From Microvirga ossetica (GTDB taxonomy: Bacteria > Pseudomonadota > Alphaproteobacteria > Rhizobiales > Beijerinckiaceae): a stretch of DNA of 64,000 nucleotides. Below, in pieces: positions 1-64,000 of this stretch. The DNA lies in NCBI RefSeq assembly GCF_002741015.1, contig NZ_CP016619.1, forward strand, positions 248,001 through 312,000, given 5' to 3'. The notes beneath the pieces were generated by a model, which was not told the DNA's origin, searched no databases, and saw only the letters and a program-made list of their open reading frames with translations. A program made the position numbers and the translations under genes. Position 1 is the stretch's first letter. Every line of letters begins with the position of its first letter.

Positions 1-119
1 TCTTGGGCAGCCCACGCCACTGCTCTCCAGGCAGTCTCCACATCCGGGTAATCGAGGCCGAAATCGTCGTAACTCATACCTCCATCTTTGCAGCGGATGT
101 GAAGGTAGAAGCGAGACAT
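1..119 (-). CDS. DUF6894-like small protein, partial (runs off the window)
   Basis: A reverse-strand frame starts with ATG at 119 and stays open to the window edge, giving 39 codons. It begins MSRFYLHIRCKDG and continues with DDFGLDYPDVETAWRAV, the pattern of DUF6894 proteins: an (M)xRFYFH start, then D.xG.xxxD and a helix with an E.A motif. The function of that family is unknown. The C-terminus lies outside the window. A second member lies at 448-675 in the opposite orientation. Confidence 0.6.
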   Translation of the reverse strand, partial: MSRFYLHIRCKDGGMSYDDFGLDYPDVETAWRAVAWAAQ

Positions 120-447
120 GGCGTCCCCCAGAGCTAGCCGGTAGACTGCTGAAATAAAGTCCTTGGGGCGGAAGAGTTCCGGCCACCCTTGACCGTTTCA
201 GGCTGCGGGCACCGGGCGCGTTGCGTATCAGCCCGACCGTGCTCCATTGCCTCCAAGCGTGGAGGACGCCCTGGCTGAGGGACCACGACTCCCCTGGCCG
301 GGGCGTTTCATTGTCGGCAGCGAGCCGGTTTTCACGCGCGGGGCCGAGCAGTTCGTACGGCGTATCAATCCTATGATAGATTGCTTCATAGTACTTGAGA
401 CATCACGCTCCAGGCCAAGCATCATCCTGCCGTGGATCGAGCGACCA
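120..447. other. Intergenic stretch, no gene recognised
   Basis: Between the two divergent DUF6894-like genes there is no convincing coding region. The frame of the downstream gene is open back to 247, but that stretch has no family similarity, so it is read as untranslated. Promoters for both divergent genes should lie here, though I see no clear -35/-10 pair. Confidence 0.4.
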
Positions 448-675
448 ATGCGCTACTACTTTCACCTAGTAAGTAGCCAGCAGATCATCCTCGATACTAC
501 AGGGGTCGAGATCAGAGATCCTGCAACAGTGCAACACATGGTGCCCCGGTTGATCCGCGAGGTTCAAAAGGAGCCTGACCAGACCGCCAAGGACTGGGAG
601 GATTGGCGGATCGATGTCGAGGATCCGTTCGGCAATGTCATCGTGTCCGTCCCCTTGGACACCTCGCTGCCGTAA
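448..675 (+). CDS. DUF6894 family protein
   Basis: A 75-residue protein of unknown function. It starts MRYYFHLVSSQQIILDTTG and then has VEIRDPATVQHMVPRLIREV, the usual DUF6894 layout of RYYFHL, D.xG.E, and an A..ha.. helix. I chose the internal ATG at 448 because the MRYYFHL motif is nearly always the N-terminus of this family; the 67 upstream in-frame residues resemble nothing. DUF6894 proteins are very common as multiple small copies in Methylobacterium, Microvirga and Bradyrhizobium. Copy 1 of the dispersed TTCCATA motif begins 28 bp after its stop. Confidence 0.7.
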   Translation: MRYYFHLVSSQQIILDTTGVEIRDPATVQHMVPRLIREVQKEPDQTAKDWEDWRIDVEDPFGNVIVSVPLDTSLP

Positions 676-703
676 CCATCACGGTAGACTTACGTGGTGC
701 CCA

Positions 704-734
704 TTCCATACTGGGGCTTATGCGAAATTGCGCG
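704..734 (+). repeat. Dispersed TTCCATA / TGCGAAATT motif, copy 1
   Basis: Reads TTCCATACTGGGGC followed by TTATGCGAAATTGCGCG. It lies between the DUF6894 stop and the cupin gene. Confidence 0.6.
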
Positions 735-832
735 GCAGGTTTCTCGCGCGCGAATGTCATCCCTTCGGAGCTTTTATTTTCCTGGGACTGGGCGCATCCT
801 CTACCGATCCGCAGACCCCGAAGGAGGTTGCT

Positions 833-1243
833 ATGGCCGGCAAATTCACCTTGCGCGCGGATGTTCAACCGGACGTCTTGGATTGGGGTCAGTTGCGCAT
901 GCTGAGCCATCCGCCCTCCACCGGCGCGAAACAACTCACCATCATCGACGGCGATATTTCCCCCGGTAAGGGCCATAACTTCCACTACCATCCTAATCAG
1001 GAAGAGATCCTGTACGTCGTCTCCGGCACAGTCGAGCAGTGGCTCGAGCGCGAGAGGCGCACCCTTGGCCCGGGTGACAGCATCTTTATCCCGCCTGGGG
1101 TCGTGCATGCCTCGTTCGCCATCGGTGCCGATGAGGCAAGAGTGCTGGCGATCTTTGGCCCGTCTGTCGGCGATGCAGGGCTTGAGATGGTTGACGTCTC
1201 AGGTGAGGCGCCTTGGAGTGGATTGAGAGCTAACGCAACCTAA
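833..1243 (+). CDS. Cupin domain-containing protein
   Basis: A 136-residue single-domain cupin. Cupin motif 1 is seen as G46-x-N-F-H51-Y-H53-x4-E58, and motif 2 as PGDSIFIPPGVVH around residues 79-93; together these supply the His/His/Glu/His metal site. The start at ATG 833 is chosen because a strong AAGGAGG ribosome binding site ends 5 bp upstream; upstream in-frame ATGs have no such site. Cytosolic, metal-binding, possibly an enzyme or sensor of a small ligand; the substrate cannot be told from the sequence. Confidence 0.85.
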   Translation: MAGKFTLRADVQPDVLDWGQLRMLSHPPSTGAKQLTIIDGDISPGKGHNFHYHPNQEEILYVVSGTVEQWLERERRTLGPGDSIFIPPGVVHASFAIGADEARVLAIFGPSVGDAGLEMVDVSGEAPWSGLRANAT

Positions 1244-1254
1244 TAGCAACTGCG

Positions 1255-1283
1255 TTCCATAAAGGCAATTCTGCGAATTACGG
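1255..1283 (+). repeat. Dispersed TTCCATA / TGCGAAATT motif, copy 2
   Basis: Reads TTCCATAAAGGC, AATTC, then TGCGAATTACGG. Starts 11 bp after the cupin stop codon. Confidence 0.6.
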
Positions 1284-1352
1284 GACCACAGTGATATAAT
1301 CGGTCCAACAGGGCATGTCTTCCAGGACAACATTCCCTCCGGGAGGGAGAGA

Positions 1353-2324
1353 ATGAGCACAGTCAAGACGCTGATTTTGCTGCCGCTTCTAATCCTGGTT
1401 TCGCTGGACTTGAGCTTCGCGGCAGAAGAGCTGCCCACTACCAACCTGACCATTCAGGCGGAGGTCCCTCGCGCCGGCGATTTCATGGGATTTGGGTTCG
1501 ACTCCCTTTGGATGATGGCCCGGCCTGCCGATCCAACCCTGGGCGGCGGACCTCTGGTCCGGGTGAACGTCGCGGACAACAGCGTCACCGACATCCAGCT
1601 CAACAGTTACGGCAAGTATCGCGCCATGGGCATCGGCGAAGGCGCGGTGTGGGTGCCCGCCTCGGGACGAGGACTGATCCTCAAAATCGACCCCAACACC
1701 AACAAGCTGGTTCAGGAAATACCGGCCCGGATGGTCAAAAGCGAGGGGAGCATCGGTGTGGGTGAAGGCGGGGTCTGGGTCGTGACCGCCGCTGAGTCCA
1801 GTGCGACCAGGGACACCGTTCTGACTCGCTACAATCCCAGGACTGGAGCTGTTGAGGCAAATATCCCGCTCCCTTCAGATAGCACTGGTGTCGTGGTCGA
1901 TTTCGGCTCGGTCTGGGTCACTGGGTACGAGAACGACGAACTCTACCGGATCGACCCCAACAGCAATGCCGTGATTTCCACCATCAAGCTCAATGACCAG
2001 CCGCGCTTCATCACGTCTGGCGAAGGTTCGATCTGGGTGCTGAACCAGGGTGATGGCACCGTTCAGCGGATCGACGGGAAGACCGGCGAGGTGCAGGCGA
2101 CAATTGAAATCATAGGGCCGTTGGATGGTGGCGACATCGTTTGCGGAGGCGGTTACGTCTGGATTAGCGCCCTCGGAACACCCGTTGCACAGATCGACCC
2201 CAAGACAAACACGCTGGTCCGCCATTTCACTGGATGGGGTCCCATGGGCGATGCCATTCGGTACGGTGCGGGCTCACTCTGGGTTTCGGGGAAAGCCATC
2301 CACCGAATACAGCCGCCAGACTAA
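1353..2324 (+). CDS. Secreted Vgb/YncE-like beta-propeller protein
   Basis: A 323-residue protein with an N-terminal signal peptide (hydrophobic LILLPLLILVSLDL, cleavage after SFA). The mature part has repeated blades of the form G-x-G-x-VWV ... I/L-x-R-I-D-P-x-T-N: for example VWVPASGRGLILKIDPNTN, VWVTGYENDELYRIDPNSN and VWISALGTPVAQIDPKTN. This is the virginiamycin B lyase (Vgb)/NHL-type propeller of the periplasm. Many such proteins are not lyases, so I do not assign the streptogramin reaction. The start is supported by a GGGAGGGAG ribosome site. Monocistronic, with motif copies on both sides. Confidence 0.8.
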   Translation: MSTVKTLILLPLLILVSLDLSFAAEELPTTNLTIQAEVPRAGDFMGFGFDSLWMMARPADPTLGGGPLVRVNVADNSVTDIQLNSYGKYRAMGIGEGAVWVPASGRGLILKIDPNTNKLVQEIPARMVKSEGSIGVGEGGVWVVTAAESSATRDTVLTRYNPRTGAVEANIPLPSDSTGVVVDFGSVWVTGYENDELYRIDPNSNAVISTIKLNDQPRFITSGEGSIWVLNQGDGTVQRIDGKTGEVQATIEIIGPLDGGDIVCGGGYVWISALGTPVAQIDPKTNTLVRHFTGWGPMGDAIRYGAGSLWVSGKAIHRIQPPD

Positions 2325-2396
2325 AGAAGGCGTGAGCAGCACGATAGGGATGCCTTTGTGGGCTCCCAAGGAGGATCGGCGTCCAATCGCATCCAG

Positions 2397-2426
2397 TTCC
2401 ATAAACGGCTTATCGGAAATTCGCAG
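2397..2426 (+). repeat. Dispersed TTCCATA / TGCGAAATT motif, copy 3
   Basis: Reads TTCCATAAACGGC then TTATCGGAAATTCGCAG. Lies 72 bp after the propeller gene. Confidence 0.55.
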
Positions 2427-2536
2427 ACTTCCTTGGCTGTGCGCGACAGAGGTCTCAATCGGGAGTAGAATGGCCGGAGTAGCGTTTCCTGACGCTCTGA
2501 CGAGCGCCGCCTGCCCATCATGAGGGAGAGCGGCCT

Positions 2537-2934
2537 ATGTCTCTCAAGCTTGACCTCCTTGCGGTCGTCTTCCTGGTCGGTCTCGATCCGTCCACCCAAG
2601 CCCACGACATCTACTCGCATTTGAGGGACAGGTTCGGGGCAGTTGTTGCAATGAGAAGGATTGTCGACCGGCGCCTTACCGGATGACAGCGACCAGGGTG
2701 CAAATGTTCGTCGATGGCGAGTGGATCGTTGTGCCAGACTTTACGATCCAGTATCGAGCGCTGCTCGGTGACACGGGTGAAACAGCCGGGCGGCATTGGT
2801 GCGGGCGTATCCAAGATGGGAATGGCTACAGGCTGGGCTATGCAACCCGCTGTGCCATCCTACCGCCAAACGCTACAGCGATTTTTGAACCAGCGTTCGC
2901 CCTTCGTGAACGCCGCATCCAGCCTATTCCCTAA
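2537..2934 (+). pseudogene. Frameshifted secreted protein gene (AHDIYSHLRD / SCCNEKDCRP type)
   Basis: The reading frame from ATG 2537 gives a signal peptide ending ...STQAHDIYSHLRDRFG and then stops early. If one G is restored in the run at about 2636-2639, the frame continues GSCCNEKDCRP, then QMFVDGEWIVVPDFTIQYR, then GETAGRHWCG and TRCAILPP to the stop at 2934. That full product is a small periplasmic cysteine-rich protein I recognise as a widespread uncharacterised rhizobial family (four or more conserved cysteines, VDG.W..VP motif). A single missing base breaks the gene here; a sequencing error in a G-run is the alternative. A GAGGGAGAG ribosome site precedes the start. Confidence 0.7.
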
Positions 2935-2956
2935 TGACAATTATGCGAAATTACTC
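2927..2956 (+). repeat. Dispersed TTCCATA / TGCGAAATT motif, copy 4
   Basis: Reads TTCCCTAATGACAA then TTATGCGAAATTACTCG. Its first bases overlap the stop codon of the frameshifted gene before it. Confidence 0.55.
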
Positions 2957-3024
2957 GCCGGTTTTCGCGCTCGCTACCAAGCCAAAGCTCCAACGAAAAA
3001 GGGCCGCGCTCGGTCTTGCAGCCC

Positions 3025-3189
3025 TCAATCGTCGTGCGTGGTAGCGCCTTCCGATAAGGCCTGGCACACGCCGTTGATACGCTGCTCCCCCACCATGCAT
3101 TGTCTTTCCTGAGGGCCAGGCGCCGCGAACGTAGGCCCGAGCCCAGCGAGCAAGAACCCAGCAAGTGCGATTCCGTATGCCTTGATCAT
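3025..3189 (-). CDS. Small secreted protein of unknown function
   Basis: A 54-residue precursor with a clear signal peptide (IKAYGIALAGFLLAGLGPTF, cleavage after AA) and a 30-residue mature part with two cysteines (QCMVGEQRINGVCQALSEG). The start at 3189 is preceded by GGAGAAGG. The DNA immediately upstream of the start (3195-3300) is repeated upstream of the tandem-repeat protein gene at 5233-5553, so the two genes may share a promoter or leader. I cannot assign a function. Confidence 0.55.
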   Translation of the reverse strand: MIKAYGIALAGFLLAGLGPTFAAPGPQERQCMVGEQRINGVCQALSEGATTHDD

Positions 3190-3194
3190 CGGCC

Positions 3195-3300
3195 TTCTCC
3201 GTTGGCGATGATTGGACTTTGAACCACGTTGCAGACGGGGACTGTGCACTGCGTCACACCGGCGAAATTCTTTATTTTTGTGGAGCCGCACATGAGAAAG
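3195..3300 (-). repeat. ~105-bp repeated block, copy A (upstream of small secreted gene)
   Basis: About 85% identical by eye to 5611-5706, same orientation. The most conserved parts are TTGGACTTTGAAC and TTTTTGTGGAGCCGC. On the minus strand both copies sit directly upstream of a short gene, so this may be a duplicated promoter or leader. Both strands are open through it, and a plus-strand frame (DDWTLN ... HTGE ... FCGAAHE) is also similar between copies. Confidence 0.6.
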
Positions 3301-3334
3301 GAGTTCAGCCTCGCGACGAAGCGACGTGCACCGG

Positions 3335-3364
3335 TTCCATACTGGGCATTATGCGAATTACGCG
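3335..3364 (+). repeat. Dispersed TTCCATA / TGCGAAATT motif, copy 5
   Basis: Reads TTCCATACTGGGCA then TTATGCGAATTACGCG, the closest to the overall consensus. Only 6 bp from the left inverted repeat of the IS1202-type element. Confidence 0.6.
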
Positions 3365-3449
3365 TGTAGACGCAATATAGAGATGACACCCCTCTGCAAA
3401 GTTCAAATGGCACTCTCCTGCTTTTCGGGGCTGCAGGAGGACGTGCCGT

Positions 3450-4748
3450 ATGACGGTGGTGTCGATGAGCGCCAAGGAGTTTTCCCGGCTGGATGTGCTG
3501 ATGGATTTAGAAGCCCGTCGGGTGACCGTTCGGGACGCTTGCGGCCTGCTCCGGCTCAAACGCCGACAGGTCTTCCGGCTGTTGAAGGGCTTCCGGCAGC
3601 ATGGAGCTGTCTGCCTCGTGTCGAAGCGGCGCGGCCAGCCCGGCAACAACCGGCTTCCCGCGTCAGTCCGCGACTTGGTCATGACGATCATCAAGGAGCG
3701 CTATCCAGACTTCGGTCCGACGCTGGCTACTGAGAAGCTGCGGGAGACCCATGGTTGTCCCGTGTCCCGAGAGACGGTCCGCAAATGGATGATCGAAGAC
3801 GGTCTGTGGCTGGATCGCCGCCGACGCCTTCCTTCGGTTCATCAGCCACGCAATCGCCGGGAGCGCAGGGGCGAACTGATCCAGATCGACGGCTCCAAGC
3901 ATTGGTGGTTCGAGAACCGTGGCCCACAATGCACGCTTCTGGCTTATATCGATGATGCCACCAGCCAGCTCATGCATGCGGCTTTCGTGCCCTCGGAATC
4001 CACCTTCGATTATCTGCGTGAGACCCATCGATACGTCGCAGCCCATGGCCGCCCGATCGCCTTCTATTCCGACAAGCACGCCATCTTCCGGGTCAGCAAC
4101 ACAGCGGCGGACGGCGGCGACGGCATGACCCAGTTCGGACGCGCCCTGCATGAGCTCAACATCGACATCCTCTGCGCCAACACGCCGGCTGCCAAGGGCC
4201 GCATCGAGCGCTCGTTCGGCACGCTCCAGGATCGCCTGGTCAAGGAGATGCGGCTTGCCGGCATATCGACGATCGAGGCAGCCAACGCCTTCCTGCCGGG
4301 GTTCCTGGCCGATCATAACCGGCGTTTCGCCAAGGAGCCCATCAGCCCCTCGGATGCGCACCGTCCGGTGCCGCAGGACATGGTGCTGGAGGATATCTTC
4401 GCCTGGAAAGAGGAGCGCACCGTCACCCGCAATCTGACGCTCCAGTACGACAAGGTGCTGTTCCTGCTCGAGCCCACTGAGCTGACGCGCCCTCTCGCCC
4501 GCCAGCGTGTGACGGTGATCGACTATCCGGACGGACGGCTGGCGATCCGGCACAACGGGGTCGACCTGCCATACCGCACCTATGACAAGCTGCGGCGGGT
4601 GACGCAGGCGGCGATTGTCGAGAACAAGCGCCTGAGTGAGGTGCTGGCCTATGTGGCGCAGCGTCAGCAGGAGCGGGACGAGCAGCGCTCGGCCAAGGCG
4701 CCGCGCCGGCGGGGGCAGGGTGAGCGTCACATGTTCAAGACACCGTAA
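3450..4748 (+). CDS. IS1202-group (ISNCY) DDE transposase
   Basis: 432 residues, full length for this group. An N-terminal helix-turn-helix (VRDACGLLRLKRRQVFRLL, about residues 28-46) binds the ends. The RNase H-fold catalytic domain carries the first Asp in ELIQIDGSKHWWFE, the second in FYSDKHAIF and the Glu in AKGRIERSFGTLQDR. The LATEKLRETHG...VSRETVRKWM segment is typical of the family. No internal stop or frameshift, so the element could be active. Confidence 0.9.
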   Translation: MTVVSMSAKEFSRLDVLMDLEARRVTVRDACGLLRLKRRQVFRLLKGFRQHGAVCLVSKRRGQPGNNRLPASVRDLVMTIIKERYPDFGPTLATEKLRETHGCPVSRETVRKWMIEDGLWLDRRRRLPSVHQPRNRRERRGELIQIDGSKHWWFENRGPQCTLLAYIDDATSQLMHAAFVPSESTFDYLRETHRYVAAHGRPIAFYSDKHAIFRVSNTAADGGDGMTQFGRALHELNIDILCANTPAAKGRIERSFGTLQDRLVKEMRLAGISTIEAANAFLPGFLADHNRRFAKEPISPSDAHRPVPQDMVLEDIFAWKEERTVTRNLTLQYDKVLFLLEPTELTRPLARQRVTVIDYPDGRLAIRHNGVDLPYRTYDKLRRVTQAAIVENKRLSEVLAYVAQRQQERDEQRSAKAPRRRGQGERHMFKTP

Positions 4749-4791
4749 GGCGCCCCGGCGGAGCAACCCCGACCAGCTCCGCCGGGGCGCC
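4749..4791 (+). terminator. Strong hairpin after the transposase gene
   Basis: A perfect 16-bp stem (GGCGCCCCGGCGGAGC and its complement) with an 11-base loop starts at the transposase stop. No T-run follows, so it may act in mRNA protection, or insulate the element from outside transcription, rather than as a classical terminator. Confidence 0.55.
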
Positions 4792-4819
4792 CTCCCCAAC
4801 CGGTTTTAGACCCAGGGTG

Positions 4820-5113
4820 TCATGTCAACTTTGCACGCGGAGTGCCATTTCTGGATTGCGCCGAGAACGCGCACCATGTTGCCTGCAGCATCTCACCTAC
4901 TTTCTGCTCTTCAGGTGGTGCGACACGGGCGAGGGCCTCCCGGATCACTTCCGCCATCCTGGGTTCGATCCCCTCGACCTGCTCGAGCCGGTCAGCAATA
5001 TCCACGAGTTGCTCAAGGGTCCGGATCTTCTCCCGCTGAAGCACGTCCCAGGCGACGGGAGGCAGATAGAGACCGCCGATGGGCCCTGCGCAGGTGTCGT
5101 AGAAGCGAGGCAT
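4820..5113 (-). CDS. Helix-hairpin-helix protein, 3' end altered by the IS
   Basis: From ATG 5113 (preceded by CAGGGAG) the protein reads MPRFYDTCAGPIGGLYLPP, then LQREKIRTLEQLVDIADRLEQ, then VEGIEPRMAEVIREALARVA. The last segment is a helix-hairpin-helix like that of the RNA polymerase alpha C-terminal domain and similar DNA-binding modules. The natural end is probably near APPEEQKVG; the last ~20 residues (through TPRAKLT) are read from the right end of the IS1202-type element, so the insertion replaced the original C-terminus. The function is unknown; nucleic-acid binding is likely from the fold. Confidence 0.6.
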   Translation of the reverse strand: MPRFYDTCAGPIGGLYLPPVAWDVLQREKIRTLEQLVDIADRLEQVEGIEPRMAEVIREALARVAPPEEQKVGEMLQATWCAFSAQSRNGTPRAKLT

Positions 5114-5232
5114 GGGACGCTCCCTGTTGATGGGCGCGCCAGTCTCCCGAGAGATCAGGAAGGCGGGAAAGCGACGCAAGAAGAAACGGAGCGCCAACGG
5201 CTCGCAGCCGATGGCGCTCCAAGAGGTAATGG

Positions 5233-5553
5233 TTAGCCCTGGACGTTAAACATGTCGGCGTCCTGGTGCGTGAGCGCGAAGGCGTCACCACCATCGCCGA
5301 AGAGGCCGGGGCCGCCCACAGCAGTGGTGTCGGCCACCTGCGTGATCGGGCTGGCATTCACGTTAAGGTCAGGACCGTAGTCATAACCACCACCCCACGG
5401 GAAGTGGTTGTCGCCCAGCTGGATGTTCGAGCTGTCGGCGTGCTGGCTCGTCACCGCGGTGGCATCGCCACCATCACCGAAGATGCCGGGTCCACCAACA
5501 GCAGTCGTGGTAGCAACTTGAGTGATCGGGCTGGCATTAACGTTGAGGTCCAT
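5233..5553 (-). CDS. Two-unit tandem-repeat protein (DLNVNASPITQVA type)
   Basis: A 106-residue protein made of two near-identical ~45-60-residue units. Each starts DLNVNASPITQVA(T/D)TTAV, continues GGPG(I/L)FGDGGDA, and ends in a D/Q/N-rich part (VTSQHADSSNIQ or LTHQDADMFNVQG). The first unit has an extra insert, GDNHFPWGGGYDYGP. There are no cysteines, no signal peptide and no membrane segment. The Gly/Asp-rich composition suggests a beta-structured, possibly calcium-binding or secreted repeat. I do not recognise a named family. ATG 5553 is chosen because the repeat begins right after it. The duplicated block 5611-5706 lies just upstream. Confidence 0.6.
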   Translation of the reverse strand: MDLNVNASPITQVATTTAVGGPGIFGDGGDATAVTSQHADSSNIQLGDNHFPWGGGYDYGPDLNVNASPITQVADTTAVGGPGLFGDGGDAFALTHQDADMFNVQG

Positions 5554-5610
5554 GAGATAATCCTCTGCAAGTAAGTGTTGCGCTTCATACCGCCTGAGAT
5601 GCGTTTCTCT

Positions 5611-5706
5611 GTCGGCGATGATTGGACTTTGAACTACTTTGCAGACTGGGACTGTGAACTGGATCACACAGGCGAACTTCTTATTTTTTGTGGAGCCGCG
5701 CATGAG
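5611..5706 (-). repeat. ~105-bp repeated block, copy B (upstream of tandem-repeat gene)
   Basis: Second copy of the block at 3195-3300, same orientation. It lies about 60 bp upstream of the start at 5553. Confidence 0.6.
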
Positions 5707-5941
5707 GAAGCGACCGCTGTTGCGCAGTCCATGAGCCTTGCCACGCGAGGAGGCCTATTCCCCAGAAGGGGGCGTCACCCCTCGTGTGTGCGTAAAGATG
5801 CAGCGCACTACGGTTCAGCCTCGGGCAAGGGCGCCCCGCGCAGTGCTCAAGGATTTTCGCGGATAAAGCGCCTGTGTGAGCTGGCTCACAGTTTTCGAGC
5901 CAGAGAAGGGTTAGATTCAAACCATCCTATCTAGCAACTCA

Positions 5942-5973
5942 AACGCCCCAAATCGCGACTGGGGCGTTACTTT
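5942..5973 (+). terminator. Rho-independent terminator without an obvious upstream gene
   Basis: A perfect 9-bp stem (AACGCCCCA / TGGGGCGTT) with a 9-base loop, followed by ACTTTTTG. The T-run is on the plus strand only. The nearest plus-strand gene is far upstream, so it may end a small RNA. Confidence 0.65.
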
Positions 5974-5981
5974 TTGTCGAG

Positions 5982-6010
5982 TTCCATAAACGGCCTTCAG
6001 CGAAATTCGG
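5982..6010 (+). repeat. Dispersed TTCCATA / TGCGAAATT motif, copy 6
   Basis: Reads TTCCATAAACGGC then CTTCAGCGAAATTCGG. Follows the terminator by 13 bp. Confidence 0.55.
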
Positions 6011-6205
6011 CCCTCCAGCCGAAAAGGCAACGCCGGCGCGATGGGGGTTGAAGAACCTCCCAATCGGCCGGCGTCGGGGCCTCGCTATCAGAGCAGTCTC
6101 ACAGACCAAGCCATGAGAGGCCGCAGACCTCATATTAGCCGTTCAGGCGGTCGCTCCAAAGCTATCCTTTGGCTTATACCACCTCTACCACCTCCCCGAT
6201 TTTCT

Positions 6206-6228
6206 GCGCGAAATGCTCAGTATGGAAC
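6206..6228 (-). repeat. Dispersed TTCCATA / TGCGAAATT motif, copy 7 (inverted)
   Basis: On the minus strand it reads TTCCATACTGAGCA then TTTCGCGC. One of only two copies seen in this orientation. Confidence 0.45.
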
Positions 6229-6315
6229 GTGGGCAGGAGGAAAGGCCTCGCACACGAGACTCCCTCTACCGCTCCATCTCCTGCCTCTGAGACAATGAGG
6301 TCAGGAGGATCTCCA

Positions 6316-6507
6316 ATGACATTCGAGGATCGTTTTCGGCTCGCCAAGATCGACTGGCTGAAGTTCAGGATTGCGCTGTGGAAACGGAAGGCTGACGAGG
6401 AACCGGCTTTCCGGTGGGCTTATGAGCTGAGGGCCGAGTTCTACGAGGCCGACCTGCGTGAAGAGCTGGCGCATCTCAATCCTACGCGCATCTCGCAGAT
6501 CAGATAA
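6316..6507 (+). CDS. Small hypothetical protein
   Basis: 63 residues, starting MTFEDRFRLAKIDWLKFRI and rich in charged and aromatic residues (WKRK, AFRWAYELRAEFYEADLREEL). Predicted helical and cytosolic, without cysteine or membrane segment. The start is fixed by GTCAGGAGG ending about 9 bp before ATG 6316; the open frame upstream to 6169 is ignored. No known family recognised. Confidence 0.6.
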   Translation: MTFEDRFRLAKIDWLKFRIALWKRKADEEPAFRWAYELRAEFYEADLREELAHLNPTRISQIR

Positions 6508-6712
6508 CTCGGCTCCCGCTTCACCCGGATCTGGCTCAAGGGCGTGGTCTGCTCGATGTATCGATGGTGACGCGGTTTCCGGTGATCGGATCGAGAATGG
6601 TCATGGGCAGCCCCCTCCCGTTCAGGCATATAGCAAACGCTGCATACCCGACTTCGGTCAGCTTGTATTGAAGGTGTGGTTACAGGACAGTTACCGCGGC
6701 GGGTGGAGCCTT

Positions 6713-6958
6713 CTAAACAGAGCCCCTTGCGGCGACCGCTGCACGGCCCTTCTGAGTGATCACAGCCACGTCCCTGTTATCACTGCTCACTGTCGCGTAT
6801 CCGCTGCTGAATAACCGATGCAGCGTTGAGGTGAGCGCGATGCGGGAATCCTCATGCGTCCAGGTATAGTCATCGGCTCGCTGTGAACGGTAAACGCGGT
6901 GAGCGGCTTGCTGGTTGAGAAGCCTAAGCGTGCGCAGTTGCGCCTCACTGATGGTCAT
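6713..6958 (-). CDS. Small winged-helix-like hypothetical protein
   Basis: 81 residues. The pattern MTISEAQLRTLRLLNQ, then STLHRLFSSGYATVSSDN, then VAVITQKGRAAVA resembles the recognition helix and wing of short MarR-like or phage regulator proteins (L..L...GY.. and ..T.KG). The protein at 28707-29006 has the same ending logic (YRITPKGRAAW). It probably binds DNA, but this rests on the pattern only. The ribosome site is weak (AGGGGC). Confidence 0.5.
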   Translation of the reverse strand: MTISEAQLRTLRLLNQQAAHRVYRSQRADDYTWTHEDSRIALTSTLHRLFSSGYATVSSDNRDVAVITQKGRAAVAARGSV

Positions 6959-7213
6959 TCGTACTGCCCCTAGCCTAGTATTGTTTTTGTTGAATGCTCT
7001 TAAAACGATACACGCAATGTACTAGGAGGGTCCTAGGAGGAAAGAAAAAGCCGCGCTTAGGGTCTACCCCCGAGTTCACGGCCTTGATCCTACATCCGCC
7101 CCCGCTCAATAGGAAGTTTATCTTTTAATATATTTGTTTTCTTACCGCAATTGCTTGATCAATGCTTGTGATCGTATGGCGATTCGGAGTTAACCAAAAG
7201 GTAGTAATTAGGC

Positions 7214-7594
7214 TTAAGCCCTTTGGCCTAGATAGGCGCGTTCAGGCGCAAGATCCCTCGTCGCAAAAGTTAATCCTTGATGAAACCGAGGTGGCACGAG
7301 CGCGTCGCTGCCTATCACCGGCCCAATTCTGCCCCACGGGTCGGCACCTTCGAAGCGCCCCTTGCGGGACGCTTTTTCTTTGGCCGCCTCGCTCGAACAA
7401 TGCTTCTCGAGCGAATGCTTTATGTGCTGGCTCGCGTCGCCAAGCGCGAGCAGCCGCTCTGTGGCATCGGCAATGAACAGGTGCCAATAGGCATCGGCTT
7501 CCCGCTCAATGGCCGCCCGGCGCTGTTCCTGGGTCATCTTGATCCGAAACCACGGCGTGGCCTCGATCCGCTCGCGCAACAGGGCGCGAGCCAT
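7214..7594 (-). CDS. Hypothetical protein, start uncertain
   Basis: A charged, probably helical protein with MARALLRERIEATPWFRIK, then QEQRRAAIEREADAYWHLF, then IADATERLLALGDA. The frame is open upstream to 7681, but that part overlaps the dispersed motif (copy 8) and lacks a ribosome site. Starts at 7594 or 7537 are both possible. Codon positions look coding through the middle, while the last 40 residues are less convincing. No family recognised. Confidence 0.4.
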   Translation of the reverse strand: MARALLRERIEATPWFRIKMTQEQRRAAIEREADAYWHLFIADATERLLALGDASQHIKHSLEKHCSSEAAKEKASRKGRFEGADPWGRIGPVIGSDALVPPRFHQGLTFATRDLAPERAYLGQRA

Positions 7595-7672
7595 GGATTC
7601 AATGAAATTGTTGCCCGCACGGGTCAGAGGTTTCTCGCCTACCAACGGCCAAAAGAGGCCATCGTTCGCTGG

Positions 7673-7703
7673 TCCACACACGGCCTTCCGCGAAATTACG
7701 CAG
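7673..7703 (+). repeat. Dispersed motif, copy 8 (degenerate 5' half)
   Basis: The 5' half is degenerate (GGTCCACACACGGC), but the 3' half, CTTCCGCGAAATTACGCAG, matches well. Confidence 0.4.
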
Positions 7704-7795
7704 ACCGTGCGTGCGGTGAGGTATGACCTTTCGGCGCCCAGATCTGATCTGCTAAAATTCCAAGTTGCGCCTTGTGGTCCGGATCGGGGGTAAGC

Positions 7796-7957
7796 ATGGA
7801 CACGGTGGCGAGATGGGCTTGTGAACTGATCGGCTATTCAGGCTGCAATATGTTGTCACCGAGTGATGTGGCCTTGTTCGCCTGGGCGACCACAATGGTT
7901 GGGCTGGTCGTAGCGGTACTGCTCGTCGGCTTTGTGCTCGGACGGCACTCACGTTAG
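7796..7957 (+). CDS. Small single-span membrane protein
   Basis: 53 residues with one clear membrane helix (WATTMVGLVVAVLLVGFVLG) followed by a positive tail (RHSR), suggesting the N-terminus faces outside. A GGGGG stretch precedes ATG 7796 at the right distance. There is no recognisable family; it could be a small membrane regulator. Confidence 0.45.
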   Translation: MDTVARWACELIGYSGCNMLSPSDVALFAWATTMVGLVVAVLLVGFVLGRHSR

Positions 7958-7978
7958 CCCAAGTGCCTTATTCACCGT

Positions 7979-8001
7979 TCCATAAATGGGCATCTACGAC
8001 A
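7979..8001 (+). repeat. Dispersed motif, copy 9 (5' half only)
   Basis: Reads TTCCATAAATGGGCATCTACG; the GCGAAATT part is missing. Lies 21 bp after the small membrane protein stop. Confidence 0.4.
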
Positions 8002-8209
8002 CCGCCCTTTCTCAGACATCAGTGAACTGCCGCGGTTGCTGGCCGGGCGGTCACAACTCGTCCGAGGAATGGACTTCGCTTCTGGAGGTAGCTTGTCGGA
8101 TCCCGGTGGTCTATCCTTCACGTCGCCTGCCGTTCCTTGACTCTATGGCAGGCTCTTGCTGCGCCACAACGCAAAAGGCGCCGTTCATCCCTCCAAGGGA
8201 GGGTTTGAC

Positions 8210-8575
8210 ATGCACACAAGGATCCTAGCTGTCTTTGTTGTTTGCGTAGCCGCCTCAGCTCCGGTCACTGCCGGTGAAATCAAGGGAACCGGCGACCCCA
8301 TCGCGCACCGCGAATCGACTGGCCAGTCGGCCTGCCGCTACTCGGGCCTGAACGACGGCTATTTCGGGGATCCCACAGCCTCGCGCACGCAGTCCTTCGG
8401 CCAGCTCATGCGCCAAGGCGGAAGGGCGGAGTACGATGGGCCGACTCCAGGTGAGGCCTGCAATCCGACGAGCGAGTCCGACGAGGAGCCCCACCCGCAG
8501 GAAAAACCTTTTGCGATGGGAGCGGTCGGCCGGTCTGGCGATCTCAGTTGCGTCCTGTCACGCCGGCAGGAATGA
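8210..8575 (+). CDS. Secreted hypothetical protein (CRYSGLND / ACNP type)
   Basis: A 121-residue precursor from ATG 8210. A signal peptide (RILAVFVVCVAASAPVTA, cleavage after AGE or VTA) is followed by SACRYSGLNDGYFGDPTA, then TQSFGQLMRQGG and EACNP. This C-x-S-GLND ... TQSFG ... CNP arrangement occurs in an uncharacterised secreted family of Methylobacteriaceae; the two cysteines may form a disulphide. The natural end may be near CNPTSESDEEP, so the last ~30 residues are less certain. Confidence 0.6.
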   Translation: MHTRILAVFVVCVAASAPVTAGEIKGTGDPIAHRESTGQSACRYSGLNDGYFGDPTASRTQSFGQLMRQGGRAEYDGPTPGEACNPTSESDEEPHPQEKPFAMGAVGRSGDLSCVLSRRQE

Positions 8576-8590
8576 CCGGATCGGCCAGCG

Positions 8591-8848
8591 TCATAGGTCG
8601 TGATACCCTCGCTGGCGTTTCGCCCCGGCCAGCGCTTCGAGCGCCTGGCCGGCCTCCTTCTCGCTCGCGAAGGTCGCGACGAGCTCCTGTCCGTTCGTGC
8701 CGATCCGGCCCCAGTTGCGCACCGGACGGATGGTCCCGAACAGGTCCCGTTCGATCATCAGGCTGTAGAAGCGCCGGATGCCCTGCTCCGGGTCGATCCG
8801 GTGCAGCACCAGATGGTGCCTGATTGGGGACCGGAGGTCGTCAGGCAT
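8591..8848 (-). CDS. WGR domain-containing protein
   Basis: 85 residues, essentially one WGR domain: RFYSLMIERDLFGTIRPVR, then NWGRIGTNGQELVATF, then SEKEAGQALEAL. WGR domains of this stand-alone type bind nucleic acids, as in PARPs and bacterial MolR-like proteins. The ATG at 8848 shares its A with the TGA of the upstream gene (sequence TGATG), so the two are translationally coupled and transcribed together. Confidence 0.85.
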   Translation of the reverse strand: MPDDLRSPIRHHLVLHRIDPEQGIRRFYSLMIERDLFGTIRPVRNWGRIGTNGQELVATFASEKEAGQALEALAGAKRQRGYHDL

Positions 8849-9120
8849 CAGTCCCCTGATCGAACAGGTTCGCACTCCAGTATGCCATCCTCATCGAAAA
8901 CGACCTTGGCGAGCACATAGGGTGGACCGTTGAACCATCCTTCGAGTTCGGCCTCGTCCTGCGTGAGATACCGTCTGACTGGGTGTCCATCGACAATGGT
9001 CCTGGTTTCAACCAAGTCGATCCTGATCGCCACGATAGTACGGGTGCCAATATCCGTGCAGCGCCAGCGGCCCACCAGAGTCGTAAACTCGCAGCCGATC
9101 TTGAAATCAGAGTGATTCAT
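8848..9120 (-). CDS. Hypothetical protein (FKIGCEF...RWRCTDIGTRTI family)
   Basis: 90 residues starting MNHSDFKIGCEFTTLVGRW, then RCTDIGTRTIVAIRID, then WFNGPPYVLAKVVFDEDGI. I recognise this pattern (IG.EF....RRWRCTDIGTR.I.AI, then GPPYAV.E.VFDE) from many rhizobial and Methylobacterium genomes, usually annotated hypothetical. It is first in a two-gene unit with the WGR protein, which suggests they act together. Confidence 0.7.
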   Translation of the reverse strand: MNHSDFKIGCEFTTLVGRWRCTDIGTRTIVAIRIDLVETRTIVDGHPVRRYLTQDEAELEGWFNGPPYVLAKVVFDEDGILECEPVRSGD

Positions 9121-9204
9121 AAGGCTGTTCCCCGGTTTCAGAATTCACTCCGTCCTTCCCTCACCCGCCTCGGCTTTGCCGAATGCCCCGTTCGGGACGA
9201 CGCG

Positions 9205-9438
9205 TCAGGCATTCGGTAGTCGAGGCAGTGGCATCCAGCCGCGGATGTGCTGATCGAAGTAGTTATGGGTGCCGTCGTGGTCCGCAAAGACGCGCCAGCA
9301 GCTTACTTCACTGATGTCGTCTGTTTCCCAGACGCCGACTGTGACCGGATAGGTTGGTGGGGCGTCGCTATCCTCAATCCATAGGATCACGGGTGTGCCA
9401 TTACGCGGCGCGGCACTCACATCAAGCCACCTGATCAC
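9205..9438 (-). CDS. Hypothetical protein, DUF551-like
   Basis: 77 residues. The outline IRWLDVSAAPRNGTPVILW ... GVWETDD ... HIRGWMPLPRLP resembles DUF551-type proteins found in phages and mobile DNA (start W..v...P.dGt.Vl.w, end W.plP). The function is unknown. A GGAACAAGAG sequence lies before the start. Confidence 0.5.
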   Translation of the reverse strand: MIRWLDVSAAPRNGTPVILWIEDSDAPPTYPVTVGVWETDDISEVSCWRVFADHDGTHNYFDQHIRGWMPLPRLPNA

Positions 9439-9545
9439 TCTTGTTCCTCCATCCTTCCAGAACCTAACTCTGCCCTGCCCTCAACCGCCTCGGCTCTGCC
9501 GACTGTGAGGCAGCGAGCACCAGCCGATAATGTGCCCGGAGTTCG

Positions 9546-9872
9546 TCAGGCATGGCGCGGGTATTGCTTCGGCCGTGTCGAGAGATAGTGCCGATATGTC
9601 TCGATCATGCGCGCGGTTGCTGTGCTCCTGTCCGTCTCAGTCCCGTTAGCCGGCAAGCGATAGGCCGGGCCGGGTAGCGACACTGTCATGGACCATTGCC
9701 AACGACCGGAATTGGGGCCGCCGTCGACCAGGGCGACGGTGCCGATAATCTCGTCGCCTTCGGTCGGGTTAAAGCGCGGGAAACGCACGTCCGGATCGAA
9801 GGCAATGAAGGCCTGGTCGTGCCATCTGGCATCCGGATACACGTTGGCGGTTTTCATCCAGTAGATCGACAT
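9546..9872 (-). CDS. Hypothetical protein
   Basis: 108 residues beginning MSIYWMKTANVYPDARWHD. A central GRWQWSMTVSLPGPAYRLPA and a C-terminal helix ending YRHYLSTRPKQY resemble a group of short proteins often next to DUF551-like genes in Methylobacteriaceae. The spacer before 9205-9438 repeats a CCTTCC...CCGCCTCGGCT sequence also found at about 9150, so the two genes may derive from a local duplication of an operon unit. No function assigned. Confidence 0.5.
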   Translation of the reverse strand: MSIYWMKTANVYPDARWHDQAFIAFDPDVRFPRFNPTEGDEIIGTVALVDGGPNSGRWQWSMTVSLPGPAYRLPANGTETDRSTATARMIETYRHYLSTRPKQYPRHA

Positions 9873-10344
9873 TCCACGGTTCTCGTTTCGCTATGCGATT
9901 TCATCAAATGACCGGCTCTGCCGATAGCCCTGCTTTGTGTATCCAAGCAGTAGAGATTGCTACGGGCAGATAATGATTTTGCTTACCTCTAACCAGCCCA
10001 TTTAAGGTCACGCTAAACCCGTGACGTACAACCCTTATGCATGCTTCGGCTCCCTTTGGGCGTCCGCCCGCAGCAACGCCATGATGGGGTCAGCGCAAGG
10101 TGCGCCGGGAGACCGGCAAGGAGTAGATGGTGCCAAAGGCGATCGAAGTGGCACCGGGCGATCCGGGTTTTCTATCCCATTAAGCTCAAGGCTTGCGGGA
10201 CGGGGGCCTGCTGGAGTGATCATCGGCACCGGACTTCCTGCCTTGGAGGAGAAGAGGGAAACAATCCCGCCCAATAAGGCCGAGCCAGTGGACATCGGCG
10301 GAACACCAGCACAAGCTCCTTCTGAGTGGCATGAGAACACGCCC
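9873..10344. other. Intergenic stretch before the cyclase gene
   Basis: No recognised gene. The cyclase frame is open back to 10021, but the residues upstream of 10345 are low-complexity and match no domain. The divergent promoters of the hypothetical gene at 9546-9872 and of the cyclase must be here. Confidence 0.4.
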
Positions 10345-12123
10345 ATGGCCGATCCAACGCTCAGGTCACAGCGGCGGCTCGCAGTTGTCGTAGCCGTTGA
10401 CGTCGTCGGCTCCTCCCGTCTCATGGAGCAGGACGAGCCAGGCACACTTGCGGCCATCCACACGGTCTTCTCGGACATCATCGAACCCGCCGCGGCGCAG
10501 CATCAGGGGCGCTTGGTGAAGACCATGGGCGATGGGGCGCTTCTGGAGTTCGCCAGCCCCGTCGAGGCCGTGCTGTGTGCAGTAGAGGCCCAGGCGGCCG
10601 TCGGTGACCTTGCCCGGCAGCGGCCTGACGGCGAGGACGCGGTTCAGCTTCGGATGGGGATCAACCTGGGCGACGTCGTGCTGGACGAGGACGGCGACAT
10701 TCTCGGGGACAGCGTGAACGTCGCCGTCCGCCTCGAGAGCGTGGCCGATCCCGGCGGCATCTGCATCTCCGGCAAGGTGTTCGACGAGCTTGAGGGCAAG
10801 CTGTCCCTGCCGTTCGAGGACCTGGGGGAGCAGCGCCTCAAGAACATCGCACGGCCCCTCCACGTCTATGCCTTGAAAGCCGCGGACATCTCGCCCCGCG
10901 AGCCGACGGCCGCCCGGCCGAGCCAAAACCAGACCGATAAACCTTCCATTGCCGTTCTCCCGTTCGCCAACCTGAGCGGCGACCCCAGCCAGGAGTACTT
11001 CGCTGATGGCATCACGGACGACATCATCACGGCCCTTACGAAAACCCGCTGGCTGTTCGTCACATCCCGCAGCTCCTCCTTCGCGTTCAAGGGCAAAGCC
11101 GTCGAGACAGAGCAGGTCGCCCGTCGCTTGGGCGTTCGCTACATCCTCAGTGGCAGCGTGCGCCGGAGCGGCTCCCACGTCCGCGTCTCGGCCCAACTCA
11201 CCGAGGCGGAGACCGGCGGCTCCATCTGGGCTGAGCGATATGACCGCGACATCGGCGATGTGCTGGTGCTCCAAGATCAGATAGCAGAGGAGGTCGCGGG
11301 AGCCATCGAGCCCGAACTCCTCAGGAACGAGGGGCAGCGCGGGGCCGAGCGCTCCCGGAGCCTGACCGCCTGGGATCTCGTCCGGCGGGGCATGTGGGAG
11401 TTCCACAAGATCAGGCCCGACTCGCACCACCGCGCCCGTGAGCTGTTCCTGAAGGCAATCGAGGCCGAGCCTAACTCTGCCGATGGGTACATCTGGCTGG
11501 CGCGGATCGAAGCCGGTCTTGCCGCTTACGGATGGGGGAACGATCCCGAGGCCGGTCTGCGGAGCGGGATGGAAGCCGGCCTGAGGGCCGTCCAGCTTGA
11601 TGAGAAGAACCCCTACTCGCATTATGCCGTGGCCGTGACCCATGTCTTTGGCGGCGAGTACGAAACCGCCATTCGAGCCGCTCGGCGCGCCATCGGCCTC
11701 AGTCCCAGCTTCGCCCTTGGGTACCTGGTCCTCGGGGTTGCCTATCTGAGTACCGGTCGCCTGCGGGAGGCGATCGAGTCGCTGGAGCATGGGCTGCGCC
11801 TCTCGCCCTTCGATCCGCAGAACTTCACGTGGCTGTTCCTGTTGTCCGCAGCCTACACCTTCTCCGGAAATGCCGAGGCCGGGCTGAGCACTGCATGCCG
11901 GGCCCTGTCCGTGCGCCCGCACTGGATCCCCGCCCTCAAGATGGTTGCTCTGTGCTGCACGCGACTTGGCGACCGACAGCAGGCTCGTTCCGCGGCATCA
12001 CAGGTCCGATCCGCCGCCACGGAAGGCAATCTTGCTCGATTGATCCCGTCCCCCGATCCAGCTTGGATCGATGAGATCGAGCAAGCGATCCGGGATGCGT
12101 TGGGGAACGGACGAGATCGCTGA
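10345..12123 (+). CDS. Class III nucleotide cyclase with TolB-like and TPR domains
   Basis: 592 residues from ATG 10345. A class III cyclase homology domain spans about residues 10-170: metal-binding Asp in AVDVVGSSRLM, second Asp in KTMGDGALLEF, then INLGDVVL and GDSVNVAVRLE. It is followed by a FlgO/TolB-like segment (IAVLPFANLSGDPSQEYFAD, about residues 195-320) and a C-terminal array of TPR helices. This is the common rhizobial CHD-TPR architecture; the product would be cAMP (or cGMP) made in the cytosol, with the TPR part taking a signal. I place the start at MADPTLRSQ because the domain begins there; the longer frame from 10021 cannot be excluded. Confidence 0.85.
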   Translation: MADPTLRSQRRLAVVVAVDVVGSSRLMEQDEPGTLAAIHTVFSDIIEPAAAQHQGRLVKTMGDGALLEFASPVEAVLCAVEAQAAVGDLARQRPDGEDAVQLRMGINLGDVVLDEDGDILGDSVNVAVRLESVADPGGICISGKVFDELEGKLSLPFEDLGEQRLKNIARPLHVYALKAADISPREPTAARPSQNQTDKPSIAVLPFANLSGDPSQEYFADGITDDIITALTKTRWLFVTSRSSSFAFKGKAVETEQVARRLGVRYILSGSVRRSGSHVRVSAQLTEAETGGSIWAERYDRDIGDVLVLQDQIAEEVAGAIEPELLRNEGQRGAERSRSLTAWDLVRRGMWEFHKIRPDSHHRARELFLKAIEAEPNSADGYIWLARIEAGLAAYGWGNDPEAGLRSGMEAGLRAVQLDEKNPYSHYAVAVTHVFGGEYETAIRAARRAIGLSPSFALGYLVLGVAYLSTGRLREAIESLEHGLRLSPFDPQNFTWLFLLSAAYTFSGNAEAGLSTACRALSVRPHWIPALKMVALCCTRLGDRQQARSAASQVRSAATEGNLARLIPSPDPAWIDEIEQAIRDALGNGRDR

Positions 12124-12128
12124 GCCCG

Positions 12129-12554
12129 CTATCCAATCGCCGAGACTGCGACGGCTGCGGCCATTGCAAGCATGCCGAGTGCCTGCACGAAGAAGAATAC
12201 GAACCGGACCGAGGCGGCAACCTCGGAGGGGGTGCAAGCGAGATGGACTGTCGTTTGGCAGACCCGCGCGACCAGAATGGCTCCGGCCAGCAGGTCTAGG
12301 AAGCGGCTGTTCTCCCCGGAAGCGGTGGCGCAAAGGACAATTGCGGCAAAGACTGGCAGGTTCTCGACGCAGTTCATGTGCGCTCTCATGGCTCGCCGAT
12401 ACCAGTCGCTGCCTTGGGGCTGGTCAGCTTGCCATTCAGAGATCCTCACCCGTCCTGTTAGGATCCTCGACCATCGGTAGACACCAACGGTTCCGAAGAG
12501 CACGAGCAGCGTCCAGACCGCAAAGCCGAGGAGTGCCCATTGCGGGATCGTCAT
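12129..12554 (-). CDS. MAPEG family membrane protein
   Basis: 141 residues with about four membrane spans (WALLGFAVWTLLVLFGTVG, VFAAIVLCATASG, LLAGAILVARVC, FFFVQALGMLAMAAAV). The RRAMRAHMNCVENLPVFA segment is the MAPEG signature (R..RA..N..E..p.f). The family includes membrane glutathione-dependent enzymes and many uncharacterised bacterial proteins. Start at ATG 12554 with GGAGGGG upstream. Converges with the cyclase gene, separated by only 5 bp. Confidence 0.8.
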   Translation of the reverse strand: MTIPQWALLGFAVWTLLVLFGTVGVYRWSRILTGRVRISEWQADQPQGSDWYRRAMRAHMNCVENLPVFAAIVLCATASGENSRFLDLLAGAILVARVCQTTVHLACTPSEVAASVRFVFFFVQALGMLAMAAAVAVSAIG

Positions 12555-12722
12555 CGAACCCCTCCGCACTCGGATAGGTGGTGTCGTACTTCTTAGCGGG
12601 TTTGCCTCTTGGCCGCCACACCCGGAAGCTGAACCCGACCTAATCGACCTGCGGGCGTTTCCCTGCAACCTCCAGCAAAAGCCCAACCAATCACCTTTAA
12701 CATCTGAAAGTCTGCTCAGGGT

Positions 12723-13223
12723 GTGCGCCGTGACAAGGCGACGCTTTCCAGTGGGTGCAAGTCCCACCCGGCCACCGCTCCAGCCGGAAGCAACCGGAGC
12801 AGTCATGGAGGTAACGAAATGGCTGAAGCCTTCGGAGAGCGGGTCACGAATTGGTGACCGCGCGAGTGTGCAGGCCGCAACGTGAGTGAACGCTGAGCAA
12901 GCCTCGAAAAGGACGATGTGCAGGCCGACCCGACAACCCTTTCGGGGAAGGCTGATACGGCTGGGTGAATGAGCAAAGAGTACGCCCAGGCGCTGCACCG
13001 GGGTAGTGGCGGCAGCATGGACACAAGGAAAGCGCACGCAACACGGGAAGCCCCAGGACGTGGTCAGGGATGACCAACCGGAGGCCCGCGAGGGACAGGC
13101 CGGGCGCCCTGGGGTGGCGGAGAGGTCCGTAGTACCGCTGAAGCCAGTCAACGCTGGTCGAGGAAAGGGACCTCAGTTCAAGACAGACGCAAGACGTGGT
13201 GAGGGACCTGGAGATTGGCCAAC
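12723..13223 (+). mobile_element. Group II intron, 5' fragment only
   Basis: Begins GTGCGCCGTGACAAGGCGAC, the GUGYG-type 5' splice end. It then has GGGTGCAAGTCCCACC and the structured domain I to IV region, ending in the open stretch that normally leads into the intron-encoded reverse transcriptase. The reverse transcriptase, domain V and the 3' end are missing. The fragment stops where the IS481 element and the IS6 fragment begin. It cannot splice or move by itself. Confidence 0.65.
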
Positions 13224-14216
13224 CTAGATGTTCGGTCCCAAGGTGTGGTGTGTCGGATCAATGATGAACCGATCTGGCTGCTCGGTCCAGGTTTTGCAGA
13301 TGTACTCGTAGGGGGTGAGGCCCCGTAAGGTCTTGAGCCGCCTGGCATGGTTGTAGGCATCCAGGAACAGCTGCAGGTGATGCCGGAGCTGGTCGTGGCT
13401 GTCGTAGTAGTAGCGCCTGACAGTCGCGTCCTTGATCGTGCGGTTCATCCTCTCGACCTGACCATTGGTCCAGGGGTGACGCGGCTTGGTCAGGCGGTGA
13501 TCGATGTCATTCTGGGCACAGGCGTACTCAAAGGCATGAGCGCGGAAGATCTCGCCTCGTTCCATGGCTTCTTTGATCAGAGGGGCTGCCGAACTGGTGT
13601 TGCCAGGCGTGGTGAAGTGGGTGCCATTGTCGGTGAGCACGGTGTGCACCTTGTACGGCGCCGCCACGATCAGCGCGCGCAGAAAGTCAGCAGCGACTTG
13701 TCTTGTGGCTTTCTCATGCAGTTGAGCGAAAGCGAACTTGCTGGTGCGATCAATGGCCACGAACAGGTACAGCCGCCCTTCCTCCGTGTGCACCTCGGCG
13801 ATGTCGATGTGGAAGTAGCCGATGGGATAAGCCTTGAACTTCTTCTTGGCCGGCTTGTCACCGGTCACCTCAGGCAAGCGGCTAATACCATGGCGCTGCA
13901 GACAGCGATGCAGGGATGAGCGGGTCAGGTGCGGGATGGTGGGCTGGAGCGCATAAAGGCAATCGTCCAGGGGCAGCAGCGTGTGACGGCGGAAGGCCAC
14001 CACGACGGCTTCCTCCTCCAGCGTCAGCACGGTCGAACGAACCTGCTTCGGGCCCATGGGCGCATCGCGGAGGCTCGCGCGCTTGCGCCATTTCTGCACG
14101 GTCGTGGGGCTGATGCCGTAGCGCCGGGCCAGAGCTCTTACGCTTTCTTGACCAACTTGGATTGCGCGACGAACTGCCTCTGTCGTGGTGGCGCTGCCGT
14201 GGAGAAGCTGTCCCAT
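13224..14216 (-). CDS. IS481 family transposase
   Basis: 330 residues from ATG 14216 (MGQLLHGSATTTEAVRRAIQ). An N-terminal helix-turn-helix (VRALARRYGISPTTVQKWRK) precedes a DDE domain with Asp in GYFHIDIAEVHTEEG, Asp in VLTDNGTHFT and Glu in NGQVERMNRTIKDA. Length and motifs are complete and no stop interrupts it. The stop codon overlaps the left end of the element. Confidence 0.9.
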   Translation of the reverse strand: MGQLLHGSATTTEAVRRAIQVGQESVRALARRYGISPTTVQKWRKRASLRDAPMGPKQVRSTVLTLEEEAVVVAFRRHTLLPLDDCLYALQPTIPHLTRSSLHRCLQRHGISRLPEVTGDKPAKKKFKAYPIGYFHIDIAEVHTEEGRLYLFVAIDRTSKFAFAQLHEKATRQVAADFLRALIVAAPYKVHTVLTDNGTHFTTPGNTSSAAPLIKEAMERGEIFRAHAFEYACAQNDIDHRLTKPRHPWTNGQVERMNRTIKDATVRRYYYDSHDQLRHHLQLFLDAYNHARRLKTLRGLTPYEYICKTWTEQPDRFIIDPTHHTLGPNI

Positions 14217-14270
14217 AAGCTGTCCCTCCAAGAAGAGATGATCGTATCACCACTTCGTGGGACTGAACAT
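13228..14270 (-). mobile_element. IS481-family element flanked by CTAG
   Basis: The ends are matching inverted repeats: ATGTTCGGTCCCAAGG at the left, and ATGTTCAGTCCCACGA at the right when reverse-complemented. CTAG occurs directly outside both ends (13224-13227 and 14271-14274), as expected for an element that duplicates a CTAG target. It is inserted at the junction between the group II intron fragment and the IS6 fragment. About 1.04 kb. Confidence 0.75.
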
Positions 14271-14442
14271 CTAGCGCCCACTGCCGGACGGTTTCGTGGC
14301 TGACCAAGTTACCTCGGGCAGCGGGCACCTCCTCGACCATGCGCAGGCTCAACGGAAATCGGAAGTACAACCAGACGACATAGCTGATCACCTCAGCTGG
14401 GAAGCGGTGACGGGCGTAGTGAGGATGAGGGGTCGATCTCAT
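14271..14442 (-). pseudogene. IS6 family transposase, N-terminal fragment
   Basis: A minus-strand frame begins at 14442 with HYARHRFPAEVISYVVWLYF, then RFPLSLRMVEEVPAARGN and LVSHETVRQWAL, the N-terminal helix-turn-helix of IS6 transposases. It is cut at the CTAG where the IS481 element and the intron fragment begin; the catalytic part is missing. The sequence to about 14512 (GGTGCTTGACACGG when read on the minus strand) may be its terminal region. Confidence 0.75.
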
Positions 14443-14647
14443 TCCCTACCTATGCCAACATCCCGTCACCTCCAAGTTAAGCTGATGGTGCCCCTACCGT
14501 GTCAAGCACCCGACTAGGATTGGGAGGCTGTCTCGCCGCAAATGAATATATGCTCCGGCCGATTGATGCACCATAGCAAGTTAAAGCATGCGGGAAGAGG
14601 CCGAAACGCAAAACCGATCAAGCCCATCGGTTGTTGTTCAGCCTCAT

Positions 14648-15289
14648 TCAGGGCCTTTGAGTTGCCGGTGGAGCAGGAGCGGTGGCGCCTGAACTCTCGA
14701 TGTTCGAGGAGCTGTCACTCACATTGTCCCGGAAGGCGGGAGCGCTCTGGAGTTGCTCTTTGGTCATCGTCAGAATGAGGCGGTCTGGAATCCCATTATC
14801 ATGCCGTGCAGCTGCGCTGGTCGCTGGAGGAGATGTGCCTGTCGCCGCTCCTGGTTGGGCATTAGTGACCGGTGGAGATGGGCTCACCGTCTTGCCCATC
14901 AGTGAGGTGTCCTGCGAATCTGCTGCAACGGCCCCAGGTTGAAACAGCAACATCGACATTGGAATGGCGACATCCTTCTCACCAATCCCCAGGAAGCCAC
15001 CCACGCCGATCATGACCGCCACCACCTGTCCATTGCGATTTATCAGAACATCATTGATCTCCCCGATGTTCTCATTGTTTGCCCCGTACACACGTGTTCC
15101 ACGCAAGTTGGTTGAGCGAAATTGATCCGGTTGGCGATACTCAAGGAAGACAGGGCCTTTAGTCGCTGAGCCTGTGGGCGAAGTGCCCTCCCCCGCTGAG
15201 AGCGGCGGCGACGAGGGAGCCTGCGCGGTCGCCTGTCCAGCCACGATCCAAGAGACCATAAGGCAGACGCCCATGTAAGGCTTGTACAT
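14648..15289 (-). CDS. Secreted PRC-barrel domain protein
   Basis: 213 residues. A signal peptide (MYKPYMGVCLMVSWIVAG, cleavage near ATAQ) is followed by a PRC-barrel: FRSTNLRGTRVYGANNENI, then GEINDVLINRNGQVVAVMIG, then GGFLGIGEKDVAIP. A low-complexity Pro/Ser/Thr tail follows with LILTMTKEQLQSAPAF. This layout is typical of periplasmic PRC-barrel proteins of Methylobacteriaceae, whose role is unknown. Start at 15289 with GGAGAAG upstream. Confidence 0.8.
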   Translation of the reverse strand: MYKPYMGVCLMVSWIVAGQATAQAPSSPPLSAGEGTSPTGSATKGPVFLEYRQPDQFRSTNLRGTRVYGANNENIGEINDVLINRNGQVVAVMIGVGGFLGIGEKDVAIPMSMLLFQPGAVAADSQDTSLMGKTVSPSPPVTNAQPGAATGTSPPATSAAARHDNGIPDRLILTMTKEQLQSAPAFRDNVSDSSSNIESSGATAPAPPATQRP

Positions 15290-15678
15290 GCGTACTTCTC
15301 CATTCGACGCAGCATCATTCTGCACTTGGCGGCCAACAGATACAATCCGCTAAGCAATGGCCCCTATGCTGCGGCGACCGCAGATCCCATAGATATCATA
15401 CTTGCGCGCTGCAAACCGCATCAGCTCTCTCGTCTGACAAGCATAGCCGTTATTACGATTGGCCGTTGCCATCAACATTGTGATCTCAGGTTTCCTGGAA
15501 CCTACCGATTTCCATGAGACAGCTCGCCGTCACCTTAAAAAAGCTCATGTGGATGGCGAGGTTGTGCTGTGTGTGGCCGCACGCGATCGTCGCGCATTCG
15601 CAGGCGCCCGCAATTTCCGGCCTGCGCAAGCGGGCCTCGGACTGGGGAGCGGGCGACAAGCTGTGCCACGACAGATGC

Positions 15679-17613
15679 ATGCATGAACCAAAGAGCCTGT
15701 CGGGCCGCCATAGCCCTCTTCCTGCCGCCGCTACCGGGGTTGAGCAAGAGGCCAATCTCAGTCCGCCGATTGAGACGGTCGAAGCTGTCGAGCAGGCGAC
15801 CCAGCACGTCCTGAACGCGGAGGCTGACGGACCTCCACGCGGAGAAGGCGTTGCCGAGGATCTCTACCGTATCTTCCGTGACATGTTGCAAGGTCGGACA
15901 GGCTGGCCGGTCGTCCGGCTCGTCTTTGCCATTGTCGTGGTGCTCATCGGCAATATGTTCGGGCAGGTTCGGCTGAACGAGTGGAACGGCGCATTCTTCG
16001 ACGCTGTTGAGAAGCGGAACTCTGTGGCGTTCCTCAACCAGCTCCTTGTCTTTCTCATCATCATCGCCGCCTTGCTGGCACTGGTTGTGGCCCAGACTTG
16101 GCTTCAGCAACGGCTCAAAATACGCCTAAGGGAGCGACTGACCCACACCCTTTTCGATAGCTGGCTCCAGCCAGCCCGAGCCTACCAGCTGGGCCACGTT
16201 GGTCCTTCCGGCTCCCAAGCCGATCAACGTCTACAGGAAGACTGCCGGCTGTTCTCGGAATTTACCACCGAGCTTGGCGTGGGTATGCTCCAGGCGCTTC
16301 TTCTGCTTGTCAGCTTTCTCGGCGTCTTGTGGACACTCTCCTCCTACGCCAGTTTTGAGTTTGAAGGGCGTGAGATCGTGATCCCGGGCTACATGGTGTG
16401 GGTCGCTGTCGCTTATGCCGGTATCGGGTCAGGGTTGACGTGGCTCGTGGGCCGGCCTCTCATCCGCCTGAACACCGAGCGATATGCGCGAGAAGCGGAC
16501 CTGCGCTTTGCTATCGTTCGAGTGAGTGAGAGTGCCGAGAGTATCTCCCTCTATTCCGGGGAACCGGACGAACGTCGCAATCTCAATAGTTTCCTTGACG
16601 CTGTCCTCCTGTCGACCCGCCGACTGTCTGGCGCTCTGGCCCGACTGACCTGGATCACGTCGGGTTACGGTTGGCTCGCCATCGTTGTACCGATCCTTGC
16701 TGCCGCCCCAGGCTACTTCAGCGGGCGGCTATCTTTCGGCGAGATGATGATGGTCGTCGGAGCCTTCAACCAAGTTCAGGCCGCCTTGCGATACTTTGTC
16801 GATAACTACCCCAAAATCGCAGACTGGCGATCGGCCGTGTTGCGACTGGCAGGATTTCGACAGGCTGCGCTTGATCTCGATCGTATCGCGATGGGCACTC
16901 GACGCATCGAGATTTGCAATCATCCCGACGGGTGGCTCAGCTTCGAACACCTTTCCATTGCACTGAATGATGGTAGCATCCTCATCGAGGAAGCGACGGC
17001 CGAGGTCCGAACCGGAGAGCGCGTTCTGATCATCGGAGTCTCTGGATCGGGCAAGAGCACGCTGTTTCGCGCGATCGCCGGGCTTTGGCCCTGGGGATCT
17101 GGCGTTATCCGCACACCTTCTGCCAGTGACATGATGTTTCTGCCGCAGCGGCCCTATCTGCCGCTTGGCAGTCTCCGCTCGGCGATATGCTATCCCGCGG
17201 GCCCTGATGCGTTCGACGATGCAACAGTCAAGGCGGCTCTGCACCGGGTCGGCTTGCATGAATTTGCTGGGCTGCTCGATCGCGCCGAGCGCTGGGACAG
17301 ATCGCTTTCGCTTGGCCAGCAACAGCGTGTCGCCTTCGCGCGCGTCCTTCTTCACAAGCCGAAATGGGTCTTCATGGATGAGGCCACATCGGCTCTTGAC
17401 GACGATAATCAGGCCTCGATGCTGGCCATATTTACGCAAGAGCTCGCGCGTGCATCGGTACTGTCTATCGGCCATAGGCCCGGCTTGGATCAGTTCCATG
17501 CCCGTACACTGCATATCCGCAAGACCGATGAAGGCGCCATTCTGTTGGCGCTCCCGGTTCCTGCGAGAAGCCGATCTTGGCTTCGCTGGCTTCCCCGAAG
17601 GCGTGCGAGATAA
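15679..17613 (+). CDS. ABC transporter, fused permease and ATPase (ABCD/YddA/SbmA-like)
   Basis: 644 residues from ATG 15679. About six membrane spans (for example VVRLVFAIVVVLIGNMFGQ) form an SbmA/BacA-type permease. The GNMFGQVRLNEWNGAFFDAV motif and the TERYAREADLRFAIVRVSESAE EAA-like loop are typical of the ABCD group. The C-terminal ATPase has Walker A GVSGSGKST, signature LSLGQQQRVAFAR, and Walker B WVFMDEATSALD. An inner-membrane half-transporter, expected to work as a homodimer. The frame is open upstream to 15514; I prefer 15679, but neither start has a good ribosome site. Confidence 0.85.
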   Translation: MHEPKSLSGRHSPLPAAATGVEQEANLSPPIETVEAVEQATQHVLNAEADGPPRGEGVAEDLYRIFRDMLQGRTGWPVVRLVFAIVVVLIGNMFGQVRLNEWNGAFFDAVEKRNSVAFLNQLLVFLIIIAALLALVVAQTWLQQRLKIRLRERLTHTLFDSWLQPARAYQLGHVGPSGSQADQRLQEDCRLFSEFTTELGVGMLQALLLLVSFLGVLWTLSSYASFEFEGREIVIPGYMVWVAVAYAGIGSGLTWLVGRPLIRLNTERYAREADLRFAIVRVSESAESISLYSGEPDERRNLNSFLDAVLLSTRRLSGALARLTWITSGYGWLAIVVPILAAAPGYFSGRLSFGEMMMVVGAFNQVQAALRYFVDNYPKIADWRSAVLRLAGFRQAALDLDRIAMGTRRIEICNHPDGWLSFEHLSIALNDGSILIEEATAEVRTGERVLIIGVSGSGKSTLFRAIAGLWPWGSGVIRTPSASDMMFLPQRPYLPLGSLRSAICYPAGPDAFDDATVKAALHRVGLHEFAGLLDRAERWDRSLSLGQQQRVAFARVLLHKPKWVFMDEATSALDDDNQASMLAIFTQELARASVLSIGHRPGLDQFHARTLHIRKTDEGAILLALPVPARSRSWLRWLPRRRAR

Positions 17614-17928
17614 AGTTAGGGCCACTCGTTTGCGGATCTAACGCCTTTGAGTGCGTTCATTGTGCTCCATTCTCAGTCGCTGCAACGGAGTCCTTTTTGC
17701 CGCGGCCCTATTGCTCCCGCCATCGCGTCGCAGAGACCAGCGGTGCCACAGCCGGTGCGGTTCGGGGCATCGTCATGTCTGGATGGCGCCCGTCGAGTAC
17801 GCCGACCCAGCCCGATCCCCGGCTCGGCCACCCCACAGGGTCATGTTGTAGGGATGATCGGCTGATTAGGCCGCGGCCCGAGATTAGGGTCATCTTAGCC
17901 CAACGTACCATAGCCAATTTTGGACAAA
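17614..17928. other. Intergenic stretch, nothing recognised
   Basis: 315 bp between the transporter and the hydrolase. The hydrolase frame is open through most of it, but the translation (for example CVHCAPFSVAATESFLPR) is not like any hydrolase N-terminus and no motif was found. Confidence 0.4.
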
Positions 17929-18752
17929 ATGCAGACGACATCGGGGATCGTTCCTGTCGGCCCGCCCAGATCGCGGCCGAGTGGACCGGCGGCGGCCAAC
18001 CGGTTGTCTTCCTGCACGCCGCCGTCGCGGACCGTCGGATGTGGCATCACCAGCTTGCTGCGCTAGCCTCGGGCTATCACGTGATCGCATTCGACCGCCG
18101 AGGCTTCGGTGAGGCGCCGGCTGTCGACGAGGCCTACAGCCAAACAGCCGACTCGTTTGCCGTGCTCGACCACCTGGTTGAGGGGGGTCGGCCGGTTGTC
18201 CTGGTTGGCCGCTCGCAGGGCGGCCACATCGCGATCGATGCCGCCCTCGCGTCGCCCGATCGCGTCGCAGGGCTCGTCCTAATCGCGCCGTCGGTCAGCG
18301 GAGCGCCCTCGGCAACACCCCACGAGGCTGTCCGCCGCCTGCTCGATGCGATTGATCGGGCCGAGAAGTCAGGCGATCTCGATCAGGTGAATCGGCTGGA
18401 AGCGGCGCTCTGGCTGGATGGACCGTTGGCGGACCAGGGTCGCGTTAAAGAACCGGCGCGCGAACTGTTCCTGGCCATGAATGGCATTGCGCTAGCAGCC
18501 CCGGTGATCGGTCGCGTTCAGCAACCCGCCTTGGCCTGGGACCAGCTCGACCAGATTGCCGGTCCCGTGCGCGTCCTTTGCGGTGACCTCGACGTCCCCC
18601 ACATCCGGAAGCGCTGCCGCCAGCTGGCGGTGGCGCTTCCGGATGCTCGGCTTGAGATCCTGCCCGGCGTCGCCCATCTGCCGAGCCTCGAAAACCCCGA
18701 CCTTTTGACTGCTCACCTATTGGACCTGCTTGCCGATTGTCTGCGCGCTTGA
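17929..18752 (+). CDS. Alpha/beta hydrolase, probable N-terminal frameshift
   Basis: The body has PVVFLHAAVADRRMW (oxyanion region), VVLVGRSQGGHIAIDAAL (nucleophile Ser in G-R-S-Q-G), VLCGDLDVP (acid) and GVAHLPSLENP (catalytic His), so the triad is present. In this frame there is no believable start. ATG 17929 in a neighbouring frame gives MQTTSGIVPVG, which would join AQIAAEWTGGGQPVV naturally if one base were added at about 17960-17970. So either the gene is frameshifted or the sequence has an error there. The substrate is unknown. Confidence 0.65.
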
Positions 18753-18984
18753 AGACTACGACGCCTTTCTCCGGCTTTCCGGAAGGACACCGTCAAGCGG
18801 TATTTGGCGCCCTGAGCTTGCATGAGCAACCGAAGCTGGACGGCTTTGCTGCCAAGCTGACATCGCTCGCGATTTGTGGGAAAGTTCTTTTGCGTCGGAT
18901 CTCCTGCCGATGAGCCTGCCGGGACCGTTCGGCTGACTGAATGGCAAGAGCCGCGATCGATCCGCCAAGATACGGGGACGACAA

Positions 18985-21474
18985 GTGCAGAAGATTGCGC
19001 AGCGACTGTCGTTCTATACAGGCCTCGGCCTGATCACCGCAGCAACCCTGATGCTGCAGATCGTCGAAACCCGGATCATCTCCGTCACATCCTGGTATCA
19101 CCTGGCATTTTTCGTCATCAGCATCGCGATGTTCGGCCTCACGGCCGGAGCGGTCTGGGTCTATCTCCGGCCCGAGCGGTACCGCCCGGGGCAGCTGTCC
19201 TATCACCTGAGCGCCGCCTCACTCAACTTCGCCCTCGCGACGATCCTGGCGCTCCTGGTGCAGTTGACCATTGTCACGAGCCTGCCCGCATCGGTCATGT
19301 CACTCGTCGTCTGGACCGAGTTCGCCGTTGCCTTGTCTCTCCCGTTCTTCTTCTCCGGCATCGTCGTCAGCCTAGCCCTGACCCGCAGCCCCTTCCCCGT
19401 CGGCGTGGTCTATGGGATCGACCTGCTCGGCGCGGCTCTCGGCTGCCTAGGGGCCCTCGGTCTGCTCAATCTGGTCAGTGGTCCCTCGGCAGTGCTCTGG
19501 ATTGCGGTCCTTATTGCCGCCGGCGGCCAGTTCTTCGCGCGGGCGGATCTCGGGGATGTGCCACTGGGCCGGTCTGTGGCCGGCTGGCTTTTCCGGTATC
19601 GCGGCCCTGTGCTTGCAGGCCTTGCGATCCTCGCCTTCGCTAACAGCTTGATCGAGGGCGTCCGGCCGACGGTGGTGAAGGACCAGATCGAGCATCCGGC
19701 GACGATCGCCTATGAGAAATGGAACTCGTTCTCGCGCATCACGGTCGGCCAGCCTGAGAGGACGCGACCGGCGCTCTGGGGGCCGTCCCCACGCTTTGTC
19801 GCAGATCCGATCGAGCAGCGCTGGATGAACATCGACGGCGGTGCCGGGACCGCGGTCTATCGCTTCTCCGGCGATCTGAACGAGTTGGCCTTCCTCCGCT
19901 ACGACGTCACCAACCTCGCCTATGCTGTTCCCGGCCTGCAGACCGGGGCGGTGATCGGCGTCGGCGGCGGCCGGGACCTCTTGTCAGCGCGCGTGTTTGG
20001 TGTCTCAGAAGTGGTCGGCGTCGAGATCAACCCGATCTTCATCGACCTGTTGACCCGGCGCTTCGCGAACGACACCGCCATCGGTCGGCAGCCCGGCCTC
20101 TCCTTCGAAGTCGATGAGGCGAGAAGCTGGTTCGCCCGCGCCGAACGCTCCTTCGACGTCATCCAGATGAGCCTGATCGACACCTGGGCGGCCACTGGCG
20201 CCGGCGCCTTCACCCTGTCGGAGAACGGCCTCTACACGGTCGAGGCCTGGCGGATCTTCCTCGAGCGCCTGACGCCGTCGGGTGTCTTCACCGTGAGCCG
20301 TTGGTACGCCCCCGGCGAGGTCAACGAGACCGGCCGCATGGTGAGCCTGGCTGTGGCAACGCTCCAATCCCTTGGGGCGACGGACCCGAAGAGACACCTC
20401 TTCATGGCAGCGTCAGACAATGTGGCGACCTTGGTCATGTCGCGCTCGCCGCTGTCGGCCCAAGCCTTGGCGGCGCTCCGGCAAGCTGCGCACACCTACG
20501 CGTTCTCCGTCCTGCTGAGCCCGCAGGCACCGGCCGCCTCGCCGCTGCTCGAGCGCATCGTGGCGGCGCCCGATCGCAGCGCTCTCGCGCGGGCCACCGA
20601 GGCCTCCTACCTCGACCTGAGCCCGCCGACTGATGCACGCCCGTTCTTCTTCAACCAGTTGCGGCTCGGTCGCCTGCTTGATCAGGACGTCTTCACTCTG
20701 GCTTCGAGGGTGGGCGTCTATGGAGGCAATCTGAGCGCGACCCTGACACTCGCCATGCTGATCCTCATCTCGGCCATTCTCGTCGCAGCGACGATCATCG
20801 TTCCGCTGCGGTCTATGGTGAGTTCGAGGCCATCCGGGCTGATCGGCGCCGGAACCTTCTATTTCGGCCTAATTGGCATCGGCTTCATGATGGTTGAGAT
20901 TGGCCTGCTTCAGCGCATCAGCGTGTTTCTGGGCCACCCGGTTTATGCTCTCAGCGTCGTCCTCTTCAGCCTGATCCTGTCGACCGGCATCGGCAGCCTG
21001 GTGTCCGAGCGTGCCCCACTCGACAGCAGCGCGAGGCTCGTCAGCTGGTCGGCTCTGACCAGTCTGTACCTCCTTCTCCTGCCTTTCTGGCTGCCCGACA
21101 TCCTGCTCCGGCTTGAGAGCGCAGGCCTCTTGCTCCGAGCCGGACTGGCGGTGCTGGTTCTCTCGCCAGCCGGCTTCCTCATGGGCTTCGGGTTTCCGAC
21201 CGGAATGCGGCTGGTGTCGGCGATCGACAAGAAACCAACCCCTTGGTTCTGGGGCATCAACGGAGCAGCCGGTGTGCTCGCGGCCAGCGTCGCCGTGCTG
21301 ACAAGCATCGAGTTCGGCATCGATACGACGCTTCGGATTGGGGCGATCTGTTACCTTCTGCTGCCCGGACCTGCTTTGCTTCTCGCCAGATGTGCCCGGG
21401 CGATGCGCGAGAGCGGCCGTTCAATTGGAGACGAAGGTCCACCTTCGACGCTCGACCTGACATCCATCTCATGA
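18985..21474 (+). CDS. Membrane protein with an embedded spermidine-synthase-like domain
   Basis: 829 residues starting at GTG 18985 with GGGGACG upstream. Layout: six or so N-terminal membrane helices, a soluble Rossmann domain at about residues 230-540, then about six more membrane helices. The Rossmann part has AVIGVGGGRDLLSARVFG and VVGVEINPIFIDLL, the SAM or decarboxylated-SAM binding motifs of spermidine-synthase-like enzymes, and FDVIQMSLIDTWAATGAGAF. Such fused proteins are widespread but uncharacterised. It probably modifies a small polyamine-like or lipid substrate at the inner membrane; this is inference. No partner gene is adjacent. Confidence 0.8.
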   Translation: MQKIAQRLSFYTGLGLITAATLMLQIVETRIISVTSWYHLAFFVISIAMFGLTAGAVWVYLRPERYRPGQLSYHLSAASLNFALATILALLVQLTIVTSLPASVMSLVVWTEFAVALSLPFFFSGIVVSLALTRSPFPVGVVYGIDLLGAALGCLGALGLLNLVSGPSAVLWIAVLIAAGGQFFARADLGDVPLGRSVAGWLFRYRGPVLAGLAILAFANSLIEGVRPTVVKDQIEHPATIAYEKWNSFSRITVGQPERTRPALWGPSPRFVADPIEQRWMNIDGGAGTAVYRFSGDLNELAFLRYDVTNLAYAVPGLQTGAVIGVGGGRDLLSARVFGVSEVVGVEINPIFIDLLTRRFANDTAIGRQPGLSFEVDEARSWFARAERSFDVIQMSLIDTWAATGAGAFTLSENGLYTVEAWRIFLERLTPSGVFTVSRWYAPGEVNETGRMVSLAVATLQSLGATDPKRHLFMAASDNVATLVMSRSPLSAQALAALRQAAHTYAFSVLLSPQAPAASPLLERIVAAPDRSALARATEASYLDLSPPTDARPFFFNQLRLGRLLDQDVFTLASRVGVYGGNLSATLTLAMLILISAILVAATIIVPLRSMVSSRPSGLIGAGTFYFGLIGIGFMMVEIGLLQRISVFLGHPVYALSVVLFSLILSTGIGSLVSERAPLDSSARLVSWSALTSLYLLLLPFWLPDILLRLESAGLLLRAGLAVLVLSPAGFLMGFGFPTGMRLVSAIDKKPTPWFWGINGAAGVLAASVAVLTSIEFGIDTTLRIGAICYLLLPGPALLLARCARAMRESGRSIGDEGPPSTLDLTSIS

Positions 21475-21573
21475 TCGAGATCCCACGAGGAGTGCAACCG
21501 ACATGCCAGTGTCATACCCAGGGGTCCTAGCTGCAGCCCTTGAGGCCCTCTCTTTCATAGCTTGTGAGGGACA

Positions 21574-21840
21574 ATGGCGATCACACGATTCAGCCAAGCC
21601 CCGCTGGACAAGGCGAACGAACTCTTCGACAAGCTTCTCGCCACGTCCAACAACGCGGTCAAAACGCGCGAGCGGCTGTTTGTGGACCTGAAAGAGGAGC
21701 TTGAGCCGCTGGCTACCCTTCAGGACGAACATCTCTTTCCTATGCTGACGCTGCATGGGATGCACGATCGCCTGCGGGAGGCCATCAATGACAATGTGGA
21801 AGCCGCCGCGCTTTTGGGGCGGGCTGGAGCGCGTGCCTAA
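21574..21840 (+). pseudogene. Truncated hemerythrin-like protein gene
   Basis: 88 residues from ATG 21574 (GAGGG upstream). The segment LFDKLLATSNNAVKTRERLF followed by LATLQDEHLFPMLTLHGMHD has the HHE-type E-H spacing of short hemerythrin-like proteins. Full-length members need about 140-160 residues. After ALLGRAGARA the frame stops, while a shifted frame would read LERVPKNSAKLS before stopping too. The second half of the four-helix bundle is therefore missing. Confidence 0.55.
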
Positions 21841-22041
21841 GAACAGCGCTAAGCTCAGCTGACACATCGATGCAGACGAGCATCAATTCGCCCCGCTCGA
21901 TCACATCATGCCCCTTGGTGCAGGAGATTAGGCACGAGTGCTCCGCTTGTGTCGGCAAGGCCTCGCCGATTATCATGCGGGCGGGACTACCAAGATCCCA
22001 AAGCGGAGGACAATCGGGATTGAGCCGCAAAAGGAGGATCC

Positions 22042-22302
22042 ATGCCTATCTTCAAGCAACTAGCCGAAGGCGAAAAGCCTGCCGATCCGGACCGGTATAT
22101 TCTCATTGAGGTCATTCACGAGCCGGCCATCGGGAAGCAGTACACCGTGACTGGAAAGGGTCTTGATCGGGATCGCCAACCGCCCGGCAGTTTCTCAAGC
22201 CACACGCTCGAAGATGCACGCGGACGGGCTCTGGAATTGGCCAAGACCGTGAACGTGCCGATCATCTACTTGAGCAGCGGCATTAACCGTACAGAGACGT
22301 AA
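22042..22302 (+). CDS. Small hypothetical protein with a broken duplicate at 29118
   Basis: 86 residues, starting MPIFKQLAEGEKPADPDRYI after a good AAAAGGAGG site. The middle is EPAIGKQYTVTGKGLDRDRQ and the end is IIYLSSGINRTET. Cytosolic, alpha/beta, with no known domain. A second gene at 29118-29377 encodes the same protein with one missing base, so the family is repeated within 7 kb. The terminator at 22360-22383 follows. Confidence 0.6.
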   Translation: MPIFKQLAEGEKPADPDRYILIEVIHEPAIGKQYTVTGKGLDRDRQPPGSFSSHTLEDARGRALELAKTVNVPIIYLSSGINRTET

Positions 22303-22359
22303 GTTCACAGAGGCGTTTTGAGGGAATGTTGGCAACAATCGGCCGCCGAAGCAGATAAA

Positions 22360-22383
22360 GAACCCGGCCTGTGGGCCGGGTTC
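22360..22383. terminator. Bidirectional hairpin between convergent genes
   Basis: A perfect 10-bp stem (GAACCCGGCC / GGCCGGGTTC) with a 4-base loop. It sits between the genes ending at 22302 (+) and 22466 (-). Only short A/T runs flank it. Confidence 0.6.
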
Positions 22384-22465
22384 GGATCGGTGGGCAGTCA
22401 GGAGCATCAAAACGGCTTCTGATCAACGCTCGATGCCCTGCTGCCGTTCCTGTAGCGACACATCC

Positions 22466-22675
22466 CTACACGTTCCTGCCACGCCGCGAGAAGTACCAGA
22501 TCGCTGCAACTACGATGATGATCAGCAGGATCACCCACCAGTAGTCCATGATCCCGCCTCCGGCTGCTCCGGCATCGCCGGCCGGAGGAGGGCTGGGCGT
22601 GGCGGGCGGGGTCTGCGCCCATGCGGACGATACAACCAGGAAGATAAAACCCATGAAGGCCGTGACTTTGTTCAT
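22466..22675 (-). CDS. Small Pro-rich protein with signal peptide and C-terminal membrane helix
   Basis: 69 residues from ATG 22675. A signal peptide (VTAFMGFIFLVVSSAWA, cleavage after AQ) is followed by a Pro/Ala/Gly linker, a single helix (WWVILLIIIVVAAIWYF) and a basic tail SRRGRNV. The gene at 57210-57503 has the same plan and the same WYF-x-R-x-R junction, so they are paralogues. Such C-tail anchored periplasmic proteins are common in Methylobacteriaceae; the function is unknown. Confidence 0.6.
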   Translation of the reverse strand: MNKVTAFMGFIFLVVSSAWAQTPPATPSPPPAGDAGAAGGGIMDYWWVILLIIIVVAAIWYFSRRGRNV

Positions 22676-22834
22676 GACTGCGTCTCCGGTTGAGGAGGTC
22701 CAGCACAGCTTTTGCATGTATTGCTAAGCTGAACTCCTCAGGGAACGCAGCGTGGGAGGGCAGGTTCCTATGCAAGCCAATCCAGAACGCATAAACTTCG
22801 CTTAACATGACTCTTGGAGGAGTTGCTCCTCCAG

Positions 22835-23279
22835 TTCCCAGACTTGTACCGCGCCATCGACCGCAATGGCGACACCGTCGAGTTCTGGTTCAGCGAGCGG
22901 CGAAACCTCACCGCTGCCAAACGGCTTCTGCGCAAGGCGCTTAAGCCATGGCCAACCAGGGCGAATCGTGATCGACGGCAGTCACACCGACCGAGTGGCG
23001 ATCGTGGCCTGTGATATGACGGACCGACTTCGTCACGGATCAAGGCGCAAGAAGTCGATCCGGATCCGGCAGTGCCGCTACTTAAACTATCGCATTGAGC
23101 AGGATCATCGTGCCATCAAACGGCGGATGCGGCCGAGGTTCGGGTTTCAGACCGTTGGCAGTGCCCGCGCGATCCTGGGCGCGATCGAGATGATCCACAT
23201 GATGCGCAAACAGCAGGCGAAGTACGCCCGCAATCAGCGGCTATCCCTTGCGGATCAGTTCGAGCGGCTCGCCGTATAA
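22835..23279 (+). pseudogene. IS6 family transposase, C-terminal remnant with frameshift
   Basis: Two frames together give LYRAIDRNGDTVEFWFSERR and LTAAKRLLRKAL, then (after a +1 shift near 22945) GRIVIDGSHTDRVAIVACD, IRIRQCRYLNYRIEQDHRAI and ILGAIEMIHMMRKQQAKYA. These are the second half of an IS6-type DDE domain, with the DRN, ID and RIEQDHRAIK motifs. The N-terminal third is absent. Confidence 0.8.
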
Positions 23280-23353
23280 TAGCCAGCGCGGAATGTTCCC
23301 ATTTCTTCGGCTCAAGTCTGGATTTGCGACAGATCCACTGGAACAGACAACAG

Positions 23354-23872
23354 TCATTGCGCGATTTGGAATGCTTCGAGCTTTGGCGGACTTCCATCGG
23401 TGGAAAAGGCCCCCTCGTAGCGGCCGATTTCGGTGTGAGCCACGCACTCAATCGTCGATCCCTTGAGGTTCGGGTCGCCAAAGCGGCAGAAGCCCACTGC
23501 GGTATCCTCCTTGCCCTCCTCGTTATTGGGGGCAGCAGTCGTCGCAGCCAGAATGACTTTCTCGATCGCCTGGACCACGATGTCCGGGCCTTGTTCAATC
23601 CGCCGGGAGCCATCACCAGAAAATGACAGAATGGTGCTCTCGGTCATAAACCAGTACGAACTCACCCCGGTGCTATAATTCATGTTCACCAAGAGGTTCT
23701 TGCAGCCCTCTACCGCAAGACCTGCGTGAACCAGCTTGGTGCACTCACCGGAGACGGTGACCATCTGGGCGATCTTGGTGGTTTCGGCCTGATTCTTCAA
23801 CTTCGCCTGAGGGGCGGCATCCACGCTGGTCGTGGCCGCAAAGAAGAGGGCAATCGCCAGAGACAGCTTCAT
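23354..23872 (-). CDS. Secreted hypothetical protein, paralogue of 58165-58680
   Basis: 172 residues. A signal peptide (MKLSLAIALFFAATTSVDA, cleavage before APQAK) is followed by a mature part with KIAQMVTVSGECTKLVHAGL, NYSTGVSSYWFMTESTILSF, TAVGFCRFGDPNLKGSTIEC and TDGSPPKLEAF. Four cysteines are conserved with the copy at 58165-58680, to which it is about two-thirds identical. The start is supported by GGAGG. Periplasmic; no known domain, and the function is not assigned. Confidence 0.7.
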   Translation of the reverse strand: MKLSLAIALFFAATTSVDAAPQAKLKNQAETTKIAQMVTVSGECTKLVHAGLAVEGCKNLLVNMNYSTGVSSYWFMTESTILSFSGDGSRRIEQGPDIVVQAIEKVILAATTAAPNNEEGKEDTAVGFCRFGDPNLKGSTIECVAHTEIGRYEGAFSTDGSPPKLEAFQIAQ

Positions 23873-24105
23873 AGCATGCCTCCATCATAGCTCGGGTTTC
23901 AGTATAGATCTGCCAACCAAGTGCTGTCGATCGAACTCGAGCTAAAGTCTCTTTAGGGTCAGGTAGTGAAATTCGTTCACTGACAGGAACGTCCGATGTT
24001 CCTGTCCAAATCGGAAGTTCGCCCCCTGTCCGGAACGTGCCAGGGGCGGCTCTTCCCGGGTTCCGTTTTATGTCCCGGAAAGACGCTCCTCGCGCACTCG
24101 GTCCT

Positions 24106-25011
24106 CTAAAGCAGCGCTTCGCCCCGGAACATCGGGGTGCAATTGCCGCCGACACGCGAGTGATAGCCATCCTCGGCGCGCCACGACGTCACCTTGAGCA
24201 GGCTTGGCCGGCCCATCTCGACGCCCTGAGTGATGGTGAAGGCGGCCTTGTCTCCACCATCGAGCGAGAGCAGCAGAGCGCCGAGCGTGGCGCTGGCGCT
24301 TCCCGTGGCCGGGTCTTCCCAGGTGCCTGCGAGCGGTGCGAACATCCGGGCCCGGATCGAGCCGCCGTCACGCGCATAGAGGAACAGCGACAAGCGTCCG
24401 GCCAGATCGCCATGCAGCCGCACGAGCTTGCGAAAAGCGGCGAGATCAGGCGTCGCTCTGGCAAGAGCTTCCGGCGCGACCTGCGTCAGCACGAACTTGA
24501 CGCCGACCGAAGCCTGCACCGGCTTGTGGGCTGCTGTAGCGATATCGTCACGTGAAAGCCCGACGCAGGTGGCGATCTCGTCATTAGGCAACTCCATACC
24601 GAGGGACAAGGGCTGCGGCGCGGCGATAACCGCCCCTGTCACCGCTCCGGCCCCTGTCACCGCTCCGGCCGGATCGCGCTCGACAGCGATCTCGACGAGG
24701 CCAGCCTTCTGCTCGAACCGCAGCACACCGTCGCGGTCGCGGCCATGGCGCGCCAGCACATAAGCCGTGCCGACATTGGGATGGCCGGCAAAGGGCATCT
24801 CGGCCGTGCGATGGAAGATACGCACACGGGCGTCATTGGCCGGATCGTCGGCTGGCAGGACGAACGTTGTCTCGCTGTAGTTCATCTCCGCCGCCAGCGC
24901 CTGCATCTGCGCGTCGGACAGCCCGCGCGCGTCGGTGAAGACAGCGAGCGGATTGCCGCCGAAGGGGCGGTCAGTGAAGACGTCGACAGTCTCGTACGGA
25001 AAGCGGGGCAC
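24106..25011 (-). CDS. PhzF family isomerase
   Basis: 301 residues with the two-lobe PhzF fold: YETVDVFTDRPFGGNPLAVF, then MNYSETTFVLP with the catalytic Glu, FHRTAEMPFAGHPNVGTAYV, and in the second lobe PLAGTWEDPATGSASATLGA. These are the PhzF signatures. Members isomerise small acids; the actual substrate outside phenazine pathways is usually unknown, and no phenazine genes are nearby. A six-residue in-frame duplication (GAVTGAGAVTGA) lies between the lobes. Confidence 0.85.
   Translation of the reverse strand: MPRFPYETVDVFTDRPFGGNPLAVFTDARGLSDAQMQALAAEMNYSETTFVLPADDPANDARVRIFHRTAEMPFAGHPNVGTAYVLARHGRDRDGVLRFEQKAGLVEIAVERDPAGAVTGAGAVTGAVIAAPQPLSLGMELPNDEIATCVGLSRDDIATAAHKPVQASVGVKFVLTQVAPEALARATPDLAAFRKLVRLHGDLAGRLSLFLYARDGGSIRARMFAPLAGTWEDPATGSASATLGALLLSLDGGDKAAFTITQGVEMGRPSLLKVTSWRAEDGYHSRVGGNCTPMFRGEALL
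24633..24668. repeat. Two tandem 18-bp units inside the PhzF gene
   Basis: CCCCTGTCACCGCTCCGG occurs twice in a row, adding six residues in frame. A recent slippage event, judged by the identity of the units. Confidence 0.8.
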
Positions 25012-25173
25012 GGCGGGCTCCGAAGGCTGATTGGGCTCAGCCGTTCCCTATCAGCGCAGCCGACCGAAAACCAATGCAGTGATGGAATGCGACTGATCAC
25101 CTTTGCTGATTGTGGGAGCTGACCTGATCGGCTTTCTGCCTCTGCCAATAGAGCGATGATCCCTCCCGAGTTG

Positions 25174-26052
25174 TTACCCCCGCCCGGCCAACTTGTCCTG
25201 GGTCAGGGTATCGAAGTCGCTGGCATCATGTCGTTCGTGCAACTGCTCGGAGGGCTCGCCGAAGGCACGGTTTACGATCCGGCCACGCTTGACGGCAGGG
25301 CGTCCGCCGATCGCATCGGCCCAGCGTCGGACGTGCCGGTAGTCCTGCACGGACAGAAACTCACCCGCCTCGTATAGCCGCCCCTGAACCAGGCCACCGT
25401 ACCACGGCCAGATGGCCATGTCGGCGATCGTGTACTCAGATCCCGCCACATATTCATTGTCCGCGAGCCGCCTGTCGAGCACATCGAGCAGCCGTTTCGT
25501 TTCCATCGCGAACCGATCGATCGCATACTCGATCTTCACTGGGGCGTAGGCATAGAAATGCCCGAAGCCTCCTCCCAGATAGGGTGCGCTTCCCATCTGC
25601 CAAAACAGCCAGGACAAGCATTCGGCATGCGGGCCGGCCTCCCTCGGCAGGAAGGCGCCAAACTTCTCCGCGAGGTAGAGCAGAATTGCGCCCGACTCGA
25701 AGACCCGGATTGGATCCGGACCAGAGCGGTCCACCAGAGCAGGAATCTTGGAGTTAGGGTTCACTGCCACGAAGCCGCTACCGAACTGGTCGCCCTCACC
25801 AATCCTGATCAGCCAAGCGTCGTACTCCGCGCCGGAATGACCCAGTGCCAGCAGTTCCTCCAGCAGGATGGTGACCTTCTGGCCGTTGGGCGTTCCCAAC
25901 GAGTAGAGCTGCAATGGGTGAAAACCGACTGGCAGTTCCTTCTCGTGCGTGGCTCCGGCGGTCGGCCGGTTGAGGCTTGTGACGGGGCTCCCGCCGCTAC
26001 CCTTGTTCCAGGTCCAGACCTTCGGCGGCACGTAGTCGGATGTATCGGTCAT
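25174..26052 (-). CDS. yghU: Glutathione-dependent disulphide oxidoreductase (YghU-type GST)
   Basis: 292 residues from ATG 26052 (MTDTSDYVPPKVWTWNK) with GGAGCAGCAGG upstream. The GST N-terminal domain has LQLYSLGTPNGQKVTILLEE, NPNSKIPALVDR and RVFESGAILLYLAEKFG; the C-terminal all-helical domain includes YTIADMAIWPWYGGLV. The TPNGQKV motif and the ~290-residue length match the Nu-class YghU/YfcG group, which reduces disulphides with two bound glutathiones in the cytosol. Divergent from the FrnE-like gene at 26316, another thiol-redox gene. Confidence 0.85.
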   Translation of the reverse strand: MTDTSDYVPPKVWTWNKGSGGSPVTSLNRPTAGATHEKELPVGFHPLQLYSLGTPNGQKVTILLEELLALGHSGAEYDAWLIRIGEGDQFGSGFVAVNPNSKIPALVDRSGPDPIRVFESGAILLYLAEKFGAFLPREAGPHAECLSWLFWQMGSAPYLGGGFGHFYAYAPVKIEYAIDRFAMETKRLLDVLDRRLADNEYVAGSEYTIADMAIWPWYGGLVQGRLYEAGEFLSVQDYRHVRRWADAIGGRPAVKRGRIVNRAFGEPSEQLHERHDASDFDTLTQDKLAGRG

Positions 26053-26315
26053 TCCTGCTGCTCCTGGCATCCGCGGGGTGAGCATCTGGAATCGGCGAAC
26101 CCCGTTGCCGGACGCTTATAACGCACGATGAGGCCTTGCGCTTCAATCGGTGAGGTTGCGAAGCCTCGGTTTCGCATCCGGTGGCGCGAACCCGCCGTAG
26201 GGATCTCTTGAAAGTGAACGAGCGCCTTGAAGGTTCATCCCTGGACGTCTCGACACTATGGTATCTCACCGATCCCGTGACCTTACGCTTTCCAAGAACG
26301 ACCACGAGCAGCGCC

Positions 26316-26984
26316 ATGACTCAGCACCTGAAGATCGACTTTGTTTCCGACGTGGCCTGCCCGTGGTGCGTCATCGGCCTGCGGGGGCTCCAGCAGGCGC
26401 TGGCCAATGCTGCGGATGCGGTGGAGGCCGACATCACCTTCCAACCGTTCGAGCTCAATCCCGGAATGCCCGCAGGGGGACAGAACCTCGGGGAGCATAT
26501 CACGGAGAAATATGGCTCCACAGCGGAGCAGTCGGCCGCCAGTCGCGCGATGATCCGATCGCGCGGGGCCGAGGTTGGCTTCACGTTCAACATGTCGGAG
26601 GAGAGCCGGATCTACAACACGTTCGATGCCCACCGCCTGCTGCACTGGGCCGGGACCGTCGGGCGCCAACGGGAGCTGAAGCACTCCCTGTTCAAGGCGA
26701 ACTTCACGGATGGCGCGAACATGTCGGACCATGGGGTGCTGGTGGAGGCTGCAGCCGCCGCCGGACTCGACGGGGATGAGGCGCGCGAGGTCCTGGCGTC
26801 GGGGCGCTATGCCGAGGAGGTCCGCGATGCTGAGCAGGCATGGATCTCCCGCGGCATACGATCAGTCCCCGCCATCATCATAAATGGGAAATGGCTGATC
26901 TCCGGCGGTCAGCCGGCTGGTGCCTTCGAGCAGGCGTTGCGCGGCATAGCCACCGAGCTTGGACAAGCCTCGGCCGGCGCCTGA
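26316..26984 (+). CDS. DsbA-family oxidoreductase, FrnE type
   Basis: 222 residues. KIDFVSDVACPWCVIGLRGL has the CPWC active site near residue 17. An all-helical insertion follows, then the cis-Pro region SRGIRSVPAIIINGKWLISG and the C-terminal GGQPAGAFEQAL. This is the FrnE/2-hydroxychromene-2-carboxylate isomerase-like branch, cytosolic and linked to oxidative stress in several bacteria. The start is at MTQHL because the fold begins there. It shares a 260-bp divergent promoter region with yghU. Confidence 0.85.
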   Translation: MTQHLKIDFVSDVACPWCVIGLRGLQQALANAADAVEADITFQPFELNPGMPAGGQNLGEHITEKYGSTAEQSAASRAMIRSRGAEVGFTFNMSEESRIYNTFDAHRLLHWAGTVGRQRELKHSLFKANFTDGANMSDHGVLVEAAAAAGLDGDEAREVLASGRYAEEVRDAEQAWISRGIRSVPAIIINGKWLISGGQPAGAFEQALRGIATELGQASAGA

Positions 26985-27237
26985 CCAGGGGGTGGAATTC
27001 GAGCGGAATCGAGGGTCACGGACGTCGCTGGAGGTCGGGTCGGGCAGTGAAATTGGCCAGCCTTGGGGAACGTCTGGTTCTGCGAGGATGGCTGTCCTCC
27101 GGCGTAGGTCCCACGAGTGCCATAGCTGCCCTTCCCACTGAAGACGGGTTCGGCGCGACGTTGGCGCATAAATCGGTTCGGGGTTTCGCCCGTCTGACGG
27201 TGAGGTATAGGCTTATCGCCCGGAAGCCGAGAGCCGC

Positions 27238-28196
27238 ATGCCCTACAAGGTCAATGAAAAGCGCCGTCACAAAATTCCAAAGGCTCGCTATCGTGTGCAG
27301 AACTGGCCCGCCTATGATACGGCCCTGCGCTAACGGGGCGACCTGACGGTGTGGGTGACGCCCGCCGCGATTGCTGCATGGACGCCGCCTCGCAATGGCA
27401 GGCGCGGCCGACCGCAGCAATACTCCGCAATCGCCGTCGAGACCGGGCTGATGCTGCGGCTGGCTTTTGGGCGGCCCTGGCGCCAGACTGAGGGAATGCT
27501 GGCCTCGATCATGCGTCTGCTCGGCCTGGACCTTCCAGTCCCCGATCACACCACCTTCTCTCGCCGCAGTGCCGACCTGAGCGTCGCCAAGGCACTGAGC
27601 ACAGCAGGCGGGCCAGTGAATGTAGTGATCGACTCCACTGGCCTGAAGGTGTTCGGCGCCGGCGAATGGCAGCGTGAAAAGCATGGGGGCAAACTTGGCG
27701 CAAGTTACACCTTGCTGTTGATCCAGGTACCGGCGAGATCCTCGCCTCAGAGCTGATGACCACCGAAGACGGTGATACCTCGCAGGTTGAGCCCTTGCTG
27801 GATCAGATCTCGGGCCCGATCGCTTCGGTCACGGCGGATGGCGCGTACGATGGGGAGCCCGTCTACCGCATCATTGCCGAGCGCGATCCTACCGCTGCCG
27901 TGATTATCCCGCCCCGCTCAACGGCGGTGCCGAGCAACACAGCCGCGTCGGCGCCCACACAGCGGGACCGGCACCTCCAGATGATCCACGAGCGCGGGCG
28001 GCTTGGTTGGCAGAAGGCGGTGAACTACGGCCGTCGATCATTGGGTGAGGTTGCGATGATGCGCTACAAGACCGTGATTGGCCGCAGCCTCCACGCCCGG
28101 ACTCTGCCAAAGCAAAGGACCGAGGTGGCCATCGGCTGCAAGGTCATCAACATCATGACCCACCTGGGCATGCCGGTGTCCGAGCGCATCGCCTGA
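27238..28196 (+). pseudogene. IS5 family transposase, broken by a stop and a deletion
   Basis: From ATG 27238 the frame reads MPYKVNEKRRHKIPKARYRV, then stops at TAA 27331-27333, where related proteins carry Gln or a similar residue (CAA to TAA fits). It continues RGDLTVWVTPAAIAAWTPP and TTFSRRSADLSVA, with Asp in VNVVIDSTGLKVFG. A short deletion near 27690 shifts the frame; the rest reads VTADGAYDGEPVY (second Asp) to RTEVAIGCKVINIMTHLGMP. Not functional. Confidence 0.8.
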
Positions 28197-28198
28197 AC

Positions 28199-28344
28199 TC
28201 CAGCATCAGGGGCGGAATGCGGCCCACATCGGAATTGTGCACCAAAGTCATCCGAGGCAGCTTCGTTGCCGGCTGCGCATGTGCCGCCAGTGCCCACGCG
28301 ATCGCCGCGCTACCGAACAACGTGATCAAATAACGGCGTTGCAT
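28199..28344 (-). pseudogene. N-terminal fragment of an ABC transporter substrate-binding protein
   Basis: From ATG 28344 it starts MQRRYLITLFGSAAIAWALA, then AHAQPATKLPRMTLVHNS, the familiar beginning of the uncharacterised ABC substrate-binding proteins of Rhizobiales (RR start, AHAQ, then a beta strand). After about 45 residues it runs into the IS5 transposase DNA. The rest of the gene is not in the window. Confidence 0.6.
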
Positions 28345-28706
28345 TGCCTTACCTCGGCTCGGCCGCGCGGCGTGCTGTCGTTCAACTCAGGCCATTAAGC
28401 GTTGCGCATGAGACCCAAGCATACAGCCAAATGCATATCGGCGCATCGGACTACGGGAGAAGCCGCCAATTTCTGATGTGACAATAATTCGCGTAATTGT
28501 CAGTATGGAAACGCGTTTTTCGGCTGGATCGGCACAAAGGAGCAGGATCTGGTCGAGTTCCATGCCGACGAGATCGCAGCCGGCGCGGCTACCAAGTCTC
28601 TCACCAATTGCACCAAGCTTCGTGATTACCGCTTTTCATCCGAGGCATAGCGCGAAGGTCCAGAGCAACCATGGCCTGATGCAGAATATCATCTCTTTAC
28701 GAACAG
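28345..28706. other. Stretch without an intact gene; possible coding remnant
   Basis: A plus-strand frame with no start reads FGWIGTKEQDLVEFHADEI, then AAGAATKSLTNCTKLRDYR and SSEA, and stops at about 28650; it looks like a genuine protein C-terminus but I cannot name it. Motif copy 10 (inverted) lies at 28483-28510. Confidence 0.35.
28483..28510 (-). repeat. Dispersed TTCCATA / GCGAATT motif, copy 10 (inverted)
   Basis: On the minus strand it reads TTCCATACTGACAATTACG then CGAATTATTG. Confidence 0.5.
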
Positions 28707-29006
28707 GTGATCGTTGTTCTGCAAGAGGACCTCAGGTTGGGCCACAATGCGTTTGAGTTGACGGCACGAGACTATTTCATGCTCGGTACGCTGGCGGAGG
28801 CTGCAAACGGCATTGACCATTTGCCCTATGGCTGTACCGACGCACAAGCCAAGAGGCTGGTGCCGGTGGGCTATCTGGAGCGCGCCGCCACCCGTGCTGC
28901 CAATGGCCACGAGATTGTTCGCTACAGGATCACCCCGAAGGGCAGAGCCGCGTGGGACGCCTATCGCTTCACCGAGGATCCACCGCCTGAAGCGGCAACC
29001 GAATAG
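28707..29006 (+). CDS. Winged-helix-like hypothetical protein
   Basis: 99 residues from GTG 28707, or 75 from ATG 28779. MLGTLAEAANGIDHLPYGCT, then DAQAKRLVPVGYLERAATR and IVRYRITPKGRAAWDAYR have the helix-turn-helix and wing pattern of small regulators (L...GID.L..G....A..L...GYL, then Y.iT.KGraa). Related in outline to 6713-6958. Probably DNA-binding. Confidence 0.55.
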   Translation: MIVVLQEDLRLGHNAFELTARDYFMLGTLAEAANGIDHLPYGCTDAQAKRLVPVGYLERAATRAANGHEIVRYRITPKGRAAWDAYRFTEDPPPEAATE

Positions 29007-29117
29007 CGCCGGTTCTTCTGCAAGAGGCGTGGGAGGCCCAGGCCGAGCGGAGGCGGGGCTATCAGGATCTCTGAGACCGGTGGATAATCGCGGTCAGGCG
29101 CGCCAGAGGAGGGATCC

Positions 29118-29377
29118 ATGCCTGACTTCAAGCAACGGGCCGAGGGCAAGAAGCCTGCTGATCTAGAGAAGTTTATTCTCATTGAAGGCATACACAAGCC
29201 GGCGATCGGGAAGCAGTGCATAGTGACCGGAAGGGCCTTGATCCGGATCGCCAGGCGCCCGGCAGTTTCTCCAGCCACACGCTCGAAGATGCGCGCGAAC
29301 GGGCTCTGAAATTGGCCGAAGCCGATAACATGCCGATCATCTACTTGAGTAGCGGCATCGCCCGTACCGAGACGTAA
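29118..29377 (+). pseudogene. Frameshifted duplicate of the gene at 22042-22302
   Basis: MPDFKQRAEGKKPADLEKFI and HKPAIGKQCIVTGR match the intact copy closely. One base is missing near 29240; with it restored the frame reads LDPDRQAPGSFSSHTLEDAR and ends IIYLSSGIARTET at 29377, matching the other copy almost to the last residue. The GAGGAGG ribosome site is kept, so the loss is recent. Confidence 0.75.
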
Positions 29378-29407
29378 TTTCGCAGAATTTCCTTTTTAGA
29401 ACTGTCA

Positions 29408-29725
29408 CTATTGGCAACGAGCGTAGAAGATCGCTTTTGCCTGAATGAGGTTGAGGCCCCAGTCTTCGATTGTCACACCCAATGTGACTTCGCCGACGAT
29501 CTCGACGTCGTGTGAACCGAGGACATGGAGCGGTCCCCGAACCTGATCGCCTTCGCGTACGGTGTAATAGCTATCTTCCCGCAGCAACGAGAAGCCGGGG
29601 CCGGTCTGAACCACCAACAAGGTGCATTGTGGGGCTGACAAAGCGATTTCGCCCTCCATGCGCTCGGAGGCTAGGGCTGAGAACACACAGCACGGGATTA
29701 CCCCCGCCAGGAGCAGGCACCGCAT
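29408..29725 (-). CDS. Secreted hypothetical protein
   Basis: 105 residues. A signal peptide (MRCLLLAGVIPCCVFSALA, cleavage after SALA) is followed by a beta-rich mature part: MEGEIALSAPQCTLLVVQTG, then YTVREGDQVRGPLHVLGSHD and VEIVGEVTLGVTIEDWGL. Two cysteines (PQC and the final ARC) may pair. Good GGAGGG site before ATG 29725. No known family. Confidence 0.6.
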   Translation of the reverse strand: MRCLLLAGVIPCCVFSALASERMEGEIALSAPQCTLLVVQTGPGFSLLREDSYYTVREGDQVRGPLHVLGSHDVEIVGEVTLGVTIEDWGLNLIQAKAIFYARCQ

Positions 29726-29894
29726 GGCAAGCCCTCCTCGGGATCAGGGATAGCTTACGCCTGTGCACCTGCTTTAGCTGCATAATTCGCAGAAGCGCTG
29801 CACCTTGATGACAAGCAGTTCAGCCTCGGGCGATTGCCAGTGACGCTGCTCGCCACCAGGCGCAAAATCAAAGCCTGTAACGGTCGAGCACAGG

Positions 29895-30083
29895 TGTGAA
29901 GCGGCACCGAAGGTTGACCCCTCGCAAGGGAAGCGCAGTGCTTTGGCTTAGCGACACAAAATGGAATTCGACGGGGTCATGATCGGCGCCGATCATGACC
30001 CCGCCGACGCTATGAGTTCGCCAGCAAAGTCATGCATTTATTGGCAGTCGGCTCGGGGGCAGCATTCGAAGCTGATTTACAGC
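29895..30083 (+). repeat. ~189-bp MITE-like repeat, copy 1
   Basis: Begins TGTGAAGCGGCACCGAAGG and ends ...CTGATTTACAGC. It matches 61106-61294 along its whole length in the same orientation (about 75-80% by eye). It has no coding capacity and holds a perfect 30-bp palindrome in the middle. Confidence 0.7.
29973..30002. repeat. Perfect 30-bp palindrome
   Basis: GGGGTCATGATCGGC followed directly by its exact reverse complement. In the second copy of the surrounding repeat the palindrome is degenerate. Confidence 0.85.
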
Positions 30084-30335
30084 AATGGCATTCCGCCCTC
30101 CCTCCAGGCATAGCTTCCAACCACGGGATGGTCCGCAGTGGGTCAAACCCTCACGTTCCGGCCACTCGACGAACATCGGCTCTTGAGCGCTGAAGCAGAC
30201 CAAGCGCTTATGTCTCACGATTGCCACTAGGCGACGTTTGCGCTGGTACGCAACCTACCACAGTTTGACTTCTGACCGGTTTCTACGTGCGTTTGAGAAC
30301 GCTCTTCATGGAACAGCGAGCCAGCTTGCTGTCTC

Positions 30336-31265
30336 CTACTCCGTTGATTTCCTGATCGAGGGCCGCGCGTAGAGGTGCAGGCCACGATACACGGCCGTGT
30401 GCGCTGGGGTCGGCACACCAAGGCTCATGCCCAGTGCATGCATGCGCCCGGATAGCCATTCCAATTCGAGCGGCTTGCCGCAGGCGAGGTCGTTGGCCAT
30501 AGAGGATCTTGCCTCGGGCGGCAGGCTCTCCCAGAGCGTCATGAACCGCCGCTGGTGCTCGTCCGGGATGGGATGGCCGGACGTCACCGCCACTGCCAAA
30601 CCCTCATCGCGGAGCTGCTCAAGGAAGGTCCTGGCCTCTGGATCAGCCAGGATCGCCCCAATGCCCGCCCGCATAAGGGCAGTCGCTCCGGCAAAGGCGC
30701 AGAGCATCACAAACTTCTCCCACAGCATGGGGGTGATCTCGGCTACCGCCTCCATCTCGATGCCGACCGCCCGCTCACAGGCCGCCTGAAGAGCCTCGAT
30801 CACGGGATCGGCAGCGTTCCCGACCAGCAGGCGCCTGGCTCCTCCTGGAACACTGATCACCCCCGGCCGCGCAATCACGGCTGTGACATAGATCGATCCG
30901 CCAATAAGTTACTCAGGGGGAACAAAGCGCGAGAGGATGTCGAGGCTGTCGATCCCGTTTTGCAGCGTCACTACGCGGGTGTGTGGGCCGACCAGAGGCG
31001 CAAGTGCCGCTGCGGCTGCCTCGCTGTCATAGAGCTTGACAGTAAACAGCACGAGGTCCGCTGGGCCGATCTCAGCGGGGTCATCCGTGGCCATCACGCC
31101 CGGTAGATGCAGGTCACCGGTGGGGCTCTCAAGACGCAGACCGTCGCGACGCATGGCATCGAGGTGAGCACCGCGAGCCACAAAGGCCACGTCCTCGCCA
31201 GCGGCTGCAAGCAGCGCGCCCACATATCCACCGATCCCGCCTGCCCCAATCACTGCGATCCGCAT
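30336..31265 (-). pseudogene. 2-dehydropantoate 2-reductase (ketopantoate reductase), interrupted by an in-frame TAA
   Basis: N-terminal Rossmann domain MRIAVIGAGGIGGYVGALLA, then NGIDSLDILSRFVPPE, then TAA at 30909-30911, then in the same frame LIGGSIYVTAVIARPGVI and the C-terminal helical domain (EALQAACERAVGIEMEAV, ITPMLWEKFVMLCAFAGATA with the catalytic Lys region). Only the stop interrupts an otherwise complete ~309-residue protein. Related proteins often have Gln or His there; CAA to TAA is the simplest change. The family reduces ketopantoate or similar 2-keto acids; many paralogues are not PanE, so no symbol is given. Confidence 0.8.
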
Positions 31266-31769
31266 GGCTGGCCTCCGTCTTCACGAAAGGATACCAGAAG
31301 ATAGCTCACAGGCGAGGGATTGCGCGTGACGCTTTGGACTGGGAGCGCGCGACGGTTCGGAGCAGTCAACTCCACCACAACCGAAATCAAGCTGTCGAAA
31401 TTACGCTCTAGCGACTGTCTGGTTTGGGTCAAAGTGTAACGAACGGCAAGTGAAATGAAGGTCGGCTGACATGCCTTGAGCTGGCCAAATGCTTTCGTCC
31501 GAGGAGTGCCATTATGCAATATTCGCAATGTCGTCGCGACAGTGCGGTTTGCGGGGCGGCGACAGCTGCGTGACAGTTTCAATCCGCCAGCAATGAGAAT
31601 AATTGCTGGAGGCAGTGCACAAAATCCGGAACTCGAGGTAAGGTCTCCCCTGTAGGACCCAAGTTGCTTCACACGTGGACCTTCTGCTGCGCCAGAGTGC
31701 GCTAACACGGTATTTTAGCCCCTCAGAGAATGCCGAGGTGAGATGGCCTCGCTGCCGGCCCCGCGCAGA
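31266..31769. other. Intergenic stretch, nothing recognised
   Basis: About 500 bp with no coding region, repeat or strong hairpin that I can support. A and T are somewhat more frequent than in the neighbouring genes. Confidence 0.4.
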
Positions 31770-32855
31770 TCACTTTCCTCGGGAACGGATCAGGAAGCTG
31801 TCATAGGCGTACTCGGCAATCTGGAACCAGAGATACTCCTCATTCCGGAACGCGCGGACGGTATCATAGATCTTCTTAAAATCAGGATTCTTGGCCGAGA
31901 TCTCGTCATAGAGGTCGTTGGAAGCCTTGAAGGCAGCTTCCAAAACCTCAGGGCTGAACGGGCGCAGTTGCGCCCCAGCCCCTAACAGCCGGCGTATGGC
32001 CGCTGGGTTACGAGCGTCGTACTTACTTAACGTATCCACATTCGTCTGTGCCGCGGCGGCGTTGACCGCCGCTTTGTATAGCTTGGGGAGCGCGTTCCAT
32101 CGATCGATGTTGATCATCACGTGAATGACCGGACCGCCGTCCCACCAGCCCGGGTAGTAATAGAAGGGGGCAACCTTGCTGAACCCAAGCTTCTCATCAT
32201 CGTAGGGTCCAACGAACTCCGCCGCATCGATCGTACCACGCTCAAGAGCCGGATAGATATCGCCAGCGGCGATCTGCTGTGGAACAGCCCCAAGCCGCTG
32301 TAGCACCTGGCCGCCGAGGCCCCCAATGCGTATCTTGAGACCCTGCAGGTCTGCAACAGTCTTGATCTCCTTCCGAAACCATCCGCCCATCTGGGCACCG
32401 GTGTTGCCGGCCGGAACCGCGTACATTCTGTATTTGGCGAAGAACTCGTTGCACAGGTCCAGGCCACCGCCATGGTACATCCATGCGTTCTTCTGGCGAG
32501 CATTTGGCCCGAACGGAAAGTCACAGGGAAGTGCGAATGTGGGGTCTTTGCCCACATAGTAGTATGTGGTGGCATGGCCGGCCTCGACCGTGCCATCCCC
32601 CACAGCATCAGCAACCTGGAAGGTACCGACGATCTCGCCCGCAGCAAAGGGCTGGATCTGGAAACGGCCATCTGTCAGGTCGGAGACGACACGACAGAAC
32701 AGCTCGGCACCTCCCCAGAGTGTATCAAGCGACTTCGGAAAGGCGGATTGCAAGCGCCAGCGAACGTCGGGCATGGCTTGAGCAATCGCGGGGGCCGGCA
32801 GGATGCTGGCGGCAATGCCGCCGGTTGCGGTGGCCAAGAACTGACGGCGTTTCAT
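31770..32855 (-). CDS. TRAP transporter solute-binding protein (DctP/TakP type)
   Basis: 361 residues from ATG 32855. A Tat-like signal (MKRRQFLATATGGIAASILP, cleavage after AIAQ) precedes a DctP-family receptor: RLQSAFPKSLDTLWGGAELF, GTVEAGHATTYYYVGKDPTF, LKIRIGGLGGQVLQRLGAVP, TIDAAEFVGPYDDEKLGF and PGWWDGGPVIHVMINI. The AEFVGPYDD motif is like TakP receptors, which bind 2-keto acids, so a keto-acid ligand is plausible. The membrane subunits DctQ/DctM are not next to it, so it is an orphan receptor or relies on a distant permease. AGGGAGAAG ribosome site. Confidence 0.85.
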   Translation of the reverse strand: MKRRQFLATATGGIAASILPAPAIAQAMPDVRWRLQSAFPKSLDTLWGGAELFCRVVSDLTDGRFQIQPFAAGEIVGTFQVADAVGDGTVEAGHATTYYYVGKDPTFALPCDFPFGPNARQKNAWMYHGGGLDLCNEFFAKYRMYAVPAGNTGAQMGGWFRKEIKTVADLQGLKIRIGGLGGQVLQRLGAVPQQIAAGDIYPALERGTIDAAEFVGPYDDEKLGFSKVAPFYYYPGWWDGGPVIHVMINIDRWNALPKLYKAAVNAAAAQTNVDTLSKYDARNPAAIRRLLGAGAQLRPFSPEVLEAAFKASNDLYDEISAKNPDFKKIYDTVRAFRNEEYLWFQIAEYAYDSFLIRSRGK

Positions 32856-33178
32856 GGGCGCTTCTCCCTGTAGGCTCCAGGTTGCCAATTATTGTAGCCC
32901 ACAGCTGCAGCCGAACTGCAGTTGTGGGGCAAGAAAGTAGGCGGGCAATCACATCGGAAGAGGGAGCTGGCTTGGCCGCTTCCCGGCGTCGGCAAGGTAC
33001 CGTCCTCCTGGCGCAATCTGACCAAGCTGCTCGTTCCGAGAAGTGACAGGAGAGCTGGTTGGATTTCTCGCTGCTGCAAGCCATGCGGGGTCGGTCATTT
33101 TTGTGTAGACTGTATTCGAAGCGAGGCGAGAGGTCCTGATATGGGGATGCGGTAGGCATCAAAGCGTGGCTGCAAGGC
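32856..33178. other. Divergent promoter region, TRAP receptor / cyclase
   Basis: 323 bp without a gene. In-frame with the downstream cyclase, codons just before 33179 read AVGIKAWLQG, which belongs to a normal SAM-domain N-terminus but has no start codon. Confidence 0.4.
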
Positions 33179-36100
33179 TTGGGGCTTGGTCAGTACGAGC
33201 AGGCGTTCCGCGACAACGACATCGACGCGAGCCTGCTTCCGACGTTGACCGACGGTGACCTGCGCGAACTCGGCATTCTGTCGCTCGGTCACCGCAAGCG
33301 GCTTCTGGCCGCTATCCCAGAGCTGACCAAGCCAGATGAAGAGAAACCCAAGGTTGTGCTGGATCGTACGCCTCAAGCCGAGCGGCGACAATTGACCGTC
33401 ATGTTCGTCGACTTGGTCGGTTCAACCGCTCTCTCGTCTCGCCTCGACCCGGAGGATATGCGGAAGGTCCTGCATGCCTATCAGAACGCCGTGACCGGTG
33501 AGATCGCTCGCCTGGGAGGAAACCTTGCCAAGCTGATGGGCGATGGGGTGCTGGCCTATTTCGGCTGGCCTAGCGCGGACGAGGACGATCCTGAGCGTGC
33601 CGTACAGGCCGGCTTGACCATCGTTCAGGCTGTCGGGCGGCTTTCCACTCCGTTCGGGGAGCCGATTGCGGCGCGGGTGGGTATTGCCACGGGCCTCGTC
33701 ATCGTCGGCGACCTCATTGGTGAGGGCGCGGCTCGCGAGGAAGCTGTGGTTGGTGAAACGCCGAACCTGGCTGCGCGGCTGCAGGAAGCCGCCCCCGCAG
33801 GCGCCGTAGTAATTGCCGCCGGCACACGCCGGCTTCTCGGTGACACATTTGATTTGCGCGATCTCGGTCCCGTCTATCTCAAGGGGTTCGATCGACCGGT
33901 CAACAGCTTCGAGGTTCTTCGCCCCCGTTTGGCCGAGAGCCGGTTCGAGGCGCGTCACCCAGATCGCTCGTTACCCATGTTCGGACGCGATCAGGAGCTG
34001 GCGCTGGTTCTGGAGCGGTGGCGCCAATCCGTTGCCGGCGAAGGCCAAGCAGTGCTGGTGGTCGGTGAGGCAGGCATCGGCAAGTCCCGCCTGGTGCAGG
34101 CCTTGCTGGATGAGACTGCCGAGGACCCTCACATCGTCCTGCGCTATCAGTGCTCACCTCAATACACCGGTACGCCGCTATGGCCGGTCGTGCAACAGCT
34201 CGGCTTTGCAGCCGGGTTCGTACCCGAGGACGGTGACGAGCAGAAATGGCAGAAGACCGAGGCACTGTTGCGCCGAGGAACGGATGATGTTTCCGAGGCC
34301 GCTCCGTTGATCGCCTCCCTGCTCGGTATCGAGGCGGAATCGCCCTATCCCTTTCAGGAGCTGAGTTCCCAGCAACGGCGTGCCCGCACACAGGCTGCGT
34401 TGATCCAGCAGCTCCTCGGGCTCGAGCGTCGGCACCCTGTTCTGATCGTGATTGAGGACGTCCATTGGATCGATCCCACGACCCTTGAGCTCTTTAGCCA
34501 GGTCCTGGATCGGATTGCGAATGCCCGGGTCCTGATGGTGCTGACAAGCCGGCCCGATAACCAGCCGAACCTGGGGGGCCACCCGCATGTGACGCGCCTC
34601 ACCCTTAACCGCCTCGGCCGCGGCTCGACAGAAGCGATCGTCTCGCGCCTGAGCGGCAGCCAAAGCTTGCCGCCCGCCGTGCTCAGGGAGATCGCAGCCC
34701 GAACCGACGGCGTGCCGCTCTTCATCGAGGAGTTGACCAAGGCGGTGCTGGAGGCCGGAATGACAGCCCCAGGAGCCGTGCCAGTTTCGCTCTATGCCTC
34801 GCTCCTGGCCCGGCTCGACCGGGTGACGGGCGTGAGAGAAGTGGCGCAGGTAGCAGCCTGCGTCGGGCGGGAGTTTTCGTACTCGCTTGTTGCGGCAGTC
34901 TCTCCAGTGTCGGAAGCGGACCTGCAGTCCGCGCTCGACCGGCTCACCGCCGCCGAACTCATCTTCCGGCGTGGCACGCCGCCCGAGACCCACTACGCGT
35001 TCAAGCACGCTCTGGTGCGGGATGCAGCTCACGAGAGCCTGCTCAAGGATCGGCGGCAGCAGTTGCACGCCAGCATCGCGCAAGCGCTGGAGGAGCACTT
35101 CCCCGAGTCCTGGGATATGGAGCCGGAGTTGCTTGCTCGACACTATACCGAGGCTGGACTCACGGAACAGGCGGTCGAGTACTGGCGCCGGGCCGGAGAA
35201 CAGGCGCTTGCCCGCTCTGCGATGGCCGAAGCGGTCACGCACCTGACCGAAGGGCTGGCTGTATTGCGGAGTCTTGCTTTGGGGCAAGAGCGTCAACAGC
35301 ACGAGCTCCGTCTGCAACTGGCACTTGGTCAGGCCTCCATCGCCGGGAAGGGATTTGCCGCGCCCGAGACCGGCCGGGCCTACGCACGGGCGCGCGAACT
35401 CTGCCTTGAACTCGGCGATGTTCCGCAGCTCTTTCCAGTCCTTTATGGGCAATCGGTGTTCTATTTCCAGCGCGGCGAGCTGAGGGAGGCGCACGAGATC
35501 GCGTGCGAACTGCTGCGCTTAGGCCGGGAGCGGCTCAACGCGGCTGCGCAGATGATTGGTCATCGCATGGTTGGTTCGACATTGTGCCAGTGCGGCCGCT
35601 TTGCCGAGAGCCGCGACGCATTTGAGGCGGCGCTCGCCCTTTACGATCCGGTGCGGGACCGCGGCTCGGGCCTCGTTTATGCCATCGACACGCGGGTGAT
35701 GTGCTTGTCCTGGCTGTCGCATCTGTATCTCATTCTTGGAGATCCTGATCAGGCTCTGGCCCTTAGCCGCCGCGTGCCGGCTCATGTGGGTGAGCTCGAG
35801 CATCCTGGGACGGCGGCGGTCGCCCTGGCTTGGGGGTGCATCTTTGACCAACTTCTGCGGGACCCACACAATGCCGAGACTCAAGCGCAGGCGGCAATCG
35901 CACTCGGGACAGAACAGGGCTTTCCTCTTTATCGAGCCGCGGGCTCAGTCGTCCATGGCTGGGCACAGGCTGAAGTCGGGCGAGTGGCTGACGGCCTTGC
36001 GGAGATGCGGCAAGGTTTGGCCGACTACCGAGCGACAGGCGCGGAAATGTGGTCGCCCTATTTCCTCGGCCTGCTGGCTGACGCCAGCAGGCGAGAAGAT

Positions 36101-36493
36101 AGTGCGCAGGAAGGCCTTGGCCTCGTGGAGGCCGCCCTGACCCAGATCCGACACACGGGAGGCCAATGGATTGAAGCAGAGCTTCATCGGGTTCGGGGTG
36201 AGTTGCTGCTGGCAAGGAGCGAGCCTGATCAGCAGGAAGCAGAACTCTGCTTCCACCGAGCTCTCGCCTTAGCGAGGGGTCAGAACGCAAGGCTTTGGGA
36301 ATTGCAGGTGGCAATGAGCCTTGCTCGGTTGTGGAGCAATCAACACCGGACGCAAGCGGCTCATGACCTTCTCGCTCCGATCTGCAGCCTGTTCAAGGAT
36401 GGCTTTGAGATATCCGCTCTGCGTGATGCAGAGATCCTACTTGATAGGCTTGCACCGATTCCGCGCGATGGAGCCGATCATCTGAATCCGTGA
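33179..36493 (+). CDS. SAM domain - adenylate cyclase - AAA ATPase - TPR protein
   Basis: 1104 residues counted from TTG 33179. The N-terminal SAM domain (YEQAFRDNDIDASLLPTL, LRELGILSLGHRKRLLAAI, about 1-50) is followed by a class III cyclase (VMFVDLVGSTALSSRLDPED, LMGDGVLAYFGWPSADEDD, about 70-250), an AAA/STAND ATPase with Walker A VVGEAGIGKSR and Walker B LIVIEDVHWIDPTT (about 260-560), and a long helical repeat part to the end. The layout is typical of large rhizobial signalling proteins; cyclase activity is probably controlled by ATP binding and protein partners. The start is uncertain: upstream in-frame codons add WLQGLG, part of the SAM helix, but no initiator is found, so a 5' frameshift near 33150 is possible. 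Confidence 0.85.
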   Translation: MGLGQYEQAFRDNDIDASLLPTLTDGDLRELGILSLGHRKRLLAAIPELTKPDEEKPKVVLDRTPQAERRQLTVMFVDLVGSTALSSRLDPEDMRKVLHAYQNAVTGEIARLGGNLAKLMGDGVLAYFGWPSADEDDPERAVQAGLTIVQAVGRLSTPFGEPIAARVGIATGLVIVGDLIGEGAAREEAVVGETPNLAARLQEAAPAGAVVIAAGTRRLLGDTFDLRDLGPVYLKGFDRPVNSFEVLRPRLAESRFEARHPDRSLPMFGRDQELALVLERWRQSVAGEGQAVLVVGEAGIGKSRLVQALLDETAEDPHIVLRYQCSPQYTGTPLWPVVQQLGFAAGFVPEDGDEQKWQKTEALLRRGTDDVSEAAPLIASLLGIEAESPYPFQELSSQQRRARTQAALIQQLLGLERRHPVLIVIEDVHWIDPTTLELFSQVLDRIANARVLMVLTSRPDNQPNLGGHPHVTRLTLNRLGRGSTEAIVSRLSGSQSLPPAVLREIAARTDGVPLFIEELTKAVLEAGMTAPGAVPVSLYASLLARLDRVTGVREVAQVAACVGREFSYSLVAAVSPVSEADLQSALDRLTAAELIFRRGTPPETHYAFKHALVRDAAHESLLKDRRQQLHASIAQALEEHFPESWDMEPELLARHYTEAGLTEQAVEYWRRAGEQALARSAMAEAVTHLTEGLAVLRSLALGQERQQHELRLQLALGQASIAGKGFAAPETGRAYARARELCLELGDVPQLFPVLYGQSVFYFQRGELREAHEIACELLRLGRERLNAAAQMIGHRMVGSTLCQCGRFAESRDAFEAALALYDPVRDRGSGLVYAIDTRVMCLSWLSHLYLILGDPDQALALSRRVPAHVGELEHPGTAAVALAWGCIFDQLLRDPHNAETQAQAAIALGTEQGFPLYRAAGSVVHGWAQAEVGRVADGLAEMRQGLADYRATGAEMWSPYFLGLLADASRREDSAQEGLGLVEAALTQIRHTGGQWIEAELHRVRGELLLARSEPDQQEAELCFHRALALARGQNARLWELQVAMSLARLWSNQHRTQAAHDLLAPICSLFKDGFEISALRDAEILLDRLAPIPRDGADHLNP

Positions 36494-36806
36494 GCTGAAT
36501 CGAGTTCGCTCCGGAAGGTCTGCATCGGTTCAAGTTGGAAAGTACAGACATGCCAGATGAAGGTCTGCTCATCGCGCGAGACCAGACCATTCTGGCTTCA
36601 TCACGGACCGTTCCGTGACAACACTTAAGAATAAGCCGGGAGTGGACGGAGGATAGGCTTAGAACGACTCACTTCGTCGTTCCTGCTCTCCGGTTCGGCT
36701 TGGCTCGAACACGGGCGAGCCTCCCTTGCCCCAACGTCTGGCTACCTATTGGCTACCTGGGAGAAAACAGCGCAAAGGGCCTACGCCGGTAACCCTTTGA
36801 TATTTT
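36494..36806. other. Intergenic stretch with a short direct repeat
   Basis: 313 bp without a gene. TTGGCTACCT-like units occur twice around 36735-36760, and an imperfect hairpin (AAAGGG...CCCTTT, about 36775-36797) lies next to the tRNA-like sequence. These could belong to an integration junction. Confidence 0.35.
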
Positions 36807-36884
36807 TGGAGAGCGCGCTGGGACTCGAACCCAGGACCCTCTGATTAAAAGTCAGAGCGCCTAATGCACGGGCTCGGCCACCAC
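36807..36884 (-). tRNA. tRNA-Lys(UUU)-like sequence with a degenerate acceptor stem
   Basis: On the minus strand: D-arm GCCGAG...TTAGGC, anticodon stem-loop CTCTGACTTTTAATCAGAG (anticodon TTT, Lys), T-arm CTGGGTTCGAGTCCCAG, then CGCGCTCT and an encoded CCA. The anticodon, T-arm and 3' end are perfect, but the 5' acceptor strand (GAGTGGT) pairs at only five of seven positions with CGCGCTC. The 5' side overlaps the stop codon of the MBL gene. It is either a divergent tRNA or a tRNA 3' part left at an integration junction. Confidence 0.5.
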
Positions 36885-37682
36885 TCAATGCCCCGGCAGC
36901 ACCAGGATTTTGGGGCTCTTCGGCATTGTGGCGCGCGACAGGGTGATGGCCGCCGTGTTACTGAACTCCACTGCAAAGTGCTCCCGGGCCGAGTCGAGAA
37001 ACCGGTTGAGCGTCGACGGACCGAAGAAGTGCATCGGGATCATGAGCGGCGCGTTGATCGCGCGCAGCACCTCCATCATGTCGAAGGTCTCGAGCGTGTA
37101 GCCGCCATCCACCGGCACCAGCAGAACGTCAATGCGCCCCAGTTTCTTCAGATGCTCGGGCGTGAGGGTGTGATGCAGATGGCCGAGATGGGCGATGCAC
37201 AGCTGGGCGGTCTCGAACACGAAGATCGAGTTGCCGTCGTATTCCGTTGCTCCACCGAAGCTGCGGATGTTGGTTGAGACATTCCGGATGCGCACATCCT
37301 CCACCGTCAGGTCATGGTAGGCAGGACCTCCGGCAGGGTTCCAGCCTCGGAGCACATGCTTGATCCCCGAATCCGGATGATAGCTGAAGTGGGTGGAATG
37401 GGCCTTGTTCATCGTGGCCACATCGGGCGTGATGGGTGGACGAGTGCCGTCGTTGTAGTCGGTGGCGATCCGCACCCCTTGCGGTGTTTCGATCATGAAG
37501 GTGGCGTGGCCAACAAACGTCAGGCCAACCTCATCCTGGCGCATGGCAGCCCAGGAGAACAGAGCCTCTCGTAAGGCGATCAATCCTGGGCAGCTCTCTG
37601 GCTCGGCTGCGGCGGCTGGTAAGAGCAGACACAAGCCAACGAACGCAGCCGCCGCACGAAGGCTTTGTGTCAACGTTGTCAT
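36885..37682 (-). CDS. Exported MBL-fold metal-dependent hydrolase (UlaG-like)
   Basis: 265 residues from ATG 37682. The signal peptide (LRAAAAFVGLCLLLPAAAA) is followed by a metallo-beta-lactamase fold of the UlaG-like branch: LTFVGHATFMIETPQGVRI, NKAHSTHFSYHPDSGIKHV, CIAHLGHLHHTLTPEHLKKL, DVLLVPVDGGYTLETF and APLMIPMHFFGPS. The metal ligands fit H-x-H and D/G patterns, but the first HxHxDH motif is modified (THFSYH). Periplasmic. Its start is 28 bp after the stop of the penicillin-binding protein gene, so the two form an operon and may act in cell-wall work. The stop codon lies in the tRNA-like sequence. Confidence 0.75.
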   Translation of the reverse strand: MTTLTQSLRAAAAFVGLCLLLPAAAAEPESCPGLIALREALFSWAAMRQDEVGLTFVGHATFMIETPQGVRIATDYNDGTRPPITPDVATMNKAHSTHFSYHPDSGIKHVLRGWNPAGGPAYHDLTVEDVRIRNVSTNIRSFGGATEYDGNSIFVFETAQLCIAHLGHLHHTLTPEHLKKLGRIDVLLVPVDGGYTLETFDMMEVLRAINAPLMIPMHFFGPSTLNRFLDSAREHFAVEFSNTAAITLSRATMPKSPKILVLPGH

Positions 37683-37710
37683 GAGCACCGCCTTTCCAGG
37701 CCTGACGGGC

Positions 37711-39630
37711 TCACGTCCTTTTCCCTCCAGGAACAGGATCGTGAGCGGATGGCCCCTTCGGGAGGGCCACGGACGGCCAGAGCACAGAGAGCCAATCAGT
37801 CATCTTTCCCGGTTCAGCATGCCGCTTGGTCCGCGCGCTCGCCAGTCGTTGCTCCTCACGTTTCTGTCGCCGCTCGCTCCAGTCATTCACCGCATTGGCA
37901 ACACGTCCGAAGTAAGCCGCGGGGGCACCAGCGCCGGCAAGTGCGGGCCCGGTCTCGCCGTGCCGCCGGCCCATCCAGATCCCGAGCACGTGCTGCTCAC
38001 TCCAGCCGATAAACCAGGCATCAGTGTTACCGGTTGATGTCCCGGTCTTGCCGTAGGTTGCCCAGTCTCTCAACCGTGCCGCGCGCCCGGTCCCGCTCTG
38101 AACCACCTCGCGGAGAACCGTCTGTGTCGGCTCGACACACTCCTCCGGAATGACCCTCTTGCGCATGGTCGTCAGAAAGTCAGCTCTGACCTGGCCCCGC
38201 CCGTCAATCACCGCAAGCACTCCCGACGGGGTGACCCGGTAGCCGCCATTGGCCACGGACGCGTAGGCTGCTGTCATGGTCATGACGTGGCTCGAGTAAG
38301 AGCCGAGGATGAAGCTTGGATCATCCATCCGACCAGGATCGATGCCGATGCGTCGGCTGACGTCCGCGAGGGTGTCGGCTCCGATCTCTCGCGCCAGCCG
38401 CACCGCCGCGGCATTGCGTGACGAGGCAATCGCCTCCTTCAGCGTCGTCCAACCGCGGTAGCCCAGTTCGCCGTTCGAAGGCCAATTTCCTGTGACGGGC
38501 TGGTCGAGGACGCGGCTTTCAGGGGTTTTGCCGGCCTCGCAGGCGGCAATCAGCAGCGGCAGCTTCGCCGTCGAGCCGGTCTGCACACGGGCCTTCACGG
38601 CATTGTTGAACTGTCGCTCAGCCCAGTCGACAGAGCCGACCATCGCCTGCACCCGTCCGTTCGGAGCCATCATCACCGCGCCGGCGTCATACGCGGGTGG
38701 GACAGCCTTGTCCTTGACGAGCCTGCTGAGCTGGTGCTCCGCCATATGCTGGATGCGAGGGTCCAAAGTGACGAAGAACCGGACCGTCTCCCCCGGCTGC
38801 ACGTACTTGTCCCCCCAGGTCGCCACGACCCATTCAGTGAAGGCCTGCGGCTGGATCTTGAACTCCGGCAGCATGCCAGGGCGGATGCCTGCCTTCTCAG
38901 CCTGGCGGCGTTCCTTGTCGGTGATCAAGCCCTGCTCCGCCATCAGCCTCAGGACGAGAAGCGCACGCTCGCGCGCCTGGTCGCGGGTCTTCTCCCGAAG
39001 CGGGTTCAGGCGTGCAGGGGCTTTGACCATGCCGGCCAGAAGTGCCGCCTCGTAGAGTGTTAGATCCTGAGGCTCTTTGCGGAAGTAGTGCCGGCTCGCC
39101 CGGTAGAGCCCGACGATGTCGCGTCCGCCGAACTCAATCTGGTTGAGATAGGCGGCCAGAAGTTCCTCTTTGCCAATCGCCTCATCGAAGAGCCCGGCGT
39201 ACCAGACCTCCGCGCCTTTGCGCTCGAGGCGGCTGAGCACATCACTCGCTCTGAGATCGTGGAAGACCAAGTTCTTGAGGAGCTGCATCGGGATCGTGCT
39301 GCCACCCCGGCTGAGACCTCCTTTGAGCACGGAGAGCAGGGAAACAACATCGACCCCGCCGTGGTCGAAGTAACGTTTGTCCTCAACAGCCACGATAGCC
39401 TTCTTCATCACCTCGGGGATCTCTGATGGTGCGAGCACGACGGGGCAGCGGCAATAGGCGTCCCATCCGGTTGTGGTGCGGGTGACCATCACTTGTGGCG
39501 ATGCCACGAGAAGACGGAGCGACCGCGGCTGGAGATCCCAGAAGTGCACCGGGTCTGCGGCTTGTGCTGTGGGTACGTGGGAGAGGCAGGTGAACAGGAG
39601 AGCAGTGGCGAGAGCCAGAGCGCGGGTCAT
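37711..39630 (-). CDS. Class A penicillin-binding protein (transglycosylase/transpeptidase)
   Basis: 639 residues with a cleavable or anchoring signal (MTRALALATALLFTCLSHV). The GT51 domain has AIVAVEDKRYFDHGGVDVVS (catalytic Glu), GGSTIPMQLLKNLVF, and LAAYLNQIEFGGRDIVGL. The transpeptidase domain has QTGSTAKLPLLIA (SxxK Ser), SSRNAAAV (SxN) and YGKTGTSTGNTDAW (KTG). All catalytic motifs are present. It polymerises and cross-links peptidoglycan at the inner membrane. It is shorter than housekeeping PBP1a and closer to the PbpC-like accessory forms. First gene of an operon with the MBL hydrolase. Confidence 0.9.
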   Translation of the reverse strand: MTRALALATALLFTCLSHVPTAQAADPVHFWDLQPRSLRLLVASPQVMVTRTTTGWDAYCRCPVVLAPSEIPEVMKKAIVAVEDKRYFDHGGVDVVSLLSVLKGGLSRGGSTIPMQLLKNLVFHDLRASDVLSRLERKGAEVWYAGLFDEAIGKEELLAAYLNQIEFGGRDIVGLYRASRHYFRKEPQDLTLYEAALLAGMVKAPARLNPLREKTRDQARERALLVLRLMAEQGLITDKERRQAEKAGIRPGMLPEFKIQPQAFTEWVVATWGDKYVQPGETVRFFVTLDPRIQHMAEHQLSRLVKDKAVPPAYDAGAVMMAPNGRVQAMVGSVDWAERQFNNAVKARVQTGSTAKLPLLIAACEAGKTPESRVLDQPVTGNWPSNGELGYRGWTTLKEAIASSRNAAAVRLAREIGADTLADVSRRIGIDPGRMDDPSFILGSYSSHVMTMTAAYASVANGGYRVTPSGVLAVIDGRGQVRADFLTTMRKRVIPEECVEPTQTVLREVVQSGTGRAARLRDWATYGKTGTSTGNTDAWFIGWSEQHVLGIWMGRRHGETGPALAGAGAPAAYFGRVANAVNDWSERRQKREEQRLASARTKRHAEPGKMTDWLSVLWPSVALPKGPSAHDPVPGGKRT

Positions 39631-39860
39631 TTCAGGCCCTATGACGCGCCGACCGATTCGGCGCCAAGGCCTCCAACAAACATGATGATTATGGCTGAAA
39701 CTGGTATGTTGTTACGGTCAAGCTCTGTGCTGCGTCCGCTGCGTTACAGCTTGTCAGAAAGCCGAGATTCCAGCCTGTCGTTGATCTCTGCCATCATCGA
39801 CGGTTCGGCCGGCCATAGGGAGAGCTGCACCTGAGCGATCCTGACTGTTCACGTCAGGCG

Positions 39861-40229
39861 CTAGCTCGTGCGCCGTGCAGGCCTTGCTATCAAGCGTGAT
39901 GCTCTTACCCCGTCCTCATTCTGATGTCGGGCAGGCCTCGTCGTGCGAGCGCTGTGGTGGTCCTGGATCTCGCCATCATGGTCTTCGGCGTCGCCCCTGG
40001 TGCTGCGAGGCTGCATAGGTCGCGCGCGTTGCTTCACAATCTGTTGCATGCGATCCAGCGCCTCCTGAACCTCAGGACGATCCGAGATCTCCCTGGCGGC
40101 GAATTCGTGCCGGCACAGCCGACAGGTCAGATCAGCCCCAAAGTGAAGTTTCCGCAACCGGACCTTGAACAGCTGATGGCAGCGCGGACATGCTAGATCG
40201 ATCCGCGTGCTCCCATGATCCTCGAACAA
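39861..40229 (-). CDS. Small zinc-ribbon protein
   Basis: 122 residues from a TTG start at 40229 (GGGGGAG upstream). Two C-x-x-C pairs (DLACPRCHQLFKVRLRKL and ADLTCRLCRHEFAARE) form a zinc ribbon in the first 50 residues. The rest is low-complexity and charged (RPEVQEALDRMQQIVKQRAR, then a His/Arg/Asp-rich tail). Probably a DNA- or protein-binding accessory factor; no specific family recognised. Confidence 0.55.
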   Translation of the reverse strand: MFEDHGSTRIDLACPRCHQLFKVRLRKLHFGADLTCRLCRHEFAAREISDRPEVQEALDRMQQIVKQRARPMQPRSTRGDAEDHDGEIQDHHSARTTRPARHQNEDGVRASRLIARPARRTS

Positions 40230-40313
40230 GCTATCTCCCCCAGTTGAGGTTTGTCCGGAAGCCCTGAAGCATGGCAGTAAGGCGACAAGGAGGCGCCACC
40301 TGTGCGGGAGACC

Positions 40314-41474
40314 CTAAACGATGCCCCAGGCGCGGTAACGGGTGCGGCCGGTGAGCTCGCGCGGCAGCGCGCCGCCCAGTTGGGCCAGCATCAGGTCGAT
40401 GGCCTTGGGCGTGACCTTGAGCAGCTTGGCCCCAAGTGGCACCGTCACCAGCGGGCGCGACAGGAACAGCCCGACCAAACCCGGCAGCTTCGAGTTGCTG
40501 CGGGTCTTGGATGTGACCCGGTTCATCAGCTCGCGCGCCAGAATCAGCCGGTCGAGGTCCTTGTTGGCGATCGTCAGCGCCTCCTCGATGACGCTGCAGT
40601 AGCCATCAAGCTTCTCCTTCGCCCCTTCCCTGCCCTGCGGCCGGAACTTCGACTGCTTGAACCCGGCCGCGAGCGGCAGCAGATGGCTCGTCAGGCCGCG
40701 GGCCCGCAGGATGGAGGCAGCCATCGTGAGACCGAGCCAAGGCTGGCGGGTATAGAGGTTGAGATCGAGCCAGGCATTCCATGCGACTGCCGCCGCTGCA
40801 ACAGCAGGCCAGTGGGACGTCCGTTTGACCAGATCGAGCCACAGGTCCTCGCTCTCAGTCTCATCCTGTTCCGGATCATAGACAAGATGCGAGCGGTTCT
40901 TGCGCAACGGGGTCTCACCGGCGAGCACCTTGCTGGTGCGGTCGAGCAGGGCGTCGATTTCGGCAAAGTGCGCTGCCCACGGATCGACATCGTTGGCATG
41001 AGGCGGATAGGCCTCGTCATCGTCTGGATCGGGCCGCTTCACCTTTGAGCGCTGCGCCACCTCGTCTGCGACGCCGCCAATGCCTCTCAGAGCCGCCAAT
41101 CCATCGATCGAGAGGGGCCAGGGCGCCTTGCGCGCCATCGCCGTGCGCCGGGACTTCAGGGCCGCAGCGGCCCGGGTCAGTTCATGGGTGGGGTGGCGCA
41201 CGTCCATGCCGGCATCGTGCAGCACCAGATCGCCGACATCGACGAGATGACCGTCGAGGATCAGCGCCCGCACGGCTTCGGTCATGTCGCAGCGTGACTG
41301 CCAGCCGGCAGCCAAGCCGGAGGCCTCCAGCCGGGCGTCGAACCGGAGAACGGCGATCGTGATCTGCTCGAGCCGACCGACGATGGTCTCCCACGGCAGG
41401 TCCGGGAGGTCGTAGGTACGGGGGATCAGCCGTTCCTCGTCGTCGAACTCCCTTGCCCTGCTGCCGAAAGCCAC
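40314..41474 (-). CDS. DUF1612/HTH replicon protein (RHE_PE00001 family)
   Basis: 386 residues from GTG 41474. The N-terminal part has LPWETIVGRLEQITIAVLRF, then MTEAVRALILDGHLVDVGDL, then VLHDAGMDVRHPTHELTRAA, a highly conserved block. The C-terminal helix-turn-helix is VTVPLGAKLLKVTPKAIDLM. This family occurs almost only on rhizobial plasmids and islands, often near a recombinase and rep genes, as here. It is a likely DNA-binding protein of unknown role. Confidence 0.8.
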   Translation of the reverse strand: MAFGSRAREFDDEERLIPRTYDLPDLPWETIVGRLEQITIAVLRFDARLEASGLAAGWQSRCDMTEAVRALILDGHLVDVGDLVLHDAGMDVRHPTHELTRAAAALKSRRTAMARKAPWPLSIDGLAALRGIGGVADEVAQRSKVKRPDPDDDEAYPPHANDVDPWAAHFAEIDALLDRTSKVLAGETPLRKNRSHLVYDPEQDETESEDLWLDLVKRTSHWPAVAAAAVAWNAWLDLNLYTRQPWLGLTMAASILRARGLTSHLLPLAAGFKQSKFRPQGREGAKEKLDGYCSVIEEALTIANKDLDRLILARELMNRVTSKTRSNSKLPGLVGLFLSRPLVTVPLGAKLLKVTPKAIDLMLAQLGGALPRELTGRTRYRAWGIV

Positions 41475-41708
41475 GCTTGCGCCCTCAAGCTAAGTGATTG
41501 ATCTCAGAGGTTGTAGCTTGGCAAAGAGAAGCTAGGCAAGGCCTCGCTACGTCACGGGGTGAGGCAATTTGACATTCTACTCGGCGACATTCGTTGCGAG
41601 TGAACGCGTTGCTACCAGCAGCCCTCAGAACTTCATAGCGGCTAATACAGGCACGAAATGAAGATCGAAGCTATTGTTTTTTAAGCCATTTTTGGCTGAT
41701 CTGCGACG

Positions 41709-41844
41709 GCCCTCCCCTCCCCTGCCGGTTAGCAAAATGGCTTGAGAAACGTCTTCAAACGATCCTTTTCTCATGATCGCGAAGTATGTACAAAGAGCTG
41801 AAAGCTCATCAGAAATTGACACATGGCTCCCTCCCCTACTCGGC
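41709..41844 (+). other. Res-like recombination site A
   Basis: About 136 bp matching 49156-49294 in inverted orientation. Three blocks are conserved with matched spacing: a ~56-bp block (CAAAATGGCTT then CGTCTTCAAACGATC), TATGTACA exactly 20 bp later in both, and CCTCCCCTACTC about 38 bp after that. The spaced-block structure and its position over the start of a serine recombinase gene look like a resolution site with subsites. Confidence 0.65.
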
Positions 41845-42731
41845 AGCGCCTGATTGGCTACGCCCGCGTCTCGACCGAGGAGCAGGCAACAGACGCTCAG
41901 CTTGATGAGCTCAAGGCTGCCGGCTGCGAGGTTATCCATCAGGAGCACGGATCCGGCGCCTCCCGAACTCGGCCGGTTCTCTCCCGGCTCATCCGCGAGA
42001 TCTCGAAGGGCGAAGTCCTCGTGGTCGTTCGGCTCGATCGCTTGGCCCGGTCGGTCAGCCATCTCCTCGAAGTGATCGAGACGCTTGAGGAGAAAGGTGC
42101 CCACTTCAAATCCCTCAGGGATCCAATCGACACGTCGACCCCGCAAGGCATGTTCTCTCTGCAGGTCCTGGGCGCCGTCGCTCAGCTGGAGCGATCGCTC
42201 ATCTCGGAGCGCACGAAGGCTGGCGTGAAGGCGGCAGTGGCTAAGGGAAAGAGGCCGGGGAACCCCGGTTTGCGTGAGGGACGGCCGGACGCAATCCGCA
42301 AGACCGCCCTCGCCCGCGACCGCGTCTATCTGGGCGACCTTTTGACGGCAGCGGATGCCTTCCTTCCCGTCGTCCGTCAGATGCGGCCGGACCATAGCTG
42401 GCGAGATGTCGTGCAGGTGCTGAATGCACGAGGCCAGCGGTGGACGGATCAAAGCCTCCGGAGGGCGATCAAGCGATTGGTTGCCGAGCGGATGGCTGAG
42501 CCGGAGTTGTTACGGAAAGCCGGAAGACGTCCGCCGGACGATCGCATCATGACCCTGATTGCCGGCATCGCGATCTCTAACCCGACCCTTACCTTGCGTG
42601 AGATCGGCGCTCAGCTGGAAGGGATGCGAGAGCGGACGCCACGGGGCGGGAGAGAATGGAAGGCCAGCTCGGTCAAATTCCAACTCGATCGGGCCCGCAA
42701 AATTGGCCTCGCAGTCCCCGAAATCCAGTGA
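41823..42731 (+). CDS. Serine recombinase, resolvase/invertase family
   Basis: 302 residues. The catalytic domain begins RLIGYARVSTEEQATDAQLD (Ser17), with LVVVRLDRLARSVSHLLEVI (catalytic Arg pair) and GMFSLQVLGAVAQLERSLIS. A long helical C-terminal domain of ~120 residues (MRPDHSWRDVVQVLNARG, LTLREIGAQLEGM) is larger than in Tn3 or Hin recombinases and resembles plasmid multimer-resolution proteins of rhizobial replicons. Site A covers its start, so it likely regulates itself. Confidence 0.85.
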   Translation: MAPSPTRQRLIGYARVSTEEQATDAQLDELKAAGCEVIHQEHGSGASRTRPVLSRLIREISKGEVLVVVRLDRLARSVSHLLEVIETLEEKGAHFKSLRDPIDTSTPQGMFSLQVLGAVAQLERSLISERTKAGVKAAVAKGKRPGNPGLREGRPDAIRKTALARDRVYLGDLLTAADAFLPVVRQMRPDHSWRDVVQVLNARGQRWTDQSLRRAIKRLVAERMAEPELLRKAGRRPPDDRIMTLIAGIAISNPTLTLREIGAQLEGMRERTPRGGREWKASSVKFQLDRARKIGLAVPEIQ

Positions 42732-42837
42732 TCGCGATGCTGTCACCAGAGTTTGCGTTCGAAGTGCGACACTTGGATAGCTTGTGCCACCCTTGGTAGT
42801 CATGATGACCTGCCAGCAGGTCGTGGACAGGTCGCCG

Positions 42838-42856
42838 GTAGGTCAAATTGACCTAC
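42838..42856. promoter_or_regulatory. 19-bp inverted repeat, operator-like
   Basis: GTAGGTCAA, one A, then TTGACCTAC: 9-bp perfect arms. It shares the GGTCA...TGACC core with the parS-like palindromes near repA, but with a different centre. Confidence 0.45.
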
Positions 42857-43026
42857 AAGCCACGGATTCGATAGCCGCGACGGCGCTTCCGCTGGAGCCA
42901 GTGCTCCAGAGCTTCGAGCGTCATACCCTGATGTTCGTAGATTTCTACACGTTGGTGGCGAGGCATCCCAATACCGCCCTACTCGCCGACCCATGCCGCT
43001 TACGGATGCTGGCTGCTCGCATTCGC

Positions 43027-43407
43027 TCACCACGTCTCGCCCGGGTTCTCAAACTCCATCAGCTCGCCCCCAATCCGAAAGAGGGCATCATCAAGAGGCG
43101 ACTTGCCTCCGCCGGCGCCTATCGGCCAGAGCCCCCTCCCCTGCCTTCGGACGAGCCTGCGCTTCACGAGCCGCGTAGCCTCTACCGCGAGATAGGCCAG
43201 TTCCCGATCCGGCATGCCATCCAGGAGTTCGTCAATCTCGGGCCTTGTTGCCTTCGCGCCGAGCGTGCCCAACGACACTGGCTCCGGCGCCCGGGTCTCT
43301 TCACGCACCGGCCTCGGCGGGGAGGTCCGGCGGGCTGGCTTGGCAGGTAACGGAGGTGCCCCGAACAGGTCTCCTTTACGCTCATCGCGAACCGGGTTTC
43401 GCGCCAT
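43027..43407 (-). CDS. Hypothetical replicon protein
   Basis: 126 residues with an excellent GGAGGGGG site before ATG 43407. A disordered Pro/Arg-rich N-terminus is followed by a helical part: LGAKATRPEIDELLDGMPDR, then ELAYLAVEATRLVKRRLVRR, and GKSPLDDALFRIGGELMEF. I recognise this outline from Methylobacteriaceae plasmids, where it is annotated hypothetical. Confidence 0.6.
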   Translation of the reverse strand: MARNPVRDERKGDLFGAPPLPAKPARRTSPPRPVREETRAPEPVSLGTLGAKATRPEIDELLDGMPDRELAYLAVEATRLVKRRLVRRQGRGLWPIGAGGGKSPLDDALFRIGGELMEFENPGETW

Positions 43408-43516
43408 TCCCCCTCCAGTCCGTTTTCCTCTCGTTAACCATAGTGGGTGCCACGCCTTCGTCCTTCAACCGAAACGGTGACGGTACTGATGGTTGCGCGA
43501 GAGAATGGCCCCTCCC

Positions 43517-44464
43517 CTACAAAGGGTTGCTCTGTTCAATGGAAGGTGCCGGACGGTCAGCTTCATGATGATGCGACCCGTCATCCGCCGGGGCATCGGA
43601 CGTCGTCCCGATCCCATTAGCAGGCAGTCGCATAAGAAGGCTGCACAGGCGCGCCAGTGTCGAGCGCAGATCATGGCGGTGGACCACCATGTCGACCATG
43701 CCGTGTTCCTTCAGGAACTCGGCCCTCTGGAACCCGTCGGGCAAGTGCTCGCGGATCGTCTGCTCGATCACCCGTGGTCCGGCGAACCCGATCAGGGCTC
43801 CTGGCTCGGCCATATGGACATCACCCAACATCGCATAAGAGGCCGTCACCCCGCCCGTGGTCGGATTGGTGAGAACGACGATATACGGGAGCTTTCTCTC
43901 GCGCAGCCGCTGGATCAGTACCGTGGTTCGTGCCATCTGCATGAGGGATAGGATGCCCTCCTGCATCCGGGCTCCACCCGAGGCGGTGAACGCCACAAAG
44001 GGAGTGGCTCGCTCGATCGCCGTTTCGGCACCTTGGATGAACGCCTCCCCGGCTGCCACCCCGAGCGAGCCGCCGATGAAATCTGGGTCGTGGGCTGCCA
44101 CGGTCATCGGCAGGCCTTCGACGGTTCCTGTGCCGACTTTGATCGCGTCCGCTAACCCGGTTTTCGTCCGGGCCTCTTTCAGGCGGTCGGTGTAGCGCTT
44201 GGTGTCTCGGAACTTCAGCGGATCGGATTCTCCGTCTGGGACTGGCACGTCCGTCCACTGGCCCTCGTCGAAGGTCAGTGTCAGGCGCTGGATCGCCGAC
44301 AGGCGCATGTGGTGGCCAGAGCCTGGGATCACCCATCGGTTGGCCTCAACATCCTTTTGGAACACCACTTGCCCGGAATCCGGGCACTTGATCCAGAGGT
44401 TGTCAGGCGCATCCCGCTTGAACAGGGTTTTGATCTTTGGCGCGACATCGGTAATCCAGCTCAC
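43517..44464 (-). CDS. accD: Acetyl-CoA carboxylase carboxyltransferase subunit beta
   Basis: 315 residues from GTG 44464 ([18 protein letters not shown]). It carries the full carboxyltransferase beta fold: [79 protein letters not shown] and [20 protein letters not shown]. The N-terminal zinc-finger cysteines of E. coli AccD are mostly replaced ([19 protein letters not shown]), as is normal in the rhizobial form. AccD acts with AccA in the cytosol to make malonyl-CoA. A copy sitting in a replicon core, with no accA or folC beside it, may be an extra paralogue or a relocated essential gene. Confidence 0.9.
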
Positions 44465-44714
44465 GCGGCGTTCCTTCCCTATCTGCCGGCGCAGCACAGA
44501 CCACGGGAATGTAGCAGGAGTGCGACTCCACGCTGGGCGGGCCCTTGCCCGGCTGCTCAGTCACAGTTCACAAATCAGAGGAGCTCGACCATAGTCCGGC
44601 CAAATCATATCCGAAGACGGCGCACTATGGTGAGGGGGCAAAGAGTGTTGTCCAGTCCGGCAAACCAGCTCAAGCGGGGCAAGACAACTCGACGCGTTGG
44701 CGGCCGTCATCCCA

Positions 44715-45801
44715 ATGTCCTCGGCCGATCGCTATGCCGAGGTCCTGACCGATGCTGACGTCGCCACTCTGAAGCACTTAGCCGATACGGGAATGGGCGC
44801 CAACACGCTGCGCGCCCTCGCCTCTGATCTCGCCTACCTCGAGGCTTAGTGCCGCGCCGCGACCGGAGGCCCCCTCCCATGGCCAGTCGACCCGGAGCTC
44901 GTCCTGAAGTTCATTGCCCATCACATGTGGGACCCGGATCAGAAGGCTGTCGATCCGGCTCACGGGATGCCCGGCGACGTGATTGAGGAACTCAGGCAGC
45001 GCAAGATCCTGAAAGTCAACGACCACACGCGGCCAAGACTGTATCCCGACGGCTGTCCAACTGGTCGACCCTGCACCAGTGGAAAGGCGTTGACGCCCCG
45101 TTTGATCATCCCGGCATCTAGAAGGCCGTTCGTCTGGCGATGAAGGCCTCAAATCGCGAACCCCAGCGCACGAGTCGCAAGCCCGTTACCCGAGATGTTC
45201 TCGAGCGGCTACTTGCTTCCTGCGGCGGATCGAGGGCACTCGACATCCGCGACCGGGCAATTCTTCTGGTTGCCTTCGCGGCCGGGGGGGGCGGCGGCGC
45301 AGCGAGGTTGCGACGCTGAGGCACTCCCAAATCCCGGTGGTTGATTCGATCAAGCTCCGACCAGCCGATCCAGCGTCTCCAACCATGACCTGCATTCGCA
45401 TTGCACTGGGACGAACGGAAATGACCACCGCAGGGCAGGGGGCTTTCATGTTCGCCGCAGGCCGCGCTGCTGTAGCCCTCCATGACTGGATGCATTTTGC
45501 GGAGATCACATCGGGCCCGATCTTCCGGGAAATCCGAAAGGATGGTTCTATCAGGTCGAACCAGCTGACCCCGCAATCGGTCAATCTCATCCTTAAGAAG
45601 CGCTGCCGGATGGCCGGGCTGGACCCAGCAGATTTCAGCGCCCACGGACCACGTTCCGGCTTCATGATCCAAGCGGGACGTGATGGCATCCCACTGGTAG
45701 ATGCTATGCGCCAGTCAGCCCACAAGTCAGTCCAGCAGGCCGCTGGGCACTACGGCGAGCAGGAACATGCTCAGAGCATGTCGGTCCGGGTCGGACTTTG
45801 A
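44715..45801 (+). pseudogene. Tyrosine recombinase (phage integrase family), heavily decayed
   Basis: Several frames joined give a ~360-residue integrase: MSSADRYAEVLTDADVATLK, LADTGMGANTLRALASDLAY, LEA then TAG (a TGG Trp in relatives), VDPELVLKFIAHHMWDPDQ, KAVRLAMKASNREPQRTSRK and DIRDRAILLVAFAAGG with the first Arg region, then DFSAHGPRSGFMIQAG (HxxR) and QQAAGHYGEQEHAQ (catalytic Tyr). At least one stop and two or three frameshifts (a G-run at about 45285 among them). It lies just upstream of the parS-like sites. Confidence 0.7.
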
Positions 45802-45842
45802 CCTCAGCCAACCACCGCGTCGCTTGGCCCTGGACCCATGTG

Positions 45843-45858
45843 GTGGTCAGCTGACCAC
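45843..45858. promoter_or_regulatory. parS: parS-like palindrome 1
   Basis: GTGGTCAGCTGACCAC, perfect, extended to GG..CC. It differs from the repABC parS pattern (GTTNNCNGCNGNNAAC) only at positions 3 and 14. Confidence 0.75.
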
Positions 45859-45891
45859 CGGACATCTTGGGCGCCCCTATGGCCCCTCACT

Positions 45892-45907
45892 GTGGTCAGC
45901 TGACCAC
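45892..45907. promoter_or_regulatory. parS: parS-like palindrome 2
   Basis: The same 16-bp palindrome, extended by T/A to 18 bp. 49 bp after palindrome 1. Confidence 0.75.
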
Positions 45908-46064
45908 AGAACGGATCTTTCAAACCAAGCACCTCGTAGAGGCTGGCGGACAATCACGGAAGGCAGGCCGGTTGCCTATGCGGCGGCCCCTTGCTCGATC
46001 ACACAGGTTCCAGTCGCACAGCCGTCCACGTACCAAATTCGTCTCGTGCTCATCATGGCCTAAT

Positions 46065-46092
46065 AGCTCCAAGTTGAGAGCTCCAAGTTGAG
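46065..46092 (+). repeat. Tandem 14-bp direct repeat
   Basis: AGCTCCAAGTTGAG twice without a gap, next to palindrome 3. Confidence 0.7.
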
Positions 46093-46101
46093 CTGCCGCC
46101 C

Positions 46102-46117
46102 GTGGTCAGCTGACCAC
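46102..46117. promoter_or_regulatory. parS: parS-like palindrome 3
   Basis: Perfect 16-bp copy, 210 bp after palindrome 2. Confidence 0.75.
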
Positions 46118-46236
46118 AAACCCCGGATCGATCCACCAGCGGCGGGCTGGGCGCGCTATAGCCTTCCAGATCCGGTAGTCAGCAGTGGTAATCGTAACGC
46201 GATATCAATGCAAACTCTGGCATAGATGCTCTTGTT

Positions 46237-46252
46237 GTGGTCAGCTGACCAC
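46237..46252. promoter_or_regulatory. parS: parS-like palindrome 4
   Basis: Perfect 16-bp copy, with TGT/ACA flanks. Confidence 0.75.
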
Positions 46253-46349
46253 AAAATCCACAGGTGCCGGCGACATTTCCAAACTATCGGGCCAGATATC
46301 CTCCCTTGCTCGTAGTGCCTGTGAGAACGATGCCGAGCTGGAGGTTTAA

Positions 46350-46365
46350 GTGGTCAGCTGACCAC
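46350..46365. promoter_or_regulatory. parS: parS-like palindrome 5, near the repA promoter
   Basis: Perfect 16-bp copy, 107 bp before the repA start, so RepB binding here could also repress repAB. Confidence 0.75.
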
Positions 46366-46472
46366 GACCTGAGTACCCGCGAACGCATTAACAGGTTTTT
46401 AACGTCTCTACGGCCTACTCACGGACGAAAGCAGTTCTTCGCGCTGCAGACCGTTACTACGAGAGGCGAACC

Positions 46473-47681
46473 GTGGCCCAAGCGTTATTGAAATCAGATC
46501 TGAAGACCGTTCTTGAAGACCTGATCGCTGAGCATGCCAGCGGTCTATCAGAGAAGCTGAATGAACAGCGCCTAATGCTGTATCCACCAACTGCGCGTAA
46601 AACATTGCGGAAATTTACGTCGGGAGAAGTGGCTCGCCTCGTCGGCATCAACGACAGCTATCTTCGGCGCCTTTCCTTGGAAGGGAAGGGGCCTGAGCCT
46701 GAAATGGCACCTAACGGCCGCAGACTCTACAGTCTTGAGGAAATCAATGCACTGCGGGCCTATCTCGACGAAAGCGGCAAGTCTGAACGCGGCTACGTCA
46801 AGCATCGCTCAGGAAGCGAGCACCTTCAGGTCATCTCCGTTGTGAATTTTAAAGGTGGAAGCGCCAAGACGACGACGGCTGCTCACCTGGCACAGCACTT
46901 GGCTCTCAGCGGATACAGAGTCCTGGCGATCGACCTAGATCCGCAAGCAAGCCTATCCGCTCTCCATGGCTTCCAACCAGAATTCGACGTTGGTGAGAAC
47001 CAGACCCTCTACGGCGCAATCCGTTACGATGACGAGGTCAGGGAGATCAGCGAGGTGATCCAGGAAACATACTTCCCTGGACTGCACATCATTCCAGGCA
47101 ACCTCGAGCTCATGGAATTTGAGCACGAGACACCCAAGGCCCTAACGAGCCGAGATCCGAACCAACCGCTCTTCTTTGCGCGGATGGGTATTGCACTTGG
47201 ACCTGTCGCTGAAAATTACGACGTCGTGATCATCGACTGTCCTCCGCAGCTCGGATACATCACCCTATCAGCCCTATGCGCCAGCACCGCGATGCTCGTC
47301 ACAGTGCATCCGCAAATGCTGGACGTCATGTCTATGTGCCAGTTCCTAACTATGACCTCAGACCTGCTGAGCGTCGTCAGAAACGCCGGCGCCACTCTCG
47401 AGTACGACTGGTTGAAGTACCTCGTTACCCGCTATGAGCCGGGCGATGGACCACAGAACCAAATGGTCTCGTTCATGCGGGAGCGATTCGGGGAACATGT
47501 CCTGAACTATCCGGTACTCAAGAGCACAGCAATTTCGGATGCCGGGATCACCAAGCAAACCCTCTACGAGGTTTCGCGCGAGCAGTTCACGAAGTCGACT
47601 TACGACCGGGCGTTTGAATCCCTGAACAACGTAAACTCTGAGATCGAGAGCCTCATCACAAAAGCTTGGGGGAGAGCATAA
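46473..47681 (+). CDS. repA: Plasmid partition ATPase RepA (ParA type)
   Basis: 402 residues from GTG 46473. An N-terminal DNA-binding part (TSGEVARLVGINDSYLRRLS, residues 49-68) is typical of the longer type Ia/RepA ParA proteins and lets RepA repress its own operon. The ATPase has the deviant Walker A KGGSAKTTT (127-135), Walker A' DLDPQAS and Walker B VVIIDCPPQ. It drives segregation of the replicon together with RepB and parS. Its stop overlaps the repB start (TAATG), so the two are translationally coupled. Confidence 0.9.
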   Translation: MAQALLKSDLKTVLEDLIAEHASGLSEKLNEQRLMLYPPTARKTLRKFTSGEVARLVGINDSYLRRLSLEGKGPEPEMAPNGRRLYSLEEINALRAYLDESGKSERGYVKHRSGSEHLQVISVVNFKGGSAKTTTAAHLAQHLALSGYRVLAIDLDPQASLSALHGFQPEFDVGENQTLYGAIRYDDEVREISEVIQETYFPGLHIIPGNLELMEFEHETPKALTSRDPNQPLFFARMGIALGPVAENYDVVIIDCPPQLGYITLSALCASTAMLVTVHPQMLDVMSMCQFLTMTSDLLSVVRNAGATLEYDWLKYLVTRYEPGDGPQNQMVSFMRERFGEHVLNYPVLKSTAISDAGITKQTLYEVSREQFTKSTYDRAFESLNNVNSEIESLITKAWGRA

Positions 47682-48820
47682 TGACCCGTAAAATCATCGC
47701 CAGCATGCTTTCGGGAGCGATTGACCCTGCTGCCCCCACCGAAAAGCCCACCCCCGCTGACAATGTACAGCCGCATCCCGCGTCACTGGCCCCTCGCAAG
47801 CGATCTCCCCTTGCACAGGGAGGGAGCATCGGCGGGAACAGCGCCGTTGGCGCGATCAACAAGGCCCTTGAGACTGTACTGTCCGCGCAAGGGGACGTAA
47901 GTGAGCTACGTGCGCAGCTCGCCTCTGGCCAAGCGATCGTCGAACTCGACCCTGAGATCATTGAAGGATCCTTCGTTCGAGATCGAATGGACGGGTCTGA
48001 TGCTGCCCACGATTCCCTCGTTGAGGCTATCAGAGCCCGTGGTCAGCAGGTTCCTATCCTCGTCCGTCCTCATCCGACCAGGCTTGGTCACTACCAAGTT
48101 GCCTATGGTCACCGCCGACTGAGAGCAGTTACGCAACTCGGAATTAAGGTCCGGGCTGTCGTCAAGCAAATGAGTGACGACGAACTCGTCGTTGCCCAAG
48201 GTCAAGAAAATAACGCACGCCTCGATTTGACCTATATCGAGCAGGCAATGTTCGCCTTCCGCCTTGAGCAACGCGGGTTCTCGCGCGCTACAATCACCGA
48301 AGCTCTCTCGATCGATAAATCCAATCTCGCCAAACTGATCAGTGTTCCCAACAAGGTTCCTCATACAGTTATTGAGGCGATCGGCCATGCGCCCGGTATC
48401 GGACGGGGACGATGGCTGGAACTCACAGATCTCCTTCAGGATCAGGCTAGTCTGGAGCGGGCGCAATCAATCATCAGCCGTGATGAATTTGGGAACGTAG
48501 AGAGCGCTGACCGTTTCCAGCGCTTACTGACAGACCTCTCCGAGAGTGCAGCATCCACTAGCTCAAATGGTGCGACAGGTCCTTCCACGGACAGCCAGGA
48601 TGCTCCCGCCTCACAGATACCGGCTTCTAAGTCCGCGCCAATTTACTGGAACGACCCTACCGGCCGAAAAATTGCTCGAATCGTCAAGGATCACAAGAGC
48701 GTCACTCTAAAGGTTAATCGGAAGCTTGCCCCTGAGTTTGGTGATTACCTCGTCTCAAAGCTCGACGAACTCTACGGCAGCTTCCGAGCTCAACACCAGC
48801 AAGACAGTACTCACGAATGA
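47681..48820 (+). CDS. repB: Plasmid partition protein RepB (ParB type)
   Basis: 379 residues from ATG 47681. The ParB N-terminal domain has LVEAIRARGQQVPILVRPHP and YQVAYGHRRLRAVTQLGIKV (box II, CTP-binding GxxRxxA-like), then QENNARLDLTYIEQAMFAFR. A helix-turn-helix follows (FSRATITEALSIDKSNLAKL). It binds the parS-like palindromes upstream and stimulates RepA. In repABC operons repC follows within about 200 bp; here it does not. Confidence 0.9.
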   Translation: MTRKIIASMLSGAIDPAAPTEKPTPADNVQPHPASLAPRKRSPLAQGGSIGGNSAVGAINKALETVLSAQGDVSELRAQLASGQAIVELDPEIIEGSFVRDRMDGSDAAHDSLVEAIRARGQQVPILVRPHPTRLGHYQVAYGHRRLRAVTQLGIKVRAVVKQMSDDELVVAQGQENNARLDLTYIEQAMFAFRLEQRGFSRATITEALSIDKSNLAKLISVPNKVPHTVIEAIGHAPGIGRGRWLELTDLLQDQASLERAQSIISRDEFGNVESADRFQRLLTDLSESAASTSSNGATGPSTDSQDAPASQIPASKSAPIYWNDPTGRKIARIVKDHKSVTLKVNRKLAPEFGDYLVSKLDELYGSFRAQHQQDSTHE

Positions 48821-48876
48821 TGGTAGCAGAGGGCAGGGCTCATGGTTCTGCCCTCACGATATTTTCTCCAGATGCT

Positions 48877-49160
48877 CTAACCCGGCCGGCTTGTCAGATT
48901 TTTCCCTTCCGCAACGATCTCAAGGAGCTCGTCGGGAAGCGGTCTCTGAAGCTTCAGAGCATCTTCAGTCGGCGCAATGAGCCAGATGTCATACTCCTCA
49001 GGCGTGGTGAGGATTACCGGCATCGCTTTCGGATGGATTGGTCCGACCACGCCGTTGGGCTCTGACGTGAGAAGCGAATAGAGCAGGTGTTCACCTTCAA
49101 CGGGATCAGCCTTCGGTTCACGCACGCCGGTCCAAGAGCGCCAAATACCAGCAAAGGCGG
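48877..49160 (-). pseudogene. SOS-response-associated peptidase (SRAP/YedK), C-terminal fragment
   Basis: The reverse frame reads FAGIWRSWTGVREPKADPVE, then LLYSLLTSEPNGVVGPIHPK, then AMPVILTTPEEYDIWLIAPT and ALKLQRPLPDELLEIV. This is the second half of the SRAP fold, including the PIHPKAMPVIL motif with the active-site His. The N-terminal half with the catalytic Cys2 is missing. The break falls at the edge of res-like site B. SRAP proteins seal abasic sites in single-stranded DNA. Confidence 0.75.
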
Positions 49161-49294
49161 AGTAGGGGAGGGTATGAGCTGGTAAGAACTGCTATCCGCA
49201 GGCGATATTCTGTACATAGTTAGATGCTGCGTTCAATTGATCGTTTGAAGACGTCTTTTAAGCCATTTTGTTAATCAGCAGGCGAGGGGAGGGC
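49156..49294 (-). other. Res-like recombination site B (inverted relative to A)
   Basis: Matches 41709-41844 on the opposite strand, with the same three blocks: CAAAATGGCTT and CGTCTTCAAACGATC, TATGTACA 20 bp later, and CCTCCCCTACTC. The last block corresponds to codons 3-6 of the recombinase gene at site A, yet no recombinase follows; truncated SRAP DNA does. Confidence 0.65.
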
Positions 49295-49929
49295 TTTCCC
49301 AAAGTCGGCGAAAGTGCTTGAAAAACAAAGGCTTTAACGACTCGACTGGCAACGAGAAGCCTACATAGGTGCCCGTGATCAGATCTCTGATGGAGCAGCT
49401 CACGATGCAGCCGAGCAATATGGCGTTTATCCAACCACCAGACTGTAGCTGCTTCCGGATTAGCTTCCCCAGTTACGCTTGCTCTCAATGATTGCAATGG
49501 CTTAGTAGTAAAACGAAGCGTGGCATTCGGAAGAGGCCAGGTTCGGATGCATTACGTGAGAGTAGCCTTGCTACGATCCATGCCGCTCCTGCAGCGATGA
49601 CCAGGGAGGGCAGGAGGCAGTTCGCTGCCCGATAGGCATCCACAGTGAAGAGCTGACCTTCTTACGGCCATGCCTAAAGGCTGAGTTTGATCTCCAACCA
49701 GTGGCTGCCCCGCTGGAGATCAGGTGCGGCCGGCTCATCTGCTTTTCGAGCATTTGATCTCACAGGGAAGGGCAGAGCGAACATTTCTTCTTGTTCAGCG
49801 TCAATTCTGTCCCAGTTTCAAACTTGGTCGTGCCCCCCCGGCCGATGAGAGGGATCGCATGAGACTGGAGCGACGCATTCTCTACGACCCATGGGCATTG
49901 TGTTGCCTCCTCGAGTGGGGTTGGCAGCG
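49295..49929. other. Intergenic stretch, no supported gene
   Basis: Between site B and the cytochrome gene. A minus-strand frame at 49258-49497 and others are open, but they overlap site B or lack ribosome sites and family similarity. The region probably holds the promoter of the molybdenum hydroxylase operon near its right end. Confidence 0.4.
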
Positions 49930-51315
49930 ATGAGCGCCCGGCGGATTCTCGCAGGTCTCGCAATCCTCCTCGTCCTAGGTGCAGGAGCCTTCGTCGCTTA
50001 CGCATGGCACTCGGCGATTGGTCCTGTTGATCCGCCTGCTCGGGCAAGCTTCGACCCCGCGCTTGTATCTCGCGGTGCGGATCTCGCCGCTATCGGAAAC
50101 TGCAATGTCTGCCACACGGCTCCGGGCGGAGCGCCTTTCGCCGGCGGCCTCGGCATTCCGACACCCTTCGGAACAATCTATTCGACCAACATCACGCCCG
50201 ATCCCGAGTCGGGCATTGGCCGCTGGTCGGAGGCAGCTTTCATCCGGTCCATGCGCGAGGGCGTTAATCGGGAAGGCCGGCATCTCTATCCCGCCTTCCC
50301 GTATGACCACTATACTCTCGTAACCGACGAGGACAGCCGGGCTCTTTACGCGTTTCTGATGACGCGCAAAGCCGTGTCAGCGGCGTCTCCCGCGAACGAG
50401 CTTCCCTTCCCCTTCAACATCCGAATGCTCCTGGCGGGCTGGAAGGCGCTGTATTTGCGCGAAGGGCCGCTCCAGCCCGACTCTAATCGGTCTGCGGAGT
50501 GGAACCGGGGGCGCTATCTTGTGGAAGGCTTGAGCCATTGCGGCGCCTGCCATACACCGCGTAACCGGCTGGGCGCGGAGAAGAAGGATGAGTATTTCGC
50601 TGGAGCCGAGGTCGAGAACTGGACCGTCTATGCGATCAACGCGAATTCGCCGGCTCCGGTGCCCTGGAACGCCGAGAGCCTCACCTTCTATTTGCGCCAT
50701 GGTTGGCATGAGCACCATGGTGCATCCCGCGGCTCGATGGCGCCGGTGACGGCCAATCTGGGCTCGATTCCCGAAGCCGACGTGCGAGCCATTGCGGCCT
50801 ATGTGAGTGATGCCATGGGCCGTCCGAGTCAGGCGCGGATTGCCCGAGGCGAGGCTGCGTTGGCGACGGCTCGGAAGGAAAGCGAAGCGCCTTTCGCCAT
50901 GCGTGCGAACTCGACTGGCAACGGAGTTGGCGCGGCCATCTTCCTCAGCGCCTGCCAGGGGTGCCATGACGGCCGGCGCCCTGTTCCGTTCGGAGGTCTC
51001 AACCTTCATCTCAGCTCCGCCGTCAGCGCGCCTAATGCTCAAAACATCATCAATGTGACCCTCTTTGGCCTACCCGCGGCCAAGGGTGAGCCGAGTGCCA
51101 TCATGCCGGCCTATCACGGTGTCCTGAATCCGGATCAGCTTGTGGCCCTGCTCAACTACATGCGCGACCGCTTCAGCGACCAGCCGGCTTGGACTGACAC
51201 GCGAGAGCGGGTCACAGCGACGATGAGCGGCGAACGCGAGGTGCCAATCTACCGCATGGATGGCACGACGCAGGCTCCACCGGAAGCCAGTATGAGGACC
51301 ACACCATGGCCGTGA
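49930..51315 (+). CDS. Membrane-anchored triheme cytochrome c
   Basis: 461 residues from ATG 49930. One N-terminal membrane anchor (ILAGLAILLVLGAGAFVAYA) is followed by three c-type haem sites: CNVCH (58-62), CGACH (about 210) and CQGCH (about 340), each with a later Met ligand region (for example AIMPAYHGVLN). This is the electron-accepting subunit seen with membrane alcohol and aldehyde dehydrogenases. Here it is the first gene of an operon with the 2Fe-2S and molybdenum subunits, so it carries electrons from the Mo enzyme in the periplasm to the respiratory chain. It overlaps the next gene by 10 bp. Confidence 0.9.
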   Translation: MSARRILAGLAILLVLGAGAFVAYAWHSAIGPVDPPARASFDPALVSRGADLAAIGNCNVCHTAPGGAPFAGGLGIPTPFGTIYSTNITPDPESGIGRWSEAAFIRSMREGVNREGRHLYPAFPYDHYTLVTDEDSRALYAFLMTRKAVSAASPANELPFPFNIRMLLAGWKALYLREGPLQPDSNRSAEWNRGRYLVEGLSHCGACHTPRNRLGAEKKDEYFAGAEVENWTVYAINANSPAPVPWNAESLTFYLRHGWHEHHGASRGSMAPVTANLGSIPEADVRAIAAYVSDAMGRPSQARIARGEAALATARKESEAPFAMRANSTGNGVGAAIFLSACQGCHDGRRPVPFGGLNLHLSSAVSAPNAQNIINVTLFGLPAAKGEPSAIMPAYHGVLNPDQLVALLNYMRDRFSDQPAWTDTRERVTATMSGEREVPIYRMDGTTQAPPEASMRTTPWP

Positions 51316-51794
51316 ACCTCACCGTCAACGGCAAGACCCATCAGGTCGATGCCGATCCCGAGACCCCGCTGCTCTACGTGCTGCGCGACAACCTGGAGCT
51401 CAACGGAGCCAAATACGGTTGTGGCATCGGGCAGTGCGGCGCCTGTACGGTGATGGTCGATGACGAGGCCGTGCTCTCCTGCGTGACGCCGCTGCTGCTG
51501 CTGGAGGGACGTCGCGTCACCACGGTAGAGGGGCTGGGAACGCTGGCGAAGCCGGGACCGATGCAGCAGGCCTTCATCGAGGAGCAGGCCGCTCAGTGTG
51601 GTTACTGCATTCCCGGCATGATGATGCGCGCCCAAGCCCTGCTGCAGGTGGATCCCTCTGTCAGCGAAGCGGCAATCCGCGCCCATCTCGAGCCCAATCT
51701 CTGTCGCTGCGGCACGCATATGCGCATCATCAAGGCCGTGATGCGGGCCGGCGACTTGATGCGTCAGAACCCCCAAGGCGGAGGTGCCACCTGA
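51306..51794 (+). CDS. 2Fe-2S subunit of a molybdenum hydroxylase
   Basis: 162 residues. The plant-type ferredoxin part has NGAKYGCGIGQCGACTVMVD and the helical part has AAQCGYCIPGMMM and HLEPNLCRCGTHMRII, giving eight cysteines for two 2Fe-2S clusters. It relays electrons from the molybdenum subunit to the cytochrome. No signal peptide; it is probably exported with the Tat-targeted Mo subunit. Stop and next start overlap (TGATG). Confidence 0.9.
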   Translation: MAVNLTVNGKTHQVDADPETPLLYVLRDNLELNGAKYGCGIGQCGACTVMVDDEAVLSCVTPLLLLEGRRVTTVEGLGTLAKPGPMQQAFIEEQAAQCGYCIPGMMMRAQALLQVDPSVSEAAIRAHLEPNLCRCGTHMRIIKAVMRAGDLMRQNPQGGGAT

Positions 51795-54046
51795 TGACCC
51801 GCTCTGATGTGAAGAAGCCCACACGCCGCGGCGTGCTCGCCGGAACCGGCTCTCTGGTCGTCAGCTTCGCCCTTCTGTCCCAGGCTCTCGCTCAGGAAGG
51901 TGAGGTGCAGGGGACGGCGCCTCCTCCCCAGCCCAAGCCGAAGCTGCCGGGAAGCCTGTCGGGTGATCCTTTCCTCGACGCCTGGATCCGGATCGATGCC
52001 AAGGGCGAGGTCTCCGTCTTCACCGGCAAGGCGGAGCTGGGTCAGGGTGTCAAGACTGCCATCCTCCAGATTGCTGCAGAGGAGCTGGAGATCGATCCAG
52101 CCGCGATCCGCCTGATCACAGCCGATACAAGCCAGACCCCCGACGAGGGCTATACCGCCGGCAGCCAGTCGATCCAGAACAGCGGCACCGCCATTCGCCA
52201 TGCGGCAGCCCAGGTGCGCGAGATCCTGATCGGTCAGGCGGCGGCGCGGTGGCAGATCCCCGCGGATCAGCTGCGCGCTGAAAACGGCAGGGTGATCAGG
52301 GCCGACGGACAGGCGTTCGACTACGGCTCGCTTGTGTCCGCCGAGATCCTCCACGTCGAAGCGTCTTCGCAATCGCGCCTCAAGCCGACAGATCGCTTCA
52401 GGGTGATGGGCAAGCCTATGCCCCGCGTCGACATTCCGGCCAAGGTGACGGGCATGCCGATCTACGTGCAGGACCTGCGCCTGCCGGACATGGTGCATGC
52501 CCGAGTGGTCCGCCCGCCGCGGCCAGGTGCAACGCTTGCGTCTCTCGATTCAGCCGAGGTGGAGCGGATGCCCGGTGTTGTGGCCGTGGTGCGCAATGGC
52601 AGCTTCCTGGCCGTGGTGGCCGAGCGGGAGTTCCAGGCGATCCAGGCCATGCGCTTGCTCGAAGCAACCGCGCACTGGTCAGGCGGCGCAAGGCTTCCAA
52701 AGCCGGACACCTTCATCCAGTCCCTGACGAGCCTTCCCGCGCAACAGGGCGTAGTGGCCGAGCGCAGCCAAGGTGGCGCTGCTGCGGCGCAGACCTTCCA
52801 GGCGGCCTTCACGCGCCCCTATCAGATCCATGGCTCAATCGGCCCCTCGTGCGCGGTGGCGCAGTTCGAGAACGGCACCACCACCGTCTGGAGCCACACG
52901 CAAGGCGTCTATCCTGACCGCGCGGCCATCTCGGAAATGCTCGCCGTCCAGCCGGAACAGGTGCGCGTGATCCATGTGGAGGGCTCGGGCTGCTATGGCC
53001 ACAACGGGGCCGACGACGCGGCCGCTGATGCGGCGCTCATCGCCCAAGCGGTGCCGGGCCGGCCGGTCCGCCTGCAATGGATGCGTGAGCAGGAGCATGC
53101 ATGGGAGCCTTATGGGCCCGCCATGCTGACCGAGGTACGCGCGTCCCTCGACCAATCAGGCAAGATCGTCGAGTGGAACTACGATTTGTGGAGCAACACC
53201 CACAGCACGCGCCCGGGACCAGCCGGCTCGCTCATCGCGGCCCAATCCCTGCCGACGCCATTCCAGCCGCCACCGGCCAAGCTCAGCATCACTCCCTCGG
53301 GCAACGGCGACCGTAACGCGGTGCCGCTCTATGCGATCCCGAACATGCGTGTGATCTGGCATTTCCTGCCCGAGATGCCGCTGCGGGTGTCGGCCTTACG
53401 GGCGCTCGGGGCCTATGCCAATGTGTTCGCGATTGAAAGCACGATGGATGAGCTCGCCCTGATGGCGAATGCCGATCCGGTCGAGTTCCGCCTGCGCCAC
53501 ATGGAGGATCCACGCGCACGGGCGGTAATCGAAGCCACTGCCGCTGGCTTTGGCTGGTCCCGGGATCCGCTCCCAGAGGGGCGGGGACGGGGCTTCGCCT
53601 TCGCCCGCTACAAGAACCTGGCGGCTTATCTGGCCCTGGCGCTCGAACTGGAGGTGGAGCGGGAGACAGGACGCAGCCGCATCATCCGCGTGACCGCGGC
53701 CATTGACAGCGGCGAGGTCGTCAATCCTGACGGCATCCGTAACCAGACCGAGGGCGGGATCATTCAATCCGCGAGCTGGACGCTTTATGAGTCTGTCACC
53801 TTCGAGGAGACCGGCATCACCAGCATCGACTGGTCGAGCTATCCGATCATGCGCTTTGGTTCGGTGCCGGAGAAGATCGACGTGCGCATCATGGATCGGC
53901 CGGGCGAGCCTTTCCTCGGAACGGGAGAAGCGGCCCAGGGTCCCACTCCGGCGGCGATTGCCAATGCCATCCGGCATGCCACCGGAAAGCGGCTCTACGA
54001 CATCCCGTTCCGGGCCGAGAAGGTGAAGGCAGCCATCGGCGTATGA
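51794..54046 (+). CDS. Molybdopterin-binding subunit, isoquinoline 1-oxidoreductase / aldehyde dehydrogenase type
   Basis: 750 residues from ATG 51794. A Tat signal (RRGVLAGTGSLVVSFALLSQ, cleavage after LAQ) is followed by IDAKGEVSVFTGKAELGQGV, then VMGKPMPRVDIPAKVTGMPI, GSGCYGHNGADDAAADAAL, PLRVSALRALGAYANVFAIE and FLGTGEAAQGPTPAAIANAI (Glu of the active site in GTGEA). These are the xanthine dehydrogenase-family large-subunit motifs of the short, single-chain periplasmic branch (IorB-like). The substrate is probably an aldehyde or N-heterocycle, and water is the oxygen donor. The xdhC-type maturation gene is not adjacent. Confidence 0.9.
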   Translation: MTRSDVKKPTRRGVLAGTGSLVVSFALLSQALAQEGEVQGTAPPPQPKPKLPGSLSGDPFLDAWIRIDAKGEVSVFTGKAELGQGVKTAILQIAAEELEIDPAAIRLITADTSQTPDEGYTAGSQSIQNSGTAIRHAAAQVREILIGQAAARWQIPADQLRAENGRVIRADGQAFDYGSLVSAEILHVEASSQSRLKPTDRFRVMGKPMPRVDIPAKVTGMPIYVQDLRLPDMVHARVVRPPRPGATLASLDSAEVERMPGVVAVVRNGSFLAVVAEREFQAIQAMRLLEATAHWSGGARLPKPDTFIQSLTSLPAQQGVVAERSQGGAAAAQTFQAAFTRPYQIHGSIGPSCAVAQFENGTTTVWSHTQGVYPDRAAISEMLAVQPEQVRVIHVEGSGCYGHNGADDAAADAALIAQAVPGRPVRLQWMREQEHAWEPYGPAMLTEVRASLDQSGKIVEWNYDLWSNTHSTRPGPAGSLIAAQSLPTPFQPPPAKLSITPSGNGDRNAVPLYAIPNMRVIWHFLPEMPLRVSALRALGAYANVFAIESTMDELALMANADPVEFRLRHMEDPRARAVIEATAAGFGWSRDPLPEGRGRGFAFARYKNLAAYLALALELEVERETGRSRIIRVTAAIDSGEVVNPDGIRNQTEGGIIQSASWTLYESVTFEETGITSIDWSSYPIMRFGSVPEKIDVRIMDRPGEPFLGTGEAAQGPTPAAIANAIRHATGKRLYDIPFRAEKVKAAIGV

Positions 54047-54212
54047 GTGTGGGATGATGCAGCCGAAGCCGATCGCCCCTGAACTCAGTCCACAAGCTGT
54101 AGCGTTGTGTGCAGCGCCGGCTCTTGTGCGATTAAGGATGTTCACAGAATTGCGTACAGTTTCGTCACAGGTGCTGCCTACACTCGCCTGAGCCTTTCAG
54201 AGGGGTCATGGC

Positions 54213-54581
54213 ATGAAGAGGTTGGTCACAGTCACCGGTCCTGTAGCCGCCGCCCAGATGGACGGGTATCTCATCGAGGAGCGGCTCCTCGATCACATCA
54301 TGATCCAGGTTATGGACAAGGGCGACGGGAACCTCGAGATCGCTTTTGATGAGAGAGACCGACGCTTTCTTTCGCAGTTTTCTGCGACGCAACTGGCCGA
54401 ATGGCTGCAGGAAGCGATGCTCCACGTCGAAGCGGCATGTCCGCTGGAGACACGCGATGGGAAAGCCGCCTGGATCGCTGACGAGGCGCCACCAAGAGCT
54501 AGATCGTCCATCAAAGCCATGCGACCGGCACGGCAGGAGCACGATCTTCCGGCTGGCCTGGAGTTTTTGAGGCGAAGCTAA
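54213..54581 (+). CDS. Hypothetical protein
   Basis: 122 residues with GAGGGG before ATG 54213. GPVAAAQMDGYLIEERLLDH, then LEIAFDERDRRFLSQFSATQ and LAEWLQEAMLHVEAACPLE suggest an alpha/beta cytosolic protein; the C-terminal third is basic and probably disordered. I do not recognise a family. Confidence 0.5.
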   Translation: MKRLVTVTGPVAAAQMDGYLIEERLLDHIMIQVMDKGDGNLEIAFDERDRRFLSQFSATQLAEWLQEAMLHVEAACPLETRDGKAAWIADEAPPRARSSIKAMRPARQEHDLPAGLEFLRRS

Positions 54582-54698
54582 TTTGCCTTCGGCTCATTTG
54601 TGCGAACGAACCGAACGGCGACGCCGTCATTGTCATCGCGGAGGAACGCTGTTCCTCAGCATGGCCGGCTTGCGGCCGCAGCAAACGAAGGAATGACC

Positions 54699-55118
54699 AT
54701 GGCTACGAACAAGAAGGACGACACTTCCCCACCCAGCAGGAGCCGAAAGGCGCCAGTGAAGTCGACGTCGAAATCCGCCTCCCGGCCTGCCACGAAGAAG
54801 CAGACTGGCGCTTCCGAGCGTGCTCAGCCCAAAGCGTTGGCTGGCTCCCGGTCTGCAACGAAGTCCCAGGCTGTTCCCGCGAAGTCTCGGTCCTCCGCAG
54901 GATCGCGTGCGGCAGCACGCTCGTCCTCCGGCCCATCGCGATCGCGTTCCACGACGCAGGCCCGCTCGCAGGCGCAGGGCAGCCTGCTGAACCCGATGGC
55001 GTGGCTCTCGAGCCTCGAGACAACGCTCACCTCTCCGCAGGGACGCGCGGTGATGGCGGAGGCCCTTCGGGCGATTGCAAATGTGCTGGAGAAGCCGCAG
55101 GGCGGCGAGCAGGGATAG
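54699..55118 (+). CDS. Lys/Ser/Arg-rich basic protein
   Basis: 139 residues from ATG 54699 (GAAGGA upstream). The first ~95 residues are low-complexity, Ser/Lys/Arg/Ala-rich (for example [18 protein letters not shown]), like histone H1-type or nucleoid proteins. The end has a conserved-looking helix: [20 protein letters not shown], then [16 protein letters not shown]. Similar proteins are common in Methylobacteriaceae; DNA binding or stress protection is likely from composition, not proven. Confidence 0.65.
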
Positions 55119-55197
55119 GGCAGCGGAACACAGGAAGGTCGGGACGCTCTATCGGCCGCGGGAACCCTGGGCGTCGAGATCGTCGCTGCTCCGCTGG

Positions 55198-55350
55198 ATG
55201 GAGGTCGCAGCGGCTGCCATCGGAGCCGCAGGGGAGGTCGTGACGAGCGCCCTCGGCGGTTCGCCGGGCGAAGAGCGCGGCAATAGCGACCGCCGGAAGG
55301 ATGGACGACGGTCCTCCTCGCGGAAGAAATCAGCGGCGATCGGCGACTAG
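55198..55350 (+). CDS. Possible small basic protein
   Basis: From ATG 55198: [20 protein letters not shown] then [19 protein letters not shown]. It may be the continuation of the preceding basic protein after a frameshift, since proteins of that type often end in an Ala-rich helix and a Lys/Arg tail. No ribosome site is evident. Confidence 0.3.
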
Positions 55351-55442
55351 CCGTCGGATGATCAGTTGGACGGAAAGCACAGCCTCCAAGCCTAGCTCTG
55401 TCAGGCCGCCATCGTCCGAACGCGCTCCTGCACGGCCTCGAG

Positions 55443-55682
55443 CTACCGCACGTAAGACGTGCACCGCTCGCGATGGCGCTCTTGCAGCCTGCGGATCGCG
55501 GCCTGCTTCAGCCACTCCTCCGCCGTGCTGGTCCTAATCGTCTCGACATCGCTTTCATGCTCGAAGTCAAGGTCGGCGAGGTCAGCCAGGAGCGATTGCA
55601 GAAGGGGCAGGAGTTCTGTCGCGTACATGCGGGAAATGCCTGGCGTGGATGGGGTGGACGAACGTTCGGGCATCGCGGCCAT
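55443..55682 (-). CDS. Small hypothetical acidic protein
   Basis: 79 residues from ATG 55682 with AGAGGAAG upstream. [40 protein letters not shown] and [20 protein letters not shown] give a helical, coiled-coil-prone protein. No family recognised. Confidence 0.5.
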
Positions 55683-55830
55683 GGGCTTCCTCTGGTTCTC
55701 GTTGATCGATCGCCCGATCGGATGCAATCCTGTCTAATGGAGGTAGTGGCCAGGACCGGTGGCCGTCCGTAGGCCGGCACGTGAACGCACAATGAGGGAC
55801 AGAGACGGGTGCTGTGATAAAGGACGGCTC

Positions 55831-56028
55831 CTAGTGCCGAAGATCCGAGGGCCAGGGAGCAAACAGGCTCGGCCGCCTGCAGAGGACGAAGTGGTCCTGC
55901 TTGGCGAAATCCAGGCTCCTGTCCTTTTCCAGGCGGGAGATCTGCGCCTCGACGGCCTGGAGCTTCCGCTCGAGCCGGGCCAGGCGCCCGCGGTCGGATG
56001 ACATCATTTTTTGCTTCTTGCCCGTCAT
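55831..56028 (-). CDS. Small coiled-coil protein
   Basis: 65 residues from ATG 56028. MTGKKQKMMSSDRGRLARLE, then RKLQAVEAQISRLEKDRSL form one coiled coil; the last ~20 residues look less like a natural end. An AAGGG sequence precedes the start. Function unknown. Confidence 0.4.
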   Translation of the reverse strand: MTGKKQKMMSSDRGRLARLERKLQAVEAQISRLEKDRSLDFAKQDHFVLCRRPSLFAPWPSDLRH

Positions 56029-56271
56029 GAGGCACCCTTAGGTACGCAGCGACACTTCGTAATTCAGCCAATCGGCGGCCTGTGGGCCGCCGTCAGCAGC
56101 GAGATCATTCTCGCCCAATGCCCCACTGTGCTTGAGGCCATCCGGGTGGCGGTCCGGGTGGCTGCGCGGACCGCGAACTCCGACCGGACGGTTCAGGTAA
56201 TGGTCGACGAGCCGGGGAGGGGCCGCACGGTGATCTGGGACTCAACCCGCGACGGGTTCAACCGTGCCTGA
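56011..56271 (+). CDS. DUF2188-like hypothetical protein
   Basis: About 86 residues, start uncertain (TTG 56011 would overlap the minus-strand gene by 18 bp). RHFVIQPIGGLWAAVSSEI, then LAQCPTVLEAIRVAVRVAAR and TVQVMVDEPGRGRTVIWDS resemble the DUF2188 pattern (h.h.P..ggW.V, then A...A...a...g..v.h....G). A related gene is at 57696-57995. Confidence 0.45.
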   Translation: MLLARHEAPLGTQRHFVIQPIGGLWAAVSSEIILAQCPTVLEAIRVAVRVAARTANSDRTVQVMVDEPGRGRTVIWDSTRDGFNRA

Positions 56272-56583
56272 ATCCTTTTGATCCGGCTGATCCTGACGGC
56301 AGCTTTCGCCAGTGGGCTGCGTGCGGGCGCCGCGGACCTTCAGGACCAGGATGACTATACTCAACACTAGGCCGAGAGCGCTGAAGATCAGCACAGGCAA
56401 GCTGCCGAGGGCATAGCCATACACTGTCCAGAGCAGCAGCCCGAAGGTACGTAATGCGAACATGCGCAGAGAGATGGCCGCTACGTCACCGGTCCGGCAG
56501 CATTTCACAACCTGCGGCACGAAGCTGTAGAGGCCGATGCAGCCGGCCGCAAATCCGATCAGGGTAGCAAGCGATACCTCCAT
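56242..56583 (-). CDS. SemiSWEET transporter, second of a tandem pair
   Basis: 113 residues with three membrane helices of the PQ-loop/SemiSWEET type: LIGFAAGCIGLYSFVPQVVK (PQ motif), DVAAISLRMFALRTFGLLLW and LPVLIFSALGLVLSIVILVL. SemiSWEETs dimerise to transport small sugars. The start lies 3 bp after the stop of the other SemiSWEET gene, so the pair is one operon and the products may form a heterodimer. The C-terminal ~25 residues are an extra polar tail. Confidence 0.85.
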   Translation of the reverse strand: MEVSLATLIGFAAGCIGLYSFVPQVVKCCRTGDVAAISLRMFALRTFGLLLWTVYGYALGSLPVLIFSALGLVLSIVILVLKVRGARTQPTGESCRQDQPDQKDSGTVEPVAG

Positions 56584-56586
56584 GGC

Positions 56587-56865
56587 TCAGCGTTCCTCGG
56601 CCGCTTTCAGGCCGCGCAGCTTCAGCGCCAGGATGAAACCCGCAAGAACGACATTGACGGCATTGAACACGATGACCGGCATGCTGGTGATCATCAGCCC
56701 GTGCACGATCCAGAGCCCGTAGGCGATCAGCGACGCCACGTACATGCGCTTCGAGATCGCTTCTGTGTCTCCCTCGCGCCAAGCCTTGAGCACCTGCGGC
56801 ACGAAGCTGAGGCTGGTGCACAATCCCGCTGCCAGACCCAAGGCCGTTAGCCACCATGTCTGCAT
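56587..56865 (-). CDS. SemiSWEET transporter, first of a tandem pair
   Basis: 92 residues from ATG 56865 (GGAGAGCGGACC upstream). Three helices with the PQ motif: ALGLAAGLCTSLSFVPQVLK, then DTEAISKRMYVASLIAYGLW, then MPVIVFNAVNVVLAGFILAL. Length is usual for SemiSWEETs. Clearly paralogous to the following gene, so a local duplication. Confidence 0.85.
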   Translation of the reverse strand: MQTWWLTALGLAAGLCTSLSFVPQVLKAWREGDTEAISKRMYVASLIAYGLWIVHGLMITSMPVIVFNAVNVVLAGFILALKLRGLKAAEER

Positions 56866-57010
56866 GGTCCGCTCTCCTATCGTGTGAACGTCATGAACAC
56901 GTCGAGGGTGGCGAGGTTCCCAGAACAGGCGTTCTTGCCGCACCGCTCCCTTTTCCTACCTCCAGGCAGGGGCTGCGCCTCATAGGCATTCCAGATGTTG
57001 CAGGGACAAG

Positions 57011-57039
57011 GAGCCCCGTTCGGGCAGTGAACGGGGCTC
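57011..57039. terminator. Hairpin terminator-like structure
   Basis: Perfect 11-bp stem (GAGCCCCGTTC / GAACGGGGCTC), 7-base loop. It lies between the gene ending at 57210 (-) and the SemiSWEET operon. No T-run. Confidence 0.55.
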
Positions 57040-57209
57040 AGTCTACGGAAGCCGGTCAAGGAGACCTGCGCGAGCGCAGGTTGCCTCCGCAGGAAATCAA
57101 CCGCACATCGTCATCAACGTTCCTGGGTAGGACCGCTCAGGACGGACGGCTTCAGCCATGCCCTGTGCGGTCCGGCTGCCACAGGGGCATGATCGCGGTG
57201 GACCGCTGC

Positions 57210-57503
57210 CTACTTGCGCTTGTCGTTGTCGAACACCTTGGGGTGGCTCGTGGGCGTTCCGGAAGTGGCGGAGGGGCCGGTCGTGCCGGTGGTTGTCGCC
57301 CGTGACCGTCCGCGCATGAAGTACCAGACAAGGCCGGCAATGATAGCCAGGCCGATGATGATCCACAACCAAGGGGTGCCGCCGTCCGTTGTCGCGGGAG
57401 CGGCGGGAGAGCCGGGCGCAGCAGGTGGCGTGGCCTGGGCGAGGGCCACGTTCACCGTAGCCAGCGATACGACCGTGAAAGTGTAGAGCCTGTTGAGCAT
57501 CAT
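57210..57503 (-). CDS. Small Pro-rich protein with signal peptide and membrane helix, paralogue of 22466-22675
   Basis: 97 residues. Signal peptide (RLYTFTVVSLATVNVALA), Pro/Ala linker, one helix (PWLWIIIGLAIIAGLVWYF) and a polar tail (MRGRSRATTTGTTGPS). The helix-to-tail junction WYF-M-R-G-R matches WYFSRRGR in the other copy. AAAGGGA before the start. Function unknown. Confidence 0.6.
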   Translation of the reverse strand: MMLNRLYTFTVVSLATVNVALAQATPPAAPGSPAAPATTDGGTPWLWIIIGLAIIAGLVWYFMRGRSRATTTGTTGPSATSGTPTSHPKVFDNDKRK

Positions 57504-57695
57504 GTTTCCCTTTAGCCCACAAGGGCTGCGGATCAACGTTGGCCCCAAGCCCCTGTTCCTCTCAAGAGTACAGCGTTCGCGCCTTCGTCATCTCCTGCTC
57601 CCTGTGTGGCGGAGAGGCCTCCTGGGCGTACGTTCGCTCCCCTTTGAATACTGCAGCTGCTTCCGCAGGTTTCGAGCGCGCTTCCACCAGCGGCC

Positions 57696-57995
57696 TCAAA
57701 AAGAATTCATACCTTTGGGGCTAAGGCTGCCACGCTTAGGCGGGTGTCCAGCCGCTCCTCCGGTGACGTCTGTCTCCGGCCGGTCCTGTCCCAGAGACAC
57801 TTCTTCGTGCCAATCGCCTGCCTCGTCCTGGAACTCGATGTCTTCGGTCGCGCCCGGCAGCCTCTGTTCAGCGGCGGCCCGCTCCGCAGCCTCGCGGGCT
57901 TCGTCATGGGTGGCGTAGCGTTCCGAGAACACGTCTCCGACTTTGTAGGCCCATCCACCTTCGTGCTCGACGATCCGGTAATGTACACTGGCCAT
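57696..57995 (-). CDS. DUF2188 domain protein
   Basis: 99 residues from ATG 57995 with GGGAGA upstream. MASVHYRIVEHEGGWAYKVG, then VFSERYATHDEAREAAERAA and IEFQDEAGDWHEE match DUF2188 (yriv.h.ggW.vk....s..f.t..eA..aA...A, then i..q...G.w). The tail after residue 80 is polar. These short proteins are common near stress genes; the role is unknown. Confidence 0.75.
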   Translation of the reverse strand: MASVHYRIVEHEGGWAYKVGDVFSERYATHDEAREAAERAAAEQRLPGATEDIEFQDEAGDWHEEVSLGQDRPETDVTGGAAGHPPKRGSLSPKGMNSF

Positions 57996-58039
57996 AACTA
58001 TTCTCCCGTTGGCCTCGATGACCGCAAACAACATACCAG

Positions 58040-58155
58040 GAGAGGTGGTTCAGCATTCTCCCTTCGGCAGATTGCGGCTGGGCTGAACGCCAAGGGCATC
58101 ACGGCTGCCCGCGGTGGCTCCTGGACCCGTGAGCAGGTGCGGCGCGTGCTGGAAT
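58040..58155 (+). pseudogene. Serine recombinase, C-terminal remnant
   Basis: A short in-frame stretch reads SLRQIAAGLNAKGITAARGG then SWTREQVRRVLECA, the DNA-binding helix region found near the end of large and small serine recombinases. No catalytic domain is present. Confidence 0.5.
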
Positions 58156-58164
58156 GCGCAATGA

Positions 58165-58680
58165 TCACTGATCAACGTGAAAGGCTTCAAGTTTGGGTGG
58201 GCTGCCATCGGTCACGAAAACCCCTTCGTAGCGGCCCGCCTGCGTATGGGCCAGGCACTCAAGCGTTGAGCCCTTGATGGTTGGGTTGCCAAAGCGACAG
58301 AACCCGACGGCGGTCTCCTCCTTAGTGTCCTCTTCCCTGAGGACGCCGATCGTCGCCGCCCGGATGACTCTTTCGATGGCTTGCACAACCGCGTCTGGGT
58401 CTTGCTCGACTTGGTAGGACCCATCGCCCGAGAAGGACAAGATCGTACCTTCGGTCATAAACCAGTACGCGCTGACCCCAGTGCTGTAGTTCAGGTTCAT
58501 CAGGATGGGTTTGCAGCCGTCCACCGCAAGCCCAGCATGAATCAGTTTGGTGCACTTGCCAGAGACCGTGACCATCTGGGCGGTTTTCCGCACCTCGGGT
58601 TCCCCCGGTTTGGCTTGCGGGGCAGCATCCGCGCCGGGAGCGGCTGCGAGGAGGATCCCAAGGGCGAGGGACAGCATCAT
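58165..58680 (-). CDS. Secreted hypothetical protein, paralogue of 23354-23872
   Basis: 171 residues from ATG 58680 (GGAGG upstream). Signal peptide (LSLALGILLAAAPGADA, before APQAK), then TAQMVTVSGKCTKLIHAGLA, LNYSTGVSAYWFMTEGTILS, TAVGFCRFGNPTIKGSTLEC and GSPPKLEAFHVDQ. The four cysteines and most motifs are shared with the other copy, but the linker after the signal differs. Two copies 35 kb apart suggest duplication or parallel gain; no function assigned. Confidence 0.7.
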   Translation of the reverse strand: MMLSLALGILLAAAPGADAAPQAKPGEPEVRKTAQMVTVSGKCTKLIHAGLAVDGCKPILMNLNYSTGVSAYWFMTEGTILSFSGDGSYQVEQDPDAVVQAIERVIRAATIGVLREEDTKEETAVGFCRFGNPTIKGSTLECLAHTQAGRYEGVFVTDGSPPKLEAFHVDQ

Positions 58681-58729
58681 CGCCGGCCTCCATGACAACC
58701 CCACTCTCATTATAGGCCCGCCGGCCCCG

Positions 58730-59201
58730 TGCTGTCGATCCAACGGGACCAGCCCGCGTGCTCGGGATCCAGTTGCAGCAACGCGCCTCCACCGTATGCA
58801 TGGCATTGCAGGAGACGGTCTGGAAGGTCTGGGCCAAGAGGGCCTCGGAATAGCGGAGAACCAGCCGCTGGATCCGGGGAAGGGGGACGACGGCGGGCGC
58901 GGGCGCACATGGCCCGCTGGATCCGGTCGAGGGCAATGCGAGAGCGGGGTCGGGGACCTGCACCTTGGTAGCGCCCGAAGGCCTCGCGGGAAACAATTGC
59001 GCTGATCAGGTCGAACAGCCCCTCCCGCCCAAAAGGCGCCACCTCGACGAACTGGCCCTTCTCCAGGACATTGATTAGCCCCACGATGGCGTCAGGCGGG
59101 AAGTAGGTGTAGCGGATCGGATCGCGGGCTTCGTAGAGCACCTTGCCTTTGCGCAGGATGATGATCTCCGGATGGGGCGCAGGGCAGCGATCACGAGGCA
59201 T
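58730..59201 (-). pseudogene. Crp/Fnr family regulator, frameshifted and truncated
   Basis: First frame: EIIILRKGKVLYEARDPIRY, YFPPDAIVGLINVLEKGQFV, EVAPFGREGLFDLISAIVS (cyclic-nucleotide-binding fold). After a shift near 58965 another frame reads RLVLRYSEALLAQTFQTVSC and HTVEARCCNWIPSTR, the dimerisation helix and its follow-up. The C-terminal helix-turn-helix is missing. It once belonged to the rhizobial Crp branch with the NAMHTVEARCCRW motif. Confidence 0.75.
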
Positions 59202-59442
59202 ACAACCCGTGGGAGGCGTCGGATAACGTCTCGATGGCAGCCACGGCGATTGCGATCAGCGCAGGAAGAGCGCTGAGCTTCTTAGAGACGACTGCCTCGC
59301 TAACTGTCGAGAAGACGCTCGCAGCCATGCAGGAGGCCTCGTCGATCGCGTACCGGCCGCCGGGAGAGAATATCTCGGAGCACGTCGGGACTATCAGGAA
59401 TTTCGTGTGGGGCCATTACGATGATCTGGAATGAGATGTCGC

Positions 59443-60477
59443 ATGGCACGCCGCAAGGAACCCTGCATTCCCGACCACCTGCTCGATCAGCAGCTGGCCG
59501 GGGCTGACGCCCAATCCGCCTTTGCCAAGAATGGCCTGCTTGACGAGTTGAAGAAGGCGCTCGCCGAGCGGGCATTGAATGCCGAGATGGACCATCATCT
59601 CGATCAGGAGAGTGAAGCCGGCAACAGCCGCAACGGCTATGGCCGCAAGAGCGTGCTCACCGACACCGGCAAGATCGACCTGGAGATCCCGCGCGATCGC
59701 CTGGCGACCTTCGATCCGCAACTGATCGCCAGATACCAGCGACGCTTTCCCGGTTTCGATGACAAGCTCGTGTCGATGTACGCCCGCGGCATGAGCGTGC
59801 GCGAGATCCAGGGCCACCTGCGCGATCTCTATGGCATCGAGGTCTCGCCGGATCTGGTCAGCGCCGTCACCGACGCGGTGCTCGAGGAGATCGCCGAGTG
59901 GCAGAACCGCCCTCTGGAGGCGCTCTACGCCCTGGTGTTCTTCGATGCCATTCGGGTCAAGGTGCGCGACGAGGGCACGGTGCGCAACAAGGCGGTTTAT
60001 CTCGCTCTGGGCGTGCGGCCGGACGGGGCCAAGGAGATCCTGGGCTTATGGATCGAGCAGAGCGAGGGTGCCAAGTTCTGGCTGCGGGTGATGAACGAGT
60101 TCAGGACCCGTGGCGTTGAGGACGTGCTGATTGCCATCGTCGATGGCCTGAAGGGCTTTCCCGAGGCGATCACGGCGGTGTTCCCCGAGACCCAGGTTCA
60201 GACCTGCATCGTGCATCTGATCCGCGCGTCGCTGGCCTTCGTGTCCTACAAGGATCACAAAGCCGTGGCGGCAGCCTTGAAAGAGATCTACCGGGCCAAG
60301 GGTGCCGAAGCCTGCCAGGCGGCCCTGGAGGCGTTTGCGACCTCTGTCTGGGGCCGCAAGTACGAGGCGATCGCAGCTTCCTGGCGGCGCAACTGGACGG
60401 CAGTGATCCCGTTCTTTGCCTTTCCCGACGAGGTGGGCGTGGAGTCCCCGTGCGAACTCCAGCGAGACAGCGGATAG
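59443..60477 (+). pseudogene. IS256 family transposase, C-terminally truncated
   Basis: 344 residues from ATG 59443: ELKKALAERALNAEMDHHLD, RNGYGRKSVLTDTGKIDLEI, LVFFDAIRVKVRDEGTVRNK (first Asp), VLIAIVDGLKGFPEAITAVF (second Asp) and CIVHLIRASLAFVSYKDHK. Full-length members have ~400 residues and a catalytic Glu in a TTNAIE motif; here the similarity ends at FFAFPDEVG and then reads unrelated VESPCELQRDSG. The last catalytic residue is lost, so the element is dead. Confidence 0.85.
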
Positions 60478-60556
60478 CACCTCAGCAGATCATGCGGGTG
60501 GCGGGCTGTCGGTCGAACATCCGGCTTGAAGGCAACAATCGCCGAGGAGGGAGGCC

Positions 60557-60907
60557 TTAGGGGCAGAAGTAGCCCCGCGCATTGTCCGAAATGCAGCGCG
60601 CCCCGTTCGGGAGAGTGATTCCGCCTGCTCCGTCGGGTGGAATATAGGCCCCGGTGGAGATCGTGAACCCGCCATTGGGATCGGCCGGCACCGTTGAGCC
60701 GTCCGGCAGAGTGAACCTGCCATCGCTGTAGGTGATGTGCCGGGTGTATCCTGGCGGAAGGGCCACCGGGATGGCGGCCGGGGGCACGGGAGGTGCTGCC
60801 TGTGTCGACCCGAGATTGGCTGGCGGAACGGGCTGGGATGGCGGCTCGCTTGACGAAACGCAGTCTGACAGGACAAGGCCCATCAGCAGGATTGCCGGCA
60901 CTCGCAT
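60557..60907 (-). CDS. Small lipoprotein
   Basis: 116 residues. The signal MRVPAILLMGLVLSDC has a lipobox-like LSDC, so Cys16 would be lipidated. The mature part is Pro/Ala-rich and then TRHITYSDGRFTLPDGSTVP, FTISTGAYIPPDGAGGITLP and NGARCISDNARGYFCP. The repeated LPDG/PPDG/LPNG turns suggest a small beta structure. GGAGGAATTCG precedes the start. No family name recognised. Confidence 0.65.
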   Translation of the reverse strand: MRVPAILLMGLVLSDCVSSSEPPSQPVPPANLGSTQAAPPVPPAAIPVALPPGYTRHITYSDGRFTLPDGSTVPADPNGGFTISTGAYIPPDGAGGITLPNGARCISDNARGYFCP

Positions 60908-61105
60908 CGAATTCCTCCGCTCCGTCAGGGCTGGCCTCCGCGCCAAAGATAGCGGAGTGGATCGCGATCTGAAGCGGAAAATCAATCCACTATCGTTGAC
61001 GGTGATGACTGTCGCCGGTCCACGGGCGTTGCCATCTCAGCCAGAGCAGACGTTCCCGAAAGGTAGAGGACCAGCAGGGATTGACCGATGCTGTTCTCTA
61101 ATGGG

Positions 61106-61294
61106 TGTGAAACGGCACCGAAGCTTTGACCCCTCCCAAGGGAAGCGCAACGCCGGGATTTAGCGACACAAAATGGGAATCCGTGGGGTCACGATCGGCG
61201 CCGATGATGACTCCGCCGATACTACGAATTTGTTAGCAACGTCATGTGCGTAACGGCAGCCGGCTCAAGGGTCTGTATTCGATGCCGATTTACG
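61106..61294 (+). repeat. ~189-bp MITE-like repeat, copy 2
   Basis: Begins TGTGAAACGGCACCGAAGC and ends CCGATTTACGG; aligned with 29895-30083 throughout. The central palindrome has two or three mismatches here. Confidence 0.7.
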
Positions 61295-61336
61295 GTCGAG
61301 CCGCATCCGTGCCATCGAGATCCTCTGCAAGGTTGG

Positions 61337-62311
61337 TCACGAAGCCATTTCCGAGGCCTGTACCTTGGTGTCGGCCACGGCGGCGCCGCGCAATCCGATG
61401 CTCCGGTCCGAGCCCGTGGTGGTGTCGCGCGAAGTCTGCCGTTCCAGCTCCGCATTCAGCTCGGCGCCGAGGAGCACCGCAAAGGCGGTCAGATAGGACC
61501 AGGTCAGCAGCATCATGATGGTCCCAAGCAGTCCCAGGGTCTGGTTGTACGAGGGAAAGTGCGCGACGTAGAACGAGAATCCGGTCGAGCTGACCAGCCA
61601 CAGGGCCGTTGCAGCTGCCGCTCCTGGACTGACCCAGCGCCACTTGGCAGCGCGCCGGCACGGGGCAAAGCGGTAGAGCATCGCAAGGGCTGCGACGCAG
61701 AGTAGCGCCAGTGCAAGCCATCGGGCCAAGGAGACCACCGAGTGCAATATCGGACCGAGCGGCAGCCGGGCCAGGATAATGGGGACCAGTGCAACGACGG
61801 CAAACGCCAGCAGCATGAACAACCCGGCGGCGACCGTGACGACCAAGGCATCCCGTGCCCGGCGCAGGAAGCTGCGGGTTTCTTCCTCGCGATAGGCAAC
61901 GTTCAGGGCCGCGATCAGACCCGAGGCCCCCGACCAGGCGCCCCACAGCGCGGCAAGAAAGCCGCCGCCGAGCCCAGTCCCAAGCTGAGTTCGGGAGGTG
62001 CGGGCAATCGCCTGCATCTGATCGGCGAGGAACGTGGTGGCGATCCCGGGCACGAGACCGCCAAGCATCTCGATGGGGCGATGCACCGCCTCCGGGTCGA
62101 CCAGAAGGCCGAACAGGGCAACCGGAACGGAGATGCCCGGAATGGCCGCGAAGATGGCGCAGAAGGCCACGCCCGCCGACCTGAGCCACATGCCATCCTG
62201 GCGCAGGGACCCAACCAGTCTGGTGATGATGTCGAACCAGCCCCGGCTGGAGATGTCGCCTGGGTGATCCGCATCGCAGGTGGCATCCTCCCGCGGCCTC
62301 GATGCTGGCAT
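61337..62311 (-). CDS. YihY/virulence factor BrkB family membrane protein
   Basis: 324 residues from ATG 62311 with GGAGAGGA upstream. About six membrane helices: SAGVAFCAIFAAIPGISVPV, LGGGFLAALWGAWSGASGLI, NVAYREEETRSFLRRARDAL, VVTVAAGLFMLLAFAVVALV, WVSPGAAAATALWLVSSTGF and IMMLLTWSYLTAFAVLLGAE. The W-G-A-W-S-G-A-x-G-L and Y-N-Q-T-L-G-L-L-G motifs are diagnostic. Inner-membrane protein, proposed transporter; the role is not established. Confidence 0.9.
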   Translation of the reverse strand: MPASRPREDATCDADHPGDISSRGWFDIITRLVGSLRQDGMWLRSAGVAFCAIFAAIPGISVPVALFGLLVDPEAVHRPIEMLGGLVPGIATTFLADQMQAIARTSRTQLGTGLGGGFLAALWGAWSGASGLIAALNVAYREEETRSFLRRARDALVVTVAAGLFMLLAFAVVALVPIILARLPLGPILHSVVSLARWLALALLCVAALAMLYRFAPCRRAAKWRWVSPGAAAATALWLVSSTGFSFYVAHFPSYNQTLGLLGTIMMLLTWSYLTAFAVLLGAELNAELERQTSRDTTTGSDRSIGLRGAAVADTKVQASEMAS

Positions 62312-62369
62312 CGAACGATTCCTCTCCAGCATCTGCGGGACCTGCGAATATCAGCCTCCGGCTGTGATG

Positions 62370-63437
62370 TCAGGTCGAGCGCGTGCTGCCGGTTGTCTTC
62401 GATGTCGTGGCTCGGGGCGTGCGTTCCGTCTCGACGACGGTGCTCGTGGTGCCGCTGGGGACCACCGGCTCTGTCGCGGCGGAGCGGCTCAAGCCCAGCC
62501 GGGCCGTGATCGTCGGCTCGACTGTGCCCATACGCCCGCCGAACCACGCAGCCACAGCGCCGAGGATCAGGCCGAGAGCAGCCAGCAAGGCACCCGTCGA
62601 GACGGCGCTCGCGGCGGCATCGGCCGCCTCGGTGGCCTGCTGCCGGGCCTGGTCGACGGACTGACGGTACTGCTGCTCGTACTGCTGCACCTGGGTGCGG
62701 GCTTGGTCGACCGGGATGTTCTGGGCCCGAGCCAGAGCATCCGCCGCACGATTGCGGGCGTCTGCGGCCTGCTGCTCGTTGCCGGTCAGCGCGGCTCGCA
62801 CGGAAGCGACGGCCGCATCGCGCAAGGCCGCGGGATCGTTGCCGCCGGTGGCGCCCCGGATCTGCTGCTCGATCCCGGAGAACGGGTTCGCCGCGCCGGC
62901 CAGGTTGGGAGCCGCCACCTGGGCGGCGGTCTGCGCGGTCGAGCCGACCGCCTGGGTGACGTTGCCCAAGGCGCTCGTCACCGTGCGATAGGCGCCGCCC
63001 ACAAGGCCGCCCACCGTGGTGGTGAGCAGATAGAAGATCACCAGCGTGGCCAGCGCCCAGGCGGTGAGGCCATGCCAGCTTGCGGTGGACTCCTTCGGCT
63101 TGCCGGCCAGCCGACCTGCGGCGTAGCCGCCGGCGAGCGAAGCCAGCACCCCGGCGAGCACGAACCAGATGCCGGCTCCGATGGAGAAGCTGGAGGCGGA
63201 TGGGTTCTCGCCTGCGCCGGCGGCAGGATCCAGGGTGGCGGCCCCGATGCCGATGCCAAGCAGGTTGAGGATAAGCTGCGTGACGAGCATGACCACGACG
63301 CCGGCGAGCACCGCCCCCCAGGCGATCTTGTTGAGCATGATGGTGCGGGCGTCCTCAGCCGGGGTGACCGGGCTCATGTGCGGGGCATCAGTGTCGCCGC
63401 GATTGCGCGGGGTGTCGGGATGATGGGTGTCGGTCAT
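62370..63437 (-). CDS. Multi-span membrane protein with a central coiled-coil
   Basis: 355 residues. Four likely membrane segments (IAWGAVLAGVVVMLVTQLIL, GIWFVLAGVLASLAGGYAAG, LATLVIFYLLTTTVGGLVGG and LAALGLILGAVAAWFGGRMG), a Gly/Ala-rich lumenal part and a helical stretch (ARTQVQQYEQQYRQSVDQAR). Proteins of this outline (annotated PhnA-like or hypothetical) are frequent in Methylobacteriaceae, often near DUF2382 genes as here. Divergent from 63613. Confidence 0.65.
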   Translation of the reverse strand: MTDTHHPDTPRNRGDTDAPHMSPVTPAEDARTIMLNKIAWGAVLAGVVVMLVTQLILNLLGIGIGAATLDPAAGAGENPSASSFSIGAGIWFVLAGVLASLAGGYAAGRLAGKPKESTASWHGLTAWALATLVIFYLLTTTVGGLVGGAYRTVTSALGNVTQAVGSTAQTAAQVAAPNLAGAANPFSGIEQQIRGATGGNDPAALRDAAVASVRAALTGNEQQAADARNRAADALARAQNIPVDQARTQVQQYEQQYRQSVDQARQQATEAADAAASAVSTGALLAALGLILGAVAAWFGGRMGTVEPTITARLGLSRSAATEPVVPSGTTSTVVETERTPRATTSKTTGSTRST

Positions 63438-63612
63438 GGCGGTGCTCCTGTTCGCGGGCCAACCCCCCGGTGTGGAAATGGTTCAGCGCAGACCAACGAA
63501 TTGCCTTGCGGGTGAAGGATTTGTCGCGCTTGCCGCCAAGATTGCGCGGAGTTCAGGCGCAAGGAACCCCTGGGGCGAGCGCCCGTTGGTCCTCGCTTAC
63601 CAGAGAGCAGCC

Positions 63613-64000
63613 ATGGGCGACCCAACTCACCCTTCGAGCGTACCGCCACACGATGCTGAGCCTGTGCCGAGTCTGGACGATGCGCCGAGAAGCGGCGCCC
63701 ACACGACGTCCGAGGAGGTCGTTCCGCTCGCCGAGGAGATCGCGACCATCGCGAAGCGGCAGGTCGTGACTGGACGCGTGCGCGTGCAGACGATCACCGA
63801 CACCGTCGAGGAGCTCGCTCATGCGGAGGTGCAGCGCGAGAGCGTCGAGGTCACCCGCGTGCCCATCGACAAGGTGGTCGAGACCGCACCCGCGATCAGA
63901 ACCGACGGCGATGTGACGATCCTACCGATCGTCGAGGAAGTGCTCGTCGTCGAGAAGCGCCTGGTGCTCAAGGAGGAGCTGCACATCTGGCGCCGCATCG
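63613..64000 (+). CDS. DUF2382 domain protein, partial (runs off the window)
   Basis: From ATG 63613 (129 codons visible). After a Pro/Asp-rich start comes EEVVPLAEEIATIAKRQVVT, GRVRVQTITDTVEELAHAEV, RESVEVTRVPIDKVVE and VTILPIVEEVLVVEKRLVLK then EELHIWRRI, the YsnF/AvaK-type DUF2382 repeat. The C-terminus is beyond the window. The family is stress-associated (desiccation, oxidative) by context in other bacteria. Confidence 0.85.
   Translation, partial: MGDPTHPSSVPPHDAEPVPSLDDAPRSGAHTTSEEVVPLAEEIATIAKRQVVTGRVRVQTITDTVEELAHAEVQRESVEVTRVPIDKVVETAPAIRTDGDVTILPIVEEVLVVEKRLVLKEELHIWRRI

Follow-up and report, generated by a model that had tools for sequence, protein, structure and literature searches.

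In Tn3 and gamma-delta, the resolvase gene lies beside the res site, the sites stand in direct orientation, and each site comprises three subsites of paired inverted 12-bp motifs. In replicons with RepA and RepB, it is these two proteins and parS that determine which replicons are compatible in one cell. The two subjects meet in Rhizobium etli, where RinQ, an invertase/resolvase-type recombinase encoded near repABC, is reported to be required for incompatibility (accessible part of PMC10194956).

The locus described here, from the soil bacterium Microvirga ossetica, resembles each of several known systems in part. As on R. etli p42d, insofar as the accessible part of the RinQ report describes it, a serine-type recombinase is encoded by the partition genes; enzyme and element are of the same kind in both, and what differs in Microvirga is a second, inverted site beyond repB or repC together with a record of flank and cassette exchange. 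No second site was found in positions 1–20000 of the p42d record, a stretch that excludes repABC. As in Tn3 and gamma-delta, the Microvirga recombinase gene stands beside its site and a role in dimer resolution is likely, but the pair of sites on one molecule is inverted, not direct. The Gin-type phage invertases, the nearest solved structures to the catalytic domain, also pair inverted sites with an enzyme gene at one end; they differ in that the Microvirga enzyme has ~150 extra C-terminal residues and the segment between the sites carries partition genes. In Gin/Hin switches, inversion alters the expression of a gene and a Fis-bound enhancer takes part; neither a switched gene nor such an enhancer is known for the Microvirga segment. 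A preliminary description of this DNA knew of no comparable repAB locus. Such a recombinase near repABC is on record in RinQ (PMC10194956, in its accessible part), whereas for a repAB cassette between inverted sites we noticed no report in the literature searched, which lay outside subscription papers, and we do not claim its absence from print; the accessible part of PMC12691615 held nothing relevant. From the comparisons reported below, we consider it probable that the recombinase encoded in the cassette acts on the two sites, A and B, which frame a 7.5-kb cassette (recombinase, parS, repA, and repB), with exchange taking place within ~10 bp of the core.

The Partition Cassette and Its Sites

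The window, the whole 64,000-nucleotide stretch analysed, occupies positions 248001–312000 of contig C4 (977 kb) in a 9.63-Mb genome of six contigs, and its closest DNA matches among plasmid records are Microvirga plasmids. GC skew, sampled over 82% of C4, has a weak minimum in the 280–300 kb bin, which contains repAB.

The segment between the sites begins with the gene for a 302-aa, RinQ-like serine recombinase (41823..42731, + strand; PF00239), the proposed enzyme of the sites, which is located ~3.7 kb upstream of repA on the same strand. It is followed by an accD-like carboxyltransferase gene inside the cassette (43517..44497, − strand; TIGR00515 above cut-off) and by a degenerate tyrosine-integrase gene (44679..45798, + strand), recognized through a tblastn match to the integrase of locus L008, the PF00589 match of its remaining frame being below cut-off. 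Next come five copies of the palindrome GTGGTCAGCTGACCAC (45843..46365, unstranded), a putative parS by its position; at ≤1 mismatch this palindrome has five copies genome-wide, every one within the A–B segment. The partition genes repA (ATPase; 46473..47681, + strand; TIGR03453 above cut-off) and repB (ParB-type protein; 47681..48820, + strand; TIGR03454 above cut-off) complete the segment. RepC (PF03428) is absent between the sites; its sole match on C4 is at C4:748135, ~450 kb from repAB, and among this genome's five RepB-bearing contigs RepC adjoins RepB on C6 only. The segment had been called a replicon core; the recombinase, accD-like gene, parS, and repAB are indeed there, but because repC is not, it is a partition cassette and not a whole replicon. 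Outside site A, an RHE_PE00001/DUF1612 gene (40314..41474, − strand; NF040876 above cut-off) is transcribed outward from a start 194 bp from the site; a DUF1612 gene has the same position adjoining other sites of the genus, and in the window it is found on the left flank only.

Sites A and B form the longest inverted repeat found in 38–54 kb of the window (87-nt arms, 77% complementary), and their BLAST alignment scores 67.6 bits, while 60 first-order shuffles of this 16-kb stretch reach no more than 36.2 bits; the inverted pair reported in the preliminary description is therefore real. Its borders (41709–41844 and 49156–49294) did not hold: a profile built from 15 sites, A and B themselves included, sets the element ~40 bp further outward. 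Site A, the left putative recombination site, matches this profile at 41668..41803 (+ strand; 98.7 bits; core 41749–41764, TATGTACA box 41785–41792) and site B, the right inverted one, at 49201..49336 (− strand; 105.6 bits; core 49239–49254, TATGTACA box 49211–49218). The 16-bp core ACGTCTTCAAACGATC is identical in A (+) and B (−), with 7474 bp between the cores. The core palindrome and the TGTACA box are conserved, an outer block is conserved within the genus only, and the conserved element reaches ~85 bp outward from the core.

Of two structural readings of the sites, the first is not supported as proposed and the second was rejected. A Tn3-type res of three subsites, with site A overlapping the recombinase start, had been suggested by three shared blocks; the third, CCCTCCCCTAC, which overlaps that start, is common to A, B, and some other sites but is absent from most sites of VF16 and is therefore not part of the genus-wide element, and conservation extends outward, away from the recombinase gene. 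For a structured RNA shared by the sites, Rfam gave no match in 40–51 kb (E up to 1), and the fold of the 15-site alignment has an energy of −0.8 kcal/mol and contains no base pair in which both partners have changed; compared with shuffles, site A alone folds better (z −4.2), three other sites not clearly doing so (z −1.0, −1.9, and +1.2).

The Recombinase and Its Proposed Target

The closest solved structures to the catalytic domain of the recombinase are the DNA invertases 4m6f and 3uj3 (E 6.9e-37), both of which we take to be Gin of phage Mu. Within the host genome, the recombinase is encoded in one open frame on C4, C5, and C6, is split on C3, and survives as remnants on C1. The p42d recombinase (record positions 4408–5325), which is taken to be RinQ, is 66% identical to that of the window over 289 aa.

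The window's recombinase gene is preceded, at a distance of 67 bp, by a two-box element (GTTTGCAAACGATC and TTTGTACAAA types, 34 bp from centre to centre), and an element of the same spacing lies 87 bp upstream of the recombinase gene of p42d. Of 16 loci outside the genus, 11 have the element 83–134 bp ahead of a related recombinase gene (six from Rhizobium, one from Methylocella tundrae, and four others); among the remaining loci it is 2.8–4.8 kb away in two and was not found in three. No second copy was found in any locus scanned outside the genus, of which L165, L166, and L169 stop at the record end. Within the genus, all 39 distinct left-site loci encode a recombinase in repB's orientation, and the three loci that lack a left site do not, in a set picked largely for having both sites. 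Individual loci vary: L122 and L120 both have a strong left site, accompanied by the recombinase in L122 and by none in the 19 kb of L120; L119 has the recombinase and a weak site only, and L115–L117 have the recombinase, DUF1612, and weak sites, with no RepB in the stretch. These associations suggest that the cassette's serine recombinase is likely the enzyme acting on the sites, and that the two-box element is its presumptive target.

Arrangement Across the Genus

Among 48 genomes of the genus searched, RepB is present in 37 and a site match (E up to 1) in at least 37. These sets overlap without coinciding, since G018 has RepB without a match and G011 a weak match without RepB. When 15 kb around each of 87 RepB hits was scanned for the same pattern, there were, among the matches listed (≥20 bits), 37 loci with both sites, 29 with a single site (left only in 16, right only in 13), and 21 with none. 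Without exception, a site so listed either lies upstream of repB and shares its orientation (53 loci) or lies downstream in the inverted one (50 loci), and among the same matches no direct pair was found within 15 kb of any of the 87 hits. For a further 30 listed sites, the contig shows no RepB within 15 kb. The usual order is a DUF1612 gene (outward), ~195 bp, the left site, recombinase, repA, repB, sometimes repC, the right site, ~195 bp, and a DUF1612 gene (outward); DUF1612 is often absent, a long match being present within 2.6 kb on 19 of 74 flanks.

Position of the Exchange

The flanks of 74 sites (38 left and 36 right, from 40 loci) were compared after alignment on the core. Judged by the inner 50 bases, the nearest neighbour comes from the site's own side for 70 of 74 sites; it does so in 36 of 74 with the outer 90 site bases, and in 37 of 74 with the outer 200-bp spacer; the agreement of the outer flanks on side is at chance level. 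In 16-base windows, side agreement is 0.46–0.63 from −200 through window 0 to +15, rises to 0.87–0.93 in the next six windows, and falls to ~0.75 at +150. Column by column, association with side is first clear at +17; between −24 and +16 (41 columns), two columns (−18 and +15) fall below p 0.05, which is the number expected by chance. Related inner ends are shared by 23 same-side pairs, whose identity is sharply above background from +12 on and only modestly above it outward of that point. Where inner ends are alike and outer ends differ (18 pairs, none left-right), the first outer mismatch falls between −1 and +16. The converse, outer ends alike and inner ends different, holds for 43 pairs; 20 of them join a left with a right site, and in one of these 20 both sites come from a single locus.

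Longer ends behave in the same way. Outer ends of 250 bp exceed 65% identity in 255 of 1334 left-right pairs and in 253 of 1333 same-side pairs, whereas inner ends of 300 bp do so in 0 of 1334 and 196 of 1333, respectively. A tree of 19 flank DUF1612 proteins does not group by side (seven changes; shuffled mean 6.6). As shown by these alignments, the change from side-specific inner DNA to side-free outer DNA takes place within ~11 bp at the core. The preliminary description's reading of A and B as recombination sites is supported: in comparisons they behave as such, and outer flanks have been mixed across sides as inverted sites predict.

Beyond 1.6 kb, 127 flank pairs match in the same polarity (64 on the same side and 63 on opposite sides) and eight in reversed polarity; no pair of loci was found to share far flanks, beyond this distance, on both sides, whether collinear or swapped. 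For the 200-bp outer spacers, collinear and swapped pairs number 57 and 61 at 0.60, 8 and 3 at 0.65, and 0 and 0 at 0.70, counts that are weak because the shuffled baseline is 0.52. Several short-read contigs stop 50–435 bp outside a site and not at the core, so nothing there shows both orientations in a culture.

Exchange in M. lotononidis and Relatives of the Window's Cassette

The clearest exchange is in M. lotononidis (G014). Its left sites L098 and L099 come from separate repAB cassettes of the same contig, ~415 kb from each other; their outer DNA is identical at 6000 of 6000 bases, and their inner DNA is 92.1% identical over 1703 bases. The inner DNA of L098 is 98.2% identical over 1702 bases to that of L100, on another contig, whose outer DNA (1375 bases on the contig) matches L098 only in one 63-bp piece of the site. 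The switch lies between +6 and +24, and by this comparison at least one exchange is shown to have joined sequences now on different contigs, in direct support of the past recombination between replicons that had been offered as one reading of the site pair.

The cassette of the window is 93.6–98.1% identical, in three aligned stretches, to that of G045:C214, and the flanks of the latter (~340 bp past each site) match those of the window at background level, being unrelated beyond the site. The left flank of the window, a penicillin-binding-protein-like gene and then DUF1612, recurs in two other places: in G025:C12 it is again a left flank, but of a different cassette (87.7% over 3.1 kb), and in G001:C322 it is the right flank of a cassette (80–81% over 1.9 and 1.6 kb). 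The right flank of the window is found on the left in G001:C322 over 391 bp only (76.8%), part of which recurs elsewhere; the placement of the flanks in G001:C322 matches what inversion would predict, with a right-flank match that is short and partly recurrent.

Discussion

Over evolutionary time, as the comparison of sites shows, cassettes have been joined at the core to differing outer flanks, which occur on either side. The crossover dinucleotide would most simply be the AT of the GATC in the core. Exchange between a left and a right site in one molecule would invert the cassette; exchange between two replicons would fuse them, and a second exchange would swap cassettes, a natural form of cassette exchange. 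Exchange between two left sites in a dimer would resolve it, which is probably the ancestral task, since a second site was not found in the loci scanned outside the genus. With direct repeats the enzyme could delete repAB, so selection may be why the orientation tolerated is the inverted one. Exchange of left with left and right with right alone would keep each flank on its side; full mixing therefore requires left-right events, as in inversion. Inversion is thus plausible, and exchange between replicons is at least as well shown by the alignments.

The same mixing of flanks could be produced by RecA, acting on conserved sites or on inverted DUF1612 copies, with the sites themselves serving only in regulation or dimer resolution. 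RecA requires sequence identity alone, DUF1612 genes are repeats common to many outer flanks, and the outer flanks of one contig end in identical inverted stretches of 127 bp, a sign of repeated outer DNA. We nevertheless regard this explanation as unlikely: the switch is confined to ~11 bp at the core although the conserved element extends so much further outward (~85 bp), the variable columns from −24 to +6 carry no side signal except in one column (p 0.034), and sites of the same replicon are usually too diverged outside the core.

The other two explanations concern what the sites are for and which enzyme acts on them. In the first, the sites would serve the outward DUF1612 gene as its operators or promoters and would have been duplicated along with it, recombination being incidental. 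This would fit the typical distance of ~195 bp from site to DUF1612 start on either side, and weak partial sites upstream of DUF1612 genes distant from repAB; it is made quite improbable by full sites with no adjoining DUF1612 (site B and both sites of M. terrae pR24_1), by the 39-locus set, in which the recombinase and not DUF1612 goes with every left site, and by the R. acidisoli and R. etli loci, where the two-box element precedes the recombinase with no annotated DUF1612 neighbour. Many cassettes, for their part, hold a tyrosine-integrase gene or a fragment of one, the degenerate copy in the window among them, so that this integrase might act on the sites in place of the serine recombinase; yet only 14 of the 39 distinct left-site loci contain it, and G000:C2 and VF16 pMVF16-3 have the integrase with neither serine recombinase nor left site, which makes its involvement highly improbable.

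With exchange at the core by the cassette's serine recombinase as the preferred reading, we lean toward the view that Microvirga replicons practise a natural recombinase-mediated cassette exchange of their segregation systems, in which a self-contained unit of recombinase, centromere, repA, and repB may move between backbones and flip within them, and the histories of partition identity and of backbone may be separate. If a dedicated enzyme does exchange the cassette, replicon typing by repAB would not follow the remainder of the molecule, and large genomes with several replicons would own a built-in route for the fusion, splitting, and re-labelling of replicons.

Position of repC and the Recombinase Gene

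A RepC match (PF03428) adjoins RepB in 24 of the 87 RepB hits obtained from the 48 Microvirga genomes searched. On contigs C2–C5 of the M. ossetica genome (G000), and at most RepB loci of the genus, repAB lies distant from the PF03428 matches on the same contig. The recombinase gene is found upstream of repA in Rhizobium and Microvirga, whereas at five loci from other genera of the family (L108–L112) it is located downstream of repC and is convergent with repABC.

Genes Associated with the Sites

The left site in the window is adjoined by a gene of the RHE_PE00001/DUF1612 type (40314–41474), a relative of which is reported to be essential in R. etli (PMC9022086, PMC3898782). Between repB and site B, the right-hand site, lies an SRAP-like gene fragment (48877–49125) that scores under the Pfam cut-off. 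At five of the compared loci (L045, L046, L063, L085, and L093), the left site is separated from the recombinase gene by an AbrB-PIN gene pair that resembles a toxin-antitoxin system.

Split or remnant copies of the recombinase gene occur elsewhere in G000: a split gene on contig C3 (160408–161297) adjoins a degenerate left site, and remnants on contig C1 (537369–539740) have a DUF1612 gene a few kb away.

Replicon-Scale Features

Cumulative GC skew of contig C4, which carries the window, has a weak minimum (82% of the contig sampled) in the 280–300 kb bin, the same bin as repAB. A single 1.18-Mb replicon of M. lotononidis (G014, contig C2) harbors two repAB cassettes, whose left sites are L098 and L099; they are spaced ~415 kb apart, and their left flanks are identical over 6 kb.
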